Source: Corynebacterium atypicum
GTDB lineage: Bacteria > Actinomycetota > Actinomycetes > Mycobacteriales > Mycobacteriaceae
DNA: 64,000 bases
NCBI RefSeq assembly: GCF_000732945.1
Contig: NZ_CP008944.1
Coordinates: 248,001 to 312,000 of the forward strand
Direction of reading: 5' to 3'
The notes beneath the pieces are model-generated. The model saw only the letters and a list, made by a program, of their open reading frames with translations. It made no database searches and was not told the origin of the DNA. Shown piece by piece: positions 1 to 64,000 of the stretch (its first letter is position 1; each line of letters starts with the position of its first letter). Both the position numbers and the translations under genes were made by a program.

Positions 1-274
1 CCTGGAGGTTTTCTCGCCGGTAACGGGAATCGAGGCGAGGCTGCGGGTGAGGTCGATAAGTTTGTTTGAGCCTTCCCGGTTCAAGACGACGACATCATCG
101 AGTTTCGGTCGTTCGAGTCTCTTCTTCGCGCCTGAAAACGGACCTCGCCAACTACGCCAGGCTCGCGCACAACTTGGATCTCGAGCTGGCGACGCTGTTT
201 CGCAACTTTGCCGGAATCTCTGCCACTTCCACTGTCTTCTGAGCAGCACACGCTGCTACGCCTCTACATCGGAC
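1..274. other. Left-edge stretch without an intact gene
   Basis: No complete gene is visible here. The minus strand is open from about position 147 to the left edge and would encode a lysine/arginine-rich stretch that runs out of the window; I do not recognise it and see no convincing start codon. The plus strand carries what looks like the end of an HTH protein (separate entry). The region ends at the -35 box of the cmtR promoter. Confidence 0.3.
132..242 (+). pseudogene. Possible C-terminal fragment of an XRE-type HTH protein
   Basis: The plus-strand frame ending at the TGA at 240-242 reads ARLAHNLDLELATLF followed by about a dozen residues. This resembles the last helices of XRE/HigA-type helix-turn-helix domains, where a T-ARLA-ALDLELAELF pattern is common. 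No matching N-terminal half or start codon is visible upstream, so if the resemblance is real this is a remnant. The identification rests on one short motif and is weak. Confidence 0.25.
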
Positions 275-310
275 TTGACATGTTCAGTGCTCGCTGTATA
301 ATTCAGTGCA
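275..310 (+). promoter_or_regulatory. Leaderless cmtR-cadD promoter with overlapping operator candidate
   Basis: A consensus -35 box TTGACA (275-280) and -10 box TATAAT (297-302) are separated by 16 bp. The predicted transcription start coincides with the cmtR ATG at 310, so the mRNA is probably leaderless. An imperfect inverted repeat (ATAAT..TCAG, 6 nt, CTGA..ATTAT) runs from about 298 to 324 across the -10 box and start codon. ArsR-type CmtR proteins bind such operators and release them on cadmium or lead, which fits autoregulation. Confidence 0.75.
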
Positions 311-669
311 TGCTGACTATTATTTCGCGTCTCGACGTGATGAACCGCCTGGGTCGTGCACTGGCCGACCCCACTCGATCTCGGATCATCTTGACCTTGC
401 TCGACCATCCCGCTTACCCGGCGGAACTGGCTCGAGCTCTGGACCTGACACGCTCGAATGTGTCCAACCACCTGGCATGCCTGCGCGATTGCGGTATCGT
501 CGTCTCCGAGCCCGAGGGTCGTCGGACACGATACGAGATCGCCGATCCGCACCTGGCGCAGGCGCTGACGACACTGGTCGATGCCACCCTGGCAGTAGAC
601 GAAGACGCCCCGTGCATCGATCCCGCCTGCTCGCTTCCCGGATGCGACGTAGCTGGGGAGGGCGCATGA
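310..669 (+). CDS. cmtR: CmtR-type cadmium/lead-sensing ArsR repressor
   Basis: A 119-residue ArsR/SmtB winged-helix repressor. The recognition region reads LTRSNVSNHLACL (about 46-58). Cysteines at 57, 61 and 102 occupy the same numbered positions as the Cd/Pb ligands of M. tuberculosis CmtR, and the DPTRSRI and HLAQAL motifs also match that protein; Cys107 and Cys112 add a cysteine-rich tail. The ATG at 310 was chosen because it sits at the predicted transcription start and gives the CmtR length; an upstream in-frame start at 208 would lie before the promoter. The stop overlaps the cadD start (ATGA), so the two genes are translationally coupled. Expected role: repress cmtR-cadD until cadmium or lead binds. 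Confidence 0.9.
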   Translation: MLTIISRLDVMNRLGRALADPTRSRIILTLLDHPAYPAELARALDLTRSNVSNHLACLRDCGIVVSEPEGRRTRYEIADPHLAQALTTLVDATLAVDEDAPCIDPACSLPGCDVAGEGA

Positions 670-1268
670 TCCTCACCACGGTCTTGCAGGCGATAGGCCT
701 GTTCGCAGCTACCAACATCGACGACATCATCGTGCTCTCCCTCTTCTTCGCGCGAGGGGCAGGCCAGAGAGGCACAACCGCTCGTATTCTGGCCGGCCAG
801 TACCTCGGATTTGCCGGCATCCTCGTCGCCGCGATCCTTATTACCATCGGCGCCGGAGCATTTCTGCCCCCGGTAGCTATTCCATACTTTGGTCTCATCC
901 CTCTGGGCATCGGCCTCTGGGCCGCATGGCAGGCCTGGCGCGGAGACGATGACGACGATGACGACGAGGCCAAGGTTGCCGGCAAGAAGGTCGGCGTTTG
1001 GACAGTCGCAGGCGTCACGTTTGCCAATGGCGGCGACAACATCGGTGTCTACACCCCTGTATTCCTCAGCGTGGAACCTCTCGCAGTAGTCGCCTACTGT
1101 GTTATCTTCCTGGCGCTTGTTGCGGTCCTGGTGGCCCTGGCAAAGTTCGTCGCCACCCGCCCCCCGATCGCGGAAGTGCTCGAACGCTGGGAGGACATCC
1201 TCTTTCCCATCGTTCTCATCGGCCTCGGCATCGTGATCCTCGTCAGCGGCGGAGCTTTCGGGCTCTGA
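666..1268 (+). CDS. cadD: CadD-family cadmium resistance transporter
   Basis: A 200-residue membrane protein of the CadD family (LysE-like transporter superfamily) that exports or sequesters Cd2+. The diagnostic repeats are visible: TNIDDIIVL in the first membrane segment (about 16-24) and FANGGDNIGVY in the second half (about 119-129). Around five hydrophobic segments are predicted, and a run of seven aspartates (94-100) lies in the central cytoplasmic loop and could bind metal. Translation starts at ATG 666, overlapping the cmtR stop by 4 nt. The acidic run is longer than I expect for the family, but the rest is ordinary. An 80-nt gap separates the gene from transposon debris. Confidence 0.88.
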   Translation: MILTTVLQAIGLFAATNIDDIIVLSLFFARGAGQRGTTARILAGQYLGFAGILVAAILITIGAGAFLPPVAIPYFGLIPLGIGLWAAWQAWRGDDDDDDDEAKVAGKKVGVWTVAGVTFANGGDNIGVYTPVFLSVEPLAVVAYCVIFLALVAVLVALAKFVATRPPIAEVLERWEDILFPIVLIGLGIVILVSGGAFGL

Positions 1269-1349
1269 CATAGCAGCAGTGTTCCAACGGCGGTTGCGTC
1301 CCTTAGTGTTGTGTAACGCTTGCTGATGGGACTTGACCGTGAACCTTGC

Positions 1350-1935
1350 CATGCTTGACGCTACTGCCTGGTCGCGGCCGCGCACCGAACAGAAGCCGAC
1401 TCCGCCTGCTCCGCGGGGTGGTCGCAAGCCTGACGCTGACGACATTGAGCAGTGGAAGTTGGGCGACAACGCGCCGCCGAAGGTGTCCTCGCCCTTTGTC
1501 TCGGTGCGGGCTGTAGCGGCGCTACCGCGTCGTACCTCCGTGCGGAGGACGTCACCCGAGATGACAACGGAACCGTGTGGGTAAAGCGCTACGACATGGT
1601 CCATGCTGTCCCGATGTCGGCGGTGTTCGTGGGCGCGGTGGAAGAACTCGCGGCCTGAAAAGATCCGCACGAATACGTTCTTGGCCGCGGAGAAAACCCG
1701 TGTGGCACCAGGGGCTCAACGTCGGGCGGGACTTCCATGTGCTTCCCAGCCGGCTTCGCGCGACGTGGGCCGTTGCGGTGTGCGCTGCGGTGCGAAGAGA
1801 AGTAGCCGTCAGTGCCATTGGCGTTGCCAACGTCGTTCCATTCGAGCGCCACTTGCGTACCAATTACGACCGCACGGACCCGCTGAGCGACCACGTTGAG
1901 GAGTTGACTGACCTGTTCACTGACTGGGTGACAAC
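1350..1935 (+). pseudogene. Decayed tyrosine-recombinase-like protein of the transposable element
   Basis: The readable product is spread over three frames. Residues DDIEQWKLGDNAPPK lie in one frame to about 1470; LCLGAGCSGATASYLRAEDV lies in a second frame, which meets an in-frame TGA near 1656; and a third frame reads FHVLPSRLRATWAVAV and continues to about 1930. The GAG-SGxxxxxLRAEDV and PSRLRATW blocks resemble the divergent tyrosine-recombinase/integrase-like proteins often encoded beside actinobacterial transposases. At least two frameshifts and one nonsense codon make it non-functional. The exact family is uncertain. Confidence 0.45.
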
Positions 1936-1938
1936 GAC

Positions 1939-3755
1939 ATGGCGAACTTGTACCCGCAGACCCAAGAGAACTTCTCCCAACTCAAGTACGCCGCCGACCT
2001 CGTTGATACCTCCGGCGTGGTTGAACTGGTGGAGAACTGGCATATTGAAGATGGGCTCCAGACCGGCCGCGGTGGTCGCCCGCAGTATGTGACCATTCGC
2101 ACCGCCATTGTGCTCTGGGTCCACATGGCGCTGACCAAGCGCCCGCAACTGGTCGCCCGTATGTCGGAGGTCGTCGCCTTCGGCATGAAGCCGTACATGC
2201 GCGACTACTTCTCGCTCGTCAACGAGAACGTGGACCTGAGCACCCGTGACGGCCGCATGGACTACAACAACGACTGATACCACCGCATTTGGCGCGCCCT
2301 TGAGCGCGTGCGGGCAACTATGGAGCCGTACCCGAGCGTGTCTCGGCACGGCCGGCACACGGTTGACGAGTGGCTTGAGTTCATGGACTTATTCGGGCTC
2401 GACTCGAAGAAGACGTCGAAGAAGAACTACGAGCCGACAGAAGAAGAATTGCTCGCGGAAAAGCGCATGGCGCGCTGCGACGAGTTCTCCAACCGCCTGC
2501 TGTGGGCCACCGTCGAGAAGTTCGGCGACAAACTTGGGTCCTGGAACGGCGACGTTGCCGTGGACGGCACGGTGTTTAAGGTCTCCGCCAACGGCAACCC
2601 GAACAAGCAGGACATGTTAGCGGGCAAGGTTCCAGGGCACCGTAAGGTCGCCTCGACCCCCACGCTCGGCAACTACTCGAAGGGCGCGGACGACCACAAC
2701 GGTGACGCTAAGCCCTCCAAAGGCGACAACATGTGGGCCGGCGAGGCCACCTTTGCCACCATGGAAGGCGCCGGTGTCGGCAAGGAGGGTGGCTTGCCGT
2801 CGCTTATTCTCGGCATGTCCTTCCACCGCCCGGGTGCCATGCCGTGGCAGCGTGCGCTTCGTTCGCTGACCAACGTGTTTGCCCGCCCCGAATTGCCCCG
2901 CGGGCGCTTCTTGGGCGACCGCCTGTACCTGCCGGGACAGAAGGCCGAGAACCTCCAGGTTCCGCTGCGTAAGGCAGGCTACGACCTCATTGGCGACTAC
3001 AAGAAGAACGAGCTAGGCCTCCAGACCGAACTCGCCTCTGGCGCGGTTGTCGTGGACGGCCAGCTCTACTGCCCGGTAATGAAGGAGCGTCAGCGCCTGG
3101 TCAACGCCACCGCAGACTTCCAGAACGGCCGCATTGACGAAGACGAGTATTACGCGCTTCTGGACGAGCGCAAGAAGTTGCAGTTGGCACCGCGCTCGGC
3201 AAGCCCGTCAAGGGCGACGGCAAGCAGCGTTTCCAGTGCCCTGCACGCTCGAAGAACGCGAAGGTGACCTGCCCGTTGGTTGCATGCTCGCAGGAGAAGC
3301 ACCCGAACCGCGCGAAGGAGTCTCTGCTGGAAAGCGAGGTGCCGACGTCTGGCATGTGCGGTGCGGTCTGTAAGCAGACCTCCATTACCGTGCAGAACAC
3401 GCCCGAAGACGGCGCAAAGTACCTCAACCAGGGTGCGCCCTACGGCACCAAGGAGCGGCAGGAGCAGTACCACCGTCGCAACACCATTGAGTCGCGCAAC
3501 GACCGCGTGAAGTCTTCCCGCCACCAGGGCCACGGCGACCCGACTATGCGTCTTATGTGTGGCTGGGCAGCACAGGCCATTTCGGCTGTCATGTCCGCGG
3601 TTGCGGCCAACATTGGTCTACTGTCGGCAGAATCGCGCTGGCACTTCCCGAAGACGCCCACGCCTCCAACCACCCCTCCGGACGGTCGCAAGACCCGTGG
3701 CCGCGACGAGACTGGTACCGACGCTTTCCCCAACGCGCCACCGCTTGCGGCATAG
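1939..3755 (+). pseudogene. DDE transposase with in-frame TGA and a frameshift
   Basis: A long transposase-like reading frame of about 605 codons. It begins MANLYPQTQENF at 1939, meets TGA at 2275-2277 (context NND-stop-YHRIWRALERV), continues in the same frame to about 3195, and then shifts by one missing base into the frame that ends at 3755. Probable catalytic acidic residues are in DVAVDGTVF, FLGDRLY and NTIESRND, as expected for a DDE enzyme of the broad IS1182/IS4-like type. The protein after the TGA stays conserved in character, so this is a nonsense mutation, not the end of a gene. With two independent lesions it is most likely inactive. Confidence 0.75.
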
Positions 3756-3857
3756 ACAAGGCCACCGGCTGGTCCTCAAAACAACGAGGACGAAGCCCGT
3801 GGCCTAGAGGTCGTGGGCGAGTGCCGAAATTCGGTCCAAAACGGAGTTCAGACAAAG

Positions 3858-3897
3858 AAAAATGACCCCCTCCGAACGAACGGAGCGGGTCATTTTT
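3858..3897. terminator. Bidirectional rho-independent terminator
   Basis: AAAAATGACCC (3858-3868) pairs with GGGTCATTTTT (3887-3897), with an inner CTCCG/CGGAG stem. A-tract and T-tract flank the stem, so it can stop transcription from both sides: the transposon on the plus strand and the prophage operon on the minus strand. Confidence 0.8.
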
Positions 3898-3975
3898 GTG
3901 TTCGCGGCCGTTTTCCTTCGGCCGGCGCGGGGTTTCGTGAAAAGATTGGAACAGTTTCGTGAAACCCCCCGCATA

Positions 3976-4000
3976 AGAAAAGCCCCAACCATGTGGGGGG
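3976..4000 (-). terminator. Terminator of the leftward prophage operon
   Basis: Read on the minus strand, a CCCC...GGGG hairpin (about 3983-4000 on the plus strand) is followed by CTTTTCTT. It lies about 60 nt beyond the stop codon of the last minus-strand gene. A further GGGGTTTC/GAAACCCC inverted repeat at about 3930-3967 may back it up. Nothing coding is visible between 3756 and 4059. Confidence 0.6.
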
Positions 4001-4059
4001 CGAAACGGATCGCGTCGGGCCAGGCCCAGCCCGTGGGGGTGGTCGGGACGACAGGCGAG

Positions 4060-4350
4060 TTAGCAGTAGGTGTGGCGGAAGTCGGAGACCACCTGGCCGG
4101 TGCCGAAACCCCCGTAGCGCCAATCGGACAGGCCGCGCTGCCTGGCCAGGGCGATGATCTGATCGGCTTTGGTGTAGTGCCAGCCCACACGGCTGAGCGT
4201 GTGGACCGGGATCTTCTCGGCCCCGACCTCCTCAGCGAGCTCGTCGAGGACGCTGAAGGGGATCTCGGCGGCAGCCTGGATCTCGCCGTGCGGGGCGGCG
4301 TCGGCGGGGATTTCTAGGTGGTTGGTGATCAGGTTCCGGGTGGCGTCCAT
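4060..4350 (-). CDS. Small prophage protein of unknown function
   Basis: A 96-residue, soluble, slightly acidic protein. It starts at ATG 4350 behind a good ribosome-binding site (GGAGG 8 nt upstream). It has an LDELAEEVGAEKIPVH segment suggestive of a helical fold, and I do not recognise the family. It is the last gene of the leftward prophage block and is followed by a terminator. The 33-nt gap to the next gene and the same orientation suggest co-transcription. Confidence 0.65.
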   Translation of the reverse strand: MDATRNLITNHLEIPADAAPHGEIQAAAEIPFSVLDELAEEVGAEKIPVHTLSRVGWHYTKADQIIALARQRGLSDWRYGGFGTGQVVSDFRHTYC

Positions 4351-4383
4351 CGTCCGTGTCCTCCTTGTCCGTGTGGGTGTGGG

Positions 4384-4671
4384 TTAGATCTGGGTCAGGG
4401 CCCAGGCGATGGCGTGCCCGGCGTCTTCGAAAAGGTGGTCGGCCTCGGCGATGAGCTCCAGGGCGCATTCGCTGCGGCCGCGTGCGTCGGGGCCGAAGCC
4501 ATCGATCGGGGCTTCGGTCAGGCGGTAAACCTGGGCGCTGTTGCCGTAGCCGTCTTTCTTGGTCCAGGTCGCGAAGGTGGCCAGCGTGTAGTCGCCGTGT
4601 GCGAGGATCGCTCCGTAGGAGTCGACGCGCATCTGCAGGGCTTCGGTGGTGAGCTTCTCGGCGGTGTTCAT
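4384..4671 (-). CDS. Small prophage protein of unknown function
   Basis: A 95-residue protein starting at ATG 4671 with AAAGGA 9 nt upstream. It contains DGYGNSAQVYRLTEAP and ends in an aspartate/alanine-rich helix. No transmembrane segment or known motif is visible and I do not recognise it. A 51-bp block shared with the gene at 5533-5718 begins 33 nt upstream of the start, which suggests common control. It is probably transcribed with the 96-residue gene just downstream. Confidence 0.6.
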   Translation of the reverse strand: MNTAEKLTTEALQMRVDSYGAILAHGDYTLATFATWTKKDGYGNSAQVYRLTEAPIDGFGPDARGRSECALELIAEADHLFEDAGHAIAWALTQI

Positions 4672-4704
4672 GGCTGTTGTCCTTTTCTCAGGTGGTGTTC
4701 TTTT

Positions 4705-4755
4705 GTCATGTACATACAGCCATAGGTGCGGGCACTTATCCAGTCGTATTTGCCC
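4705..4755 (-). repeat. Copy A of a bipartite 51-bp upstream element
   Basis: The minus strand of this block consists of a 21-bp segment containing CGACTGGATAAG, a 10-bp variable spacer, and a 20-bp segment with TATGGCTGTATGTACATGAC. Copy B is at 5764-5814. The outer 20 bp are identical in both copies, the inner 21 bp have one mismatch, and the 10-bp spacers are unrelated. ATGTACAT inside it is a perfect palindrome. It lies 33 nt before the start codon at 4671, so a shared promoter or operator is the likeliest role. Confidence 0.8.
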
Positions 4756-4885
4756 AGATCAGGCACTATTTTTTGGGATCTACAGCACTCGGAAAAACCG
4801 TGGAGAAACAAGGCTTGTGACGAGGGAAACCCCGCTCGTGGCAGGGTATCCGGGTGCCAGCAGGTCAGGCGTCGCGATTGATGCG

Positions 4886-5536
4886 TCAGTTCTCCTTCCT
4901 GCTCGCCGGGGTGCGCCAAGCGGCGTCCCCTTCCAGGCCTGCCAGCAGGATGCGGCGTGCCTGCTTGTGTTCGGGGCCGATGAAGCCCAGGGAGAGCAGG
5001 AAGCAGCGCATCGTGTACTTGTCATTGCCCGGTGCAGGCGGCGTGGCCCGAATCCGGGTTGCCTCCTGGGCGCGTTGGCAGAGCTTTGCCACAAGCGGGA
5101 CCACCGCCTCGCGTGCCGTCTCCGGCGTAATCGACTCACACCACGGGAACGAGACCGTCTGGTCATCGTTGAACTCGACGGGTGTGGCCGGGATGCCCAG
5201 GGCCTTGGCGATCAGTGGCCCTTTGGCTGCCAGGAGCGCTTCGAGGTTCGCGCGAATGCGCTCACTCCACCCGGTGGTGGGCATCGTGACCGTCAACGCC
5301 ACCTCGCCCGGGTTGGCGGTTTCAAAGCCCGCCTGGCGGACAGCCTCGAGCACGGCCTGCGCCTCGATGCCATCTGGCAGGTAGAGGGTCCAGTCCCGAT
5401 CCAGCGTGGCGTCTGCGATCTGGTAGGCAAACGAGGGCGTGCCCAGGTAGGTGGCCTTGACGCCAAGGTGATCGGCTAAAAGCTGGGCGAGCTTCTTCCT
5501 GCCCGTTTTGTGCGGGGTGAAGGCGAGGGTGCTCAT
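4886..5536 (-). CDS. Conserved phage-element protein ('virulence-related' family)
   Basis: A 216-residue protein beginning KTGRKKLAQLLADHLG followed by LGTPSFAYQIADATLDRD. This opening resembles proteins commonly labelled virulence-related in phage-like elements of Firmicutes (pattern LGVKxxYxGxPSFAYxIG). That label is historical and I know of no assigned function. The C-terminal half contains CESITPETAREAVVPLVAKL and DKYTMRCFLLSLGFIG. The ATG at 5536 overlaps the stop of the upstream 61-residue gene by 4 nt, so the two are coupled. The 214-nt gap downstream holds repeat copy A. Confidence 0.7.
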   Translation of the reverse strand: MSTLAFTPHKTGRKKLAQLLADHLGVKATYLGTPSFAYQIADATLDRDWTLYLPDGIEAQAVLEAVRQAGFETANPGEVALTVTMPTTGWSERIRANLEALLAAKGPLIAKALGIPATPVEFNDDQTVSFPWCESITPETAREAVVPLVAKLCQRAQEATRIRATPPAPGNDKYTMRCFLLSLGFIGPEHKQARRILLAGLEGDAAWRTPASRKEN

Positions 5537-5718
5537 GCCGCCACCTTCTCACTGAACCAGGCGGCAACGAAGCTGAGAAAACACGTCGGATCGTGCTCGA
5601 TCACGCGCACCACCAGCTGATAGCCAAGTGCTGTGGCAACGCGCAGGGTTTCCTCGGGGTCGTAGACGTTAACTCCGGCTGCAATCAGTTCGCTGATTTC
5701 GATGTGTAATTCACTCAT
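5533..5718 (-). CDS. Small prophage protein coupled to the downstream gene
   Basis: A 61-residue protein from ATG 5718 with AAAGGA 8 nt upstream. It ends with the sequence FVAAWFSEKVAA and overlaps the next start by 4 nt (ATGA). The ALGYQLVVRVIEHDPTCFLSF segment suggests one mixed alpha/beta unit; I do not recognise a family. The second copy of the bipartite 51-bp element lies 45 nt upstream, so the promoter for this two-gene unit is probably there. Confidence 0.6.
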   Translation of the reverse strand: MSELHIEISELIAAGVNVYDPEETLRVATALGYQLVVRVIEHDPTCFLSFVAAWFSEKVAA

Positions 5719-5763
5719 GACCAGTCCTTTTCGCTCGATTCCCCGGGGCTGGGGGTGCTTTCG

Positions 5764-5814
5764 GTCATGTACATACAGCCATACGTTTTTCCGCTTATCC
5801 AGTCGTTTTTGCCC
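5764..5814 (-). repeat. Copy B of the bipartite 51-bp upstream element
   Basis: Same architecture as the block at 4705-4755: 20 bp identical, 10 bp variable (here T-rich on the plus strand), 21 bp with a single mismatch. It lies between the methylase stop (5865) and the start codon at 5718, 45 nt upstream of the latter. Two reading frames are open across both copies on the minus strand, so a tiny conserved peptide cannot be excluded, but neither copy has an obvious start codon in a common frame. Confidence 0.8.
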
Positions 5815-5864
5815 TCATCAACGGCTCATTTTCACGCCCCTGTTTTGCCTGCATTTCCGGGGTT

Positions 5865-7115
5865 TTATTCGCGGTCGCGGTCGACCTGTTTGACCACATC
5901 CAGGTAGGCGTATTGGGTGTCGCCTCGCTGGCAGGTGATCCCGGCCGCGTCCCCGGTCGCCTCGGCGTAGCGGCGCAGGATCACCGAGGCGTACTTCTCG
6001 TCCAACTCCATGAGGTAGGCGATGCGGTCGGTCTGCTCGGCGGCCATCAGGGTCGAACCGCTGCCAGCGAAGGTGTCGAGGATGATCGCGTTGGCCTGAG
6101 TGGAGTTGCGGATCGGATAGGCCAGCAGGTCCAGCGGCTTGGAGGTCGGGTGGTCGGAGTTCTTACGCGGCTTGGCGAAGTTCCAGATCGTGGTCTGCTT
6201 CCGGTCAGCGAACCACTTGTGCTTGGCTCCCTGCTTCCACCCGTAGAGCACCGGTTCGTGCTGCCACTGGTACGGAGAGCGTCCCAGCACGAGGGAGTCT
6301 TTGACCCAGATGCAGCAACCGGAGAGCTTGAACCCGGCGTCGATGAACGCCTTGCGGAAGTTCAGCCCTTCGGTGTCGGCGTGGAACACATACGCACTGC
6401 CGCCCTTGTCGAGAACACCTGCCATGTTGGTAAACGCGGCGAGCAGGAACTCGTAGAAGGAGTCGGCCTTCATCTCGTCGTTTTTGATCGTGAGCCCATC
6501 GGAGGACTCGAAGGCGACGTTGTAGGGCGGGTCGGTGAGCACCAGGTTCGCGCTCTTGCCGTCCATGAGCACCGCGACCTCGTTTGCGTTGGTGGCGTCC
6601 CCGCAGACGAGGCGGTGCCTGCCGACAGTCCAAATGTCCCCGCGCCTGACGAACGAAGCGGCCTCGAGAGCGGCGGTGAGATCAAAGCCGTCATCGGTGA
6701 CCTCGTCATCGTCGAGGGAGCCAATCATTTGGGCGATTTCGTCATCGTCGAAGCCGGTGAGCTCGGCATCAAAGTCGGCCGCGTCCAAGTCGGCGATGAG
6801 CAGGGCCAGCTTGGACTCGTCCCAGTCGCCGCTGATCTTGTTCAATGCGACGTTGAGCGCCTTCTCGCGGGTCTCGTCCAGTTCGACAACCACGCAGTCA
6901 ACATCGGTGTGGCCAAGATCAGCGAGGACTTTGAGGCGCTGGTGGCCGCCGACGACGTGGCCGGTGGTGTGGTTGTAGATCACCGGCTCGACGTAACCGA
7001 ACTCGGTCAAAGAGCGCTTGAGTTTTTCGTAGTCCGCATCGCCGGGCTTCAGGTCTTTACGCGGGTTGTAGTCGGCGGGCTTGAGCTCACTGATGGGTAG
7101 CTGCTTGATGAGCAC
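5865..7115 (-). CDS. ParB-like domain fused to a DNA adenine/cytosine-N4 methylase
   Basis: A 416-residue two-domain protein. Residues 1-95 form a ParB/Srx-like nuclease-fold domain (NPRKDLKPGD, then GGHQRLKVL at 56-64). The rest is an amino-methyltransferase with TDPPY at 194-198 and the SAM-binding LDTFAGSGST at 346-355, the motif order of beta-class enzymes. Start codon is GTG at 7115, inside the 3' end of the SAM synthetase gene (29-nt overlap). This fusion is typical of phages and probably modifies phage DNA to evade host restriction; the target sequence cannot be read from the gene. It is the last gene of the overlapping pair that also makes the methyl donor. Confidence 0.85.
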   Translation of the reverse strand: MLIKQLPISELKPADYNPRKDLKPGDADYEKLKRSLTEFGYVEPVIYNHTTGHVVGGHQRLKVLADLGHTDVDCVVVELDETREKALNVALNKISGDWDESKLALLIADLDAADFDAELTGFDDDEIAQMIGSLDDDEVTDDGFDLTAALEAASFVRRGDIWTVGRHRLVCGDATNANEVAVLMDGKSANLVLTDPPYNVAFESSDGLTIKNDEMKADSFYEFLLAAFTNMAGVLDKGGSAYVFHADTEGLNFRKAFIDAGFKLSGCCIWVKDSLVLGRSPYQWQHEPVLYGWKQGAKHKWFADRKQTTIWNFAKPRKNSDHPTSKPLDLLAYPIRNSTQANAIILDTFAGSGSTLMAAEQTDRIAYLMELDEKYASVILRRYAEATGDAAGITCQRGDTQYAYLDVVKQVDRDRE

Positions 7116-8277
7116 GGCGGGTCACCTCTTCTCTGAGCTTGTCGGTATATGGCAGCGTCCATTCCCAGTCGCTCAGGCCATGTCCCATGTGCCCGTAGGT
7201 GGAAAGCTTCGCGTAGATGGGGGCTCTAAGGCCGAGGCGTTCGATGATCGCGGCCGGGCGCAGCGGGAAGATCGCCTGGGCGGCGTCGGTGAGCAGCCAG
7301 TCCGGGTGCTGACCGGTGCCGAAGGTGTCGATGTGGAACGCGACCGGGTCGGCCTTGCCAATCGCATAGGAGATAGCGACGTGGCATTCTTCGGCCAGGC
7401 GCGCATCCACTACGGTTTTCGCGATGAGCCGCGCCATGTACGCGCCCGTCCGGTCGACCTTGGAGGGGTCCTTCCCCGAGAACGCGCCACCGCCGTGCGG
7501 GCCGAGCCCACCGTAGGTGTCGACCATGAGCTTACGTCCGGTCAGCCCGGTGTCGGCGGTGGGCCCACCTGTGACAAACCGCCCGGACGGGTTCACCAGT
7601 ATCTGCTCGGGCGTAGCACCGGGCAGGTACGTCTCGATGGCGGGGGTGACGACCAGTCTGCGCACTTCCCGTTCAAGAACGTCGGGGTCTTTGTCTGCAT
7701 TGTGCTGGATCGAGACGATCACGGTGTCGATGCCGACCGGGGTGCCGAGCTCGTCGTAGACCACACTGACCTGTGACTTTCCGTCCGGGCCGATGCCTGC
7801 GATCGTGCCGTCGGTGCGGGCGGCGTCGAGGCGGCGGCAGATCTCGTGGGCGAGCACGAGTGGCAGTGGCAGGTGCTGGGGCGTCTCGTTCGTGGCGTAC
7901 CCATAGACGGTGCCCTGGTCACCCGCCCCTAGGCTCGCATAGGCCGACTCGTCACCCGCACGTGTCTCGAGCGAGGTGGTGACGCCTGCGCCGATGTCGG
8001 CGGATTGGCGGCGCACCCACACGTAGATGAGGAACCGGTTCGGGTTGTACCCGGCCCGTCGTAGTGCAGCACGCGTGGAGGCGCGCAGACGGGGCCGGAT
8101 GGTGGTGGTGATCTCGCCGGTGACGATGATGCGCCTGCCACTCGCCATGACCTCAACGGCCACGCGTGCCGTCGGGTCGAGAGTGAGGATGTCATCGAGG
8201 ATGTGGTCTGCGATCAGATCGCACAGCTTGTCGGGGTGGCCGATACACACAGATTCAGCACTTCGCACTACAGACAC
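7087..8277 (-). CDS. metK: Phage-encoded S-adenosylmethionine synthetase
   Basis: A 396-residue methionine adenosyltransferase, close to the usual cellular length, making SAM from methionine and ATP. Visible signatures are GHPDKLCD (13-20), GAGDQGTVYGYATNET (117-132) and the P-loop-like FSGKDPSKVDRTGAYMAR near the middle-to-C-terminal part. The GTG at 8277 is preferred because AAAGGAG lies 8 nt upstream; an ATG 24 codons earlier has no such site. The gene overlaps the downstream methylase by 29 nt, so cofactor and enzyme are co-produced. It is divergent from a housekeeping MetK (VRSAESVCIGHPDK in place of the usual TSESVTEGHPDK), supporting a phage origin. Confidence 0.88.
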   Translation of the reverse strand: MSVVRSAESVCIGHPDKLCDLIADHILDDILTLDPTARVAVEVMASGRRIIVTGEITTTIRPRLRASTRAALRRAGYNPNRFLIYVWVRRQSADIGAGVTTSLETRAGDESAYASLGAGDQGTVYGYATNETPQHLPLPLVLAHEICRRLDAARTDGTIAGIGPDGKSQVSVVYDELGTPVGIDTVIVSIQHNADKDPDVLEREVRRLVVTPAIETYLPGATPEQILVNPSGRFVTGGPTADTGLTGRKLMVDTYGGLGPHGGGAFSGKDPSKVDRTGAYMARLIAKTVVDARLAEECHVAISYAIGKADPVAFHIDTFGTGQHPDWLLTDAAQAIFPLRPAAIIERLGLRAPIYAKLSTYGHMGHGLSDWEWTLPYTDKLREEVTRRAHQAATHQ

Positions 8278-8367
8278 GCGGAGGGCTCCTTTCACAAAAG
8301 CGAACAACAACAAGAACGCCCGCCCGGGTGCCGGGCAGGCCAGAAACAAAACAGGGATTGCGGGGCG

Positions 8368-8943
8368 TTAGGAGGAGGCTTTGAGCAGCTGCTCCATGAC
8401 CTCATCGCCTGGTGTGGTGCCGGAGTAGTCGGTGGTGCAGGTGGCGCGCACGATGTCGAAGATCTCGTACCAGTACACGTTGGCCTGCTTGCCGAACGAC
8501 TGCGACATGGCCACGAACGGGCTGGCGATCGCAGCTCCCGTGGTGGGGTGTTTGCCGAGCAGACCGAACTTGGAAATCGCCTGCTCGCACTGGATGTAGC
8601 GGGCGAATGCCTGCGCGTACTGCTCAATCAAGCGTTTGGAGACGAACTCGGTGCAGCCGCGTTCATCGAGCCATTGCCAGGTTTCCTTGTAGACCAGGTC
8701 AGCTCCTAGGGGTTTGCCGTCGCGCTGTTCGGCTGAGAGGTAGTCGCCGGGTTCTGGCATCGGCTCTCCTGCGAGCAGCGCACCATCGCCGATGTCGGTG
8801 CCATCTAAGTCGAACACATCGAGCTCGGCCGGTGTGGTGAGCCGGGTAGCGGGGCGACCTGAGGCGAGCTTGTCGTTCAGCGCCTCGGGTTTCGCCCCGG
8901 CACGGACTCTGCGTCCGCCCCTGTTGGTGCCGTCCTTGGCCAT
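8368..8943 (-). CDS. P27-family phage terminase small subunit
   Basis: A 191-residue protein with a basic, glycine-rich start (NRGGRRVRAGAKP) and the typical P27 layout: WLDERGCTEFVSKRLIEQYA, then SKFGLLGKHPTTG..SPFVAMS, then a YWYEIFDIVR tail. In phages it recognises the packaging site and recruits the large terminase. Start at ATG 8943 is backed by AAAGGAGG. The large subunit that normally follows is missing; MetK comes next instead. This is the only packaging gene found in the window. Confidence 0.82.
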   Translation of the reverse strand: MAKDGTNRGGRRVRAGAKPEALNDKLASGRPATRLTTPAELDVFDLDGTDIGDGALLAGEPMPEPGDYLSAEQRDGKPLGADLVYKETWQWLDERGCTEFVSKRLIEQYAQAFARYIQCEQAISKFGLLGKHPTTGAAIASPFVAMSQSFGKQANVYWYEIFDIVRATCTTDYSGTTPGDEVMEQLLKASS

Positions 8944-9191
8944 GGTCCTGCCTCCTTTCCGAGGGCGTCGTGCCCTGGTGTGGAGGGCGTGAAGGGGTCA
9001 ATACCCCGTTTGATTCCAAGATTTTGTGCGCGGTTGGCCCCGCCCGCTGAGGAGCGCGCCAGTTGTGGAGATCCGCTCGCCCCCACCCCCTCGGCAAGCG
9101 CGCCACGTCGCCTCGTGCCGGGCGGACGGCCTCGAGGTTGGCACAGGTGAGGGTCGTCAGGTGGCCCGCGACAGGCGGGCACACAGTGCGT
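8944..9191. other. Intergenic stretch in the prophage, nothing recognised
   Basis: About 250 bp between the HNH nuclease stop and the terminase small-subunit start. I see the terminase ribosome-binding site and no convincing short gene, strong hairpin or repeat. In many phages an HNH-terminase gap carries the packaging (cos or pac) site; I have no sequence evidence for one here. Confidence 0.4.
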
Positions 9192-9569
9192 TTAGTAGCT
9201 GTAGACCCGAGGGGCTTGCCGCCACCGGTCGCCATCGAGCGCGGACTGGCGCGAGTGGCACGGCTTGCACAGGCTGCGCAGGTTCGACTCGTCGTGGGTG
9301 CCGCCGTGGTCGAGCGGGATCACGTGGTGGACTTCATCCACGGGCGTGTACCGTCCACGGGTCAGGCAGTCCTCGCACAACGGGTGGGCTTCGACGTAGG
9401 CCGCGCGGATCTTTCGCCACCGGTGGTCGTAGCGTCGGTTGATCTTCGGGTCGCGCTGGTACTTGCGGTAGCGGGTGTCCTCGGCGCGGGCGTGCTCGGG
9501 GCAGAACCTCTTCTCGGTTAGCTCGGGGCAGCCGGGGTGGGAGCACGGGCGTTTGGGTTTGAAAGGCAT
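9192..9569 (-). CDS. HNH endonuclease
   Basis: A 125-residue HNH nuclease. An N-terminal zinc-binding part has CSHPGC and CPEH; the catalytic core has CEDC, EVHHVIPLDHGGTHDESNL and CKPC, giving the His-His-Asn set and the two cysteine pairs that hold the fold. The ATG at 9569 (AAGGGG upstream) is preferred over a GTG four codons earlier. HNH proteins next to terminase genes commonly assist DNA packaging in phages, which matches the neighbouring P27 gene. Confidence 0.85.
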   Translation of the reverse strand: MPFKPKRPCSHPGCPELTEKRFCPEHARAEDTRYRKYQRDPKINRRYDHRWRKIRAAYVEAHPLCEDCLTRGRYTPVDEVHHVIPLDHGGTHDESNLRSLCKPCHSRQSALDGDRWRQAPRVYSY

Positions 9570-9725
9570 CCGTCTCACCACCCCTTGTCGTTCATGGCAA
9601 CGACCCCCAGACGAACTTCGGGGATGCGTCTGGGGGTCGGGACCTACTTTTCAACCACTTACAGGATGCGACAGGCACACCCTGAAAGTCATCCCCTCTT
9701 TGCGACACTCATGCGCGCCAATGCT

Positions 9726-10190
9726 TTAGTCTCTGCCGAACAAGAGACGCGCGAAGCGGGCAAGGGCGCGCTGCTTCTTGGCGAAGGCAGTCTTGCGTTC
9801 GACGTAGAAGTGTTCGGCGACTTTGACGGCGGCGTCCTCGGCGGAGAGGTCGTCGAGGAAGAAGACCTCGAGGACCAGCCGGTCATCGTCGCTGAGGCTT
9901 TCCTAGGCCGGGTTGAACCAATCCATGTAGGCCTGCGCTTTTTGGTTGCGGGCTTTGAGCGCGTCGAGGTTGTCGAGGATCGAGCAGACTCTCGCTTCAC
10001 CGGCGTGCGGGTTGTTGCCCCGTGGCAGGCCGTCGAATCGGGGTGAGCCGATTGAGGTCAGTGAGGCTTTGAGCTCGTCGGCGTACCCGTCGCCTTGCTG
10101 GAGAATGACAGCTTGGGTTGCGTAGTCCTGGAGGACGCCGATGGCGGCTTTGCGGTAGTCGAAGTAGTCCCAGATGGGGTGGTCGTTCAT
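9726..10190 (-). pseudogene. Phage sigma-like regulator (DUF1492/ArpU type) interrupted by TAG
   Basis: A 155-codon frame with one in-frame amber codon at 9903-9905. The first part starts MNDHPIWDYFDYRK and ends MDWFNPA; after the TAG the same frame reads ESLSDDDRLVLEVFFLDDL and ends KQRALARFARLLFGRD. The second half has the SxxERLVLExFF and helix-turn-helix pattern of phage late/packaging regulators. Related proteins usually have a tryptophan (PAW-E-LS) at the amber position, so a TGG-to-TAG mutation is the simplest explanation. The start overlaps the helicase stop by 4 nt. Unless suppressed, only the N-terminal 95 residues are made. Confidence 0.72.
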
Positions 10191-11548
10191 GAGTGTGCCT
10201 GCTTTCCCAGAGTGTCGGCGACCGCATTGATCAACGCAGCCTGTGTCATGTCTTTGTTGTCCAGCGCGGCCAGTACCGCCTCATCGAGGGTGTCGACTGC
10301 TGCCAGGTGGGTGATCGTCACCGGCTGGTCTTGTCCCTGGCGGTAGAGCCTTGCGTTGGTCTGTTGGTAGAGCTCCAAGGACCAGGTCAGGGAGAACCAG
10401 ACCAGGAGGTTGCCGCCTTGCTGGAGGTTGAGCCCGTGTCCGGCTGAGGCCGGGTGGATGAGCGCCAGCGGTATATCGCGGGCGTTCCACGCCTCAATGT
10501 CAGCCGATGTCGATAGTTCTCGGGCCTGCGGGAACCGTTCGGTGATGCGCTCACGGTCGTGTTTGAACCAGTAGGCCACGAGCAGCGGCTGACCGTTGGC
10601 CGCCTCCACGAGGTCTTCGAGCGCGTCGAGTTTGCGGTCGTGCACCACCACGGTGTTGCCGTCCTCGTCGTAGATCGCACCAGAGGCCAGCTGTAGCAGC
10701 CTGCCTGACAGTGCTGCGGCGTTCGCGGCATCGATGACCCGACCGTCGAGGTCGAGCACCATCTCATCTCGCAACCGCTCGTAGGCTTTGCGCTCCTTCG
10801 GTTCGAGGTCGACGAGCGTCGTGGTGACCGTCAGCTCGGGCAGGCGCAGGTAGTCGGTGGTGCGCATCGACAAGGTGATGTCGCTGATCGCCTCGTAGAT
10901 CTCGTCCTCGGCACCGGGTGCGGGCTTGTAGGTGAAGATCTGCTGGCCGTTTCGCCGATCGGGTACGAACCAGCGGTTGCGGTAGTGGGTAATGAACCGT
11001 CCGAGGCGCTGGCCCTCATCAAGGAGACGGAACTGCGCCCACAGGTCCATCAGCCCGTTGGCTGCTGGCGTGCCGGTCAGTCCCACGATCCGGGTGAGAC
11101 GTGGCCGCACGGCGGCGAGTGCTTTGAACCGTTGCGCCCGATGGTTCTTAAACGAGCTCAGCTCGTCGATGACCACCATGTCGAACGGCCACGTGTTGCC
11201 GAGGTGGCGTACCAGCCAAGGCACGTTTTCGCGGTTGATGACGGTCACCATCGCCTCGGCGGCAAGCGCGTCCACCCGCTGGGCCTTGGACCCCACGGCC
11301 ACGGCAATGGTGAGTCCTGCCAGGTGGTCCCATTTGGTGGCCTCGGCGGGCCAGGTATCGCGTGCGACTCGCAGGGGTGCGACGATGAGGACGCGGCGGG
11401 CGTGGAAGGAGTCCAGCAGCAGGTTCCAGATTGCCGTCAAGGTGATCACCGTCTTGCCCAGCCCCATCCCGAGCAGGATCGCGGCGTGCGGGTGGTCTTC
11501 GATGAAGGCGGTGGCCAGTTGTTGGTAGTCATGCGGCTCGTAGTGCAT
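10187..11548 (-). CDS. SNF2-type DEAD/DEAH helicase of the phage replication module
   Basis: A 453-residue superfamily 2 ATPase. Motif I is GMGLGKTVI (about 27-35), motif II is DELSSF, motif III is VGLTGTPAANGL, and the C-terminal helicase domain ends with the QQTNARLYRQGQ box typical of SNF2 proteins. Motif II DELS in place of DEAH is common in phage SNF2 helicases. The ATG at 11548 is chosen because AGGAGG lies just upstream and because the N-terminus then begins HYEPHDYQQLA as in the family; it overlaps the VRR-NUC gene by 20 nt. Likely role: DNA or protein-DNA remodelling during phage replication together with the adjacent nuclease and primase. Confidence 0.87.
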   Translation of the reverse strand: MHYEPHDYQQLATAFIEDHPHAAILLGMGLGKTVITLTAIWNLLLDSFHARRVLIVAPLRVARDTWPAEATKWDHLAGLTIAVAVGSKAQRVDALAAEAMVTVINRENVPWLVRHLGNTWPFDMVVIDELSSFKNHRAQRFKALAAVRPRLTRIVGLTGTPAANGLMDLWAQFRLLDEGQRLGRFITHYRNRWFVPDRRNGQQIFTYKPAPGAEDEIYEAISDITLSMRTTDYLRLPELTVTTTLVDLEPKERKAYERLRDEMVLDLDGRVIDAANAAALSGRLLQLASGAIYDEDGNTVVVHDRKLDALEDLVEAANGQPLLVAYWFKHDRERITERFPQARELSTSADIEAWNARDIPLALIHPASAGHGLNLQQGGNLLVWFSLTWSLELYQQTNARLYRQGQDQPVTITHLAAVDTLDEAVLAALDNKDMTQAALINAVADTLGKQAHS

Positions 11549-11807
11549 CAGCCACCTCCTGGATCGCGTCAATGTTGTCAACGACGACCGCATCAACGCC
11601 GTGATCCTTGAGCTGCTGGATGCGGCGGCGTTGGATGGGGCGTGGGAGGCGTCCGGGTGCTTTGAGCTCGACGAAGATGACGCGTCCACGGTGGATGCAG
11701 ATGCGGTCTGGAACCCCTGCGGTGCCTGGGCTGGTGAGTTTCCAGCACAGGCCACCGATCGCCTCAACGGCTTGCTTCAAGTGTTGTTCGATTGCTTGCT
11801 CGTTCAT
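11529..11807 (-). CDS. VRR-NUC domain nuclease
   Basis: A 92-residue stand-alone VRR-NUC protein, a branch of the PD-(D/E)xK nucleases. The active-site blocks are GVPDRICI and FVELKAPG, followed by QRRRIQQLKDHG. It starts at ATG 11807 with AGAGGAC upstream and overlaps the SNF2 helicase start, a pairing repeated in many phages, where the two probably act as a helicase-nuclease unit on branched DNA. A large inverted repeat lies immediately upstream. Confidence 0.87.
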   Translation of the reverse strand: MNEQAIEQHLKQAVEAIGGLCWKLTSPGTAGVPDRICIHRGRVIFVELKAPGRLPRPIQRRRIQQLKDHGVDAVVVDNIDAIQEVADALRAA

Positions 11808-11830
11808 GGTTCATGTCCTCTCGTGTGAGA

Positions 11831-11935
11831 GGCCCATGACGACCTATGACGATGCGATATGGACTTTTCCTAAGGGCTATATTTTCTGCCCTATAGCAAA
11901 CTCACATATGGGTCGTCATAGGTCGTCATAAGGCC
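11831..11935. repeat. 105-bp inverted repeat with four 7-bp iterons around an A+T-rich core
   Basis: The left arm (11831-11852) and right arm (11913-11935) share the 17-bp sequence ATGACGACCTATGACGA in inverted orientation, extended by GGCC at both outer ends. Each arm contains two direct copies of ATGACGA spaced exactly 10 bp. The 60-bp core is A+T-rich and holds a smaller AGGGC/GCCCT inverted repeat. The element sits between the primase-helicase and VRR-NUC genes. Such paired, helically phased sites suit a replication origin or a cooperative operator. Confidence 0.85.
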
Positions 11936-11943
11936 CGTTTGGC

Positions 11944-14208
11944 TTAGTTGTCGAACTCGTTCTTCAAGGCCAAACCGTGGACGAACATGCCGTGCATCGT
12001 CCTTTTACGTGTGAAGCCGTGATGTTCGACGGTGGCGTTGAAATCGACCATGGGACGCGCCCACCCAGAGGTCGACATCGCCCACGCCCGATAGGCCTGA
12101 TACAAATCCCCAGCCCGTTCCGACAGCCCAGGGTCGAGGTCGCAGTTGGCGTCAAGGAACTGGGCGAACCAGTTGTTCTCTTCCCGATACGCCGCTGATG
12201 CCTCCACAACTCGTGCCGGGGCCTTCAGGTGGTAGTCCTCGGCGTGGATGAGGCGCGCGCCCTCCATAATCCAGGCCAGGATCGCCCCGCCTGCCTGCGT
12301 GTAGAGGTAGTCGGCATAGTTCTTGATGTCGCTGTCGCCTTCGATCTTCGCCTCGAAGGGGATGACGATGAGCCTGCGCCAGATGCCCGCATCCATCGCA
12401 CCCACCCTCGGCAGGTGATTCGTGTAGAGAATCAAGGTGTGCGACGGGGTGAAGGCAAACGGTGCCTTGTACTTCTTCTCCGCATAAATCTGGTCGGTGG
12501 AGGCCAGCTGCTTGACCACGGAGGTAGACATGCGCACGCCTTCTTCGGATTCGGCGGAGATGATGAGGCGTTTGCCTTTGGCCTCTGCCAGCTCCGGTTT
12601 AACGTTGCGCATCCCACCGATCGTGAGCACATCGGCGCTCATGTTGCCTGCATACGTGCCTAAGACTCTGGCGATGGTGTTCCAGAACGTCGATTTTCCG
12701 TTACGACCATCCCCATAGGCGATGACCAGGGCTTCGACGAAGACTTGCCCGATCGCAGCAAGGCCGACGATGCGCTGCACGTAGGCGATGAGCTCGGCAT
12801 CGCCTTGGAAGAACACCTCGAGGGCTTCTTGCCACAGGTGCGCGCCGTCGGTGCCTGGGTCGAGGCTGGTCTGCTTGGTCACCAGATCCGCCGGGTTATG
12901 GTCGCGGCGAGAGCGTGTCCCGTGGCGCAGATCGTAGGTGCCTGATGGGGTGTTGAGTAGATACGGGTCGGCATCGAGCTGCTCAGGTGTGGTCAGCAGC
13001 ATGGGGCGGGCTTCTTTCAGGCAGTTGGTGATCCCGCGTGATTCGCGGCGTTTGAGCGCGTAGGCCGCATAGGTTTTCGCGTCCTCGAAGGCGGCGAACG
13101 CCTCCTGTTGGGCGGCGTTGAACATGGCCTGGGCTTTCGCCTTCGACATCGACGCCAACAACATGGCAGCCCCCGTGGCGGCGAGCTGGTCTTTGGCGTC
13201 TTCGAGCAGCTCGTGGGCCTCGGCCAGTTGGCGTTCGGTGAGCTCCTGGGCGACGGCTTGGGCTGCGGGAGCGGATTCGTACCAGACACCGTCGTAATAG
13301 ACGAGCCAGTCGGTGGCCTCCGAGTAGCGCAGCGAGTCCGGGTACGCCTTGGCTAGGGCGTGGGCTTGGCCGACGTCGCTGTAATCGGCGGGGCGTACCG
13401 AATCCAGGCTCGCCTCGAAATCCTCTGGTGGCACATACCCGGGCTGGTTCTCGACCGTCTTGGCGAACCGGGTGGCCGACCGCCAGATCGACTCCACCTC
13501 CGCCTCAGGCAGCGGCGGGTTGCAGCGGGCGGCCTTACGGTCAAACAAGTCGCGCGCCTCATCGGTCGTGCCAAGGCGAATCAGCAGCCTGCCAGCAAAC
13601 CTCGACAACGTCGCATTACGCGAACCCTCCTCGATCACCTGGGTGGCGTCATCCCACTGAGCGAACACGTCCTCATCCACCGCGTCGGCAAGCCACGCGT
13701 CGATGGTGCGCTCACCCCCGACCACGGTGACACTCGGAGCATCGTGGCCATAGATGAACCGGCCAGCATCGATCGCGTTAGGGTCGAAGAACTCAAACCT
13801 GGCAGCAAGCTGCTTTTTCAGCCCCGCATAGGCCTCAGCATCAGCCACGGGGTTAATTGGGAAGTAGACGTGGAAGCGGGGCCTTGCCGACTGGGCTCCT
13901 TTCGCCCGCTGGTGGTTACGGGAGGTGGCGGTCATCAACGCCACACCCGACAGCCGCTCCGTCAGCGATTCCGGGGTGACCCAGTCGGCCTGGTTCTCGG
14001 TGTGGGAATTGTCGACATCCATGACCAGGCAGTTCGAGGCCACGAAACTGCCAGCCGAGCGCCTGCCACCCACGTACTCGGCAACCACATGATCAAACCT
14101 GGCGACTACTTCGAGGTCTGCCGCAGCGGTCACGGTGTGCGGGTTCGGGTAGTGGGCGTTGTTCTGCTGACCAGCGGTGTTCGCGGTGTACATGGTCATC
14201 GCCTTCAT
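11944..14208 (-). CDS. Phage primase-helicase (AEP-type primase plus D5/P4 helicase)
   Basis: A 754-residue replication protein. The N-terminal part carries VMDVDN (62-67) and PRFHVYFPI (110-118), as in archaeo-eukaryotic primase domains fused to phage helicases. The C-terminal superfamily 3 helicase has Walker A GDGRNGKST (499-507), then RLIISAESEEG, a YTNHLPRV sensor block and WRRLIVIPF. Start ATG 14208 has AGGAGG 7 nt upstream and overlaps the next gene's stop by 4 nt. It should unwind and prime phage DNA, probably working with the polymerase encoded at 16584-18554. The inverted repeat just beyond its stop is a candidate origin. Confidence 0.88.
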   Translation of the reverse strand: MKAMTMYTANTAGQQNNAHYPNPHTVTAAADLEVVARFDHVVAEYVGGRRSAGSFVASNCLVMDVDNSHTENQADWVTPESLTERLSGVALMTATSRNHQRAKGAQSARPRFHVYFPINPVADAEAYAGLKKQLAARFEFFDPNAIDAGRFIYGHDAPSVTVVGGERTIDAWLADAVDEDVFAQWDDATQVIEEGSRNATLSRFAGRLLIRLGTTDEARDLFDRKAARCNPPLPEAEVESIWRSATRFAKTVENQPGYVPPEDFEASLDSVRPADYSDVGQAHALAKAYPDSLRYSEATDWLVYYDGVWYESAPAAQAVAQELTERQLAEAHELLEDAKDQLAATGAAMLLASMSKAKAQAMFNAAQQEAFAAFEDAKTYAAYALKRRESRGITNCLKEARPMLLTTPEQLDADPYLLNTPSGTYDLRHGTRSRRDHNPADLVTKQTSLDPGTDGAHLWQEALEVFFQGDAELIAYVQRIVGLAAIGQVFVEALVIAYGDGRNGKSTFWNTIARVLGTYAGNMSADVLTIGGMRNVKPELAEAKGKRLIISAESEEGVRMSTSVVKQLASTDQIYAEKKYKAPFAFTPSHTLILYTNHLPRVGAMDAGIWRRLIVIPFEAKIEGDSDIKNYADYLYTQAGGAILAWIMEGARLIHAEDYHLKAPARVVEASAAYREENNWFAQFLDANCDLDPGLSERAGDLYQAYRAWAMSTSGWARPMVDFNATVEHHGFTRKRTMHGMFVHGLALKNEFDN

Positions 14209-14648
14209 AGGGTGACCTCCTGAAAGTCAGCGTCGAGATAGGTGATCGGCAGCTCGAGGTGGTGGGCCCATTCGATCTCGGCGTGCATCCCTGCCGAGAC
14301 ACGGGCCGTGTAGACCCAGATCGCCTCGCACTTACTCAGAAGAATCCGGTTGAAAAACATCGCCAACTCGCGCTCGCTCGCGTCGGTGTCGTCCATGAAC
14401 TGCGGAAACAACAGGTGCGGTGCGAGCGGGATCTTGCGACGTGACGCCGCGTGAGCACACAACGCGCGAGCCAGCTCGACGTTGTTGTCGATGTCCCCGG
14501 AGTACGGCGAGCAGATGTAGACCAAGGGTCGGTAGCCGTACTCGGCGCGCTGGAGGTTCTTCAGCGCCTTGTATGCGGTGGGGTCTGGGTAGCCTTCTGT
14601 GTTGTGGGGCGAGAAGCCCAGGTCGGTGGTGAGCGCAGTCGTCGTCAT
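14205..14648 (-). CDS. DUF7768-like protein (nucleoside deoxyribosyltransferase fold)
   Basis: A 147-residue protein with PLVYICSPYSGDIDNNVELA, LAPHLLFPQFMDD and AGMHAEIEWAHHL. The SPYSG opening and the later Glu in a GMxxEIxWA block resemble the nucleoside 2-deoxyribosyltransferase-like fold found in many phages. Its substrate is unknown; nucleotide salvage, modification or counter-defence are possible. The start overlaps the antirepressor stop and the stop overlaps the primase start (both 4 nt), so it is embedded in the replication operon. Confidence 0.75.
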   Translation of the reverse strand: MTTTALTTDLGFSPHNTEGYPDPTAYKALKNLQRAEYGYRPLVYICSPYSGDIDNNVELARALCAHAASRRKIPLAPHLLFPQFMDDTDASERELAMFFNRILLSKCEAIWVYTARVSAGMHAEIEWAHHLELPITYLDADFQEVTL

Positions 14649-15409
14649 GCCGCACCGCCGTCCTGCTCGATGACCGGTAGCAGGCCGAACTGGTTCTTCA
14701 GCAAGTCATAGACGAAGAGCCGACCCTTTTGGGTCCAGTACATGTGGGTGCGGGTCTTGCCTTCGTCGTACTCGTGGGTCTTGGACTGGGTGTAGCCCTG
14801 CTCGGCGAAGCGGGCGTAGAGGAACCAGCGGCCGGACTGCTTGAACTGGACCCCGGCGTCGTGCAGCAGCGAGTTCAGCTTCTTCGCTGACAGGCCGTAG
14901 TCCTTGGCGATCTCCGTGATGGTCAGCAGCGAGTCCGACTGCAGCACGATGTCGTAATACGTGACCTTCGGGGCGGCTTCAAGCAGGGCCTGCTCGGCGG
15001 CTAGCCGCTTGGCTCGCTCGGAGCGCAGCTGGATGATGGCGTGCTCGAGGAATTCGTCGTTGTCCAAGAGCTCGTCGATGTCGTAGACGCCATGGCGGCG
15101 GATGGTGGGGAGGACCTCGTCGACAACCCAGGCTTCGAAGTCCTGGGCTGCGGGGAGCTTGGAGGAGAAGATAAGCCGGTACAGGTCACCTTCGGTGATG
15201 AACCGGGTGTCCTGAACGCCACCAGCGGTTTCAAGGGGGTGGTGAATCGCCACCCCCTTGCAGTGTTGTTTGATCGCGTTGGTCGGATCCTTGTAGCCCA
15301 AGGCGGTGGCCACATCGCGGCCACAGAAATACACCTTGTCCTCATGCTCGACAGTTCGGATCGTTCCAAAGGCATCGTTGGTGAATACCTGAAGATCTCT
15401 CGTAGCCAT
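14645..15409 (-). CDS. Phage antirepressor (BRO-N plus KilA-C)
   Basis: A 254-residue protein with a BRO-N domain (FCGRDVATALGYKDPTNAI at about 29-47, and DEVLPTIRRHGVYD) and a C-terminal KilA-C domain (LLTITEIAKDYGLSAKKLN, WFLYARFAEQGY, YWTQKGRLFVYDLL). Such proteins antagonise repressors or control lytic development. ATG 15409 is backed by AGAAGGAG. It is the first gene of the downstream leftward segment, separated from the polymerase gene by the plus-strand abi gene and its leader, so a promoter for this segment probably lies in 15410-15530. Confidence 0.87.
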   Translation of the reverse strand: MATRDLQVFTNDAFGTIRTVEHEDKVYFCGRDVATALGYKDPTNAIKQHCKGVAIHHPLETAGGVQDTRFITEGDLYRLIFSSKLPAAQDFEAWVVDEVLPTIRRHGVYDIDELLDNDEFLEHAIIQLRSERAKRLAAEQALLEAAPKVTYYDIVLQSDSLLTITEIAKDYGLSAKKLNSLLHDAGVQFKQSGRWFLYARFAEQGYTQSKTHEYDEGKTRTHMYWTQKGRLFVYDLLKNQFGLLPVIEQDGGAA

Positions 15410-15533
15410 GTCTGGCTCCTTCTAAGAGCCAGGATTGACGTGAATTCCAGCAAGCCACGGGTGCGGCCGCGTCGGGCTCTCACGCATACGCCCCTGAATC
15501 CACGCGAATCCGGACACCCCGACAGCAGCAACT

Positions 15534-15563
15534 TTGTATCCGTTGGGAGAGGTACTGTATAGT
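15534..15563 (+). promoter_or_regulatory. Promoter of the abi leader RNA and abi gene
   Basis: A -35-like TTGTAT (15534-15539) and a -10 TATAGT (15558-15563) are 18 bp apart on the plus strand. Transcription would start near 15570, at the foot of the stem-loop described next. The promoter faces against the surrounding prophage genes, so the abi gene can be expressed while the prophage is silent. Confidence 0.55.
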
Positions 15564-15569
15564 TGGCTG

Positions 15570-15630
15570 CAATAGATCCCCGGTCAGGCCTCTTCCCCGT
15601 GAGGGAATGCACAAATGACCGGGGCCTTTC
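15570..15630 (+). ncRNA. Structured leader RNA upstream of the HEPN abi gene
   Basis: A perfect 9-bp stem CCCCGGTCA (15578-15586) / TGACCGGGG (15616-15624) encloses a second hairpin TTCCC (15593-15597) / GGGAA (15603-15607) with a 5-nt loop. It starts about 8 nt after the predicted transcription start, ends 27 nt before the abi ATG, and is followed by a U-rich stretch (CCTTTCATTTCT) that could cause partial termination. As I recall, recent work described conserved upstream RNAs that neutralise AbiF-type HEPN proteins; this one has the right place and strand, but its membership in that class is inferred. Confidence 0.5.
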
Positions 15631-15651
15631 ATTTCTATGGAGGCATACCCG

Positions 15652-16587
15652 ATGCCGAAGGATTGGTTGAGCTACGAGCAACAAGTAGAGCTACTCGGTC
15701 AGCGCGGCATGCACATCGATGACGAGACATCTGCAGCTGAATTTCTCGCGCAGGTCAACTACTATCGTTTCTCTGGATACTTCCGGCATTGGCAGCATGA
15801 CCCAGCACGGGGCGACAACCAGTTCTTCAAAGGCGCCTCATTTGAGACGATTCGCGCTCTCTACGCCGCAGAGCAAGAGCTAGTTGCTGTCTGCGATGAG
15901 CTCCTGCACCCCCTTGAAGTTCTCTTACGCACCCGGTTCGCCTATGCCTATGGTCGCCGTGTTGGGGTAACCGGGATGTTCGCACGCGGTGAAGGTTTTA
16001 CTCAATCACCCCACCCTGATGCTGAACGCGTCGAAGAGCACGCCCTTTCCAACCTCGATCGCAGCAAAGAGGCGTTCGTCGCCCACTACCGCGATGAAAT
16101 CAAACAAGGCCGCACCTACAAGCCTGAAGCCTATGACCGCATGCCAATCTGGGTCGCCGTGGAAGCCTTTTCTTTCGGTAGCCTGTCACGCCTCATCGAA
16201 GCATCCAGCTCATCTGGAGTGTTGGATGACATCGCAGACTCGATGAATACCTCTCGCAAACTACTGCCTGGCCAAGTGAAGTCATTCGTATACTTACGCA
16301 ACCGGATAGCTCATTGCGCTCAACTATGGAACCACCGGGTGCTCGATGTTCCCGGCCTGCAGCCGAAGACCACGAGAAGCATCAAACAGAACTACCGAAA
16401 ATTCTCGGACCATTCGATTTACAAAATCCTTGTCGCACTCGACGATGTAGCTACCCGTTCTGGAATTTCGACCGACTGGCTGTCAGAGACCATCGAGCCG
16501 ATATTGGACAAGCATCCGTTGCTCGCGAAAGGAATTGCTGAACCGGCACGATACGGAGAACTATCTCCCGATACCCTTATCGACTAG
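15652..16587 (+). CDS. Abi_2/AbiF-family HEPN abortive-infection protein
   Basis: A 311-residue Abi_2 protein. The family opening (WLSYEQQVELLGQRGM, then NYYRFSGYF at 36-44) is clear, and the HEPN RNase motif RNRIAH spans 216-221, matching the R-N-x3-H pattern shared with Cas13 HEPN sites. These proteins cleave RNA and arrest growth on phage infection. ATG 15652 is preferred over ATG 15637 because GGAGG at 15639-15643 is correctly spaced. The gene runs against all its neighbours and its stop overlaps the polymerase stop by 4 nt. It is a moron-like cargo gene, probably a phage-exclusion toxin controlled by the leader RNA. Confidence 0.87.
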   Translation: MPKDWLSYEQQVELLGQRGMHIDDETSAAEFLAQVNYYRFSGYFRHWQHDPARGDNQFFKGASFETIRALYAAEQELVAVCDELLHPLEVLLRTRFAYAYGRRVGVTGMFARGEGFTQSPHPDAERVEEHALSNLDRSKEAFVAHYRDEIKQGRTYKPEAYDRMPIWVAVEAFSFGSLSRLIEASSSSGVLDDIADSMNTSRKLLPGQVKSFVYLRNRIAHCAQLWNHRVLDVPGLQPKTTRSIKQNYRKFSDHSIYKILVALDDVATRSGISTDWLSETIEPILDKHPLLAKGIAEPARYGELSPDTLID

Positions 16588-18554
16588 TCCTTTTGATAGA
16601 AATCGCACGCGTACCCGTCTGCCGCTAGTGGCAACCCTTCTGCCCAGTCGGGTGCGGTGGCCATCAGCTCACAGATCTCGTCCACGGTGGCCGTGGCGGT
16701 TTCCACGACGATCTCGTCATGGACGTGCATGACGATCCGATGCCCAGCGCGATCGACCTGGTGCATGGCGTACGTGAGCAGGTCTCGGGCGACGGCTTGG
16801 ACGATGTTCTCGGTGAGTTTCCCACCGTAGGTCTCCAGCTGGCCCCACTTACGTCCCGTTGTGATGCCCTCGTGGGTGATGCTGGTGCCACCGAACCTGT
16901 TCTCACCCAGCTTGGGTTTCACATAGGCCAGGCGGCGTCCAGAGGGCAGGCGGATGAACATGATCCCGGACTCCACGGTGAAGGTCAGCGCCCCAACGCT
17001 GGTCGGTTGGCGGGTAGAGATGGTCTCGATGGCGGCAGCGTTGATGTCTGCCCACAGTTGCACCACGTTCGGGTTGGCTACCCGCCACGCATCGACCAGC
17101 GGCTGGAGTTCGGATTCAGTGATTCCCATCCGCAGTGCCCCCATGGCTTTCAGGGCGCCGACGCCGCCTTGATAGCCGCAGGCGAGCACCGCGATCTTTC
17201 CTTTCTGACGCAGCTCGGCGTTGACTCCGTGCTTGTCGACGGGGACTCCGAACATGCGGCTCGCGGTCTCGCAGTACAAGTCCTTCCCGTCACGGAAAGC
17301 CTTAAGCGTGGTGGCCTCGCCTGCAAGCCACGCGATCACCCGCGCCTCGATCGCGGAGAAATCAGCCACCACGAACCGGTGCCCGTCGGCGGGGATGAAA
17401 GCGGTGCGGATCAGCTGGCTGAGCGTGTCGGGAACGGAGTCGTAGAGCAGCTCCACGGCTTCAAAGTCTCCGGCCCGCACGAGGCCTCTGGCCTCAGCTA
17501 GGTCTGGTAGGTAGTTGCGGGGCAGGTTTTGGACTTGGACGAGGCGGCCAGCAAACCTTCCGGTGCGCCCAGCCCCGTAGAACTGGAGGAACCCCCGCCC
17601 GCGCCCATCACGACCGGTCACGTGCTGCATGGCCTCGTACTTCTTCACCGATGACTTCGCGAGCTCACCGCGCAGCTGGAGGACCTCACGCACCTGGCCA
17701 GTAGCAGTATCGAGTGCGGCGGCGACCTCGGCCTTTGTCAGTGACTGCAGGGGCGTGCCGTGAGCGGCGAGCCACTCTTTCAGCTGGATCGGCGAGTTCG
17801 GATTCCCCAGACCAGTGAGATCCTGGGCGCGGGCCAGCGTGGTGGCGCGGTGCTGCCGGTCGCACGCCACGGCATGATCCACGAGGATTCGGTCGAGCCT
17901 GATGCCGGTGTCGTTGACGTTCTGGTCGAGTGCGTAGGTGTCCCACTCTTCTTCTGGGAGCGGGAAGTCAGCCAGCCGGTCGTGGATCGCAAGCTCCACC
18001 TCGACGTCGCGCCGGTTGTAGGAGACGAACTGCTCCCACCCGTCCGGGTCGGATGCAGGCGGGTTGCACATCCTGCCCTGGTTAAACACACTGGGTGTGG
18101 CCGGGGTACAGAACTGGCGGATGAGCTTCTTACCCGCGCTGTCTTTCCGTACCGGCAGGTCAAGGACAGTGCCGACCTGGTCCAGGCTCATCGGCAGGCC
18201 GAGGTAGGCGGACCAGACCATGGTGCAGTGCCACTGGGAAGGGTCCAGAAACTCTCGGCCCGCCATCAGTTCTGGATGGTGGCGGTGGAGCCAGGCCGAG
18301 AGGCAGATGCGCTCGAAGGCCGCATTGAACGCCCACTTCACCACGTGCGGGTCCACCAGTGCCTCCACAACCTCGCCCGGCAGTGCCTCGCCCGAGGCCA
18401 GATCGACCACTTGGACAGGAGCACCGTCGATCGAATAACCGAACAGCAAAATGTCGAAGTCAGGGTGTTCGGCATAGGGGTAGACGCCGGATTTGGTGAG
18501 ATTGACAGGCGAAAATGTTTCAAGATCGCAGCTAATGGTAGTAATCACGCCCAT
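16584..18554 (-). CDS. Phage-type family A DNA polymerase
   Basis: A 656-residue polymerase with a 3'-5' exonuclease-like N-terminus (ISCDLETFSPVNL, FNAAFERICL, SYNRRDVEVE) and a family A polymerase domain: motif A FSAIEARVIAWLAG, motif B RQKGKIAVLACGYQGG, motif C HVHDEIVVE. The 5'-nuclease domain of cellular PolA is absent, as usual for phage enzymes. ATG 18554 is used in preference to an ATG 12 codons upstream, which lies inside the HNH gene. The HNH endonuclease gene overlaps its start by 10 nt. It should replicate the phage element with the primase-helicase. Confidence 0.9.
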   Translation of the reverse strand: MGVITTISCDLETFSPVNLTKSGVYPYAEHPDFDILLFGYSIDGAPVQVVDLASGEALPGEVVEALVDPHVVKWAFNAAFERICLSAWLHRHHPELMAGREFLDPSQWHCTMVWSAYLGLPMSLDQVGTVLDLPVRKDSAGKKLIRQFCTPATPSVFNQGRMCNPPASDPDGWEQFVSYNRRDVEVELAIHDRLADFPLPEEEWDTYALDQNVNDTGIRLDRILVDHAVACDRQHRATTLARAQDLTGLGNPNSPIQLKEWLAAHGTPLQSLTKAEVAAALDTATGQVREVLQLRGELAKSSVKKYEAMQHVTGRDGRGRGFLQFYGAGRTGRFAGRLVQVQNLPRNYLPDLAEARGLVRAGDFEAVELLYDSVPDTLSQLIRTAFIPADGHRFVVADFSAIEARVIAWLAGEATTLKAFRDGKDLYCETASRMFGVPVDKHGVNAELRQKGKIAVLACGYQGGVGALKAMGALRMGITESELQPLVDAWRVANPNVVQLWADINAAAIETISTRQPTSVGALTFTVESGIMFIRLPSGRRLAYVKPKLGENRFGGTSITHEGITTGRKWGQLETYGGKLTENIVQAVARDLLTYAMHQVDRAGHRIVMHVHDEIVVETATATVDEICELMATAPDWAEGLPLAADGYACDFYQKD

Positions 18555-19072
18555 GAGTACGTCCGCCCTGTCTTGATGGCGCTGATACATGATTGGGAAA
18601 CATCGAATTGACGTGCTAGTTCTACTCCCTGGATCCCGCAGAACAGTGCAAAGCGAATATACGACACGTCATCAAGAGTGAGTTTTCGCCAGGGCCTGCC
18701 CTGCCTATAGACATCGAGGATGTTCTGTGTACGCGTGTCGTAGCGAAGATTGACGAGCCGATTATCAGTCGGGTCGCCATTGATATGGCACACTTCCATT
18801 CCCTCGGGTGGCTCGCCAACAAATGCCAGCATGACAAGTTGATGCACCGGAATACCACTTCCACCGGTGCGCCGTCCTAGAGGAATGCTTAAATGCCCGG
18901 ATTTGCAGTAGCGCCCTGGTCGAAGAATCTTCCCTTTACATACACGCGTGAAAGATTTACCGGTGTGATGGCACACCCCGGTCACCTCATGATCCAGACT
19001 GCGGACCCGTCCCAAATCACTGACTTGATAGTATCCCTCATGTCCGGGGATGTCTCTCCACACTTCATCCAT
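18545..19072 (-). CDS. NUMOD4/HNH homing-type endonuclease
   Basis: A 175-residue free-standing homing endonuclease. NUMOD4 at the N-terminus reads VWRDIPGHEGYYQVSDLGRV; the HNH core has VHQLVMLAFVG and EVCHINGDPTDNRLVNLRY; the C-terminus has a DNA-binding NUMOD-like helix-turn-helix (VELARQFDVSQSCISAIKTG). ATG 19072 has AAGGA 7 nt upstream. It overlaps the polymerase start, a classic position for intron-less homing genes that spread between phages by cutting polymerase loci. Its composition is less G+C-rich than the flanking genes, which fits separate acquisition. Confidence 0.85.
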   Translation of the reverse strand: MDEVWRDIPGHEGYYQVSDLGRVRSLDHEVTGVCHHTGKSFTRVCKGKILRPGRYCKSGHLSIPLGRRTGGSGIPVHQLVMLAFVGEPPEGMEVCHINGDPTDNRLVNLRYDTRTQNILDVYRQGRPWRKLTLDDVSYIRFALFCGIQGVELARQFDVSQSCISAIKTGRTYSWA

Positions 19073-19151
19073 GTTCGGTTCCTTCATCTGCAATAAACAG
19101 CTGGGAGAACACCAGTCGTTCATGGGTGTTCTCCCAGCCAAAGGTTGATGG

Positions 19152-19340
19152 TTACGGGTCAGTGCGCGTGTGATACTGCTCGCGTACAGCTTCGGCATCA
19201 GCCATGAGCTTGTCGATGCGCTTGCGATCCCTTCTGATTTGCCGCTTGTCTTTGACCCAGTCGAGCAACAGCACTAGCAAGGATGGGATGAGCACGTAGA
19301 CCCACAGGGCGAGGGTGATTCCCCAAAAGACGTCCATCAC
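19152..19340 (-). CDS. Small single-pass membrane protein
   Basis: A 62-residue protein with one hydrophobic segment (about 6-28, WGITLALWVYVLIPSLLVLL) followed by a basic, helical tail (DKRQIRRDRKRIDKLM). GTG 19340 and ATG 19337 are both possible starts behind AAGGAG. Function unknown; small phage membrane proteins can act in superinfection exclusion or lysis timing, but nothing here is specific. It lies between DUF2815 and the HNH gene. Confidence 0.55.
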   Translation of the reverse strand: MMDVFWGITLALWVYVLIPSLLVLLLDWVKDKRQIRRDRKRIDKLMADAEAVREQYHTRTDP

Positions 19341-19357
19341 GATGATTGCTCCTTCTC

Positions 19358-19912
19358 CTAGTTCAGGAAGTCGTCCGAGGCGATGTTCAAGCCTCCGAAG
19401 TCGGCCTCGGCGCTGATGCGGTTGCCGCCGAGCGGTTCGCCATCACGCAGCTTCTGGATGTTGCCCAGCCCGCAGGCGATACCCCGGTTGCCGTTCGTGT
19501 TGAACGCGTAGAAGCTGATGCTCACCCGTGCGTAGCAGCCCGAGTAGACCTCGGCTGCGTCCAGGATCGGCTGCAGGTCCGTACCCACGACCTGGGGCGG
19601 TGTGGTCGAGTTGGCGTTGACGAACATGGAGTTCGCATAGGCCGCATCGTCACGCTCAACGTCGCCGTCACGCAGCGGGAGCTTCAAAGCGGCCTTGTTC
19701 GGACGCTTGCCACCGAACTTGGCCGTCCCTGCATCGATCGCCGCGTCGATGGCGCGTTCGATCTTGGCCAGGGTCTCGGTGTCGGACTTCGGGATAATCA
19801 AAGAGACGGAGTACTTAGGCTTACCGCCCTGGATGGACTTCGCCTCGAAAATGTTGGCGTAGGACAGGCGAACTTCGCCGGTGACCACACGGGTCGGATT
19901 CGTTGCAGACAT
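19358..19912 (-). CDS. DUF2815 phage protein (probable ssDNA-binding protein)
   Basis: A 184-residue DUF2815 protein: GEVRLSYANIFEAKSIQGG, then KYSVSLIIPKSDTET, KLPLRDGD, and GCYARVSISFYAFNTNGNRG. Members occur beside phage polymerases and helicases and are thought to bind single-stranded DNA with an OB-like fold. ATG 19912 has AGAAGG upstream. It follows the DUF2800 gene closely, the usual DUF2800-DUF2815-polymerase order in these elements. Confidence 0.85.
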   Translation of the reverse strand: MSATNPTRVVTGEVRLSYANIFEAKSIQGGKPKYSVSLIIPKSDTETLAKIERAIDAAIDAGTAKFGGKRPNKAALKLPLRDGDVERDDAAYANSMFVNANSTTPPQVVGTDLQPILDAAEVYSGCYARVSISFYAFNTNGNRGIACGLGNIQKLRDGEPLGGNRISAEADFGGLNIASDDFLN

Positions 19913-19937
19913 CTTGTCTTACCTTCTTTCTTGATTG

Positions 19938-21071
19938 TTACTTGATGGCAGTGAATTCGTTGGCCGCTGACTGGATCTCCAGTGCAGGCCTCTTATCGGA
20001 CTCGGGCACCAGCGTGGGCTTACCAGCGGGTTTGACCACGAGGTCCCCAAGGAGATCGGAAAAGCGCTTCTTGCCCAGCTGCTTCTCCAGCGCGGTGATC
20101 GTTTTGAGCTTGCGATCCCACACATCGACACCAGCTGCCTCAGCCGCCTGGGCGACAGCGGACTCGTCGGCGTATCTGCGGATCGAGCGGCCCTCGACGA
20201 GCTTGAAACCAGGCCAGGTCTTGCCCTGGTTCACCGCCAGCGACAGCGCGTGCGCTTCCACATCGGCAGCCCACGCCTTCAACTCCGGCAGCTGGGCCAG
20301 CACCTGTGAGATCTCGGCATCGGTGAGCTCAGCAGGGGGCGCGAACTCATGCCGGGCAAGCGCGAGATTCGCCTCAGCGCGCGTCCGGCAAGTCGGTGCG
20401 AGCTTGCAGAACCGGCACCACTCACCTGGAGCGAACTCGCCATCCCCGCTGGCTGCCAGCGCCGCACGGGGTTTGACGACCTGTTCTGCCCACGCCTCCA
20501 GCTCAGGCACCGGGATCGTCCACGTTGAGACGTTCGAGCGCCTCGGCTGGAAGATCGTCACCGCCACTTCGTTGATGTCGTAGAGCGATCCGAAAGCCTC
20601 CAACGCGCCGAGGGCATACAGCATGAGCTGCGGGTTGTGCTCAGCCTCGACCATGACACCCTGGCCGTACTTCAAATCGATGATCTGAAGCGTGGGCTCA
20701 GCAATGATGACGCAGTCGCCGGTACCGAACCCACCTGGGACCACGTGGGAGAAGTCCAGGCGCTGCTCGATGAGCACCTGCGGATCAGCACACGCCTGGC
20801 GCGCATCGCGCAGCCGCTCCTGAACGAAGGCCACGTAGTCGTCGGTCAGGACATCCATCTGCTCGTCATGCCAGCTTGAAACCGGTTTCGTGGTCGGAGC
20901 GTCATGGAGGGCACGGCGCAGCTTCCACTCCGCCAAGGCATGAGCAGCGGTTCCTTGTTCGGCAGCCTGCGAGGAGGATTCGGGCAGCCCGGCCTCCAGC
21001 GTTGCCGACGGTGGGCAGGCAAGCCACCGGTGTGCTCCCGAGGCGCTGAGCAGTGCGTGCTGGTCAGGCAT
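19938..21071 (-). CDS. DUF2800 protein, RecB/Cas4-like nuclease
   Basis: A 377-residue DUF2800 protein. It begins HALLSASGAHRWLACPPSA, a signature of the family, and has PD-(D/E)xK-type blocks FGTGDCVIIAEPTLQIIDLK and YGQGVMVEAEHNPQLMLYAL. A cysteine group (CRFCKLAPTC) near residues 245-255 may, together with the N-terminal Cys, hold an iron-sulfur cluster as in Cas4/AddB. ATG 21071 is favoured because the upstream extension is low-complexity and out of family. It overlaps the preceding gene by 8 nt. Probable role: exonuclease in phage recombination or replication. Confidence 0.85.
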   Translation of the reverse strand: MPDQHALLSASGAHRWLACPPSATLEAGLPESSSQAAEQGTAAHALAEWKLRRALHDAPTTKPVSSWHDEQMDVLTDDYVAFVQERLRDARQACADPQVLIEQRLDFSHVVPGGFGTGDCVIIAEPTLQIIDLKYGQGVMVEAEHNPQLMLYALGALEAFGSLYDINEVAVTIFQPRRSNVSTWTIPVPELEAWAEQVVKPRAALAASGDGEFAPGEWCRFCKLAPTCRTRAEANLALARHEFAPPAELTDAEISQVLAQLPELKAWAADVEAHALSLAVNQGKTWPGFKLVEGRSIRRYADESAVAQAAEAAGVDVWDRKLKTITALEKQLGKKRFSDLLGDLVVKPAGKPTLVPESDKRPALEIQSAANEFTAIK

Positions 21072-21486
21072 CAGCAATCGCCTCCGCCTGCTCCAGCAGC
21101 TGCCCGTACTTGGACGGGTCAACCTCGGAGAGCTTGTTTGCGCCAGCTGCCTGGATGAGCTCACGCACCTGCGCGGTGTGGCCTGCCTGTGACAGGCGCG
21201 CCAGAACCGTGCGGACCTGCTCCAACGACACCTGAACAACCTCCGGGACCGGGGCCGGGGCAGGTTCCGGGGCGGGCGGCTGGTGAGCCGCTTCGCACTC
21301 GTCGACTGCAGCTTCCAGCGCTGGCTGGGCGAGCTGGGCTGCGGCGATCGGGCGAGCCCCCGACATGCCCGGGTGGTCCTCGAACGATTCCCACGCGGCC
21401 TCTTCAATCGCAGAGGCCAGCATCGTGACCCCCTCCGCGATCCGGTTCAGCGCCGGGATGTAGCGGTTCGCTTCGGTGACGTTCAC
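21064..21486 (-). CDS. Conserved phage-element protein of unknown function
   Basis: A 140-residue protein with an alanine-rich N-terminal helix, a proline-rich linker (APEPAPAPVPE) and a conserved C-terminus (VSLEQVRTVLARLSQAGHTA, KLSEVDPSKYGQLLEQAE). Similar C-termini occur in phage-element proteins that databases have mislabelled as rRNA biogenesis protein; I infer no such role. It overlaps both neighbours by 4-8 nt. The VSLEEVR-type domain may mediate interaction with DUF2800 or DUF2815. Confidence 0.7.
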   Translation of the reverse strand: MNVTEANRYIPALNRIAEGVTMLASAIEEAAWESFEDHPGMSGARPIAAAQLAQPALEAAVDECEAAHQPPAPEPAPAPVPEVVQVSLEQVRTVLARLSQAGHTAQVRELIQAAGANKLSEVDPSKYGQLLEQAEAIADA

Positions 21487-21725
21487 GCGGCATCACCACC
21501 GCTCCGGGTAACGCCGACGGCACGGGCCAGTGCCATGAGGTCGTCGTCTGGGCGGATGATTTCTACTGAGCGGACCTGGTTGCCCGGCACGAGAACGGTG
21601 AGCTGCTGGGGGTTGCCGAGCAGCCTGCGCGCGATCCTGCTGCGGATGCTGACCTTGCGGGCAGAGACCGCAGCGTCAGGTTCGGGCTGGTCAGTCAACG
21701 TGACCTTGAGACGATGCTTGGACAT
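21483..21725 (-). CDS. Small basic prophage protein
   Basis: An 80-residue protein from ATG 21725 with AAGGAGG 6 nt upstream; a longer in-frame start at 21788 has no such site. It reads RLKVTLTDQPEPDAAVSARK and VLVPGNQVRSVEIIRPDDD, and its stop overlaps the next start by 4 nt. I do not recognise the family. Position as second gene of the early leftward operon suggests a regulatory or accessory replication role. Confidence 0.6.
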   Translation of the reverse strand: MSKHRLKVTLTDQPEPDAAVSARKVSIRSRIARRLLGNPQQLTVLVPGNQVRSVEIIRPDDDLMALARAVGVTRSGGDAA

Positions 21726-21788
21726 CGTTTCCTCCTTGTGAATCAGAGTGAGCGTCGGATTGTGCTGGCCTTCATGTGGGCCGGGCAC

Positions 21789-22412
21789 TCATACGCCCCC
21801 GACGGGAGCCAGATCCGGACATTCCTGCTCGATGAATTCGCGAAGCTTCTTCAGAGCCCGCTTGACCGAGCGCCCGATGCTGTTCGCTCGCTTTGTCACA
21901 TCGGCTTCGTCAGCACCGGGCAGCTCCTCACGCGCGATCTCGACGAAGGAGAACCCCTCAAACACGTGCAGTCGGATGTGCTCGGCTTGCTTGGCGCTGA
22001 CCTGAGACAGCAGCCAATCGACAACCAGCTCACTGTCGATCTGGTCTTCGTGAACCGAGACGTTCAGGTACTGGGGCCCGTCATGGACCTCGACTTCCCA
22101 GTCGCTATACGAGAGGTCGCCACGGTTTCGAGCGTTTTCAGCGGCACGAAAACTGCGGTAGGCAGCGCGCAGATATGCGACTTTCCACTCCGGCACGTAC
22201 GTCGGGTCGTACAGCAAGGCGAGCATGTCCTCGGCGCTCAGCCCGAGGTCGTCATCTCCGGTCGGCGGGTCGACGAGCTCGATCCACGCATATTCCTGGA
22301 CTCCGTCTGTGACCTTCGAGGGCACGTAAATGTGGGTGAACTCTTTGCCGCCGACCTTCTTGGTGCGGACGGCGTAGGGCTGGGCGGTGTCAGTATTGGG
22401 TTGTGTTGTCAA
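21789..22412 (-). CDS. Phage sigma-70 region 4-like regulator
   Basis: A 207-residue protein whose C-terminal half (about 125-200) reads LVVDWLLSQVSAKQAEHIRL, FEGFSFVEIARE and then RANSIGRSVKRALKKLREF, the helix-turn-helix layout of sigma-70 region 4. No region 2 is visible. It starts at TTG 22412 behind AGGAGG, the first gene of the leftward operon. Phage proteins of this kind usually act as transcription factors of early or late operons rather than full sigma factors. Confidence 0.75.
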   Translation of the reverse strand: MTTQPNTDTAQPYAVRTKKVGGKEFTHIYVPSKVTDGVQEYAWIELVDPPTGDDDLGLSAEDMLALLYDPTYVPEWKVAYLRAAYRSFRAAENARNRGDLSYSDWEVEVHDGPQYLNVSVHEDQIDSELVVDWLLSQVSAKQAEHIRLHVFEGFSFVEIAREELPGADEADVTKRANSIGRSVKRALKKLREFIEQECPDLAPVGGV

Positions 22413-22497
22413 GGGGATCCCTCCTTAGGAGGGAGACCCGCTTGAGTAAGCAAGCTCGGTGTCGACGGCTTCGCAGAGATGGGCAGAGAAACGAGAA

Positions 22498-22526
22498 GGC
22501 AGGTACCCGTAGGTTGGGTACCTGCC
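22498..22526 (+). terminator. Strong hairpin in the divergent region, terminator or structured leader
   Basis: GGCAGGTACCC (22498-22508) and GGGTACCTGCC (22516-22526) form a perfect 11-bp stem with a 7-nt loop; AGAGAA/TTCTCT extends it after an internal loop. A pyrimidine-rich tract follows on the plus strand. With no gene upstream on the plus strand, an attenuator or insulator is as likely as a terminator. Confidence 0.45.
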
Positions 22527-22771
22527 GCTTGCTTCTCTTACGCGTCTCCCGAGTGGTCGACGGCCTTGTGTGATCAGCACGCGGCACCTGTAGGTCGCAG
22601 AACCGTCGTGGCCACTCGAGTCCTGCACCGCCTAAAGCACTTGCAGAGTGTTCTAGGCACCTTCGAAGGACGTCAGCGGCGGACTGGAGACCGCAGTCTC
22701 GCGGTCCCACCGGACGCCCTCCGGAGGCACTTTGAGACTAGAAATCGGGCGAGAAAATGTCGTTGCCCCGG

Positions 22772-22793
22772 TTTTGGTGCTGTTTTGGTGCTG
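22772..22793 (+). repeat. Tandem 11-bp repeat just before the ABC-3C operon
   Basis: TTTTGGTGCTG occurs twice in direct tandem (22772-22782 and 22783-22793), followed by TTTTT and the GAGGAGG ribosome-binding site of the first gene. The 11-bp period places both copies on one face of the helix. It is a candidate operator for the small XRE regulator encoded in the operon. Confidence 0.6.
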
Positions 22794-22812
22794 TTTTTCC
22801 GAGGAGGTTGTG

Positions 22813-24054
22813 ATGAGCCAGTTGTGCTTCGCGACCTTCGCGCGAGCCCTGCAAAAGGTGCTCATCCAGCCAGCAGCGGTGTACTCCACACCGGCCCGAC
22901 AAGGTGTCAAGAAACCGTCGACGGCCCGGCCGAAGATGACCTCAACCGATGGCTACATCGTGGAGGTCCTCCTGCGCTGGATCCAGGACTTCGCCCCCGT
23001 TGCAGACAAGGACGGCTGGGATGTGTGGCGCAGCCCGAAAACAGTGAACGGCCTACTCGGCCAGAAAATCGAGCTGCACACTGGATTCGGGTCCGTTCTG
23101 AACCAACCCGGGCTACGCAAGGCTGGACGAGACGCGTTCGGCAAGATCGCCCAAAATATTGCTCCGATGCGTGAGACTGACTTCAAAACCGAGCTGATCG
23201 AACTGATCAAAGACGATCCCGAGATCAGTGCCGACGCTGCCGAAGACCTGCTGTACACCGCAACCAACGATGAAGTGGCGTTTTACGCGGATACGTTCAT
23301 CTCGGCTATCTCAAGGCCCAACAAGAAGCGAGCCGGTAACGACTCGTTGACCGCTGCGGATGTTGCGCTTGCAGCGCGCAATAAAGACGTGTGCCCGGTC
23401 TGTCGCAAAGAGCGACTGGTGAAGACCGTCAAGGGCGAACGGCGACCATTCTTCGAGATTGTCTCCTTCACCATTGACGACAACAGCTCTGAAACCGACC
23501 GGGAAGCAGTGTGTGTCAAGTGCGCCAAACTCGCCGCCAGCACTGGGGCTCTGCTCGTCGACCCTGACACACTCACCACGCTTCGCGAGGTCCGCAAACG
23601 CCGGATCGAAGCGACTGCCCTCCAAGACCTGGCCCTTGATGCGCAGCTCGGACCTGCGATCTCTGACGTCATCGAGACGCTGGGAGAACGCATCATGTCA
23701 GGCAACGTTCCAGATCTGACCATGGATGCGGTTCGGGTGACCGACAAGATTCGCACGGAGTTCTACGAGCTTGCTGGGCGGATCAGGATCCACGTCCTGC
23801 AGTGGTACCGCATCATCGAGCACGAGTTCCGCGCACTCGAAGGCGTCAGAGGTCGCAGCCGATTCGACGCGATAGCCGGGCAAGTCGCCGACTTTTACGA
23901 CCAGGCGTCCCAGCACACTGATGACCAGCAGGCGATCTTCGATCACGTGGCTGATTGGATCCACACCAACTCCGACTCGACGAACCTCAACGCGTCGGTC
24001 ATCGTGACGTGCTTCTTCGTTCAAAACTGTGAGGTGTTCGATGCGATTGCCTAG
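22813..24054 (+). CDS. ABC-three-component system CTD-type protein
   Basis: A 413-residue protein, first gene of the defence operon, ATG 22813 behind GAGGAGG. The N-terminus (FATFARALQKVLIQPAAVYS) and gene order match the CTD (C-terminal domain) component of ABC-three-component conflict systems defined by Aravind and co-workers. A zinc-ribbon-like pair CPVC (194-197) and CVKC (234-237) lies mid-protein, and a helical C-terminal region (IRTEFYELAGRIRIHVLQWY) follows. In the published model this component couples the ATPase to an effector or sensor; its activity is not known. It overlaps the MC6 gene by 14 nt. Subfamily number not assigned. Confidence 0.72.
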   Translation: MSQLCFATFARALQKVLIQPAAVYSTPARQGVKKPSTARPKMTSTDGYIVEVLLRWIQDFAPVADKDGWDVWRSPKTVNGLLGQKIELHTGFGSVLNQPGLRKAGRDAFGKIAQNIAPMRETDFKTELIELIKDDPEISADAAEDLLYTATNDEVAFYADTFISAISRPNKKRAGNDSLTAADVALAARNKDVCPVCRKERLVKTVKGERRPFFEIVSFTIDDNSSETDREAVCVKCAKLAASTGALLVDPDTLTTLREVRKRRIEATALQDLALDAQLGPAISDVIETLGERIMSGNVPDLTMDAVRVTDKIRTEFYELAGRIRIHVLQWYRIIEHEFRALEGVRGRSRFDAIAGQVADFYDQASQHTDDQQAIFDHVADWIHTNSDSTNLNASVIVTCFFVQNCEVFDAIA

Positions 24055-24274
24055 CAAGGTTACCCCCTACTCGCAGTCTACGCTGAGCCAATTTCCGCCG
24101 ATCCTGAAACATCTGTCCGATCAGGATCTCAGTCCCGCTGCCTTATACAAGAAGGTCAAATCAAAGTTTGCCGACGTGGACGAGTTCGTCGACACGTTGG
24201 ACTGCTTATTCGCACTCGGCCAGATCGAGCTGCTCTACCCGGAGGAGGTGCTCCACTATGTTGGTCGAGTTTGA
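24041..24274 (+). CDS. ABC-three-component middle component, MC6-like
   Basis: A 77-residue protein beginning MRLPSKVTPYSQSTL and containing FADVDEFVDTLDCLFALGQI and YPEEVLHYV. Length and pattern match the short MC6 winged-helix-like middle component encoded directly before DUF2326 ATPases. ATG 24041 is inside the CTD gene; the stop overlaps the ATPase gene by 17 nt. It probably bridges ATPase and CTD protein. Confidence 0.75.
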   Translation: MRLPSKVTPYSQSTLSQFPPILKHLSDQDLSPAALYKKVKSKFADVDEFVDTLDCLFALGQIELLYPEEVLHYVGRV

Positions 24275-25919
24275 CAGTGACGCGTTCTATCACGACGAAC
24301 AACGCCCCGGCCCCCTGCGCTTAAAAGAAGGACTCAACACGGTTCTCGGTACTGAAAACACCGAGAACTCCATCGGCAAATCCACCACGCTGCTGGCCAT
24401 CGACTTCTGCTTCGGTGGCAGCGACTACGTCGACAAAGCCAAAGACGTCATCAAGAACATCGGCCATCACGAGATCCGATTCGCGTTCCTCCTCGGCGGA
24501 GAGACCCACTACTTCCGCCGCGCCACCGACACGCCGACCTCGATCACCCTGTGCGATAAGAACTATCGCCCGCAGCGCACCATGACACTCGAGGACTTCA
24601 AGGGCTTTGTCGGCACTCAATATGGACTTCAAGATGCTGGCATCACGCTCCGTCAAGCAGTCAGCAACTTCTTCCGCATCTGGCAACGGAAGAACTCCGA
24701 TGTCGACCACCCACTTCTTGCGTACCCGCGAGACACCCAGGCTGACGGCGTCAAGCGTCTACTGATGCTGTTCGATCAGTACACCAAGCTGCAAGGTTTC
24801 ATGGCGGCCAAGGACGAGGCGGTTCGAGAGCTTGACCTGTTCAATGCCGCCGGGCGCTACTACGACTTCCCCCGAGCAAGGAATATCACCGAGGTCAACA
24901 ACAACACTCAGCGAATCGAAGACCTCCAGACCGAACGGGACCAAGCAGGGACCCGCGCAGGACTGACTGCTAAGGACTACACCTCAGCCCAGCAAGCAGC
25001 TATCAACGAGGTGCAGGCAGAACGCGAGCCCTTGCTGCGTCGTTTTAACCAGCTTGGTAGACAAATCAACGCCATGCGTCGGGCAAAGGGCATCTCATCT
25101 GATGTCAGCCTGACCAGGAAGTTCGAGTCCTTACGTGAGTTCTTCCCGCAGGCAAATATCGAACACATCGAGAACATCGAACACTTCCACCGCAGCATCC
25201 GGCAGATCCTAGAAGCTGAGTTCAAAGCCGAAAGCAAAGAGCTCGAAGACGAGCGTGAACGCATCCGGCACCGGCTCGAACAACTCAACATTAGGCTCGA
25301 AGAGTTATCGGTCGCGCCCACAGCAACCCAGGCCGACATCCGTGCCTACAGTGAACTCGATCGCCAGATCCGATCACTGCGCAACGCCAACAAGGCTTTC
25401 CACGACGAGCAGCGACTCACAGAAGCTAAAAAGCAAGCCTCCGAAGCACTCGACGAAGCATCCGCAACGATCCTGGAGAACATCGAAGGGAAACTCAACG
25501 AGACGATGCAACGCATCGACGGGGAAATCACCCGCGAGGAACGAACCCCACCGAGCATCCGGATTCCGGCGATCGACAAATACTCCTACGAGATCGAGAA
25601 CGACTCAGGAACCGGCTCTACCCAACGCGGCCTGATCTCCTTCGATCTGGCATTGCTGGAAACAACGCTTCTGCCAGCAGTCGCACACGACTCGATGCTC
25701 GTCCAGCCCATCGAAGACCAAGCCTTCGACGGCATCGCACAGGTCTATGCGCGCCAGAAGAAGCAGGTCTTCCTCGCGATCGACAAAATCAGCCGCTACT
25801 CGGAGGAAACCCAACAGATCTTGACTAAGTCAGCATTCATCGATCTCGAACCCGGACGAGAGCTGTTTGGCCGGTCGTGGAGTAAAAAGAAGAAGAGGAA
25901 GGCTAACGGCAGTGAGTAA
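24258..25919 (+). CDS. DUF2326 SMC/Rad50-like ABC ATPase of the ABC-3C system
   Basis: A 553-residue ATPase with Walker A GTENTENSIGKST (31-43), a long coiled-coil middle (about 225-470, rich in Glu, Arg, Gln, with ELEDERERIRHRLEQLN), and a C-terminal half-site with ISFDLALLETTLLPAVAHDS followed by an FLAIDKI block in the Walker B/H-loop area. This is the DUF2326 layout. ATG 24258 has GGAGGAGG upstream. SMC-like ATPases of this kind act on nucleic acids in several anti-phage systems. It overlaps the XRE gene by 8 nt. Codon use and G+C are like the rest of this operon and lower than the chromosomal core. Confidence 0.82.
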   Translation: MLVEFDSDAFYHDEQRPGPLRLKEGLNTVLGTENTENSIGKSTTLLAIDFCFGGSDYVDKAKDVIKNIGHHEIRFAFLLGGETHYFRRATDTPTSITLCDKNYRPQRTMTLEDFKGFVGTQYGLQDAGITLRQAVSNFFRIWQRKNSDVDHPLLAYPRDTQADGVKRLLMLFDQYTKLQGFMAAKDEAVRELDLFNAAGRYYDFPRARNITEVNNNTQRIEDLQTERDQAGTRAGLTAKDYTSAQQAAINEVQAEREPLLRRFNQLGRQINAMRRAKGISSDVSLTRKFESLREFFPQANIEHIENIEHFHRSIRQILEAEFKAESKELEDERERIRHRLEQLNIRLEELSVAPTATQADIRAYSELDRQIRSLRNANKAFHDEQRLTEAKKQASEALDEASATILENIEGKLNETMQRIDGEITREERTPPSIRIPAIDKYSYEIENDSGTGSTQRGLISFDLALLETTLLPAVAHDSMLVQPIEDQAFDGIAQVYARQKKQVFLAIDKISRYSEETQQILTKSAFIDLEPGRELFGRSWSKKKKRKANGSE

Positions 25920-26169
25920 ACGAATAGAGTTCGACCTCCAAGTCAAAGCCTCCTACAAACCCCTGTGGAAGCTGCTGGTGGACAAGGACAAGCTCAAGCA
26001 AGACCTGCGCGAGGAAGCCAAACTGTCGTCCACCACGATGGCCAGGCTCAACAACGGCGACAACGTCACCACCGACGTACTCCTGCGCATTTGCCAGGTC
26101 CTCAACTGCCAGGTCGGCGACATCGTCGAGGTTGTTGCTACTAATGAATCGAAAGAATACAACGAATGA
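25912..26169 (+). CDS. Small XRE-family transcriptional regulator
   Basis: An 85-residue helix-turn-helix protein of the compact XRE type (LKQDLREEAKLSSTTMARLN, then TDVLLRICQVLNCQVGDIVE). GTG 25912 overlaps the ATPase stop by 8 nt; the stop overlaps the hsdM ATG by 4 nt. Its position between the ABC-3C and R-M halves makes it a candidate common regulator, comparable to the C proteins of other R-M systems. The tandem 11-bp repeat upstream of the operon could be its operator. Confidence 0.85.
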   Translation: MSKRIEFDLQVKASYKPLWKLLVDKDKLKQDLREEAKLSSTTMARLNNGDNVTTDVLLRICQVLNCQVGDIVEVVATNESKEYNE

Positions 26170-27947
26170 GCCAACTAGGATCTTTTATCTGGGGCACCGC
26201 CGACGTTTTGCGAGGCCCCTACAAGGCAAGTCAGTACGGCAATGTCATCTTGCCCATGACAATTCTGCGCCGTCTTGACTGCGTCCTTGAAGAGCACCGA
26301 ACCACCATCGAGCCATTGGTCGAACGCTTCGGCAATAATCCTGAACTCCTGTCTGCACAGGTGCAGCGCGCAACCGGGTTGCCGTTCTACAACACCAGCC
26401 CTTGGTCGCTTAAGACCCTACTCGGAGATCCCAAGGGCATCGAAGCGAACCTGAAGCACTACGTGAACGGGTTCTCAGACAACATGGACGTTTTCGAACG
26501 CTTCAAGCTTGCTGACGAGATCGCCACCATGGCCGAGAAGAACATCCTCTACATCGTGGTTGAACGCTTCTCCAACATCGATCTACACCCCAAGACAGTC
26601 ACGAACGCCGAGATGGGCGACCTCTACGAGTACCTCATCCGAACCTTCAACGAGTCCTCCAACGAGGCGCCGGGGGAGCACTTCACCCCGCGCGACGCCA
26701 TCCGGCTCCTCGTGGATCTTGTCTTTGCTGGCGACGACGAAGCGCTGAGCACCCCGGGCGCCATCCGGTCGATCTATGATCCCACGGTCGGCACAGGAGG
26801 AATGCTTTCCATCGCCGAAGAACACCTGATCGGCAGTAGTGACAGGCCCGGCCTGAACCCACAAGCCCAGCTACGGCTGTACGGGCAGGAATGGAACGAT
26901 CAGTCCTATGCGGTGTGCAAATCCGACCTGCTGATCAAAGGCTATGACTCCAGCAACATCCAGCTCGGCGACACACTTGCCGACGACAAATTCGCTGGAC
27001 AGACTTTCGACTACTGCATGTCGAACCCACCGTATGGCGACGACTGGAAAGCCAGCCAATCGGCCGTCATGGAGGATCTGAAAGAGCTCGGTAGCTCTTC
27101 TCGCTTTTACGCTGGCGGCGATAAACCCAAACAGAATGTTCCCGCCGTCAGCGACGGGCAGATGCTCTTCCTCCAACACGTGGTGAGCAAACTCCGCCCC
27201 AAAGTCAAGGGCGGTGGCCGGGGCGGCATCGTCATGAACGGCTCGCCGCTGTTCAATGGCGCTGCGGAGTCAGGGCCGTCCAACATCCGCAAATGGCTGC
27301 TCGAACATGACCTGGTGGACGCCATTGTGGCATTGCCTAACGACATGTTTTATAACACTGGCATCGCCACGTATATCTGGATCGTCGATAACAACAAGCC
27401 CGGAGAGCGTCAGGGCAAGGTGCAACTGATTGACGGCACCGAGTTCTACCAGAAGATGCGGAAGAAGCTCGGCGACAAGGGGCGTGAAATTAGCGAGGCC
27501 AATCGCGCCACGATCGTTAAGCTCTACGATGACTACGTTGAAACTGAACACTGCAGGATCGTCCCCATCGAGGAGTTCGCCTATTGGCTTGTCACGGTGG
27601 AGCGCCCCCGGCGCGACGAACACGGCGAAGTCATCACGAATGCTCGAGGCAAGAAGCAACCAGACGCAGCGCTGCGTGACACCGAGCGCGTGCCTTTCAC
27701 CTATGGTGGCAACGCCCAGGGTGATGGCGGGCGGCAGGAAACCATCCGGGCGTATTTCGATGCTGAGGTGAAGCCCTATGTGCCTGACGCATGGGTTGAC
27801 GAGAAGAAGACGAAGATCGGCTACGAGATTCCCTTCACCCGTTTTTTCTACCGCTACCAGCCGCCACGGCCACTCGAGGAGATCGACGCCGAGCTCCACC
27901 AAGTGACCACGGTAATCCTGCAGTTGCTTAACGAGGTGACGGAATAG
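26166..27947 (+). CDS. hsdM: Type I restriction-modification methyltransferase subunit
   Basis: A 593-residue HsdM. The SAM-binding motif is DPTVGTGGMLS, the catalytic motif is NPPYGDDW preceded by FDYCMS, and PGEHFTPRDAIRLLVDL is the family signature. An N-terminal helical HsdM_N domain is present (FIWGTADVLRGPYKASQYGN). It methylates adenine in the sequence chosen by HsdS. The length is above the 500-residue norm because of a C-terminal extension with TRFFYRYQPPRPLEEIDAEL. It is coupled to the XRE gene (ATGA) and to hsdS (1-nt overlap). Confidence 0.93.
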   Translation: MSQLGSFIWGTADVLRGPYKASQYGNVILPMTILRRLDCVLEEHRTTIEPLVERFGNNPELLSAQVQRATGLPFYNTSPWSLKTLLGDPKGIEANLKHYVNGFSDNMDVFERFKLADEIATMAEKNILYIVVERFSNIDLHPKTVTNAEMGDLYEYLIRTFNESSNEAPGEHFTPRDAIRLLVDLVFAGDDEALSTPGAIRSIYDPTVGTGGMLSIAEEHLIGSSDRPGLNPQAQLRLYGQEWNDQSYAVCKSDLLIKGYDSSNIQLGDTLADDKFAGQTFDYCMSNPPYGDDWKASQSAVMEDLKELGSSSRFYAGGDKPKQNVPAVSDGQMLFLQHVVSKLRPKVKGGGRGGIVMNGSPLFNGAAESGPSNIRKWLLEHDLVDAIVALPNDMFYNTGIATYIWIVDNNKPGERQGKVQLIDGTEFYQKMRKKLGDKGREISEANRATIVKLYDDYVETEHCRIVPIEEFAYWLVTVERPRRDEHGEVITNARGKKQPDAALRDTERVPFTYGGNAQGDGGRQETIRAYFDAEVKPYVPDAWVDEKKTKIGYEIPFTRFFYRYQPPRPLEEIDAELHQVTTVILQLLNEVTE

Positions 27948-29173
27948 TGCTCAAGTTTAGAGGAACGAGTCTCCCAGCTTGGATCCCTGCAGTAGAGTCG
28001 GACGTTGCAGGACGAGGTACGCAGATCCTTCCTGTCGGTTATCTATTTAGTAAGTTTCGGATAATCCCTGGAGCGGGTCAGGCTGATGCCTACAAACGGC
28101 TATCGCTAACTATGAGTGGCGTGCTGCCCAGATCGCGAGAGGCGACCGACGGTCTACAGCCTGAATCTTTCGACTCTTATCAACTTCTAAAACCAGGCCA
28201 ACTAGTTTTTAAACTCATTGATCTCCAGAATGTATCCACCAGCCGCGTCGGGCTATCTGGTGATGAAGGGCTCGTGAGTCCCGCATATCTAGTCGTTGAG
28301 CCGTCGGCTAAGGTAATTCCTCGCTACGCCTATTGGTACTTTATGGATCTATATTTTCGGCGAGTTTTCAACAACCTTGCGGAAGACGGTGTGCGGGCTT
28401 CCATTGGGTGGGAGGGACTTAAGGAGTTTCCATTCCCACTACGGCCCATTGAGCAGCAAGCCCGCATTGCTCAGTACCTCGATGTGGAGACGGCAAAGAT
28501 TGACCACCTCATCGCCAAACAGCGCGAGCTTCTCAAACTGCTCGATCTTCGTAACGAGGCACGCTGGCATGAGGCGTTCACGGGGTTCACACCCTTGAAA
28601 ACGCTTCCGTTGAAGCGGTTACTCGTCAAGCAATATCGACCGGTGGTTGAAGGGGCTGGCGTCGTCACTGCTTTTCGTGATGGCGAGGTAACACTGCGCT
28701 CAAACCGTCGGGAAGAAGGGTTCACTTTCTCAGAGACGGAAGCTGGGTATCAAGGAGTAGTTGCGGGCGACCTGGTGTTCCACGGCCTGGACGGCTTCGC
28801 GGGTGCCGTCGGTATCTCTGATAGCAACGGCCAGTCGACACCCGTTTATCACGTCTGTCGGCTCCGTAATGATGATGACAATCTTCGTTTTATCGCTTAC
28901 TTGCTCCGATATCTGGGTAATAGCGGGTTCTTGGCTACCCAAGCGCCGAGCGTTCGTCAACGTGCTGTGGACTTCAGGAATTGGCAGACTTTTGGTCGGA
29001 TTCCGCTTTCTCTGCCTCAAGGGAAAGTGCAGCAAAGGATTGTGTCTGAGCTAGATGAGAGCGCGAAAGCGCTTGCTGACGCTAGGGCAACAATTGAGCG
29101 TGCTTTGGGGCTCTTGCAGGAGCGTCGTTCGGCGTTGATCACTGCTGCGGTGACAGGCCAGATTGAGGTTTAA
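27947..29173 (+). CDS. hsdS: Type I restriction-modification specificity subunit
   Basis: A 408-residue HsdS starting at GTG 27947. Two target-recognition domains are separated by a conserved helix (PIEQQARIAQYLDVETAKIDHLIAKQ, in part) and followed by a second helix repeat (QQRIVSELDESAKALADARA). The first half (27950-28450) and parts of the second are visibly richer in A and T than hsdM and hsdR, as expected when recognition domains are swapped by transfer. It sets the DNA target of the methylase and nuclease; the bipartite recognition sequence cannot be read from the protein. Confidence 0.9.
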   Translation: MLKFRGTSLPAWIPAVESDVAGRGTQILPVGYLFSKFRIIPGAGQADAYKRLSLTMSGVLPRSREATDGLQPESFDSYQLLKPGQLVFKLIDLQNVSTSRVGLSGDEGLVSPAYLVVEPSAKVIPRYAYWYFMDLYFRRVFNNLAEDGVRASIGWEGLKEFPFPLRPIEQQARIAQYLDVETAKIDHLIAKQRELLKLLDLRNEARWHEAFTGFTPLKTLPLKRLLVKQYRPVVEGAGVVTAFRDGEVTLRSNRREEGFTFSETEAGYQGVVAGDLVFHGLDGFAGAVGISDSNGQSTPVYHVCRLRNDDDNLRFIAYLLRYLGNSGFLATQAPSVRQRAVDFRNWQTFGRIPLSLPQGKVQQRIVSELDESAKALADARATIERALGLLQERRSALITAAVTGQIEV

Positions 29174-29183
29174 GGAGGACGTA

Positions 29184-32100
29184 ATGGGTGTTCAGCACGA
29201 GAAGAGTTTTGAGACCGAGATCTGCGAGTTCCTCGGTGCGCATGGCTGGTTGTACGAAGAGGATTTCACCGGCTATGACCAGGAGCATGCGCTGATTCCG
29301 GAGGACGTGTTTGCGTGGCTTCAGGAGACGCAGCCTGAGCAGTGGGCGCGGGTCATGCCGGATAACGACTCGCCGGTGGAGACTGCTCTTGCACAGCGGT
29401 TGCTGGTGGATCGGCTCGTGAAGGAGCTCGACCAGCCGCTCGAGCATGGCGGCGGTCTGCTTGCCGTGCTGCGTGGCGGGTTCAGGAAAACCCCAGCGAA
29501 GTTCTTCATGTGTGCGTTCAAGCCTGCGACCTCGATGAACCCCGAAGCCGAGCAGCATTACCAGGCGAACCGGCTCCGGGTGGTGCGGCAAGTACATCAC
29601 TCGGCGAAGCGCCCGCAGGATTCGATCGACCTGGTGTTCTTCGTCAACGGCCTGCCGGTGGCGACCGCCGAGCTCAAGACCGACAACACACAGTCGATTG
29701 ATGACGCGGTGCGTCAATACCGTCGAGATCGTGTACCTCAAGGCGAACCGTTGCTGAAGTTCGGCTCCCGTGCTCTGGTCCATTTTGCGGTTTCCACTGA
29801 CGAGATCCGGATGACCACGAAGCTAGATGGTGCGGACACGGTGTTCTTGCCGTTTAACCTCGGCAATGATGGCGGTGCTGGTAATCCGGTCAACCCGAAT
29901 GGCGCAGCCACCTCCTACCTGTGGGAGCGGGTGCTGCAGCGGGATAACTGGCTGCAGATCCTGGAACGATTTGTGAACCTGCAGATCACTGAGAAGGTCG
30001 ATCCCATCACCGGCGTCCGCTCGCGTAGCAGGCAGATCATCTTCCCGCGCTTCCACCAGTGGGAGGCCGTAACTCGCCTGTTTGAGGCCACGAGCGCCGA
30101 GGGACCAGGCAGCAAGTACCTGATCCAGCACTCTGCAGGATCTGGAAAGACGAACTCGATCGCGTGGCTTGCCCACGGGCTCGCGAACCTCCACAACGCC
30201 GATAACTCGAAGACCTTTGATTCGGTCATCGTCGTGACTGACCGCACCGTGCTTGATGACCAGCTTCAGAAAGCGATTAAGGCGATTGAAGGCACAAAGG
30301 GTGTGGTCGGAACGATTAACGCTGACGAGGTTCGTAAAGCGTCAGCGACCTCAAAATCGGACCTGTTGGCCAAGGAACTGAGTAGCGGCAAGCTCATCAT
30401 TATCGTCACGTTGCAGACTTTCCCGTTTGTGCTTGAGGCGCTTGCACAGCAGGGTGGGCTCGCGGAACGCAAGTTTGCGGTGATCGCGGACGAGGCGCAC
30501 TCGTCCCAGACCGGTACAAGTGCTCAGAAGCTGCGACAGGTTCTTTCACAAGCAGAGGTCGAAGCCCTCGAGGACGGTGGCGAGGTCAGCGTCGAGGACG
30601 TGCTTGCCGCTGAGATGGCTGCGCGGGCGACTGCTCAGAATATCTCGTTCTATGCGTTTACTGCTACGCCGAAGGGCAAGACGCTGGAGATGTTTGGCCG
30701 TCCTGGTGCGGATGGGTTGCCACAGCCTTTCCATGTGTACACGATGCAGCAGGCCATTGAGGAGGGTTTTATCCTTGATGTGCTGCGTAACTACACGACT
30801 TATAAGACGGCTTTCCAGCTCGCTCAGAAAGCTGGTGGGGCTGTTGGCGGTGAAGATCTCGTGGATGAGGGCACCGCGAAAAAGGGCCTGATGCGGTGGG
30901 TGAGTCTGCATCCGACAAACATTGCTCAGAAGGTTCAGATCATAGTCGAGCATTTCCGCGAGAATGTTGCTGAGCTCCTCGATGGGCACGCTAAGGCGAT
31001 GGTGGTGACCTCGAGCCGAGCCGCTGCGCTGAAGTACAAGATGGCAATCGACGCCTATGTTGAGAAACACAATTACCCATTGGGAACCTTGGTGGCGTTC
31101 TCCGGAACCTTGACCGCTGAGCAGATTGATGATTTCGTTCCCGGAGTGCAGGAGCCGTATACAGAAACGAACATGAACCCTGACCTGCGCGGGCGCGGGA
31201 TTCCACAAGCGTTCGCGGGCGATCAGTTCCAGGTTTTGATTGTTGCCAACAAGTACCAGACGGGCTTTGATCAGCCGTTGCTGTGCGCGATGTACGTGGA
31301 CAAACGCCTTGACGGGATCGAAGCGGTCCAGACGCTTTCCCGTCTGAATCGTACCCTGCCGTCCAAGGGTAAAGACACGACGTACATTCTTGACTTCGTC
31401 AACGACACGGACACGATCCTCGACGCATTCCTGCCGTACTACCGCACTGCCGAAATCATTGAAACTACTGACCCAGATCTCGTGCATGACCTTGCTCGGA
31501 AGCTTGAAGTTGCAGGGATCTATACGAAGGATGATGTGGATGCCTTCGCGCAGGCATTCATCATCGAGAAGAAGCACGGTAAGCACACTGCACCGCTGAA
31601 GCAAGCTACTGATCGGTTCAATGACCGCTACGTCGCAGCCTTAGCCGACAACACAAAGGCCGAGATTGACGAGCTTGACCTTTTCCGCAAGGACGTTGGC
31701 TCATTCGTGCGCCTCTACGATTTCCTGTCTCAAGTTGTCGACTATCAGGACACCGACCTCGAAAAGCTCGCCCTGTTCCTCCGGCTACTACGACCGCGAC
31801 TTACTGGTCGCAAGACTCCAGAAGAGCTGGACTTTGACAACATCGAGCTCACCCACATCAAGCAGACGCGTAAGAGCGAAGGGTCTATTTCGCTTGGGGG
31901 CGACGGCGAGAAGCTCAAGCCGATGGGGGTTGGTGGTGGACGTTCGCGCGACCCGCATCTTGTGGCCTGGGAAGAAATCCTGAACAACATCAATTCCCTG
32001 TTTGAGGACGAGGATTTTGATCCTGGTTCAGTGGAGTCCTGGGTACAGGGCGTCGTCACGATTCTCGTTCAGAATGAAGAGATTAAAGATCAGGTCAACG

Positions 32101-32336
32101 CTAACACCAAGGAGCAGTTTCGTGAGTCGCAGACGATTGAAACTGCCGTCACGAACGCGGTGCTTGATCACCAGGACTCCCAGCAAAACATCATGGAGAA
32201 GTTCTTCGAAAGTGCTCATCGTAAGGGCCAGATCATTAAAGAGATCTCCGACCTTGTTTACTGGGAACTTCGCCACCAGGCTGAGAAGGGTACACAACCT
32301 CAAGACAATGGAGAGGATGACGTCGACCAGGAGTAG
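29184..32336 (+). CDS. hsdR: Type I restriction endonuclease subunit
   Basis: A 1050-residue HsdR. The nuclease domain has a PD-(D/E)xK site (Asp149; AELKTD with Glu163 and Lys165). The motor has Walker A AGSGKT (318-323), DEAH in VIADEAHSSQTG, a FTATPKGKTLEMFG block and the C-terminal helicase motif QTLSRLNRTLPSKGK. A helical C-terminal domain binds HsdM/HsdS. ATG 29184 is preceded by AAGGAGG; the gap to hsdS is 10 nt. With HsdM and HsdS it translocates and cuts unmodified DNA. All motifs appear intact, so the system is probably active. Confidence 0.93.
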   Translation: MGVQHEKSFETEICEFLGAHGWLYEEDFTGYDQEHALIPEDVFAWLQETQPEQWARVMPDNDSPVETALAQRLLVDRLVKELDQPLEHGGGLLAVLRGGFRKTPAKFFMCAFKPATSMNPEAEQHYQANRLRVVRQVHHSAKRPQDSIDLVFFVNGLPVATAELKTDNTQSIDDAVRQYRRDRVPQGEPLLKFGSRALVHFAVSTDEIRMTTKLDGADTVFLPFNLGNDGGAGNPVNPNGAATSYLWERVLQRDNWLQILERFVNLQITEKVDPITGVRSRSRQIIFPRFHQWEAVTRLFEATSAEGPGSKYLIQHSAGSGKTNSIAWLAHGLANLHNADNSKTFDSVIVVTDRTVLDDQLQKAIKAIEGTKGVVGTINADEVRKASATSKSDLLAKELSSGKLIIIVTLQTFPFVLEALAQQGGLAERKFAVIADEAHSSQTGTSAQKLRQVLSQAEVEALEDGGEVSVEDVLAAEMAARATAQNISFYAFTATPKGKTLEMFGRPGADGLPQPFHVYTMQQAIEEGFILDVLRNYTTYKTAFQLAQKAGGAVGGEDLVDEGTAKKGLMRWVSLHPTNIAQKVQIIVEHFRENVAELLDGHAKAMVVTSSRAAALKYKMAIDAYVEKHNYPLGTLVAFSGTLTAEQIDDFVPGVQEPYTETNMNPDLRGRGIPQAFAGDQFQVLIVANKYQTGFDQPLLCAMYVDKRLDGIEAVQTLSRLNRTLPSKGKDTTYILDFVNDTDTILDAFLPYYRTAEIIETTDPDLVHDLARKLEVAGIYTKDDVDAFAQAFIIEKKHGKHTAPLKQATDRFNDRYVAALADNTKAEIDELDLFRKDVGSFVRLYDFLSQVVDYQDTDLEKLALFLRLLRPRLTGRKTPEELDFDNIELTHIKQTRKSEGSISLGGDGEKLKPMGVGGGRSRDPHLVAWEEILNNINSLFEDEDFDPGSVESWVQGVVTILVQNEEIKDQVNANTKEQFRESQTIETAVTNAVLDHQDSQQNIMEKFFESAHRKGQIIKEISDLVYWELRHQAEKGTQPQDNGEDDVDQE

Positions 32337-32505
32337 CAACTACTGCGCGCGAAATCCTGACTGGTTCACCTCTCTACGGTCGCCAGTCGGGGTAGCGGCG
32401 TACCGGACACCTAGCGGTTCAACAGGCTAATCTCCAAACGACGACGCCTGTACGAATTCCCAGTTCATAGCCGGTATCGACGCTATCCGATAGCACCACT
32501 CCGCT

Positions 32506-34762
32506 TTGGGGCCTTGTATCCATCGTGACCGGTTGTGCGATCCGTTTACCGGTACTGGCACGTTTATGGTGCGCCTGTTGCAGTCTGGGCTGATCCGGCC
32601 TGAGGATATGGCACGCAAGTACGCCTGCGAGCTGCACGCCACCGAGATCATGCTGCTGGCCTACTACGTCGCGGCGGTAAACATCGAGACGACGTACCAC
32701 GCGCTGCAAACCGAACGAGCCCGGCGCGACGACACTCCCGCACCGGACTATGAGCCGTTTGCCGGGATCGCGCTCGCGGACACCTTCCAGGTGTACGAGG
32801 AAGACGATCAGCTCGATCTGGAGGTGTTTAAGCAGAACAACGCCCGCATTCAGCGGCAGAAGGACGCCCCGATTCAGGTAATCGTCGGCAACCCTCCGTA
32901 CTCGGTGGGGCAGAGCAGTGCCAACGACCTGAACGCCAACCTGAAATACCCCACGCTTGATCGACGGATTGAAGATACGTATGCGGCGAAGTCGACGGCG
33001 ACGAACAAGAATTCCCTCTACGATTCGTATTTGCGCGCGTTCAGGTGGGCGACCAATCGCATCGGGGACCAGGGCGTGGTGGCGTTCGTGTCCAACGGCG
33101 GGTGGATTGACGGGAACACTGCCGACGGGGTGCGGTTGTCGTTCGCCGAGGACTACTCAGACATCTACGTGTTCAACCTGCGGGGTAACCAGCGGACGGC
33201 TGGCGAACAGTCACGCCGTGAGGGTGGCAAAGTGTTCGGCTCGGGTAGCCGGAACACGGTCGCGATCTTCATTGGTGTGAAGACACCTGGTGCCCAGGGG
33301 TGCCGGGTTCATTACCGGGACATCGGGGACTACCTCACTACGGAGGACAAGCGAGGCATCGTCGAGCGCTCGTCGATTGACACGATCGAGTGGGAGACGA
33401 TCACGCCTAATAAACATGGCGACTGGTTAAACCAGCGTTCGGATGACTTCGAAACCTGGCCGGTGTTGGGGGAAAAGAAAAGCACAACGGCAGTACGCTA
33501 CTTCGACACCATTTCACGTGGCCTGGAAACTGGTCGTGATGCGTGGGTGTACAACTACTCGTCCGAGAGGGTGCGCGAGTCGGTTCGTGGACTCCTAAAC
33601 AATTATGAAGTGGCCCGGCATGCGTTTCATGACAATCCTGATGGGGGATGGGTTCGAAATGAATCTGGAGTGACAGCCTTCCTGCAGGAGTACCCCGAGT
33701 ATGCAGCCGAGGACAAGATCAAGTGGTCACGGTACATTACGTACCTCTGCGGCTCGTAATGTACCGGGCAAGGAAGAACCGGACGGGTATGTTGATGGGC
33801 TGTACCGGCCGTTTTCGAAGCAGCGGGGATACTTTAACCCACTGCTCAACCATGAGCGCGGTCAACTGCCGTCGATGTTCCCGACCCCGCAGCACGACAA
33901 CATTGGGTTCGTTCTAACGGGTGCAGCGTCTCACTACGAGTTCGGACTGATCGCAACCAATCTTCTACCCAATCTTCACACCCTAGACACCGGCCAATTT
34001 TTCCCGCGCTGGACATAGGAGCCCGTCGACACGCCGGACGGTGAGCTTGATTTGATGGGTGGGAAAGCGACGTCGGCAAGCGATCCCGGCACCGACAGTG
34101 AGGTGCTAGGCGGGTACCGGCGAGTAGACAATGTCACCGATGAGATCCATGAGATCTACCGAGCGACGCTGGGGGAGGACGTCACCAAGGACGACATCTT
34201 CTACTTCGCCTACGGCCAGCTGCATGACCCCGGGTATCGGAAGAAGTACGCGGCAGATCTGAGAAAGATGCTGCCGCATATTGAGACGCCGACGGATCGC
34301 GCGCGGTTTAATCGGTTGGCGGATGCCGGCCGGAAGCTGATGGCCCTGCACGTAGGTTACGAGGATGTGGAGCCTTGGCCGGTAGACGTACAGATCAAGC
34401 TCGGGGTTGATCCCGAGGATCGGGAGACCTGGCGGGTCACCAAGCTGAAGTGGGCGAAGAAGACGGACCCGCTGACGGGCAAGAAGGTCAACGACGTCAC
34501 CACGATGGTGTATAACCCCAAGGTGACTATCCGGGGGATCCCCGCTGAGGCGGACGAGTACATGCTGGGTGCGCGTTCGGCCTTGGCGTGGGTGATTGAT
34601 CGCTATCAGGTGAAAACGGACAAGAAGTCCGGCATTGTTAATGACCCGAACGATTGGGCCGATGAGGTGGGCAATCCGCGCTTTATCGTGGAGCTGATCG
34701 CGAAGGTGGCGCGGGTGGCCGTGGAGACTAACCGCATCGTCGCCACCATCGACTCACGCTAG
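32506..34762 (+). pseudogene. 5'-truncated type ISP restriction-methylase remnant
   Basis: The C-terminal two thirds of a type ISP single-chain restriction-modification enzyme. It begins abruptly near the SAM motif CDPFTGTGTF, carries the methylase motif NPPYSVGQ, and ends with the family C-terminal domain (GLYRPFSKQ, then a long tail to DSR). The N-terminal nuclease and helicase parts are missing. Lesions: loss of the start, a frameshift near 33728, and an in-frame TAG at 34016-34018 where the context FPRWT-stop-EPV suggests a tyrosine codon. It directly follows hsdR with about 170 bp of unrecognised sequence between, so the ABC-3C/R-M cassette may have replaced its front half. Confidence 0.8.
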
Positions 34763-34797
34763 CCCACGGCCTGCGGAGTGGTCGAGCAAGGCCCAAT

Positions 34798-34834
34798 AAA
34801 AAAGCCTTCAGGTCAAACTGACCTGAAGGCTTTT
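34798..34834. terminator. Bidirectional terminator between island and tRNA-Pro
   Basis: GCCTTCAGGTCA (34804-34815) and TGACCTGAAGGC (34819-34830) form a perfect 12-bp stem with a 3-nt loop. AAAAAA precedes and TTTT follows it. It terminates the leftward tRNA-Pro transcript and the rightward pseudogene, insulating the core from the island. Confidence 0.9.
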
Positions 34835-34839
34835 CACGA

Positions 34840-34916
34840 TGGTCGGGATAACAGGATTTGAACCTGCGACCTCCTCGTCCCGAACGAGGCGCGCTACCAA
34901 GCTGCGCCATATCCCG
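34840..34916 (-). tRNA. tRNA-Pro (CGG)
   Basis: Read on the minus strand, a full cloverleaf of 77 nt starts CGGGATATGGCGCAG and ends in TATCCCGACCA, so CCA is encoded. The acceptor stem CGGGATA/TATCCCG, anticodon stem CCTCG/CGAGG with loop TTCGGGA, and T-loop GGTTCAAATCC are all present; the anticodon is CGG, hence proline. Its 3' end faces the accessory region, the usual orientation for tRNA genes used as integration targets. Confidence 0.95.
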
Positions 34917-34977
34917 TGGTGCTCACGTTAGTGTAGTCGACGCCGTGCCAGAAGCGCAAAACGCCTTGCCAGAGGGG

Positions 34978-35003
34978 TTTGCCGGCCGGATGAGGCCGGC
35001 AAA
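34978..35003 (-). terminator. Hairpin downstream of the metallophosphoesterase gene
   Basis: TTTGCCGGCC (34978-34987) and GGCCGGCAAA (34994-35003) form a perfect 10-bp stem with a 6-nt loop, 43 nt beyond the stop of the minus-strand gene. The poly-T tail on the minus side is short, so it may be a weak terminator. Confidence 0.5.
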
Positions 35004-35046
35004 ACGCTGCGGGCACAGGCGCACGCTTGGCACGCTAGGCGGCGAG

Positions 35047-35970
35047 CTAGTCCTCGGGGCGCTCGGTGATCTGCAGCAGCGTCGCCGAGGGTCGACAGAA
35101 GAGGCGCACGGGGGCGAACTTGGAGGTGCCCAGGCCGTTGGAGACGTGGAGCGCCATGCCGTCGAAGGTGCTCAGACCCTTCGCCCGCGACGGATCGATA
35201 CCGCAATTTGTGATGATGGCCCTGCCGCCAGGGAGGCAGATCTGCCCGCCATGGGTGTGGCCGGCCAGGGCGATCTGGTAGCCGTCGGCCGCAAACTCGG
35301 TGAGCACGCGCGGCTCCGGCGAGTGGGTCAGCGCGATGGCGATGTCGCAGTCCTCGTTGGGAGGGCCTGCGATGGCCGCGTAATCGTCAAGATCATGGTG
35401 CGGATCGTCCACGCCGGCGGCGGCGATCCGCACCTTTCCGGCCTTGAACTCGTGGCGGGCCTGGTTGGCGTCGAGCCAGCCGTGCTCGAGGAAGCCGGCG
35501 CGCATGTCCCGCCAGGGCAGGTCCACGTAGCTGGGCTCGTGCCGGCTGTGGGTGAGGTAGCCGAAGGGGTTGACCGGCTGCGGGGCCCAGTAGTCGTTGG
35601 TGCCAAAGACGAACATGCCCGGCCGGCGCAGCAGGGGCCCCAGGGCGCGCAGGACGTCCGGCACCGAGCGTTTGTCTGAGAGATTGTCTCCGGTGTTGAT
35701 GACGAGGTCGGGATCGAGCTCGTCGAGTGCCTGGAGGAAGCGGACCTTTTCGGACTGCCCCGGGATCATGTGCAGGTCTGAGATATGCAGGATCTTAAAC
35801 TCACTGGCCCCGTGCAGCGCGCCCGGTTTGAGCAGCGGCACCGTGATGGTGTGCAGCTCAAAGCGCGTGAGCTCGCTGTAGCCCCAGACAGCGGCGCACA
35901 GTCCCGTGGCGGCCGTGGCTCCGGCCAGTGGAAGTGCTACGGACAGAGCGCGTTGTACGTTGGGTTTCAT
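35047..35970 (-). CDS. Membrane-anchored metallophosphoesterase
   Basis: A 307-residue calcineurin-like phosphoesterase. A single N-terminal membrane segment (about 8-30) is followed by the metal-binding motifs HISDLHM, NTGDNLSD, FGTNDY and LAGHTHGGQ. The gene is orthologous in position to M. tuberculosis Rv3683, beside the class A PBP gene. It probably acts on phosphoesters at the cell surface or envelope; some relatives act on lipid or nucleotide substrates and the true one is unknown. It is convergent with the tRNA and divergent from the YqeY gene, with a 38-nt gap between starts. Confidence 0.85.
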   Translation of the reverse strand: MKPNVQRALSVALPLAGATAATGLCAAVWGYSELTRFELHTITVPLLKPGALHGASEFKILHISDLHMIPGQSEKVRFLQALDELDPDLVINTGDNLSDKRSVPDVLRALGPLLRRPGMFVFGTNDYWAPQPVNPFGYLTHSRHEPSYVDLPWRDMRAGFLEHGWLDANQARHEFKAGKVRIAAAGVDDPHHDLDDYAAIAGPPNEDCDIAIALTHSPEPRVLTEFAADGYQIALAGHTHGGQICLPGGRAIITNCGIDPSRAKGLSTFDGMALHVSNGLGTSKFAPVRLFCRPSATLLQITERPED

Positions 35971-36008
35971 CCTTTTTAGCCTACCGGCCGCGGATAGGGT
36001 GGGGCGCT

Positions 36009-36476
36009 ATGAGTGAATTGAAGGCGAAAATCCGTGCTGACCTCAAGGACTCGATGAAGGCAAAGGACAAGGAGCGCACCGGGGCTATCCGGATGCTGTT
36101 GTCCGCGTTGCAGGAAGAGGAGACGAAGGGGGCCAAGCACGAGCTTGACGACGCCGCCGTGCTGAAGGTGATCGCCCGGGAGGTGAAGAAGCGCCGCGAC
36201 TCGGCGCAGGTCTACGCCGACAACGGACGCGATGACCTGGCCGCGGTCGAGTTGGCCGAGGTGGAGGTGCTGTCGGGCTACCAGCCCGAACAGCTCTCCG
36301 ACGAGGAGCTGGAGGAGCTGGTCAACTCCGTGGTGGGCGAGATCGCCGCTGACGCCGACGCGGCGCCGAGCATGAAACAGATGGGACAGGTGATGAAGCT
36401 CGCCCAGTCCCGCGCCGCCGGCCGGGTGGACGGCAAGCGCCTGTCCACCGCAGTCAAGGCCACACTGCAGGGCTAG
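36009..36476 (+). CDS. YqeY/GatB-related domain protein
   Basis: A 155-residue YqeY family protein: LKAKIRADLKDSMKAKDKER, ALQEEETKGAKHELDDAAVL, then KQMGQVMKLAQSRAAGRVDG near the C-terminus, which is the helical GatB tail domain. Such proteins may interact with tRNA or amidotransferases, but their role is not established. ATG 36009 lies 38 nt from the divergent phosphoesterase start; the two probably share an intergenic promoter region. Confidence 0.88.
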   Translation: MSELKAKIRADLKDSMKAKDKERTGAIRMLLSALQEEETKGAKHELDDAAVLKVIAREVKKRRDSAQVYADNGRDDLAAVELAEVEVLSGYQPEQLSDEELEELVNSVVGEIAADADAAPSMKQMGQVMKLAQSRAAGRVDGKRLSTAVKATLQG

Positions 36477-36509
36477 GCGCGAAGGCCGCAGCGGGACGGC
36501 GGGGGATCG

Positions 36510-38756
36510 CTAGAAGCCGAGCCGGCCGCGCAGCTCGTCGGCAAATGCGTCGATGTCCTCCTGGCGCACGCCGGGCAGGATCTCCGCGGATTCGCCCTCG
36601 CCGTTCTGGTTGGGCGCGGCGGGCGTGGGATGGGTCTCCGGGCGTTGGTCGGGCGCGGGCCCGCTCGGTGGGGCCTGGGAAACTCCCAGTGGCCCGGTAC
36701 CCGAGCGGTGCCGCGGGCTGGCGCTGCCTAACTGGCCGCTGGCGGCCTGGGGTACCTGCCCGGCCATCGTGAACCACGTGCGCGCCGGCTCGTCGCCGCC
36801 GTAGAGCCCGCCGCCGGCGCACTGCTGAACGGGGCTCGAGCACAGGGAGGCGGTTTCGGTCCCGTCGTTGTAGATGTACGGAGCGGCGGCCAGCGCTTTG
36901 TTGAAGCCGATGAAGGCGGCGGACTGGTGCGATTCGGTGGTTCCGGTCTTAGCAGCTAAGGGTGCGGACCAGCCGAAGGCCCGGGCCGCCCTCGCGGCAG
37001 TGCCGCTCTTCACGTCCTGCGACATCGCCTCCATCAGGGCGTTCGAGGTGGCGGCGCTTAAGACGTCTTCGCACTTGGGGCGCTCGATGTAGACCTCGTC
37101 GCCCGCGGCGTCGCGAAGCGAGTCGATGGGGTTGGGCTCGCACCAGCGCCCTTCGGCGGCGATGGAGGCCCCGGTGTTGGCGAGCTCGAGGGCGTTGACC
37201 GCGGTGGGGCCTAGCGTGAACGAGCCCAGGTTTGCGGCCTTGAAGTAATCCGCAATCGAGTGCTCCTCGTCCCAGCTGCCGGGCGTGGCGTAGCTGCGCA
37301 GACCCAGCTTGACGGCGATGTCTACGACGGGGCCCACCCCGACGCGCTCGATGAGTTGGACGAAGGTGGTGTTCGGCGACTGTGCGAGCGCCTCTTGCAG
37401 AGTCATGGACGGCTTGTAGGTGCCCGCGTTTTCCACGCAGTAGGTGTTCGGCGGGCACCCGGCAGCCCCGCCGGAGCCCATGCCGGTGGCCTCGTAGCGG
37501 GTGGGCACGGCCAGCACGGTGTCGAGTCCCATGCCCTGGTCGATGGCGGCGGCAGCGGTGAACATCTTGAACACCGAACCGGCGCCGTTTCCTACCATGC
37601 TGGTCGGCTGCGGCAGCACGGTCTCACCCTCATCGAGGTTGAGGCCGTAGTCGCGGGAGGAGACCATGGCCCGGATCGGCCGGGAGTCGCGGCCGGGCTC
37701 AATGACGTTGAGCACCTCGGCCACGCCGTGGGTGTCTGGGTGCACGTTTTGCACCACCGCCTGGCGGGCGGCGTCTTGAATGTGGGGATCGAGCGTGGTC
37801 TTGATCGTGTAGGCACCCTTTTTCAGCTGCTCGGTGGAGATGCCCTTGGAATCGAGGTACTGCAAGGCGTAGTCGCACATGAACCCGCGGTCGCCGGCGC
37901 TGATGCAGCCGTTGGCTACTCGCTCGGGGGTGTCGAGCACCCCGAGGGGCTCGGCCTGGGCGGCCCGCGCCGCCTGGGGGTCGATCGCGCCGGTCTCCGC
38001 CATGGCGTCCAGAACCGTGTTGCGCCGGGACTCGACCGCCTCGGTATTGGTATATGGGTCGAGGTAAGAGGAGGACTGGACGATGCCCGCGAGCATCGCC
38101 GCCTGGGGGACGTTGAGCTCGGCGGCGGAGATGCCGAAGTAGGTGCGGGCGGCGGCTTCGACGCCGTAGGCGGAGTTGCCGAACGAGACGAGGTTGAGGT
38201 AGCGGGTGAGGATCTCGTCCTTGCTTAAGACCTTGTCCAGGTCGGAGGCCATGCGCATCTCCCGCAGCTTGCGCGGGATCGAGGTTTCAATGGCCGCCGC
38301 GCGCTCTTCGTCCGTCGTCGCGTTGACGAGCAGGAGATAGTTCTTCACGTATTGCTGGTTGAGCGTCGACGCGCCCTGGGCGACGCCGCCGGAGAGCACA
38401 TTGGCCACCATGGCGCGCACAGTGCCTTGGAGGTCTACGCCTTCATGCTCGTAGAAGCGGCGGTCCTCGATGGCTACGATCGCGTCTTTCATCGGTTTCG
38501 AGATCGCGTCGCTGGTCACTGGGTAGCGGCGTTGATCGTAGAGCCACGCTATCGGGTCACCGTTGGCGTCAGTCACCGTGGTCACGCCGGGCGCGTGGCC
38601 ATCGGTGAGGTCGGCGAGGTTGGACTGCATGGTCGCGTTGGTGCGTTGGGCAGCGATACCTGCGACGCCTGCGACGGGGAGCAATGCGACTACCGCCACC
38701 AGTGCGGCGATGATCGCGCCACCGACGAGGGTGAGCATAGACCGTGAGGTAGACAC
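36510..38756 (-). CDS. pbp1a: Class A penicillin-binding protein
   Basis: A bifunctional peptidoglycan synthase of about 748 residues. After a short cytoplasmic start and one membrane segment come the glycosyltransferase motifs EDRRFYEHEGVDL, GASTLNQQYVKN and RKLREMR, then the transpeptidase motifs with serine in SVFKMF, SPN in QSPNTTF and KTGT in AAKTGTTESH. The C-terminus is a proline-rich low-complexity tail. GTG 38756 was chosen because it keeps the short cytoplasmic start; ATG 38738 is an alternative. By position it corresponds to pbp1a of C. glutamicum and ponA2 of M. tuberculosis. It is divergent from the WhiB gene. Confidence 0.9.
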   Translation of the reverse strand: MSTSRSMLTLVGGAIIAALVAVVALLPVAGVAGIAAQRTNATMQSNLADLTDGHAPGVTTVTDANGDPIAWLYDQRRYPVTSDAISKPMKDAIVAIEDRRFYEHEGVDLQGTVRAMVANVLSGGVAQGASTLNQQYVKNYLLLVNATTDEERAAAIETSIPRKLREMRMASDLDKVLSKDEILTRYLNLVSFGNSAYGVEAAARTYFGISAAELNVPQAAMLAGIVQSSSYLDPYTNTEAVESRRNTVLDAMAETGAIDPQAARAAQAEPLGVLDTPERVANGCISAGDRGFMCDYALQYLDSKGISTEQLKKGAYTIKTTLDPHIQDAARQAVVQNVHPDTHGVAEVLNVIEPGRDSRPIRAMVSSRDYGLNLDEGETVLPQPTSMVGNGAGSVFKMFTAAAAIDQGMGLDTVLAVPTRYEATGMGSGGAAGCPPNTYCVENAGTYKPSMTLQEALAQSPNTTFVQLIERVGVGPVVDIAVKLGLRSYATPGSWDEEHSIADYFKAANLGSFTLGPTAVNALELANTGASIAAEGRWCEPNPIDSLRDAAGDEVYIERPKCEDVLSAATSNALMEAMSQDVKSGTAARAARAFGWSAPLAAKTGTTESHQSAAFIGFNKALAAAPYIYNDGTETASLCSSPVQQCAGGGLYGGDEPARTWFTMAGQVPQAASGQLGSASPRHRSGTGPLGVSQAPPSGPAPDQRPETHPTPAAPNQNGEGESAEILPGVRQEDIDAFADELRGRLGF

Positions 38757-38893
38757 GCTATTAACAGTACGGGTCAAACAGCGGAACCGGTATCCCAAGC
38801 CACCCCCCTTTATATGACGTGCTAGACAGCTGGCTCGAGCCATGAATAAACTTACATACTGCCAGCAGCCTCGCTTGCGTTCAGGAGGGATTG

Positions 38894-39235
38894 ATGACGA
38901 CCGCGACGCCAGACCTTTTTCTGGGTACCGAGGCCGGAAAGACGCCAACCGAAGCGGTGCAGGATCGCGGCACCTGGGTCACCCGCGCGAAGTGCCGGGG
39001 CCTCGACCCTGAGGCGCTCTTTGTCAAGGGGGCTCGTCAGCGCCAGGCCGCCACCTTCTGTCAGGGGTGCCCAGTGCGGGCGATGTGCCTCGCCGACGCT
39101 CTGGATAACGGCATCGAGTTCGGGGTCTGGGGTGGGTTGACCGAGCGGCAGCGCCGGGCCCTGCTGCGCAAGAACCCTGCGGTGCGCTGCTGGGCGGATT
39201 ACTTGGCCGAGGGTGGGGAGCTCTTCGGCATCTAG
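38894..39235 (+). CDS. whcA: WhiB4-type iron-sulfur redox regulator
   Basis: A 113-residue WhiB protein. The [4Fe-4S] ligands are the cysteine in AKCRGLDPEALF and the CxxCxxxxxC group CQGCPVRAMC (from about 58). The conserved GVWGGLTERQRR turn precedes a basic C-terminal tail that contacts DNA. ATG 38894 (AGGAGGG upstream) is preferred to TTG 38891. By order next to the class A PBP it matches whcA of C. glutamicum (oxidative stress control) and whiB4 of M. tuberculosis. It responds to oxygen and nitric oxide through its cluster. Confidence 0.9.
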   Translation: MTTATPDLFLGTEAGKTPTEAVQDRGTWVTRAKCRGLDPEALFVKGARQRQAATFCQGCPVRAMCLADALDNGIEFGVWGGLTERQRRALLRKNPAVRCWADYLAEGGELFGI

Positions 39236-39417
39236 CGGGCGCCATCTAGCGGGCGCGGAGTGTGGCTGCGCACCGCCCCATCCGCCATCGGTGGCGGGCT
39301 CCCCGTCGCGGCGCTGCTGTGAGGTTCTCCATACCGAGGCGCTGCCAACTGGGAATGCCGAATAAATTCCCGGGCAGGCGACCCGTTGAGGTGCCCGCGG
39401 CAAGTACAGTGGTCGGC

Positions 39418-39576
39418 ATGACGACTTGGGAATACGCCACAGTGCCACTGCTGACGCACGCCACCAAACAGATCCTTGATACTTGGGGCGAGGACGGCTG
39501 GGAGCTGGTTACCGTCACGCTCGGCCCGAACCCGGATAACGTCGTGGCCTACTTGAAGCGCCCGAAAGAAGCTTAA
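39418..39576 (+). CDS. DUF4177 small protein
   Basis: A 52-residue protein, WEYATVPLLTHATKQILDTW then GEDGWELVTVTLGP and VVAYLKRP. The WEY...LNxxGxxGWELV pattern is the DUF4177 signature. It corresponds in position to Rv3678A. Function unknown. It precedes the RidA gene by 27 nt, and the two are usually together. Confidence 0.85.
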   Translation: MTTWEYATVPLLTHATKQILDTWGEDGWELVTVTLGPNPDNVVAYLKRPKEA

Positions 39577-39603
39577 CGGAATTAAAGGTAGATAGAAGCT
39601 TCA

Positions 39604-40059
39604 ATGAACACTTCAGAAAAACTCCACGAGCTGGGAATCGAGCTGCCACAGGTGGCCGCCCCCGTGGCCGCATACGTGCCCGCGGTGAAAGTGGGCAACC
39701 AGGTGTGGACGTCCGGGCAGCTGCCTTTTGTGGACGGTCAGCTTCCGGTGACGGGGCAAGTCGGCGCCGAGGTCGACGAGGAGACCGCGGCCAAGATGGC
39801 CCGGCTCGCCGCGCTCAACGCGCTCGCTGCGATCGACGCCGTGGCAGGTATCGACCAAGTGGCCCACGTGGTCAAGGTGGTCGGGTTCGTCTCCTCGGCG
39901 CCGGATTTCGGCGGCCAACCCGCCGTAATCAACGGGGCGTCGAATTTGATCGGCGAGATCTTCGGCGAGGACGGCCACCACGCGCGTAGCGCGGTGGGGG
40001 TGGCCGAACTGCCGCTCGACTCGCCGGTGGAGGTCGAAATCATCGTCGAGTTAAGTTAG
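39604..40059 (+). CDS. RidA/YjgF family protein
   Basis: A 151-residue RidA protein: VAAYVPAVKVGNQVWTSGQL, a central EETAAKMARLAALNALAAID helix, and HHARSAVGVAELPLDSPVEV at the end. These trimeric enzymes deaminate reactive enamine or imine intermediates, protecting PLP enzymes. The conserved arginine expected near position 105-120 is present as HHARSAVG. The gene lies between DUF4177 and an MBL hydrolase, as in other Mycobacteriales. Confidence 0.88.
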   Translation: MNTSEKLHELGIELPQVAAPVAAYVPAVKVGNQVWTSGQLPFVDGQLPVTGQVGAEVDEETAAKMARLAALNALAAIDAVAGIDQVAHVVKVVGFVSSAPDFGGQPAVINGASNLIGEIFGEDGHHARSAVGVAELPLDSPVEVEIIVELS

Positions 40060-40093
40060 CTGTGCTGTCAGCCTGCCGGCTAAGGTAGAAGGC

Positions 40094-40912
40094 ATGCAGC
40101 ATCCTGCTTATAGCCAGCTGCGGCCGGTGACCGAATCGGCCGCGGTTGTGCTCTGTGCGAACCCCAGCTACGCGGCGCTGGAAGGAACGAACTCGTGGAT
40201 CATTAGGCGGGCGGGAGATGCGCGCGCCATCGTGATCGACCCGGGTCCTGAGGACGAGGGACACCTGAACGTTCTCCACGCCAAGGCCGGGGAAGTGGCC
40301 CTCATTTTGCTCACGCACCGCCACCCCGACCATAGCGACGGGGCGCAGCGCTTCCGGCAGCTGACGGGGGCCCCGGTGCGGGCTTTCGATGCCCGCTACT
40401 GCCGCGGCGGGGAGCCGCTTTCTGACGCCGAGGTGATCGCCGTAGAGGGCGTGACGCCACGCATCGAGGTGGTGCACACCTCGGGGCACACGCGCGACTC
40501 GGTGTGCTTCTTCATCTGGTCGGGCAGACCGCAGGAATCCATGCTCGAGGGGATAGTCACCGGGGACACGATCGCCGGTCGGCACACCACTATGATCTCG
40601 GAGACCGACGGGGACTTGGGCGATTATCTGGATAGCCTTGAGATGCTGGAACGCCGAGGCAAAGATGTGATGCTGCTGCCCGGCCACGGGCCGGAGAACT
40701 CGGACCTGTCTCAGTTTGCCCGCAAGTACCTTGAGCGCCGGCACTACCGGCTCAAACAGATCCGGGAGATCTGGGCCGAACACGGCCGGGATATCGAGCT
40801 CGGCGAGATGATTAATTTGATGTACGACGACGTCGATCCGGTGCTCCGCGGGGCGGCCGAACAATCGACGCGGGTCGCGCTGCGCTACTTAGCCGAGCAT
40901 CCAGAGGGCTAG
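40094..40912 (+). CDS. Metallo-beta-lactamase-fold hydrolase
   Basis: A 272-residue MBL hydrolase of the LACTB2/glyoxalase-like group. Metal ligands are in THRHPDHSDG, HTSGHTRDS, GDTIAGRH and a final LPGHGPE. Start ATG 40094. It corresponds to Rv3677c. Substrate unknown: relatives hydrolyse thioesters or RNA. The LPGHGPE and winged-helix C-terminus (RHYRLKQIREIW) are typical of the LACTB2-type subgroup. Confidence 0.85.
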   Translation: MQHPAYSQLRPVTESAAVVLCANPSYAALEGTNSWIIRRAGDARAIVIDPGPEDEGHLNVLHAKAGEVALILLTHRHPDHSDGAQRFRQLTGAPVRAFDARYCRGGEPLSDAEVIAVEGVTPRIEVVHTSGHTRDSVCFFIWSGRPQESMLEGIVTGDTIAGRHTTMISETDGDLGDYLDSLEMLERRGKDVMLLPGHGPENSDLSQFARKYLERRHYRLKQIREIWAEHGRDIELGEMINLMYDDVDPVLRGAAEQSTRVALRYLAEHPEG

Positions 40913-40959
40913 CCGTCGCGGGCTGCCGCGGCGGCTAGGGGGGGTAAAAGCTAGCCGGC

Positions 40960-41643
40960 CTAGCGGGCGCGGCGGGCCAGGTGCTCCGTATCGACGATGA
41001 GCACCGACTTTCCCTCCAGGCGGATCCAGCCGCGGTGGGCGAAGGTGGCGAGTGCCTTGTTGACAGTCTCGCGCGAGGCGCCGACGAGCTGGGCGATCTC
41101 TTCCTGCGTGAGGTCGTGGTTGACGCGCAGCGCCCCGCCCTCCTGGGTGCCGAAGCGGTTGGCCAGCTGAAGCAGTGTCTTGGCCACGCGGCCGGGGACG
41201 TCGGTAAAGATGAGGTCGGCCAGCGATGCGTTCGTGCGGCGCAGCCGGCGGGCCAGCACACGCAACAGCTGCTGCGCGATCTCGGGGTGGTCAGCCACCC
41301 AGTTGCTCAGCATGGCGGAATCCATGGTGGCGGCGCGGACCTCGGTGACGCAGACCGCAGAGGACGTCCGCGGGCCCGGATCGAAGATGGACAGCTCGCC
41401 GAACATGTCGGACGGGCCCATGATGGTCAGGAGGTTCTCGCGCCCATCGGATGCGTGCCGGGCGAGCTTCACCTTCCCGGCGGTAATGATGTAGAGCCGG
41501 TCCCCGGGCTCGCCCTCGTCGAAGATCGTGGTGCCGCGCGGGAAGCGGACCGTCTCCATGTCCTTGATCAGGTTATTCACGGCGTCGGCGTCGACACCCT
41601 GAAAAATCCCAGCACGCGATAGGATCTCCTGTACGCCTTCCAC
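40960..41643 (-). CDS. glxR: GlxR, cAMP-dependent CRP/FNR-family global regulator
   Basis: A 227-residue CRP-family regulator. The cyclic nucleotide pocket reads [20 protein letters not shown] (about 76-95, with the GE..RTSSA ligand pattern) and the C-terminal helix-turn-helix is [23 protein letters not shown] 41643 has GAGGAG upstream. By sequence and place (before nth) this is GlxR, which controls carbon metabolism, aromatic catabolism and respiration genes in Corynebacterium when bound to cAMP. The adenylate cyclase gene is 20 kb away (61006-62571). Confidence 0.93.
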
Positions 41644-42287
41644 TTATTTACTCCTCTATGTTCAGCTCGGTGTGGTGCAGCCTGGTTCCGGTACCGCGAC
41701 TGGCGTTCGGCTTGCCTGCGCTGGGCGCGCAGGTGCCCCGAGCGGATGCGGGCTGCAAGATGTATAGGTCCCCACTCACTGTAACGTCGTCCGGCTCACA
41801 GCGCGCCGTTTTCCGGACGTGCAATCACAGCACGGTGAATGAATTCGTTGGCGCCTAACCCTCCGTGGAGGCGGGGCGTGCCTTCGAGGTTTTGTCCGGT
41901 GCCGGCCGGGGGCCAAAGGCCGAGCGCTCGAGTTGTTCCAGCGAGAGCGCGAATACCCCGAGGAGGCATGGTGCTACGAAGGCGGCGAATATGGACATAT
42001 CGATGGATTCTACCGGTGAGTGACCAGCGACACCAACGGTTTTGGGGTTTCTGGCGACGGGGGAACCTTTAGGTCAGCAGTTAAATGCGCTGTTCACAGC
42101 GTTTTGTCAAGATTTCAGGGGCGGTGAAATCCTGTTTGTTAAGCCTGTGGCCAAGGAAAATGTGACCTCGCTGACGTCTGGACAGTCAAGTGTGCGCGCA
42201 ACCGTAATGTATGCTGTTGATCTCTTGGGTTAAATAGAGAAATTGGTCACTTATAGGGAAATTGCCTGACCTAGGTAGTATTAACCC
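41644..42287. promoter_or_regulatory. 640-bp intergenic region between glxR and nth
   Basis: No gene here has a credible start site, codon bias or known motif; the short plus-strand frames are arginine- and proline-rich and probably random. It must contain the glxR promoter on the minus strand and the nth promoter. I searched for the GlxR box (TGTGA-N6-TCACA) and found only a TGTGA half-site at 42161-42165. The 3' half (42060-42287) is less G+C-rich than the rest. Confidence 0.5.
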
Positions 42288-43088
42288 GTGTCTCACACAG
42301 CGTCGCTCACTCCGCAGAAGCATCGCCGCCCCGGCCACCACCCGGCCGCGCGCGGCACGGAAACCGCACTAGGGCGTACCCGCCGGGCGCGCAGGATCAA
42401 CCGGACGCTTGCGGCCTGCTACCCGGGCGCCCACGCCGAGTTGGACTTTAACAACGCGTTCGAGCTGCTCATCGCCACCGTGCTGTCCGCCCAGACCACC
42501 GATAACCGCGTCAACTCCGTGACCCCCGAGCTCTTCGCCGCGTATCCCACGCCGGAGGACTTAGCGCTAACCGATCCCGAGGACGTGGCGCGGATCATCC
42601 GGCCCACCGGGTTCTACAACGCCAAGGCCAGGAACATCGTCGGGCTGGCCAATCGCCTGGTCGACGATTTCGGCGGCGAAGTGCCCCGCCAGATTGCAGA
42701 CCTGGTCAGCCTGCCCGGGGTCGGACGCAAGACGGCGCACGTGGTCCGCGGCAACGCCTTCGGGCTTCCCGGGCTCACGGTGGACACCCACTTTGGCCGG
42801 CTCGCCCGCAGGTTCGCGCTGACCGAGAACACCGACCCGGTGCGCGTGGAAGAGGACGTGGCGCAGCTGATCGAAAGAAGCGAATGGACGATGTTCTCGC
42901 ACCGCATGATCTTCCACGGCCGAAGGGTCTGCCATGCCCGCAAACCCGCCTGCGGGGCCTGCCCCGTCGCCTACGACTGCCCGGACTACGGGGTGAGCGG
43001 GCCCACGGACCCAGAGGCTGCGGCGCGGCTGGTCACCGGCGCCGAGCGCGAGCACATCCTGGAACTCGCCGGGATCGAGGAGGCCTGA
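42288..43088 (+). CDS. nth: Endonuclease III, DNA N-glycosylase/AP lyase
   Basis: A 266-residue Nth. The helix-hairpin-helix is LPGVGRKTAHVV with catalytic lysine, the aspartate lies in TVDTHFGRLARR, and the [4Fe-4S] ligands are in CHARKPACGACPVAYDC. It removes oxidised pyrimidines and nicks AP sites in base-excision repair. GTG 42288 is the assumed start; it lies close to a TAGTAT -10-like sequence, so translation may be leaderless. A basic N-terminal extension of about 30 residues is longer than in E. coli. Confidence 0.92.
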   Translation: MSHTASLTPQKHRRPGHHPAARGTETALGRTRRARRINRTLAACYPGAHAELDFNNAFELLIATVLSAQTTDNRVNSVTPELFAAYPTPEDLALTDPEDVARIIRPTGFYNAKARNIVGLANRLVDDFGGEVPRQIADLVSLPGVGRKTAHVVRGNAFGLPGLTVDTHFGRLARRFALTENTDPVRVEEDVAQLIERSEWTMFSHRMIFHGRRVCHARKPACGACPVAYDCPDYGVSGPTDPEAAARLVTGAEREHILELAGIEEA

Positions 43089-43729
43089 TGCGCGGACGCG
43101 GACACCTCGTCGCCTTCACCATCGCGGCGGTATTAAGCTTGGTCGTCGTGGCCATCGCGGCCGCAAGCCTGCTGGGCGCCTCCGGCGATGCGGGCCATGC
43201 GGGCCCTGAAGGCGGCGTCGGAAATAACAGCGCAAGCTCGAGCGAAGGCGGCGCCCTGGTCGGCTCCGCCCCGCACGACGGCCGCTCCACCCGCCCTGAG
43301 TGCCCAGGCGGCGGCGTCGTGGCCGGGGTTGAGCTCGACTGCCTCGAGGCCGAGGCGCGTCCGCAGCCCACCGGCCCGGAGCAGCTCACGGTAGCCAACG
43401 TGTGGGCGTGGTGGTGCGGACCGTGCCGCGAGGAGCTGCCCGTCGTCGCCGAACTGGCGCGCCGTCACCCGGAGATCAACGTGGTGGGCGTTCACGCGGA
43501 CCCGGACGCGGCACAGGCCTCTAGCCTGCTCACCGAACTCGGAATCGACCTGCCCAGCTACCAAGACCCGCGGGGCGCCTTCAAAGCCGGCACCGGCATT
43601 CCCGGCGTCGTTCCCGTTACCGTGCTCGTCCGCGGCGACTCGGTAGAAAAGATCCTGCCCGCCGCCTACACCTCGGTGGCCAAGCTGGAGCGAGACCTCG
43701 GCCTCGAGGCGACCGAGGATGCGCAATGA
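43088..43729 (+). CDS. Membrane-anchored thioredoxin-like protein
   Basis: A 213-residue TlpA/ResA-like protein. An N-terminal membrane segment (about 9-31) and a glycine-rich linker precede the thioredoxin fold with the active site WAWWCGPCREELP and the cis-proline region GIPGVVPVTVL. It probably reduces or makes disulfides outside the membrane; the partner is unknown. ATG 43088 overlaps the nth stop. It matches Rv3673c and is followed by NUDIX with a 4-nt overlap, so nth-trx-nudix form one operon. Confidence 0.87.
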   Translation: MRGRGHLVAFTIAAVLSLVVVAIAAASLLGASGDAGHAGPEGGVGNNSASSSEGGALVGSAPHDGRSTRPECPGGGVVAGVELDCLEAEARPQPTGPEQLTVANVWAWWCGPCREELPVVAELARRHPEINVVGVHADPDAAQASSLLTELGIDLPSYQDPRGAFKAGTGIPGVVPVTVLVRGDSVEKILPAAYTSVAKLERDLGLEATEDAQ

Positions 43730-44562
43730 CCCCCAACGCGGAAAGTAAGCCCTGGCCCGGTGCGGACCACCCGGGCGTGAACACCGAGCTGCACCCGGAT
43801 GCCGCGCCCAGCTGGCTGCGCCCGCTGGCCAACTCTCTGGTGGGCGAGCATCCGGCCCCCAGCGCGGAGTTCGAGCGGCGCCGCGCCCGCGCGAGTGCAC
43901 ACCCGGCGCCCCGGCAGGCCCGCGAGGAGCAGCAAAGCGCGGCTCAACAACAAGGCTCCGCGCGGCAGGGCTTTCGGGGGCAGCCCAGCGGCAGCCAGGC
44001 CGGGGCAGCCGTCCTCATCGCCCTGGCCGGCAGCAGCCCCGATACGGCGCGCGTGCTGCTCACCCACCGCTCGCCCGGCATGCGCTCGCACGCCGGACAG
44101 ATCGCCTTTCCCGGCGGGCGGATCGACTCACAGGACGTCAACCCCGTCGACGCGGCACTGCGCGAGGCCTGGGAAGAAACCGGGCTCGACCGGGCCGCTG
44201 TGACCCCCATAGCCCAGCTCGACGCCTTGACGGTTACCCGGTCCGCGCGCCCGATCTTTCCGGTGATAGCCCACTGGCACAGCCCCGCGCGAGTGGGCGT
44301 GGCCAGCCCCCGAGAAACTGATCACGTCTTTACCGCAAACCTAGCCGAACTCGCCCAAGCCAGCCGGCGCATGACCGTCACCTGGCGCAGCCACACGGGC
44401 CCGGCCTTCCGCTGCAACGGCTACGTGATCTGGGGTTTTACAGCCGCGGTGCTCGCCGGAATCCTCGAGCTCGGCGGCTGGGCAAAGCCCTGGAACCGCG
44501 AGCCCGCCGTTGCGCTAGAAGAAGCTCTGGCATCCTCGCGCAACAACGAGCCGCCGCGCTAA
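43726..44562 (+). CDS. NUDIX hydrolase, CoA pyrophosphatase type
   Basis: A 278-residue NUDIX protein. The box runs FPGGRIDSQDVNPVDAALRE followed by AWEETGLD, with the Glu residues that bind Mg2+; the SQD-x-NP spacing is that of CoA pyrophosphatases. The first 75 residues are a low-complexity extension (Gln, Ala, Arg). It corresponds to Rv3672c. Probable reaction: hydrolysis of CoA or related nucleoside diphosphates. Confidence 0.87.
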   Translation: MTPNAESKPWPGADHPGVNTELHPDAAPSWLRPLANSLVGEHPAPSAEFERRRARASAHPAPRQAREEQQSAAQQQGSARQGFRGQPSGSQAGAAVLIALAGSSPDTARVLLTHRSPGMRSHAGQIAFPGGRIDSQDVNPVDAALREAWEETGLDRAAVTPIAQLDALTVTRSARPIFPVIAHWHSPARVGVASPRETDHVFTANLAELAQASRRMTVTWRSHTGPAFRCNGYVIWGFTAAVLAGILELGGWAKPWNREPAVALEEALASSRNNEPPR

Positions 44563-44610
44563 GGTGCAATAAGTTAAGCAAACCCCGCGCGCTCTAGGAA
44601 GACCATTTTC

Positions 44611-45789
44611 GTGACAGCAGGACTCGTCGTCGACGCCCTCGTGGTGCTCGCCGCCATCTCCGGGGCGATCGCAGGCTGGCGGCAGGGCGCCTTCTCCGCC
44701 GTGCTGTCGACGCTGGGGGTCGCCTCCGGGCTCGTGATCAGCGCCGTCGTCATCCCGCTGCTACTGCCCACCACCGACTCGGTGGGCCTGCGCTTCCTCA
44801 TCACCATCGGCGTGCTCATGCTGCTCGTCGTGTTGGGCAACGTCGCCGGGTCAGTCGTCGGCTTCCAGCTGCGCATGAAGTTCTCGCTGCGCGCCGACTC
44901 GACCATCGGCGCCATCTTCCAGGCGGTGACCGTCTTGGTCGTCGCCTGGCTCATCTCGTTGCCGCTGGCCACGGGCCTTGGCGGGCCGGTAGCCGGAGGC
45001 GTGCACAACTCGCGGGTGCTCGGTGCCGTGGATCGGGCTACCCCGGACTCCTGGAACCGGCTGCCCGCGCAGATCTCTGCGCTACTCAACGAATCCGGTC
45101 TTCCGCCGCTGACTCCCTTGGAGCCCGAGCAGGCCCCCGAGGTCGAAGCACCCCGCATCGAAGTCTCCGACCCGGAGCTGGTTGAAAGCATGCGGCCCAG
45201 CGTCATCCACGTGCTTGGCGACGCCACCTCGTGCCAGCGCCGGCTTCTCGGCTCCGGGTTCGTGGTAGCCCCGGACTACGTGCTCACCAACGCGCACGTG
45301 GTCGCGGGCACAGACACCGTGCGGCTCGACACGATGGTGGGCCTGCGCGATGCGGACGTGGTCTACTACGACCCAGAGGTGGACCTGGCCGTCCTCCACG
45401 TGCCGGACCTGGGCCTTGAGCCGCTCGAGTGGGCCAGCGAGCCCGCGGTGAGCGGGCAAGACACGATCGTCATGGGCTTTCCGGCCTCCGGGCCCTTCGA
45501 GGCCGCCCCAGCCCGGGTGCGCAGCAAGCTCACGATCGCCGGACCAAACATCTACGCCAGCGGGCGCGTCGAGCGGGAGGCCTACACGGTGCGCGGCTCA
45601 ATCCGCGAGGGTAACTCCGGCGGGCCGATGACCGGCCTCGACGGGCGGGTCCTCGGCGTGGTCTTCGGCGCCTCGCTCGATGAATCAGATACCGGCTACG
45701 TGCTCACGGCCGCGGAAGTCAACGAGCGGGTAGGCGATGTGACCGCCTACACGGAACCCGTGGGAACGGGGGAGTGCGTGCTGCGCTAG
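44611..45789 (+). CDS. marP: MarP-type membrane serine protease
   Basis: A 392-residue protein with four N-terminal membrane segments in a CvpA-like domain (about 1-120) and a periplasmic trypsin-like protease: His in LTNAHVVAG, Asp in YYDPEVDLAVL, Ser in REGNSGGPM. Two cysteines (CQRR and the final ECVLR) may form the redox-sensitive disulfide known in MarP. GTG 44611 is the start. M. tuberculosis MarP (Rv3671c) sits in the same order and is needed for acid and oxidative stress resistance. Confidence 0.9.
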   Translation: MTAGLVVDALVVLAAISGAIAGWRQGAFSAVLSTLGVASGLVISAVVIPLLLPTTDSVGLRFLITIGVLMLLVVLGNVAGSVVGFQLRMKFSLRADSTIGAIFQAVTVLVVAWLISLPLATGLGGPVAGGVHNSRVLGAVDRATPDSWNRLPAQISALLNESGLPPLTPLEPEQAPEVEAPRIEVSDPELVESMRPSVIHVLGDATSCQRRLLGSGFVVAPDYVLTNAHVVAGTDTVRLDTMVGLRDADVVYYDPEVDLAVLHVPDLGLEPLEWASEPAVSGQDTIVMGFPASGPFEAAPARVRSKLTIAGPNIYASGRVEREAYTVRGSIREGNSGGPMTGLDGRVLGVVFGASLDESDTGYVLTAAEVNERVGDVTAYTEPVGTGECVLR

Positions 45790-45805
45790 GGCTGCGCTCC
45801 GGAGG

Positions 45806-46795
45806 CTAGCTGAGGTGGGCGCGCACCTGGGCGTCGACAAGCTGTGCGAAGGCCTCGGGAGCCTCGACGTGCGGTAGCCGCGCCGTGCCCGGCACCCCGG
45901 TGACGTGGAAGGGGCCAGTGGCGCGGCGGCGGGCCCGCTGCGCCAGCCGCTGCCAACGCCGCTGCGCCGGCTGGATCAGCACCACCGGACACGAGACCTT
46001 GCGGCGGAGCCAGGAGGCCGGAACCACGGCGGCGACGAGACGAGAAAAATGGCTCACCGCGGGCGTTGTCGCAGAAATACGCATCGCCTCCTGGCGCAGC
46101 TGAAGAGCGCGCGCAAAATCGGGCGAGGAGCGGAAATCCGGGCCCGTCCACAGCCGCATGATCTGCTTCTGCAGCCAGTTGCTCGCCCCGGCGGGCAGAT
46201 AACCAATACCGGGCAGACGCGAGATCACCAGCCGGGCCCAGGTGGCGGCGAAGCGCCAGGGAGTAGCGACCAGCGCGCGGCGCAGATCAGTGGGAAAGCA
46301 CGCGCTGATGGAGACGAGGGCGCGCACCGACTCCGGGGCGGCCGCCGCCGTGGTCCACGCCACCGCGCCGAAAGAATCCGCGCCCACCAAGACCGCGCTA
46401 TCGTAGCCCAGCGCGCGCACCAGGCCCGTGACGTCGCCAACGGCGATGCGCAGCGCGTTCCCGGCGTCCGCCGGGGGTTTATCAGACATCCCGTAGCCGC
46501 GGGCGTCGACGGCAACCACGTACCAACCCCGCTCGGCGAGCGGCGCAATGGCCTGCGCGAAGTCGAACCAGCCGCCGAAGGCGTCGTGAAGCAAAAGCAG
46601 CAACGGGTCCGTGCGCCGGCCGGCGCGCACCACGTGCAGGCGCACCCCACGCAAATGCACAAAGTCATGGACAAACGGGCCCGAAAGCTCCACCGTGGAG
46701 GGCGGCAGCGGGTGCTGGCGTTGGCTTGGGCTTCGGCGGCGGCCCACACGAAAGCCGCCGCGGGAAGACGCGGCGGCAAACGGATGAAGAGCCAT
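45806..46795 (-). CDS. Alpha/beta hydrolase (epoxide-hydrolase-like)
   Basis: A 329-residue alpha/beta hydrolase. After an arginine-rich N-terminus come FVHLRGVRLHVVRAG, the oxyanion block LLLHDAFGGWFDFA, DARGYGMSDKP and the nucleophile elbow LVGADSFGAVAW, in which aspartate takes the nucleophile place as in epoxide hydrolases. The C-terminal histidine is probably in RLPHVEAPEAFAQL. Position matches EphE (Rv3670). The substrate is unknown. Confidence 0.82.
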   Translation of the reverse strand: MALHPFAAASSRGGFRVGRRRSPSQRQHPLPPSTVELSGPFVHDFVHLRGVRLHVVRAGRRTDPLLLLLHDAFGGWFDFAQAIAPLAERGWYVVAVDARGYGMSDKPPADAGNALRIAVGDVTGLVRALGYDSAVLVGADSFGAVAWTTAAAAPESVRALVSISACFPTDLRRALVATPWRFAATWARLVISRLPGIGYLPAGASNWLQKQIMRLWTGPDFRSSPDFARALQLRQEAMRISATTPAVSHFSRLVAAVVPASWLRRKVSCPVVLIQPAQRRWQRLAQRARRRATGPFHVTGVPGTARLPHVEAPEAFAQLVDAQVRAHLS

Positions 46796-46813
46796 GAAGG
46801 GTAGACGGCCGAG

Positions 46814-47317
46814 TTAGCTGTACATGCCGCGCTGCGAGCCCTCGAGCTTCTGCTGCGCCTTACCCGGCACCAGGTGCTTGAGCTCGCCGACAGAATCGAT
46901 CGTGTGCTTAGGCGCGCCGATCTTCTTCACCTTCCGCCAGCCGACGAGGGCTAGCACGGCCGCCAGAGCCAGCATGACGAGGAACACGATGAGGAAGGCG
47001 GCCCACCACGGCAGCCAAACGGCGATCAACGCGGCCAAAAAGAAGAAAAAGAAGAACGAACTGTACAACGCGATAGTGCCGGCCACCCCAAACAACCCGC
47101 CGCCGATGGCGCCCTTCTTGGCCTCTTGGGCCAGCTCGGTCTTGGCGAGCTCCAGCTCGGAGCGAAACAGCGAGGACATCTGGGCGGTCGCGTTGCTGAC
47201 CAGCGTGCCAATGGACTGCTGGCCGGTCGAGGCGTCGACATCACTCAAAGGAATGCTGTCCGCGCGCGGGGCGAAATCGTCCGTACCGTCAGTAAAGAGA
47301 CCGTCCTGCTTGCTCAC
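46814..47317 (-). CDS. Phage-holin-like membrane protein (DUF1469 type)
   Basis: A 167-residue protein with a soluble amphipathic N-terminus (SLFRSELELAKTELAQEAKK), two long membrane segments (about 70-125) and a basic tail. This is the Phage_holin_3_6/DUF1469 layout found in actinobacterial chromosomes; it is not a phage gene despite the name. GTG 47317 with GGGAGG upstream. Position matches Rv3669. Function unknown. Confidence 0.83.
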   Translation of the reverse strand: MSKQDGLFTDGTDDFAPRADSIPLSDVDASTGQQSIGTLVSNATAQMSSLFRSELELAKTELAQEAKKGAIGGGLFGVAGTIALYSSFFFFFFLAALIAVWLPWWAAFLIVFLVMLALAAVLALVGWRKVKKIGAPKHTIDSVGELKHLVPGKAQQKLEGSQRGMYS

Positions 47318-47441
47318 GTTGGGTTCCTCCCGTTGGGGCCTTAAGTAGTAACTAGTTTCAATCGTGCCACGAAACCGCCGCCCGCGCCCAGGCGGGTGAC
47401 ATTATTTACCCAACACCTTAGTCCCCGGAATGAAGGCGGGG

Positions 47442-48278
47442 TCAGCTGCCTAGGTCGCGGCGTTTCGACCACCACCAGCCGCCGGCCGTGACTGCGGCTA
47501 TGGCGGCGACGATGCCGGTGCCGATTCCTACCTCGCGGGCCGTGGGGGCGGTGAAAAGCGGTTCCGGATTCTTAAAGGTGCGGATCTCCCAGCCCTCCTT
47601 GAGGGCGCGCTTCTTCAGCATCCGATCCGGGTTGACTGCCACTGGGTTGCCCACGGCGCTCAGCATCGACGAGTCGGTATCGGAGTCGGTGTACGCGTAG
47701 CTGGCCGACAGGTCGTAGTGGCGGCTTTGCGCCAGTTTGGCGATCGAGGCCGCTTTAGAGGCGCCCTTGTTGTACCGCAGAATCTCGCCGGTGTAGCGGC
47801 CATCTTTGACCTCGAGCTGAGTGGCCACGACGTCATAAACCCCCAGCTCCTGCGCGATCGGGCGCACCAGGTCCTCGGCCGAGGCGGAGACGATGATGAC
47901 GTCGTGGCCGGCCTGCTGGTGGAAGCGGATCAGCTCCCGGGCTTCGGCGTAGATGGTGGGCACGAGGACGGTGTGCAGCGTCTCTTCGGTGATCTTGCGG
48001 ACGTCGCTTTCCTGCCATCCGGAAATGAGATTGGTCAGCTGGTCTCGGGTGGTGTCCATCTGCTCCCCGGACATACCGGAGATCATGAAGGTCGTCTTGG
48101 CCAGCGTCATCTGCAGCGCCTCGACCGGCGTGATCATGCCTTTGTGCAGGAACTCGCGGCCGAAGGCAAACGTAGAGGAGGTGGCGATGATCGTCTTGTC
48201 CAGGTCGAAGAACGCCGCGACGCGGCCAGACGGCCGGGGCCGAAGGGAGCGGCCTACGCCGTGGGGTGTCGACGTCAT
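47442..48278 (-). CDS. HAD-IB family phosphatase
   Basis: A 278-residue HAD hydrolase. Motif I is FFDLDKTII, motif II is VIIVSASAEDL, and motif IV is YAYTDSDTDSSML; a C-terminal membrane segment (about 248-270) anchors it. The SerB-like core suggests phosphoserine or phospholipid phosphatase activity. It matches M. tuberculosis Rv3661 in place, immediately before the 6C RNA. The real substrate is not known. Confidence 0.85.
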   Translation of the reverse strand: MTSTPHGVGRSLRPRPSGRVAAFFDLDKTIIATSSTFAFGREFLHKGMITPVEALQMTLAKTTFMISGMSGEQMDTTRDQLTNLISGWQESDVRKITEETLHTVLVPTIYAEARELIRFHQQAGHDVIIVSASAEDLVRPIAQELGVYDVVATQLEVKDGRYTGEILRYNKGASKAASIAKLAQSRHYDLSASYAYTDSDTDSSMLSAVGNPVAVNPDRMLKKRALKEGWEIRTFKNPEPLFTAPTAREVGIGTGIVAAIAAVTAGGWWWSKRRDLGS

Positions 48279-48316
48279 GGTGACAGTCTAACGATTTCAC
48301 GCGTTAAGGGTCTGTC

Positions 48317-48346
48317 TTGCAGCCTGCGCAGATCGTGTGTCATAAT
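48317..48346 (+). promoter_or_regulatory. Promoter of the 6C RNA
   Basis: TTGCAG (48317-48322) and CATAAT (48341-48346) are separated by 18 bp, giving a start near 48352. The first C-rich hairpin follows about 35 nt later. Confidence 0.6.
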
Positions 48347-48351
48347 GAGGG

Positions 48352-48450
48352 CGCAAGGCCCCGATATACTGTGTGGCCTGCCCTGGCCCTCCCCCCGAGG
48401 CCGGGTTACTGACGGCCCGCGCACACCCCCCGAGGCGCGGGCCGTCCCTT
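48352..48450 (+). ncRNA. 6C small RNA (B11-type)
   Basis: Two successive stem-loops each expose CCCCCCGAGG in the loop region: the first pairs GGCC with GGCC around 48384-48403, the second pairs GACGGCCCGCGC (48411-48422) with GCGCGGGCCGTC (48435-48446). Two hairpins with runs of six cytosines define the actinobacterial 6C RNA. It lies between the HAD phosphatase gene and ssd, the place of B11/6C in M. tuberculosis (between Rv3660c and Rv3661). It acts through C-rich loops on G-rich target mRNAs and, in corynebacteria, has been linked to DNA damage and cell division. Confidence 0.85.
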
Positions 48451-48464
48451 ATGCGCGGGCGGGG

Positions 48465-48513
48465 TTATCCACAAAGTGCGTTGACGTGTACGCAAAATCG
48501 CGAGTTATCCACA
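48465..48513 (+). promoter_or_regulatory. Two DnaA boxes upstream of ssd
   Basis: TTATCCACA occurs twice in direct orientation, at 48465-48473 and 48505-48513, 40 bp apart. Both match the DnaA box consensus TTATNCACA. A possible ssd promoter (TTGACG at 48481-48486, AGTTAT at 48503-48508) overlaps the second box, so DnaA could block or tune ssd transcription. Confidence 0.65.
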
Positions 48514-48566
48514 GGATCGCATCGTCCGCCAGCGCGGGTGGCGGCCTTCCGGCAACACTCGGAGCC

Positions 48567-49748
48567 ATGAGAACAAGCGAAGACCGCGACCGGTTCATCC
48601 TGGTGGCCGTTGCCGATCCCATCGCGCATCCGGAGGCGATCCACATTGCCGCTGCCACCGGTCACCCGGTCGTCGACGCCACCGACGATCGCGCAGCGGC
48701 CGAGCACGCGCAGGCCATGCTCCGCTATCTGGCCCGCGCGGCCGCAGTGATTATCGACGCCCCGGCTGCGGATCGCTTCGCCGAGGCCGCCGAGCTGGTC
48801 GAGGGGCAGGCCCTGCAGGCCCGCGGCGAGGTGTTTGCGGTAGCCGCAGACCCGGGCCCGGCCCCACGGTTGAGCATCGGGCACACGCAGTGCGCCGGCT
48901 TCGTCATCCCTGCGCAGTCGCCGGAGTTGCTCGCGGCAGTGGGGGCGTCGGTAGCGCGCAGAAAAGAGGCCGAGCGCGCGGTAGCCGGCGATTCTCGGCG
49001 GCACAGGGCTGGCCGCGATGGCTACAGAGGAGCGCCGATCGCGCTCGTCGTCGGGTTTCTCGGCGCGGGCGGGGGTGCGGGTACGAGCACGTTGGCGGTG
49101 GCCGTTGCCCGGCACGCCGCGCGGGACAAGGCGGTTGCGCTTGTCGACGCCGCGCCGGATTCCGGCGGGCTTGACCTGCTCGTCGGATGCGAGGATCGCC
49201 CCGGGGCGCACTGGGAGGACCTCGACTTTACGCACGGGGAGGTTCCCGGCGAGGACCTGCTGGCTGCGCTGCCGAAGACGCGGGAGAAGCTGGCCGTGCT
49301 CTGCGCGACGCGTTCGGCGCTCACTGCGCACTCGCCGGTCGATGCTGCTGGCCTGATCTGTGCGGTGCGGTCGTTGCGAGCCGCTGCGCAAGTGGTGGTG
49401 CTCGACCTGCCGTCGACTGGGCCGTTGGTGGGCGCCGGCGTCGATGTGTGCGATCTGGTGATCGTCGTCGTTCCGGCAGAGGTACGCGCGGCTGCTGCGG
49501 CGGTTCGAATGTGCGCGCGCCTTAACGCGCGCCGTACGCGCAGCCGGGTGGTGGTCCGCCACCGCCAGTGGTCCAGCCTCTCGGTTGCGGACGTGGAGTC
49601 GCTGGTGGATGCGCCAGTGATAGCGGAGCTGCCCACGGTTCGCGGGGTGGCCCGCCAAGCAGAGCTCGGTGGCCTGTCGAGGCTGCCGCGTGGGCTCAGC
49701 AGAGTAGCTGAGCTGGTGCTCGACGATGTTGCGGGGGCAGCGGGATAA
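48567..49748 (+). CDS. ssd: Septum-site-determining protein Ssd (MinD-like)
   Basis: A 393-residue MinD/CpaE-like ATPase. The N-terminal 140 residues are receiver-like; the ATPase part has a deviant Walker A FLGAGGGAGTSTLAVAVA (about 158-175), then VALVDAAPDSGGLDLLVG and VVVLDLPSTG as Walker A' and B. ATG 48567 keeps it clear of the DnaA boxes. In M. tuberculosis Ssd (Rv3660c) affects septation and dormancy genes, and in the tad locus it fills the place of CpaE/TadZ, which positions the pilus machinery. It starts the tad gene cluster. Confidence 0.87.
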   Translation: MRTSEDRDRFILVAVADPIAHPEAIHIAAATGHPVVDATDDRAAAEHAQAMLRYLARAAAVIIDAPAADRFAEAAELVEGQALQARGEVFAVAADPGPAPRLSIGHTQCAGFVIPAQSPELLAAVGASVARRKEAERAVAGDSRRHRAGRDGYRGAPIALVVGFLGAGGGAGTSTLAVAVARHAARDKAVALVDAAPDSGGLDLLVGCEDRPGAHWEDLDFTHGEVPGEDLLAALPKTREKLAVLCATRSALTAHSPVDAAGLICAVRSLRAAAQVVVLDLPSTGPLVGAGVDVCDLVIVVVPAEVRAAAAAVRMCARLNARRTRSRVVVRHRQWSSLSVADVESLVDAPVIAELPTVRGVARQAELGGLSRLPRGLSRVAELVLDDVAGAAG

Positions 49749-49750
49749 CC

Positions 49751-50913
49751 ATGGTCGATATCACTGCGGGATCTCTGGGCGTACGGGACGGGTACCAGGA
49801 TGTGATCGCCCGGGTGCAAGCCCGCCTGGCCAAAGAATCCGAGCTAGGCCATGACCTGTTGGTGGATCCGGCTCGCACGGCGGCGGCGATCCGCAAAGAG
49901 GCCGGCGTGATTGCAGATGCTGACGTCTTGGCGATCCTCAGGCGCCTACGCGAAGAGGCGGTCGGCGCAGGGGTTTTGGAACCGGTGATCAACGCCCCGG
50001 ACGTGACCGACGTTGTGGTCAACGGGCCTTCCGAGGTCTTCCTGGACCGGGGCAGCGGCCTCGAGCGAGCCGCGGTCACCTTCGCTGACGATCACGAGGT
50101 GCGCCGCCTAGCCACCCGGCTCGTTAACGGCTCGGGGGGGGCCGCCTGGATGAGGCGGCGCCTTATGCAGACGCGCGCTTCGTGCGTGCCGACGGCGCAA
50201 TAGTCCGCGTGCACGCCGTGCTTTCACCACCGGCTGCGAACGCGACATTGTTGAGCCTGCGCGTGCTCCGGCAGGCGCGACTGCACTTAGCCGACTTGGT
50301 AGCACGCCAGACGGTACCGCTTGCGGCAGCGGATCGGCTGCGCGAGCTTGTCGAGCGCAAAGAAAGCTTCCTTGTCGTCGGCGGGACCGGCTCGGGTAAG
50401 ACGACACTGCTGTCTGCGCTGCTCGGAGAGTGTCCCGCAGCCGAGCGAATCGTGGTGATCGAAGACACCGCGGAGCTCAACCCCGAGCATCCGCACGTGG
50501 TGGCCATGACGTCCCGGAGGGCGAACGTGGAGGGCCGCGGCGAGATCACGCTGAGCGATCTGGCGCGCCAGGCGTTGCGGATGCGCCCGGACCGGTTGAT
50601 CGTCGGGGAGATCCGCGGCGCAGAGATCGTCGACATGCTCGCGGCGATGAACACGGGCCACGACGGCGGCGCCGGAACCCTGCACGCTAACTCGCTGCAG
50701 GAGGTGCCGGCGCGGATCGAGGCGTTGGCCGCCATGGGCGGCCTCGACCGCGGCGCCACCCACGCTCAGCTCGCGGCTGCTATCCGCACAGTGCTGGTCA
50801 TGCGCAGGAACCGCGGAGGTCAGCGCGAGCTCGCGCAGATCGGTCGCGCGCGACTGGGAAGCCGGCGACTCGTCAGTTTCGAGCCTGTGTGGGAGGCCGA
50901 AGATGAGCGGTGA
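49751..50913 (+). pseudogene. tadA: TadA-type secretion ATPase with a frameshift at a G8 tract
   Basis: A type II/IV secretion ATPase in two frames. The N-terminal part (49751 to about 50140) has VINAPDVTDVVVNGPSEVFL; the C-terminal part, in another frame, has Walker A VGGTGSGKTTLLSAL, the Asp box IEDTAELNPEH, and Walker B LIVGEIRGAEI. The frames join at a run of eight G (50134-50141); nine or six G would restore one reading frame of about 387 codons. It would power tad pilus assembly. Whether this is decay, slippage or a sequencing error cannot be told from one sequence. It overlaps tadB by 11 nt. Confidence 0.75.
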
Positions 50914-51686
50914 AGCAAGGCTCGCGTGTGTCCTGCTCGGGTTGGCTGCTGGGTGGGTGCGGCTGTTCTCATGCCCGCGGCCCGCCGGACGTCTCAACCG
51001 GATCGGCCAGGCACGCGGCCGGTTGGCCTCTGGGGCAGGCAAACTCGCCGCGGCGCTGACCGGCCTGGCGGGGCTGGCGGTGATTGCCCGGGCCGGGCAG
51101 CTGGCCGCAGCGGTGGCGGCGACGGTAGCTGCCATCACCGCCACCGTGTGGCTGCGCGGGTGGCGAACCAGCCGGGAGAAAGCGGTAGAGCAGCGGGCCT
51201 ACGCCGCTTTTTTCGGCGCGCTGGGCGGCTACTTGGAAGCGGGCGCTGTGCCGGCCCGGGCGGTAGAGAAAGCCGCGCAGAGCGTCGAGGCGAAACACCG
51301 GAAGTACGCCGTGAAACTCGCCCGCATGCTCGTCCAGGGGACACCTCGGCGAGTGCTCCCGAGGCGCGGCTGTGGCACGTGGCAGGCGCCTACGGGCTGC
51401 CCACGGCCGCGCTCGTGGAACAGATCCGCGAGCGCATCGAAAGGCAGCAGCGCCACCGTGAGACCACCAAGGCCGCGCTGAACGGGGCTCAGTCGACTGC
51501 GTTTGTACTTGCGCTTCTCTACCGCTGGCTGGCATCGCGCTTGGATCGGGGATGTCTGCGCACCCCCTGGGCGTGTTATTCGGTGGCGGGATCGGCGGGG
51601 TGCTGTTGGTCGCCGGGGTCAGCCTCATTTGTGCCGGGCTGATGTGGTCGCGGGCGATCATCAAGAAAGCGGGAGGCCAGCCGTGA
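50903..51686 (+). pseudogene. tadB: TadB inner-membrane protein with two frameshifts
   Basis: A TadB/GspF-like membrane protein in three frames. Frame one runs to about 51335 (EQRAYAAFFGALGGYLEAGA), frame two to about 51520 (LWHVAGAYGLPTAALVEQI, the T2SSF domain), frame three to the TGA at 51684-51686 (LGVLFGGGIGGVLLVAGVSL). Each join needs one added base: near CAGGGGAC and near CTTCTCTACC. In tad systems TadB and TadC form the membrane platform for the ATPase. Confidence 0.72.
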
Positions 51687-52324
51687 GCATCGCACTATTT
51701 CTTGTTGCACTTGCCTGCGTGGCGGTATTCCCGCCGCCGATCGACCGCCTCGCTGACGTTTCGGCGCGGCCGCGCGACGGCCCGAAGCCGGAGTCCGGTA
51801 GGAGTCCCGGTGGCGTGGCCGGCACCTGGGTGCGTACCGCACTGCGGCGCGCGCGACTAGCCGGGGCCGAGGAGAAGCGGTGGGAGCCGCACCTGATCGG
51901 CATCGCGGCAGACATCGACCTGTTCGCCGCGTGCGTAGCCGCGGGGCTAAGCCAAGCCACAGCCGCGACCGTTGTCAGCCAAGCGACCGGCGCCGAGCTC
52001 GCTCGACGCTGGCGGTCGGTGGCCAGCTTGATGGCCATCGGCGCGGAGCCAGGGCGCTGCTGGCAGGCAATGGCCGCCATCCCGGGGCTCGGTGAGCTTG
52101 CCCGGATTGCCCAGAACTCGGCGGCCTCAGGCAGCCGCATCGCCAGCAGCTCTGCCCGGGTCTCCGAGCGCCTGCGCGGCCGGGTCGAAGACCAGAAAAC
52201 GGCCGCCGGCCAGCGCGCCGGGGTGCTCATCGCTATGCCGCTGACCTTCTGTTTCCTGCCGGCGTTCTTCCTGCTGGGTCTCGCCCCGGTGGTGATTGGC
52301 CTGGCGGGGGAGGTTTTCGGCTAA
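51683..52324 (+). CDS. tadC: TadC-like pilus assembly membrane protein
   Basis: A 213-residue protein with N-terminal and C-terminal membrane segments and a T2SSF-like helical domain (DLFAACVAAGLSQATAATVV, LARIAQNSAASGSRIASSSA). GTG 51683 overlaps the tadB stop by 4 nt. It is uninterrupted, unlike tadA and tadB. It corresponds to Rv3657c. Confidence 0.82.
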   Translation: MSIALFLVALACVAVFPPPIDRLADVSARPRDGPKPESGRSPGGVAGTWVRTALRRARLAGAEEKRWEPHLIGIAADIDLFAACVAAGLSQATAATVVSQATGAELARRWRSVASLMAIGAEPGRCWQAMAAIPGLGELARIAQNSAASGSRIASSSARVSERLRGRVEDQKTAAGQRAGVLIAMPLTFCFLPAFFLLGLAPVVIGLAGEVFG

Positions 52325-52379
52325 CTCACATGAATTTTGCAACAACCCAAACACACCTGAATTGCTAAGGAGAACCATC

Positions 52380-52679
52380 ATGACCATGTCTCTAGCCACC
52401 CCAACGCGAAGCGAGGACGCCCCCGTCACCGCGGGCGTGCAGCCGCCCGCTACCTACGGCGCCATCCAGCTGGCGGTCTGGCGGACGCGCCGCCAACTGG
52501 GGCGCTGGGCGCGTCGCTTGATCTCGGACGAAGAGGGGCTATCAATGATCGAGTACGCCATGGGCACGCTCGCGGCCGCCGCGCTGGCCGCGGTGCTCTA
52601 CGTGATCATCAATAGCTCCGCGGTAAGTGACGCAATCGAGGGCATCATCATGGACGCCCTGTCGAATACTCCAGGCTGA
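52380..52679 (+). CDS. flp: Flp-type pilin (DUF4244)
   Basis: A 99-residue DUF4244 protein. A charged N-terminal leader precedes a DEEGLSMIEYAMGTLAAAAL pilin segment; processing by a prepilin peptidase is expected before the hydrophobic helix, with the Glu at position +5 (in MIEYA) conserved. ATG 52380 has AAGGAG 8 nt upstream. This is the structural subunit of the tad pilus, as in Rv3656c. No prepilin peptidase gene is in this window. Confidence 0.87.
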   Translation: MTMSLATPTRSEDAPVTAGVQPPATYGAIQLAVWRTRRQLGRWARRLISDEEGLSMIEYAMGTLAAAALAAVLYVIINSSAVSDAIEGIIMDALSNTPG

Positions 52680-53050
52680 TGATGATGCCCATCGGCAGAC
52701 GCTCGAGCGAATGCAGCCGGGCCGGGCTTTTTCGCCGCGGCCGCGCGCCCGCAAAAGATCCTGGCTCGGCGGGCTCGGTCACCATCGAGGCTGCGGTCTC
52801 CATCGCCTGTTTGGTGGTGGTCTTCAGCCTCATCGTCGGCGGCCTGGTCACGCTAGCCAGATACCTGGCGGCTATCGACGCCGCCGGTGCCGCAGCACGC
52901 AGCCATGCGATCGGGCTGGATTACCTGCCGGTGGCAGGCGTTGACGTGAGCGTCGTCGAGCAGGACGGACTCATGGCCGCGACGGCCAAGGTGCAGACCT
53001 TCGTCGGGCCACTGGAAGCCCGCGCCGTTTTCCCGGTGGAGTACCGATGA
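52679..53050 (+). CDS. tadE: TadE-like minor pilin
   Basis: A 123-residue TadE-like protein. A basic start is followed by GSVTIEAAVSIACLVVVFSL, the pilin-like membrane helix with conserved Glu. ATG 52679 overlaps the flp stop by one base. It matches Rv3655c and is thought to be a minor pilin or surface component of the tad system. Confidence 0.85.
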   Translation: MMMPIGRRSSECSRAGLFRRGRAPAKDPGSAGSVTIEAAVSIACLVVVFSLIVGGLVTLARYLAAIDAAGAAARSHAIGLDYLPVAGVDVSVVEQDGLMAATAKVQTFVGPLEARAVFPVEYR

Positions 53051-53370
53051 TGCGCCCGCCTGGTAACGACGCCGGCTTCACCACCGTGCTGGCCGCCTTC
53101 TTGGTCGCGGGTCTTGTCAGCCTCACCGTGATCGTCGCGGGCGCGGCCACGCTCGTCGTCGGCTCGCACCGAGCGCAGGTCGCGGCGGATATGGCCGCGG
53201 TCGCCGGAGCCAGCGAGCTCGCCCGTGGCGGCGATGCCTGTACTGCGGCGGCAGAAACGGCGCGGCATAACGACTCCCGCCTGGACCGCTGCGCCGTCGA
53301 CGAGCGCGACGTGGTCGTTGCCGCGGTCGTCGCCAAGCGGACTGCGACTGCGCGCGCCGGGCCGCTCTAG
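53047..53370 (+). CDS. TadE/TadG-like protein (Rv3654c type)
   Basis: A 107-residue protein with GFTTVLAAFLVAGLVSLTVI as a pilin-like helix and HRAQVAADMAAVAGASELAR, the TadG-like segment. ATG 53047 overlaps the tadE stop by 4 nt. It is the last gene of the tad cluster and converges with the helicase gene 99 nt away. Confidence 0.83.
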   Translation: MMRPPGNDAGFTTVLAAFLVAGLVSLTVIVAGAATLVVGSHRAQVAADMAAVAGASELARGGDACTAAAETARHNDSRLDRCAVDERDVVVAAVVAKRTATARAGPL

Positions 53371-53468
53371 CGTCGGACCCGCCTCGCCCGGCCCTGCGGC
53401 TCGCGCAGGCCGCGGGGCGGCATCGGGGCGCGCCCGGTCGGCCGGAAAACTAGGCGCGGGCCGTGGGC

Positions 53469-55838
53469 CTAGCCGCAGGCAGCCGCGAGCGCGCCCAGCA
53501 CCCGGAGCGCGCCGGCCTTGTCGAGGGGCTCGTTGCCGTTGCCGCACTTGGGCGACTGCACGCACGAGGGGCACCCGGACTGGCACGAGCAGTTGCGCAC
53601 CGCCTCAAAGGTCGCGGACATCCACTGCCCAAAGTGCTCGAACCCGCAGTCGGAAAAGCCCGCGCCGCCGGGGTGGCCGTCATAAACGAACACGGTGGGC
53701 AGACCCGTATCCGGGTGCTCTGCCGTAGAGACCCCGCCAAGATCCCACCGGTCACACGTTGCGATCAGCGGCAAAAGCCCGATCGCCGCATGCTCGGCGG
53801 CATGCAGACTGCCGGGGATCTCGCCTGCCGCCACACCCATGGCCTGAAGTGCGACCGGGTCGATGGTGAAGGCGACGCAGCGGGTGGTCAGGCGCGTAGG
53901 CGGCATATCAAGCGCGATCTGGTCGACCACCTGGCCGTCTGGAAGCCGCACCACGTAACCGGTGACCTGGTCGGTGACTTCCACATCCACCGCCGCCACC
54001 CAGATCCCCGGAGCGGGGTTAAAAACCTCGTCGGCGCCCGGCGCGGAGACGATCCGAATATCGGTCTGGCTGCGCGGGTGCGTCGAGTACTCCGGGGCCT
54101 CCGGATGGGCCAGGGCCAGCAGCTCCTGCCAATCCAGCTGGTCAACCACAAAGGATTCGCCCTGGTGCAGGTAGACGGCACTCGGGAAGACCTGGCCGGC
54201 AGCTCGCGATTGCTCGACGGTACCCAACAGCCGCCCATCGGTCGCGTCGACGATCATCACCGCGCCGCCGGCCTCACCACGCAGACTGAGCTGCGCGTGC
54301 GCGGTGTCCGGGCGCAGCCCCTGGGCATCGGCAGTGCGCGGGGTGGGAAACCAGCCCAGCTCGCGGCGCCGCAATAGACCGTCGCGGGCCAGCTGCTCGA
54401 CTACCTCGCGGGCGTGGAGCTGTTCGACCTCCTGCTCAGACAGCGGCTTTTCCACCGCCGCTAAGTAGACGTGGTTGTACAGCACGTAGGGGTTGTAGGG
54501 GTCGAAAACGGAGCGTTCGAGCGGGTGTCCGAGCAGCACCTCCGGGTGGTGCACCAGAAACGTGTCGAGGGGCTCGTCGCGCGCGATGAAGACCATCAGC
54601 GATTCCTGCCCGCGGCGCCCGGCCCGGCCGGCCTGCTGGCGCAGCGAGGCGATAGTACCCGGGAAGCCCGCCGTCACCGTCGCGTCGAGCGCGCCGACGT
54701 CGATCCCCAGCTCCAGGGCGTTCGTGGTGGCTACCCCCAGCAGGTCGCCCTCGTCCAGCGCGCGCTCCAGCCGGCGCCGGTCCTCGGCCAGGTACCCCGC
54801 CCGGTAGGCGCTGATTCGGCGCGCAAAGTCCGGCCTGCCCAGCGCGCTCAGCGTCTCCTGGCAGCGCAGCGAGACGATCTCGGCGGCCCGCCGGGAGCGC
54901 ACGAACGAAAGGGTTCGGGCGCCTTGGGCGACGAGTGTTGCCATCACGTCCGCAGCCTCGGTGGTGGCGGCTCGGCGCACGGGCGCGCCGTGCTCCCCGG
55001 CGACGTCGTCGAGGAACCCCGGCTCCCAGAGCAGTACTGCGCGCCGGCCCGTGGGCGCGCCATCGTCGGTGACGGCGTCGACTGGCTGGCCCAGCAGCCG
55101 TTCGGCCTGCCCCTGAGGGTCCGCTGAGGTGGCGGAGGCGAGGATGAACGTCGGATTCGAGCCGTAGTGGGCGGCAATGCGCTGAAGCCGGCGTAGCACT
55201 AAGGCGACGTTGGCGCCGAAGACCCCGCGGTAGGTGTGGCATTCGTCGATAATGACGAAGTCGAGGTGCCGCAGCAGGCGCGCCCACCGGGGGTGGTGGG
55301 CGAGCAGCGAGGAATGCAGCATGTCTGGGGTGCTGAACACCATCCGTGAGCGCTGCCGGATGCCCGCCCGCGCCTCCACCGGGGTGTCGCCGTCGTAAGG
55401 GGCGGGGTGGACGTTCGCCAGCCCGTCTACCTCGGCGATCAGCCGGCTGGTGGCCGCCAGCTGGTCGGATCCCAGTGCCCGGGTGGGGGTGAGGTAGAGC
55501 GCGCAGGCGTGCTCCGCGGCGCGCAGCCGGGACAGCACCGGGAGCAGGTACGCCAGCGACTTCCCCGAGCTTGTGCCCGTGGCCACGACCACGTTGCGGC
55601 CCTGGTGGGCGAGCGTTGCGGTGAGGGCCTGGTGGCTAAACAGCTTCTCGACGCCGCGGTGCTCCACCGCCGCGCGCACCGCAGGGTCGACCCATTCCGG
55701 CCAGTTCGCGAATACCGCGGGGCGGGCGGGCAGGGTGCCGCTAAACGTCGCCGTGGAGCCTGCCAGGCGGCGCTGAATGGCGCTTACCAGCTCGAGCCCG
55801 AGCCCGCTCAAGGGGCTAAATTCGGGATGTTCGGGCAC
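53469..55838 (-). CDS. MrfA/YprA-type superfamily 2 helicase
   Basis: A 789-residue DEAD/DEAH-box helicase. Motif I is VATGTSSGKSLAY, motif II is DECHTYRGVFG, motif III is ASATSADP, and motif VI is QQAGRAGRRGQ. The C-terminal DUF1998/MZB domain holds four cysteines in CSCQSGCPSCVQSPKCGN, a metal site. Start GTG 55838 behind AAAGGGGG was chosen over an upstream in-frame ATG. It matches Rv3649 and B. subtilis MrfA, which repairs mitomycin-damaged DNA. Confidence 0.9.
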   Translation of the reverse strand: MPEHPEFSPLSGLGLELVSAIQRRLAGSTATFSGTLPARPAVFANWPEWVDPAVRAAVEHRGVEKLFSHQALTATLAHQGRNVVVATGTSSGKSLAYLLPVLSRLRAAEHACALYLTPTRALGSDQLAATSRLIAEVDGLANVHPAPYDGDTPVEARAGIRQRSRMVFSTPDMLHSSLLAHHPRWARLLRHLDFVIIDECHTYRGVFGANVALVLRRLQRIAAHYGSNPTFILASATSADPQGQAERLLGQPVDAVTDDGAPTGRRAVLLWEPGFLDDVAGEHGAPVRRAATTEAADVMATLVAQGARTLSFVRSRRAAEIVSLRCQETLSALGRPDFARRISAYRAGYLAEDRRRLERALDEGDLLGVATTNALELGIDVGALDATVTAGFPGTIASLRQQAGRAGRRGQESLMVFIARDEPLDTFLVHHPEVLLGHPLERSVFDPYNPYVLYNHVYLAAVEKPLSEQEVEQLHAREVVEQLARDGLLRRRELGWFPTPRTADAQGLRPDTAHAQLSLRGEAGGAVMIVDATDGRLLGTVEQSRAAGQVFPSAVYLHQGESFVVDQLDWQELLALAHPEAPEYSTHPRSQTDIRIVSAPGADEVFNPAPGIWVAAVDVEVTDQVTGYVVRLPDGQVVDQIALDMPPTRLTTRCVAFTIDPVALQAMGVAAGEIPGSLHAAEHAAIGLLPLIATCDRWDLGGVSTAEHPDTGLPTVFVYDGHPGGAGFSDCGFEHFGQWMSATFEAVRNCSCQSGCPSCVQSPKCGNGNEPLDKAGALRVLGALAAACG

Positions 55839-56170
55839 TCGGCAAACCCCCTTTCGTGGTGGTCCGATGAGGCGCCGCGCAGGCATTTTACTCGCGGCGG
55901 GGGCAATCAGCTATCGCCGCTGATGCATTTGTGTCACACTAGGCGTGGTCGCAGATTTTTCGCGCAGTGTTTCATGTCTGTCACGGCGCTCGCAGAAAAG
56001 TTCGTCGCGAGCGTCCAGTTTTCTTTCGCCCTGGTGTGCGTCGCTTCGCTGAGGTGGCGCTAGGTGAAGGTGCCCTGGAAGTTCGGTACGGCCAATCGGC
56101 ATCAGGCCTTCTCTGGTGCTGAGAACATCCACCTTTCACGGATCAACTTCAAGGAAACGGGGTACTCCCA
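55839..56170. promoter_or_regulatory. 330-bp control region upstream of cspA
   Basis: Between the divergent helicase and cspA. No gene seen. The last ~100 nt before cspA should be a long untranslated leader, as usual for cold-shock genes, whose folding senses temperature. I could not fix the promoter or a definite secondary structure by eye. Confidence 0.45.
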
Positions 56171-56374
56171 ATGACTCAGGGAACTGTCAAGTGGTTTAAC
56201 GCGGAAAAGGGCTACGGCTTCATCGCGCCGGAGGATGGCTCGGATGACGTCTTCGTCCACTACACCGAGATCCAGGGCAGCGGTTTTCGCACCCTGGAGG
56301 AGAACCAGCGCGTCGAGTTCGAGATCGGCGAGGGCACCAAGGGCCCGCAGGCCCAGCAGGTGCGCGCTCTCTAA
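56171..56374 (+). CDS. cspA: Cold-shock protein
   Basis: A 67-residue cold-shock domain. RNP1 is GYGFIAPED (from about 15) and RNP2 is DVFVHYTEI; the typical [10 protein letters not shown] start is present. It is an RNA chaperone that melts secondary structures. It follows the helicase promoter region and ends with a strong terminator, so it is a single-gene unit. It matches Rv3648c (cspA). Confidence 0.95.
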
Positions 56375-56396
56375 GATCGCGTAGCTCTACCGAGCG

Positions 56397-56427
56397 CCCG
56401 GTCCGGCTTCTGTCGGGCCGGGTTTTT
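56397..56427 (+). terminator. Terminator of cspA
   Basis: CCCGG (56397-56401) and CCGGG (56418-56422) close a G+C-rich hairpin followed by TTTTT, 23 nt after the cspA stop. Confidence 0.8.
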
Positions 56428-56455
56428 CGTGTCCGGGCGGCCGCACCCCGGGCCG

Positions 56456-57082
56456 CTAGGCGCTCGAGGTGCCGGTGTGCACCTGGTGGGCGTTCGACAG
56501 ATAGCCGCGTACCCGGTCGATGAGCACCCCCACCAGCGAACCGAGCAGGATGCCCAGCAACATGCCCAAAAGGGGGTAGTCCTGCAGAACCCAGCCGCCC
56601 AGGTACCCGATGAGCGTGGCCTGCGATACCCACACGAGCACGCCGACCGTGTCGACGAGGAAGAACAGCCACCACGGGTACTTCATCGCCCCGAGCATGA
56701 TCGTGAGCACCCACCGGCCCCAGGGCACGAAGCGGGCGACGATGATCGTCAGCGCTGCGCGCGTGCGTAGGCTGCGCTCGACCCAGTCCACCGCCCGGCC
56801 GAGTTTGCTGCGCGGCGGGGTAGAGCGCACGAAAGTGACGAGCCGGGTACCCAGAAGGTAGCAGATGTTATCACCGATCACCGCCGCTACCAGGGCAATC
56901 CACCACACCGCCCATACGTCGGGCACCCCGCGGCTGGCCGACCACGCGGCGCCCGCGGTGATGATCGTCTCGCTGGGTAACAGTGGGCACAGCGCGTCGT
57001 CGACGATGCAGAATGCGAGGAGTGGGTAGAACCACGCGGATCCGAGTACCGCCTCTACCACTAGGGTGAGCTGGTCGGCCAT
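56456..57082 (-). CDS. DedA-family membrane protein
   Basis: A 208-residue DedA/SNARE-associated protein: PLLPSETIITAGA, GDNICYLLGTRLV and ARFVPWGRWVLTIMLGAMK carry the family's acidic and arginine residues, and several membrane segments follow. ATG 57082 has AAGGAG upstream. Relatives flip undecaprenyl phosphate or phospholipids; no more specific role can be read here. Confidence 0.88.
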   Translation of the reverse strand: MADQLTLVVEAVLGSAWFYPLLAFCIVDDALCPLLPSETIITAGAAWSASRGVPDVWAVWWIALVAAVIGDNICYLLGTRLVTFVRSTPPRSKLGRAVDWVERSLRTRAALTIIVARFVPWGRWVLTIMLGAMKYPWWLFFLVDTVGVLVWVSQATLIGYLGGWVLQDYPLLGMLLGILLGSLVGVLIDRVRGYLSNAHQVHTGTSSA

Positions 57083-57314
57083 TGCGAGCTCCTTGACGTG
57101 GCGTAAGGCTGAAGGGGATTACCGGACGATTCTAGTGCTGTCGCACGCGTGGATTTCAACACTGTGTACGGTAAGGAACATGATTTTCGCCTTCGAGGCA
57201 CGCTAGCTTGGGCGTACCCGGCCGGTGCCCTCCGGTGCGGGGGGATTTACCAAGGCCTGGGGTTAACCTGTAGCCTCAGGCGACACTACGTTTATTCGAG
57301 AGGGATGAGAGCGC

Positions 57315-60314
57315 GTGGCAGAAAAGGCCGGCCAGGGCGTAAAGCGCTTGGTCATCGTGGAGTCGGGGACAAAAGCGAAGAAGATCCAGCCCTACCTTGG
57401 CGATGATTACATCGTGGAGGCTTCGGTGGGCCACATTCGCGATCTCCCCCGTGGTGCCGCCGACGTGCCCGCAAAATATAAGAAGGAGCCGTGGGCGCGC
57501 CTCGGCGTGGATACTGAGCACGGCTTCAAACCTCTTTACGTGGTCAGCCCGGATAAGAAGAAGAAGGTCGCGGACCTCAAGAAGAAGCTCGCGCAGGTCG
57601 ACGAGCTGTATCTGGCCACAGACCCGGACCGTGAAGGCGAGGCGATCGCCTGGCACCTGCTCGAGGTGTTGAAGCCGAAGGTCCCCGTGCGCCGCATGGT
57701 GTTCAACGAGATCACCAAGCCGGCGATCCTCCAGGGCGCGCAGAACACCCGCGAGCTCGATCACGATTTGGTGGATGCCCAGGAGACCCGCCGGATCTTG
57801 GACCGGCTGTACGGCTACGAGATTTCCCCGGTGCTGTGGAAGAAGATCATGCCGCGGCTGTCCGCGGGCCGGGTGCAGTCGGTGGCCACGCGCGTGATCG
57901 TGGAGCGCGAGCGCGAGCGCATGGCCTTCGTTTCCGCAGGCTACTGGGACGTGGCGGCTACCCTCGACACGGGGCGCGGCGGGGAAGATTCGGACAATCC
58001 CGCAACGTTTAGCGCCCGCTTGACGGGGGTCAACGGCAAGCGCGTTGCCCAGGGCCGGGACTTTACTGATCGCGGCGAATTGAAAGGCGGGCGCAGCGAC
58101 GTCGTCACGGTAGACGAGGCGACGGCGCGTAGGCTGGCAGACGAGCTTATCCGCGCACCGTTCGCCGTCAGCTCGGTGGAGAGCAAGCCCTATACCCGGC
58201 GGCCGTACCCGCCGTTTATGACGTCCACGCTGCAGCAGGAGGCCGGCCGCAAGCTGCGGTTTACCTCGGAGCGGACGATGCGCATCGCGCAGCGGCTCTA
58301 TGAGAACGGCTTTATTACTTATATGCGTACGGATTCGACCTCGCTGTCTCAGCAGGGTCTGGATGCGGCACGCCAGCAGGCCCGCGACCTGTACGGCGAG
58401 CGCTTCGTCGCGTCCTCGCCGCGGCGCTATGACCGTAAGGTGAAGAACTCGCAGGAGGCCCACGAGGCGATCCGCCCGGCGGGCGAGCGTTTTGCCACTC
58501 CGGGTGAGCTTCCCGGGCGGCTGGATACCGAAGAGTTCAAGCTCTACGAGTTGATTTGGCAGCGCACTGTGGCCAGCCAGATGAGCGACGCCAAGGGCAC
58601 CTCCCTGCGGGTGGCCATCCAGGCGCGCGCGGCGGAGTCGGGCGACGAGGTGGAATTTACCGCCACCGGCCGCACGATCACGTTCCCGGGGTTCTTGCGG
58701 GCATATGTAGAGACATCGAAGCTTTCCGACGGCCGAGACGTTGCGGACAATGCCGAGCGCCGGCTGCCGCAGCTGAGCGAGGGCGATCGGCTCTCGGCCC
58801 GCGAGCTTTCCCCCGAGGGCCATTCGACCAACCCGCCGTCGCGGTACACGGAGGCGAGCCTGGTCAAGAAGATGGAAGACCTCGGAATCGGCCGGCCGTC
58901 GACATACGCCTCGATCATCAAGACGATTCAAGATCGCGGCTACGTGTTCTCCCGCGGCAACGCGCTCGTGCCCAGCTGGGTGGCCTTCGCGGTGGTGGGT
59001 TTGTTGGAGCAGAACTTTGCCGCATTGGTGGACTACGATTTCACCTCCTCGATGGAAGATGAGCTCGACGAGATCGCCGCGGGCCAGGAGGACCGCACGG
59101 ATTGGCTCACGGCGTTCTACTTTGGCGATGCCTCGGCTACGGATGACCTGGCCGACGCGGTCGCCCGCCTCGGCGGGCTCAAGGCGTTGGTGGGGGAGAA
59201 CCTGGAGCACATCGATGCCCGCGCCGTGAATTCGCTGCGGCTTTTCGACGACGCTTCAGGGCGCGCCGTGGTGGTGCGCGTCGGCCGCTACGGGCCCTAC
59301 ATCGAGCGGCAGGTGGGCACCGACGAGGACGGCGAGCCGCAGTATCAGCGCGCGAACCTGCCGGAGGCTACCACACCCGACGAGTTGACGCTGGAGTTCG
59401 CCGAGAAGCTCTTCGCCACCCCACAGGGCGGCCGGGAGCTCGGCGTGAACCCGGACAACGGCCGCCAGGTGGTGGCCAAGGAGGGCCGCTACGGGCCGTA
59501 CGTCACCGAGATCGTCCGCGAGGATGAAAAGGCCACCGCGGAGCAGTACGCCGAGGAGATCGTCGCGGCCGAGCGCGCCGAGGAAGACCAGCAGCGCGCA
59601 GCCGAGGGCAAGCGCAAGAAGAACTGGGAGACCAAGACCGCGGCGAAGCAGAAGGACAAGCGCATCGCCCAGATCGTCGAGGAGCGGCTGGCGCCGAAGA
59701 CGGCCTCGCTGTTTTCCTCGATGCAGCCCTCCTCGGTGACCCTTGAGGAGGCGCTGCGGCTGCTCAAGCTGCCCCGCGAGGTAGGCGTGGATCCGGTCGA
59801 TGGGGAGGTCATCACCGCGCAGAACGGCCGGTACGGTCCGTACTTGAAGAAGGGTTCGGGTTCAAGGTCGCTGGCCAGCGAGGAGCAGATCTTTGAGATC
59901 ACTCTCGACGAAGCGCGCCGGATCTACGCGGAGCCCAAGCGCCGCGGCCGTCAGGCGGCGAAGCCGCCGCTGAAGCAGCTGGGCGATAATGACGTCTCGG
60001 GCCGGCCGATGAGCGTCAAGGACGGCCGGTTTGGCCCCTACGTCACCGACGGGGAGACGAACGCCTCACTGCGGCGCGGAGACACCCCGGAGACGCTGAC
60101 CGACGAGCGTGCGAACCAGCTGCTCTCCGAGCGCAGGGCCAAAGTGGTCGCCGATGGTGGGTCGAAGAAATCGACCAAGAAGTCTGCGAAGAAGTCGGGC
60201 AAGAAGGCCACCAAGAAAGCCGCTAAGAAGACGGCAAAAAAGTCGTCCAAGAAGACGGCCAAGAAGCCGCCGCGGACGACGAAGAACGTGGTAAAGGCCG
60301 GCTCGCGGCGCTAG
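57315..60314 (+). CDS. topA: DNA topoisomerase I
   Basis: A 999-residue type IA topoisomerase. The Toprim domain opens KRLVIVESGTKAKKI and has ATDPDREGEAIAW; the active-site tyrosine is in FITYMRTDSTSLS. The C-terminus has four repeats with GRYGPY or GRFGPY and a lysine/alanine tail (about 955-990), both typical of actinobacterial TopA that binds DNA strongly. GTG 57315 is the start. The antisense strand is open almost throughout as expected for high-G+C DNA. Confidence 0.95.
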   Translation: MAEKAGQGVKRLVIVESGTKAKKIQPYLGDDYIVEASVGHIRDLPRGAADVPAKYKKEPWARLGVDTEHGFKPLYVVSPDKKKKVADLKKKLAQVDELYLATDPDREGEAIAWHLLEVLKPKVPVRRMVFNEITKPAILQGAQNTRELDHDLVDAQETRRILDRLYGYEISPVLWKKIMPRLSAGRVQSVATRVIVERERERMAFVSAGYWDVAATLDTGRGGEDSDNPATFSARLTGVNGKRVAQGRDFTDRGELKGGRSDVVTVDEATARRLADELIRAPFAVSSVESKPYTRRPYPPFMTSTLQQEAGRKLRFTSERTMRIAQRLYENGFITYMRTDSTSLSQQGLDAARQQARDLYGERFVASSPRRYDRKVKNSQEAHEAIRPAGERFATPGELPGRLDTEEFKLYELIWQRTVASQMSDAKGTSLRVAIQARAAESGDEVEFTATGRTITFPGFLRAYVETSKLSDGRDVADNAERRLPQLSEGDRLSARELSPEGHSTNPPSRYTEASLVKKMEDLGIGRPSTYASIIKTIQDRGYVFSRGNALVPSWVAFAVVGLLEQNFAALVDYDFTSSMEDELDEIAAGQEDRTDWLTAFYFGDASATDDLADAVARLGGLKALVGENLEHIDARAVNSLRLFDDASGRAVVVRVGRYGPYIERQVGTDEDGEPQYQRANLPEATTPDELTLEFAEKLFATPQGGRELGVNPDNGRQVVAKEGRYGPYVTEIVREDEKATAEQYAEEIVAAERAEEDQQRAAEGKRKKNWETKTAAKQKDKRIAQIVEERLAPKTASLFSSMQPSSVTLEEALRLLKLPREVGVDPVDGEVITAQNGRYGPYLKKGSGSRSLASEEQIFEITLDEARRIYAEPKRRGRQAAKPPLKQLGDNDVSGRPMSVKDGRFGPYVTDGETNASLRRGDTPETLTDERANQLLSERRAKVVADGGSKKSTKKSAKKSGKKATKKAAKKTAKKSSKKTAKKPPRTTKNVVKAGSRR

Positions 60315-60943
60315 CAGGCTAGCCGCGCCTGGCGCTCCACGTGATACTCCAGGCGCAGCAGCGCGCGCTTGATGTTCGGCCCGCCTGCAGCCCCGCCCGT
60401 GTAGCCGCCGATATTGCCGTCGAGGGAACCGCCGGCGGGCAGTACCCGGTGGCAGGGCACCACGATGGGCAGCTGATTTTTCCCGCAGGCCGTGCCTACG
60501 GCGCGGGCGGCCTTCGGCTTGCTCAGGCGCGCGGCGATCTCGCCGTACGTGATGGTCTTGCCGTAGCCGATCAGCGGCAGAAAGCGGTGTACCTGGTCGC
60601 GCAGCCGGTTGGCGCGCGGGAACGCCAGCGGCAGGGCGAACTGTCGGCGCACCCCGCAAAAATAGCTGCCCAACTGGATCGCGCAGTCTGCGAGCACCTT
60701 GTTATCTGGTGCCGAAAAACCCAGTTCCCGCGAGCTGTTAATCACGCCGGCGGCAAACGTGTCGAGGTCGCCTAGGTCGCCGGTGGCGGGCGCCTCGAGG
60801 ACGCCCTCGAGCTGCGGCGTCACTGGGATCGTGCCCACCGTGGGGCAGGAGTCGTCCGCCCCAAATTCGATTCCTTGGACCAGCCCGTTGCGGGCCGAGA
60901 TAGTCAGGTGCCCCACCGGGCTGACGATCGCAAGCGAAGGCAT
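60311..60943 (-). CDS. ogt: Methylated-DNA--protein-cysteine methyltransferase
   Basis: A 210-residue Ogt/MGMT-type protein. The acceptor cysteine is in IVVPCHRVLPAGG, with the upstream YGKTITYGEIAARL helix-turn-helix and GGYTGG after it. It repairs O6-alkylguanine by accepting the alkyl group on cysteine. Its stop overlaps the topA stop by 4 nt in a convergent arrangement. Confidence 0.9.
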   Translation of the reverse strand: MPSLAIVSPVGHLTISARNGLVQGIEFGADDSCPTVGTIPVTPQLEGVLEAPATGDLGDLDTFAAGVINSSRELGFSAPDNKVLADCAIQLGSYFCGVRRQFALPLAFPRANRLRDQVHRFLPLIGYGKTITYGEIAARLSKPKAARAVGTACGKNQLPIVVPCHRVLPAGGSLDGNIGGYTGGAAGGPNIKRALLRLEYHVERQARLAC

Positions 60944-61005
60944 ACGTCAAGCCTAAATGAGCGTCGCGCCGCCGCCCAAGACAGGTCCGGCTAAGGCCGA
61001 GCGGC

Positions 61006-62571
61006 CTAGGACCGATCCGCTAGGGTCTGCCGAATCGGGCGGGCCAGCTGCGTCATCTCGTGCCGACCGCGCAGCTCAATCGACTTCATCATCGTCCAGC
61101 GGGCGCGCTCAGCCTCGTTGGCCCCGCGCAGGGTCGCCGCGTTAGTGAGCACCTGCCCCGGGGTGTCCTTGGCCAGCTCGGTCAGGCGCGCCGCCTGGTT
61201 CACGGCGTCGCCAATCACGGTGTACTCGAAGCGGTCGGCGCCGCCGATGTGCCCGGCCACGACGTGCCCGGCCGCGACCCCGATGCCCGCCTTCAGCCGC
61301 AGCCCCTTGAGCTCTTCGCGCAGCTCGCGCGCCGCAGACAGGGCCATGGAGTTGGCGTCGGCAAGCGCAAGCGGGGCGCCGAACACGGCGAGCGCGGCGT
61401 CGCCCTGGAACTTGTTGATGATGCCCTTGTTGCGGTGCACGGTGGTGACCACGTGCTCGAAGAACTTATTCAGTTCGGCGACGACCTCTTCTGGGGTGTG
61501 CCGCACCGCGAAGGCCGTCGAGCCGATCACGTCCACAAAAAGGACCGCTACCTTGCGGTCCTCCCCGCCGAGGGTAGGGCGTTCCTCCAGGGCGCGCTTG
61601 GCCACCTCGACGCCGACGTACCTGCCGAAGATGTCGCGTACTCGTTCGCGCTCCTTCAGCCCGCGCATCATCTCGTTGAAGCCGGCCTGCAAGACGCCCA
61701 TCTCGGAGCCGTCGTAGATGTCGACCTGAGTATTCGAGTCGCCGCGGCGCACGCGGTTGATCGCCTCTTGGAGCTCCTTGATCGGGTCCACCACGCTCAT
61801 GATGGACAGCGTGGTACCGATGAACCCGGTGATCAGCGAGGCGATGATCAGCCACAGGATCGCGGGGATGATGCGCGCGGCGTCGTCCGTGAAAAACCCC
61901 AGCTTCTGGCCGAAGATCATGCCCAGGATGCCCACCGCGGGCACGCCAGAGGTCAATAGCCAGGTCATGCGCAGGCGCTGCGTAATCGGCGGCTCCAGGG
62001 TGGAATCCTCGAAGCGGCGGCCGAGCGCCATCGCGGCGACGGGGCGGACCATACGCTCGGCGGCGAGGTACGTCAGCAGTACGACGACGGCCCCGGCCAG
62101 CGTGGTAGCGACGCCGATGGCTAGGGCCAGCCGCCCCGAGGTCGACGCCGCGACAGAGACGGCGATGATGATCCCGATCGCCCACACGATGGCGCAGACG
62201 GCCGCCTGGTAGACGGGCAGGCGCAGCACCAAAACGCGCACCATGTTCGGGTCGTGATCGTCGGGCGCGCGCTGCCACTCGAGCACCGGGCGGAACATTA
62301 AGAGCGTGACCACGGCGCCAATGACCACAGCAAACACGATGTAGGCGGCGCCTATGGTGGGCAGATCCGTCGCCTCTGAGGCGAAGTGGGCGATCTCCGG
62401 CATGGGAATGAGGAACCGAACAAACGCCATGATCGCCAGCGCGCCGAGGACGTTCATGCCCAGCACGGCGACTGCATAGAGGGGCCACGAGGTGGTCCAC
62501 ACCCAGCGCAGCGCGCGTAGCAGTCGTCTCATGTTCTCCCACTTTAACGGGGCCGAGGCAGTTGTGGGCAT
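61006..62571 (-). CDS. cyaB: Membrane adenylate cyclase with HAMP domain
   Basis: A 521-residue class III cyclase. About six membrane segments, then a HAMP domain (VDPIKELQEAINRVRRGD), then the catalytic domain: VAVLFVDVIGSTAFA with the metal-binding Asp residues, INKFQGDAALAVFG with Lys-Asp for adenine, and YTVIGDAVNQAARL with the transition-state residues. It corresponds to C. glutamicum CyaB and M. tuberculosis Rv3645, and makes the cAMP sensed by GlxR. ATG 62571 is used; ATG 62532 is possible but has a poorly spaced site. Confidence 0.92.
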   Translation of the reverse strand: MPTTASAPLKWENMRRLLRALRWVWTTSWPLYAVAVLGMNVLGALAIMAFVRFLIPMPEIAHFASEATDLPTIGAAYIVFAVVIGAVVTLLMFRPVLEWQRAPDDHDPNMVRVLVLRLPVYQAAVCAIVWAIGIIIAVSVAASTSGRLALAIGVATTLAGAVVVLLTYLAAERMVRPVAAMALGRRFEDSTLEPPITQRLRMTWLLTSGVPAVGILGMIFGQKLGFFTDDAARIIPAILWLIIASLITGFIGTTLSIMSVVDPIKELQEAINRVRRGDSNTQVDIYDGSEMGVLQAGFNEMMRGLKERERVRDIFGRYVGVEVAKRALEERPTLGGEDRKVAVLFVDVIGSTAFAVRHTPEEVVAELNKFFEHVVTTVHRNKGIINKFQGDAALAVFGAPLALADANSMALSAARELREELKGLRLKAGIGVAAGHVVAGHIGGADRFEYTVIGDAVNQAARLTELAKDTPGQVLTNAATLRGANEAERARWTMMKSIELRGRHEMTQLARPIRQTLADRS

Positions 62572-62597
62572 TAACCCGGCAGCGGCAGTGAGTTAGG

Positions 62598-63896
62598 GTG
62601 AGCACTGTGCAGCAGACATCGATGCCGGCGGATTCCGGCCCCGTCTTTGCGGCGCTTGCCGACGCCCCGCGGGTACGCGACCTTGTCAGCGCCGCGGCGT
62701 GGGCGGCGCGCAGCCAAGTCGGAGGGGTTCCCCCGGGCCGCGGTGCCCCCGGGGCGTCGATAGTCGACGCGGGGCGGTCGATGGGTACAGACGCTGCGAT
62801 GACGCACTCCTGGCTTATCACCGGCGCGCCCGGTTCGGGGCGCACCGAGGTGGCGCGGGCGTTTGCCGCAGCGCTGGAGTGCACCGACCCGCAGCGACCT
62901 GGCTGCGGGCAGTGCGCGGCCTGCCAGGCGGTGCTCGCCCGGGCGCACACCGACGTCGTCGAGATCGCGCCGGAGGGATTGAGCATCAGCGTGGAGACTG
63001 TGCGCGAGGAGATCGTCGGGCGCGCAGAGACGCTGCCCACGGTGGGCAGCTGGCGGGTGGTTATTGTGCACGACGCGGATCGGCTCTCGCCCGCGGCAGC
63101 CGACGCGCTGCTCAAGACCGTTGAAGAGCCCGCGCCGCGCACCGTGCTGTTTTTCTGCGCGCCGTCGACTGACCCGGAGGATTTCTCGGTGACCCTGCGC
63201 TCGCGCTGCCGGCACATCTACGTGCCACCGCCCTCGGTCGACCGGATCGTGCGGATCCTCACGTCTGAAGAAGGCGCGAGCGAGCCGGACGCGCGGCTGG
63301 CCGCACTCGCCTCCTTGCGGCACATCGGCCGGGCTCGCCGCCTGGTCACCCGGCCAGAGATGCAGCGCCGTCGGGCCCGCGTCTTGCGCCTCGCCGAGCT
63401 CATCGGGCACGGCGATGTTGCCTTCCGGGAGGCGGGGCAGCTGTTCCAGGCCATTAAAAGCGAGACCGCCGACGATTTTGCTGACGCCGACGCCGAGGAG
63501 AAAGCCGTTTTGGAGCGCTCCCTGGGCATGGGCGGGCGCGGAAAAGGGGTGCAGAAGTCTCTGCGCGGCTCCGCGGGGGCGGTGCGTGACCTAGAAAAGC
63601 AGCAAAAGAGGCGCAAGACGCGTCGCGAGCGCGACCTGTTGGACCTGTCTCTGGTGGATCTCACGGGGCTCTACCGGGATGCATTCCTGCTCTCCTGCGG
63701 GGCGCGGCTGGCCCCGACGCATCCCGATTTTCAGGGCCTGGCCCAGGAGCTGGCGACCTCGGTTTCCCCGCAGGGCCTGGTGGCTTGCCTCGACGCGATC
63801 GCTCTGTGCCGGCGGCACATTACCCAGAATGTGGGGCTGTCGATTGCTGTGGACGGGATGATCGGGCGGCTGCGTCTGGCCTATGGGGTGCGCTGA
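62598..63896 (+). CDS. holB: DNA polymerase III delta' subunit
   Basis: A 432-residue AAA+ clamp-loader subunit. Walker A is GAPGSGRTE with a threonine after Arg in place of the usual Lys, the zinc site is CTDPQRPGCGQCAAC, the Asp box is VIVHDADRLS, and SRCRHI is the SRC motif. The loss of the P-loop lysine is normal for delta', which does not hydrolyse ATP. GTG 62598 is one of two nearby starts (GTG 62607). It is divergent from cyaB and precedes a tRNA. Confidence 0.9.
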   Translation: MSTVQQTSMPADSGPVFAALADAPRVRDLVSAAAWAARSQVGGVPPGRGAPGASIVDAGRSMGTDAAMTHSWLITGAPGSGRTEVARAFAAALECTDPQRPGCGQCAACQAVLARAHTDVVEIAPEGLSISVETVREEIVGRAETLPTVGSWRVVIVHDADRLSPAAADALLKTVEEPAPRTVLFFCAPSTDPEDFSVTLRSRCRHIYVPPPSVDRIVRILTSEEGASEPDARLAALASLRHIGRARRLVTRPEMQRRRARVLRLAELIGHGDVAFREAGQLFQAIKSETADDFADADAEEKAVLERSLGMGGRGKGVQKSLRGSAGAVRDLEKQQKRRKTRRERDLLDLSLVDLTGLYRDAFLLSCGARLAPTHPDFQGLAQELATSVSPQGLVACLDAIALCRRHITQNVGLSIAVDGMIGRLRLAYGVR

Positions 63897-63985
63897 TGGC
63901 GTGCTGATTTCGGGCACAGGCCGCCTTTTGCTATGCTCTCTTCCCGTGCCTTAGACAACGTGGGTAAAAACGTTTTTAAGGTCAT

Positions 63986-64000
63986 GCCGCCTTAGCTCAG
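63986..64000 (+). tRNA. 5' end of a tRNA, probably tRNA-Thr, cut by the window edge
   Basis: The last 15 nt (GCCGCCTTAGCTCAG) are the acceptor strand and start of the D-arm of a tRNA. In corynebacteria tRNA-Thr follows holB, so threonine is likely, but the anticodon is outside the window. A palindrome AAAAACGTTTTT lies just upstream (63966-63977). Confidence 0.65.

Follow-up and report, generated by a model that had tools for sequence, protein, structure and literature searches.

A Corynebacterium atypicum prophage carries an ABC-three-component cassette in front of an exchangeable type I restriction-modification system

Most of what is known about ABC-three-component (ABC-3C) systems comes from gene neighbourhoods, and Lamassu and ABC-3C complexes are thought to sense an infection signal on DNA. 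The accessory NTPase PrrC is presumably of the ABC type. ABC-3C systems have been placed in the Lamassu superfamily, and HNH is listed among the effectors of LmuA (PMC10586767). PrrC is reported to be embedded in the type IC locus EcoprrI and is triggered by inhibition of restriction-modification (R-M), and RloC is triggered by DNA breaks (PMC12707154).

Here we describe a predicted defence operon that joins ABC-3C and R-M genes, located in a 64,000-nt stretch of the C. atypicum genome (hereafter the window; NZ_CP008944.1, positions 248,001 to 312,000). All seven reading frames are open, in order and on the forward strand (Table 1). A previous sequence-only reading had described them as one operon with overlaps of 14, 17, 8, 4 and 1 nt and a 10-nt gap before hsdR, and both its coordinates and these spacings are correct. 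The CTD protein, middle component and ABC ATPase of an ABC-3C system are all present in the window by Pfam, as are the predicted type I subunits HsdM, HsdS and HsdR, whose translations contain what we take to be the catalytic motifs (NPPYG in HsdM; GSGKT, DEAH and ELK in HsdR). The NCBIfam models for hsdM and hsdR scored 103.8 and 187.5 bits, under their curated cut-offs of 242.75 and 284.55. The middle component had been called MC6-like; because its MC6 score (19.4 bits, Pfam) lies under the cut-off of 27.2, we rename it MC7. In the ATPase, the motifs that we take to be the Walker A and the ABC signature were confirmed by motif comparison with 74 relatives, and its PADLOC matches are weak (PDC-M68B, 1.1e-8; LmuB, E 3.9e-7, 1.7e-6 and 7.1e-3). 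Neither promoter-like sites (2, with 4.0 by chance) nor terminator-like sites (14, with 11.0 by chance) occur within the operon above chance.

Table 1. Features of the seven-gene operon and its surroundings (window coordinates)
Feature	Coordinates	Strand	Evidence
Prophage early genes flanking the cargo; context, outside the operon	14645-22412	-	Pfam; synteny with L009, L010, L011
Conserved, highly structured leader RNA, 400 nt, directly upstream of the operon	22413-22812	+	fold and consensus fold
CTD11 protein, 413 aa	22813-24054	+	Pfam PF20277 146.4 bits, cut-off 27.7
MC7 middle component, 77 aa	24041-24274	+	Pfam PF20292 87.8 bits, cut-off 27
SMC/Rad50-like ABC ATPase (DUF2326), 553 aa	24258-25919	+	Pfam PF10088 44.7 bits; GTENTENSIGKST Walker A and GTGS signature kept
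XRE/Cro-C1 type regulator (HTH_26), 85 aa	25912-26169	+	Pfam PF13443 60.2 bits; identities, alignment
Module junction, where DNA homology to other cassettes ends or begins	26127-26175	.	blastn
HsdM, 593 aa, NPPY motif present	26166-27947	+	N6_Mtase 199.3 bits, HsdM_N 77.5; PADLOC MTase_I 802.5 bits
HsdS, 408 aa	27947-29173	+	Methylase_S 24.8 bits (cut-off 22); PADLOC Specificity_I
HsdR, 1050 aa, helicase and nuclease motifs present	29184-32336	+	HSDR_N, SWI2_SNF2, T1R_D3-like (Pfam)

The seven-gene order is more than chance. When sought across genomes it was not unique to the window: it recurs with homologous genes in other Corynebacterium, in Arcanobacterium and in viral records (L009, where HsdS is split across two ORFs, L010, L131, L184 and L099; L011 has a decayed version). 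Two different type I families nevertheless stand behind related ABC-3C genes, and the R-M half has been exchanged at the XRE/hsdM junction. Blastn homology to the window ends at 26132 in L009, 26127 in L098 and 26175 in L099; with L175, which carries the window's R-M family (HsdM 87% identical) without ABC-3C, it begins at 26138. Percent identities to the window for XRE, ABC and HsdM are 89, 89 and 41 in L009; 73, 75 and 96 in L010; 88, 90 and 39 in L098; and 77, 72 and 39 in L099. The XRE identity thus tracks that of ABC rather than HsdM in these four of seven close relatives. It is uninformative in L011 and L131 and points the opposite way in L184 (XRE 67%, ABC 92%, HsdM 74%), so the XRE and ABC genes do not travel together in every case. 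HsdS is 34-74% identical among the five relatives with the window's R-M family. Across 201 genomes of the genus, 41 have an HsdM match at E<=1e-60 and 6 a CTD11 match.

The operon is cargo of a prophage, recorded in IMG/VR as IMGVR_UViG_2811995065. Its early genes encode a KilAC/BRO antirepressor, phage DNA polymerase A, a NUMOD4-HNH protein, an Enc34 ssDNA-binding protein and DUF2800, together with a sigma-like product that scores below the cut-off; an Abi_2 gene in the same region lies, unlike the others, on the forward strand. In related prophages, with 70-74% DNA identity in the flanking genes, the same slot holds a second ABC-3C type, namely CTD6 with an AAA_23 ATPase and an XRE protein 55-58% identical, followed by type III, HsdM or XamI-type genes; the slot also carries other cargo. 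tRNA-Pro was not supported as the attachment site: a comparison of 32501-36000 with the 36 kb to the left and the first 30 kb of the window gave best repeats of 14-16 nt, none overlapping the tRNA gene. The CTD protein had no record in the phage collection and two weak ones in the plasmid collection, where the ABC protein had six.

For a wider comparison, 114 loci were entered, from which L023, L185, L189 and L196 (no ABC gene in the stretch) and 13 near-duplicates (CTD at least 95% identical) were removed, leaving 97 non-redundant CTD11 loci; 80 of the 91 loci found for an earlier set were retained. These fall into a short form (53 of 97), with a short CTD protein, an HNH-type motif and no XRE gene, and a long form (44 of 97), with that motif broken and usually a longer CTD protein. 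The motif pair occurs in 53/53 short-form and 0/44 long-form loci, a contrast that is partly definitional because "long" was taken as a CTD ORF of at least 370 aa or absence of the pair. By length alone, all 39 ORFs of at least 370 aa are without it, and among the 58 ORFs of up to 300 aa it is present in 53; the remainder are three fragments of broken genes (L011, L048, L206) plus L085 and L086. Of 22 long-form segments examined, four (L014, L026, L041 and L045) retain the first HNH histidine, which there follows a V and so escapes the pattern [AI]H[IVL][YF]P. An XRE gene is present in 37/44 long-form and 0/53 short-form loci, and three of the seven long loci without it have less than 1 kb after the ABC gene (L012, L194, L203). 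In an ATPase tree, 42 long rows lie on one side of a single branch with an SH-aLRT of 92, below the 95 mark; the tree was built by a quick method with a midpoint root, and has long branches at L132, L133 and L012. The CTD11 protein of the window belongs to the clade that lacks the HNH-type motif seen in the sister clade.

The two forms also differ in what follows them. A methyltransferase-based system comes next, among the first four downstream genes on the same strand, in 21/37 long-form but 1/45 short-form loci with enough sequence (Fisher p 1.2e-8, kinship ignored). Some of the 21 partners are broken or truncated (L011, L098, L101, L200, L206) and two were counted by hand (L195, L205); the other 16 of the 37 loci have no methyltransferase in those four genes. 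Neighbours of both forms, chiefly the long one, served as seeds for the methyltransferase profiles; a Pfam check on 80 short-form neighbours gave N6_Mtase twice and MethyltransfD12 once among the families listed (25/75). The long-form partners are diverse: three type I families, two in M-S-R order and one in R-M-S order; a type III system behind some cassettes; BREX in L205, where brxA-brxB-brxC-pglX directly follow CTD11-MC7-ABC-XRE, the available sequence ending inside pglX; a DUF499-DUF3780-DUF1156 system; and a helicase-C5-C5-N6 system. DUF4238 takes the place of the methyltransferase in L085 and L086, and L018 has an AAA_13 fragment beside the cassette, which we take to be of PrrC/RloC type. 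In L032, L063 and L132 the four-gene cassette is followed by genes on the other strand, and therefore the cassette can stand without a co-directional partner.

The CTD11 protein comprises, by alignment, an N-terminal domain (about residues 1-170), a CxxC...CxxC segment (C194, C197, C234 and C237) and CTD11 itself (271-409). The HNH-type histidines of the sister clade are absent and the motif is broken, so that the four-gene set's own nuclease looks dead; this apparent loss bears on the choice between R-M as the effector and two layers under one regulator. Pfam, NCBIfam and PADLOC recognised no anticodon nuclease, HEPN or other effector domain in the protein, and these searches and a motif table found no LmuA with an enzymatic effector at the window locus. 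The N-terminal domain occurs also on STAND NTPases, a NACHT protein and HamA. In a check of its profile, seven of nine long-form proteins outside the alignment outscored the best decoy, the exceptions being L135 (0.006), which did not, and L101, which was not found. A helix-turn-helix fold, suspected by eye, was rejected as unsupported (hhalign against an XRE alignment, probability 0.1, E 0.55), and a profile search of the PDB gave no credible match, only helical ones taken as chance. By eye, the CTD6 proteins of L228 and L230 have a partly similar N-terminal domain, which the profile does not find.

The leader has a single-sequence fold of z = -6.2, and its consensus fold over eight loci reaches -99.8 kcal/mol against -62.8 in column shuffles (z = -7.3). 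The RNAalifold covariation term is no better than in shuffles (-0.58; mean -2.99); 25 pairs are changed on both sides, compared with 9.4 in shuffled alignments (0/500 shuffles) and 3-9 when the alignment is slid. It had no Rfam match at E<=1 and none in the plasmid collection, and its surrounding region had none in the phage collection. We discarded the leader as a general part of the long-form clade, since too few loci reach z <= -4 upstream of the CTD gene (7/44 long-form; 2/52 scored short-form, one of the 53 not being scored).

Taken together, the locus is composite, modular prophage cargo, with CTD11-MC7-DUF2326-XRE promoter-proximal and an exchangeable R-M system behind. The sequence-only reading had proposed a single defence unit, either with the ATPase as sensor or loader for R-M as effector or with two layers under one regulator. 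Tight packing and the linkage to modification systems, set against the sister clade, agree with a unit; a dedicated machine with HsdR and HsdM as its specific partner is not supported, in view of the swapping of R-M at the junction, the type III, BREX, DUF1156 and C5/N6 partners, or the occurrence of the window's R-M family on its own.

The explanation we tentatively prefer, at somewhat less than even chances, is that the ABC-3C/XRE cassette may be a promoter-proximal sensor-control unit placed before modification-based defences. The SMC-like ATPase, MC7 and the CTD protein would sense an infection signal on DNA; the output of the cassette would no longer be DNA cleavage of its own, and the N-terminal domain and the XRE protein might set the timing and strength of downstream expression. 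For instance, restriction could be restrained as long as the DNA of a new lysogen lacks methylation, and unleashed on infection. The downstream systems share little beyond most being modification-based, and a control point at the 5' end of the operon therefore accounts for the pairing more readily than specific binding to HsdR, Res or PglX would. With rather more reserve, we suggest that the long-form clade could have lost its nuclease and turned into a mobile, partner-agnostic sensor-switch controlling type I, III, BREX, DUF1156 and C5/N6 systems, that the CTD6 subtype with its related XRE may act likewise at that position in related prophages, where a XamI-type endonuclease gene is a further partner, and that this prophage family adds the 400-nt leader RNA.

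A close rival to sensor control, possible though on balance doubtful, is that two independent layers, with no mechanistic link, have only their promoter and mobile carrier in common: R-M would act first, and ABC-3C would be an abortive fallback in which the N-terminal domain serves as a new toxic effector. The stand-alone R-M of L175, the far wider spread of HsdM than CTD11 in the genus, the cassettes without co-directional R-M, the other cargo in the slot and the company of the N-terminal domain, which resembles that of effector or adaptor domains, would all fit; against it, the preference for modification partners exceeds what one would expect of a random defence-island neighbourhood, and the cassette sits at the 5' side with genes overlapping or nearly so. 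It is unlikely that ABC-3C instead acts as a guard, monitoring the R-M enzyme or the DNA it produces and causing cell death or arrest when a phage inhibits restriction. PrrC, in its relation to EcoprrI, and RloC are precedents (PMC12707154). Since most partners cut or mark DNA, a shared break- or methylation-based signal would suit them, and the AAA_13 fragment of L018 points the same way. Against a guard stand the broken HNH-type motif, the lack of a recognised effector domain in the CTD protein, and the BREX and Druantia-type partners, for which we know of no obvious DNA breaks made. Very improbable is the earlier proposal of a loader, in which foreign DNA would be detected by the SMC-like complex and the downstream enzyme brought in as its effector: loss of the cassette's nuclease motif does accompany a downstream DNA-acting system, but no docking protein is evidently common to HsdMSR of three families, Mod-Res, BrxABC-PglX, DUF1156 and C5/N6, ABC-3C genes that are close relatives are followed by different R-M systems, and the R-M of L175 does without ABC-3C.

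If the sensor-control reading is true, common bacterial defences would have a shared control layer, which would bear on how a prophage can introduce a restriction system into an unmethylated host that then survives. The two clades offer a natural comparison, through which the role of the ABC core can be tested directly: the HNH-type motif is intact and the system stand-alone in one, whereas in the other the motif is broken and the system plugged-in.

Among described systems, ABC-3C (PF20277, PF20292, PF10088) has the window's three gene families, likewise overlapping and arranged alike, whereas the window adds the N-terminal domain and a fourth gene, XRE, has the HNH-type motif broken and, as in many long-form loci, has a modification-based system behind. 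With Lamassu (LmuA-LmuC-LmuB) and DdmABC it has in common an SMC-like ATPase, a small middle protein and a CTD-type protein; it differs in its weak LmuB matches (best 3.9e-7, PADLOC), in having no recognisable LmuA enzyme domain and in the appended XRE and R-M genes. PrrC/EcoprrI likewise has an accessory NTPase gene inside a type I R-M locus (PMC12707154). Unlike PrrC and RloC, the window has three components and no recognised anticodon nuclease, none of its proteins matching an AAA_13-type ABC domain fused to one in Pfam or NCBIfam, and the partner types of its clade are exchangeable. Compared with BREX, the window carries type I R-M, and L205 demonstrates that more than one partner type can follow the cassette. 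Finally, all three subunits and the M-S-R order are those of type I R-M, but in the window this system rides on a prophage behind an ABC-3C/XRE cassette.

The operon joins a promoter-proximal cassette of four genes, which lacks the nuclease motif and carries an XRE regulator, to a partner that is exchanged at one junction, the partners being alike mostly in that they are modification-based. The gene order proposed by the sequence-only reading (CTD protein, middle component, DUF2326 ATPase, XRE, HsdM, HsdS and HsdR) was confirmed in the window, as were the overlaps of 14, 17, 8, 4 and 1 nt and the 10-nt gap; the middle component, read there as MC6-like, is assigned to MC7 by Pfam. Genes 1 and 3 correspond to CTD11 and DUF2326, and gene 4 to HTH_26. 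The R-M ORFs are uninterrupted, and NPPYG, GSGKT, DEAH and ELK, which we take to be motifs usual for R-M genes, were read from their translations. A simple scan of positions 22300-34950 counted 2 promoter-like sites where 4.0 were expected and 14 terminator-like sites against an expected 11.0, counts that are not above chance and thus give no signal breaking up the operon.

The seven-gene order does recur in other loci, as had been asked of it, although it recurs as modules with the R-M half exchanged. Close loci were found in three genomes, namely Arcanobacterium pluranimalium (L009), a record named Tissierella sp. (L010) and C. silvaticum (L011, decayed, with CTD, ABC and HsdM each in pieces), and the cassette is also common to L098, L099, L131 and L184.

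Identity (percent) to the corresponding window proteins
Locus	CTD	ABC	XRE	HsdM	HsdR
L131	81	88	88	91	89
L010	75	75	73	96	89
L011	78	91	88	80	95
L184	88	92	67	74	67
L009	81	89	89	41	31
L099	59	72	77	39	31
L098	80	90	88	39	none

L009 and L099 have a second type I family in common (88% mutual identity for HsdM, 92% for HsdR), to which the truncated HsdM of L098 also belongs (96% to that of L009). DNA homology to the window ends at 26132 in L009, 26127 in L098 and 26175 in L099. Conversely, L175 carries the window's R-M family (HsdM 87%, HsdS 63%, HsdR 87%) and a different XRE (37%), with no ABC-3C match in that locus, and its homology begins at 26138. As hsdM begins at 26166, just before the end of the XRE gene (26169), these breaks place the exchange point at the XRE/hsdM junction. 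HsdM matched 41/201 genus-sample genomes (E <= 1e-60) and CTD11 only 6/201 (E <= 0.001), indicating that such R-M genes mostly occur without the cassette; the single CTD11 matches among 201 family genomes and among 396 phylum genomes were the window's own.

In the 21 long-form loci (CTD11 clade, HNH-type motif broken) that have a methyltransferase-based partner, it is a type I system in M-S-R order in the window, L009, L010, L011, L099, L131 and L184 (truncated in L098) and in R-M-S order in L133; type III by Pfam in L013, L026, L101, L134 and L135 and by similarity in L041, L045, L200 and L206; BREX in L205; DUF499-DUF3780-DUF1156 in L195; and, in L061, a PLD-helicase accompanied by two C5 methyltransferases and an N6 methyltransferase. 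R-M genes adjoin some short-form loci too. The short-form cassette of a Burkholderiales MAG (L024:34-7746), its HNH-type motif intact, lies inside a type I operon, with HsdR upstream and HsdM-HsdS downstream, and upstream R-M genes were also seen in L027 (N6 methyltransferase), L084 (Mod and Res), L021 (HsdR-like) and L030 (Res-like). The 25 Pfam families listed for 80 short-form neighbours include N6_Mtase (2) and MethyltransfD12 (1).

To the left of the operon lie prophage early genes (14.6-22.4 kb, mainly on the - strand) encoding a KilAC/BRO antirepressor, phage DNA polymerase A, NUMOD4-HNH, an Enc34 ssDNA-binding protein and DUF2800, together with a 207-aa product whose resemblance to sigma factors scores below the cut-off. 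The element is also catalogued in IMG/VR, as a viral contig (L183) whose CTD protein is 100% identical and which ends where hsdM ends.

Features flanking the operon
Feature	Position	Strand
Abi_2 gene, abortive-infection type, among the prophage early genes	15637-16587	+
Structured leader, 400 nt separating the CTD gene from the divergent phage genes	22413-22812	+
Type ISP restriction enzyme, first piece, right of operon	32506-33759	
Type ISP restriction enzyme, second piece	34052-34762	

The type ISP pieces begin 169 nt past hsdR, and tRNA-Pro is the next feature to their right; a search for an attachment repeat at this tRNA found none. Type ISP relatives start 199 nt past hsdR in L009 (53% identity), despite its different R-M family, and 196 nt past it in L131 (51%).

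The flanking phage DNA (19358-22412) matched 40/201 genomes of the genus sample (E <= 0.001), and in 12 of these the match reached E <= 1e-50. In this slot, L228 carries CTD6 and AAA_23 ABC-3C genes (the scan covered these two), an XRE 57% identical to the window's, and type III Mod and Res; L229 and L230 carry CTD6-MC2-AAA_23 and an XRE (55% and 58%) before HsdM and a XamI-type endonuclease, respectively. The plan of ABC-3C and XRE before R-M thus extends beyond CTD11. In genome G620 the slot is occupied by a divergent CTD11 cassette and type III genes (L101). In a second prophage of the window's genome it holds type I genes on the opposite strand without ABC-3C matches, and in L227 it holds other genes; the L226 stretch was too short to show its content.

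The leader, conserved in 8 aligned loci and without a match in Rfam, is strongly structured (z -6.2 alone, z -7.3 as consensus). Pairs changed on both sides numbered 25, against 9.4 in shuffles (0/500) and 3-9 when slid, although the covariation term of RNAalifold itself did not improve on the shuffles. Departures were G-U in 41 cases and A-C in 28, an excess that leans towards the + strand and is biased by how the structure was found. The leader occurs in 4/201 genus genomes, exactly those whose CTD gene is of the close family, and is absent from the two with divergent CTD matches and from the six stretches read from related prophages; it therefore seems to belong with this cassette and not with the phage. 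Most of the long clade does not share it.

The N-terminal domain added to long-form CTD11 proteins also occurs elsewhere. The long-form alignment matched 19/295 genomes of the order of L061, with matched positions confined to 1-194 in 15/19. The domain was found on TPR-containing STAND NTPases (L136, L140), a NACHT protein (L139), the HamA protein of L138, and a CTD6 protein alongside MC2 and an AAA_23 protein (L141); its profile recovers all five, with E from 4e-13 to 4e-9 (best of 822 decoys, 8e-4; best short-form protein, 0.8) and misses 2/9 long-form proteins outside the profile (L135, L101). Pfam scans of L136, L139, L140 and L141 gave no match of its own for this conflict-system domain. 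The L138 run (711-6998) comprises a same-family XRE, the HamA fusion, a presumably HamB-like helicase and type III Mod, and so brings Hachiman and type III genes together. In a metagenomic protein, P0039, the CTD N-terminal part is fused in frame to XRE, as though MC7 and ABC had dropped out.

In Lamassu, according to PMC12409362, activation releases LmuA, which forms a tetramer and thereby becomes an active nuclease, so a nuclease-dead relative would need another output. We tentatively propose that the SMC-like complex would sense DNA and act by control of the downstream genes. That cassette and R-M genes form two independent layers is a close rival, only somewhat less probable; a PrrC-like guard is unlikely, and the loader role first suggested for the ATPase is very improbable.

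Krishnan and colleagues (NAR 2020) reportedly defined ABC-3C, and their abstract is said to have ABC ATPases acting alone or jointly with restriction-modification systems, so the general association is likely already known. In the literature searched, the term ABC-3C is used in PMC10586767 and PMC12409362 and is absent from the passages of PMC10853773; the papers there that name DUF2326 do not, by title, concern defence, and the titles and abstract openings retrieved for ABC-3C with restriction-modification describe no nuclease-dead, XRE-linked clade. This clade, its range of partners and the swap at the junction seem to be what is new here.
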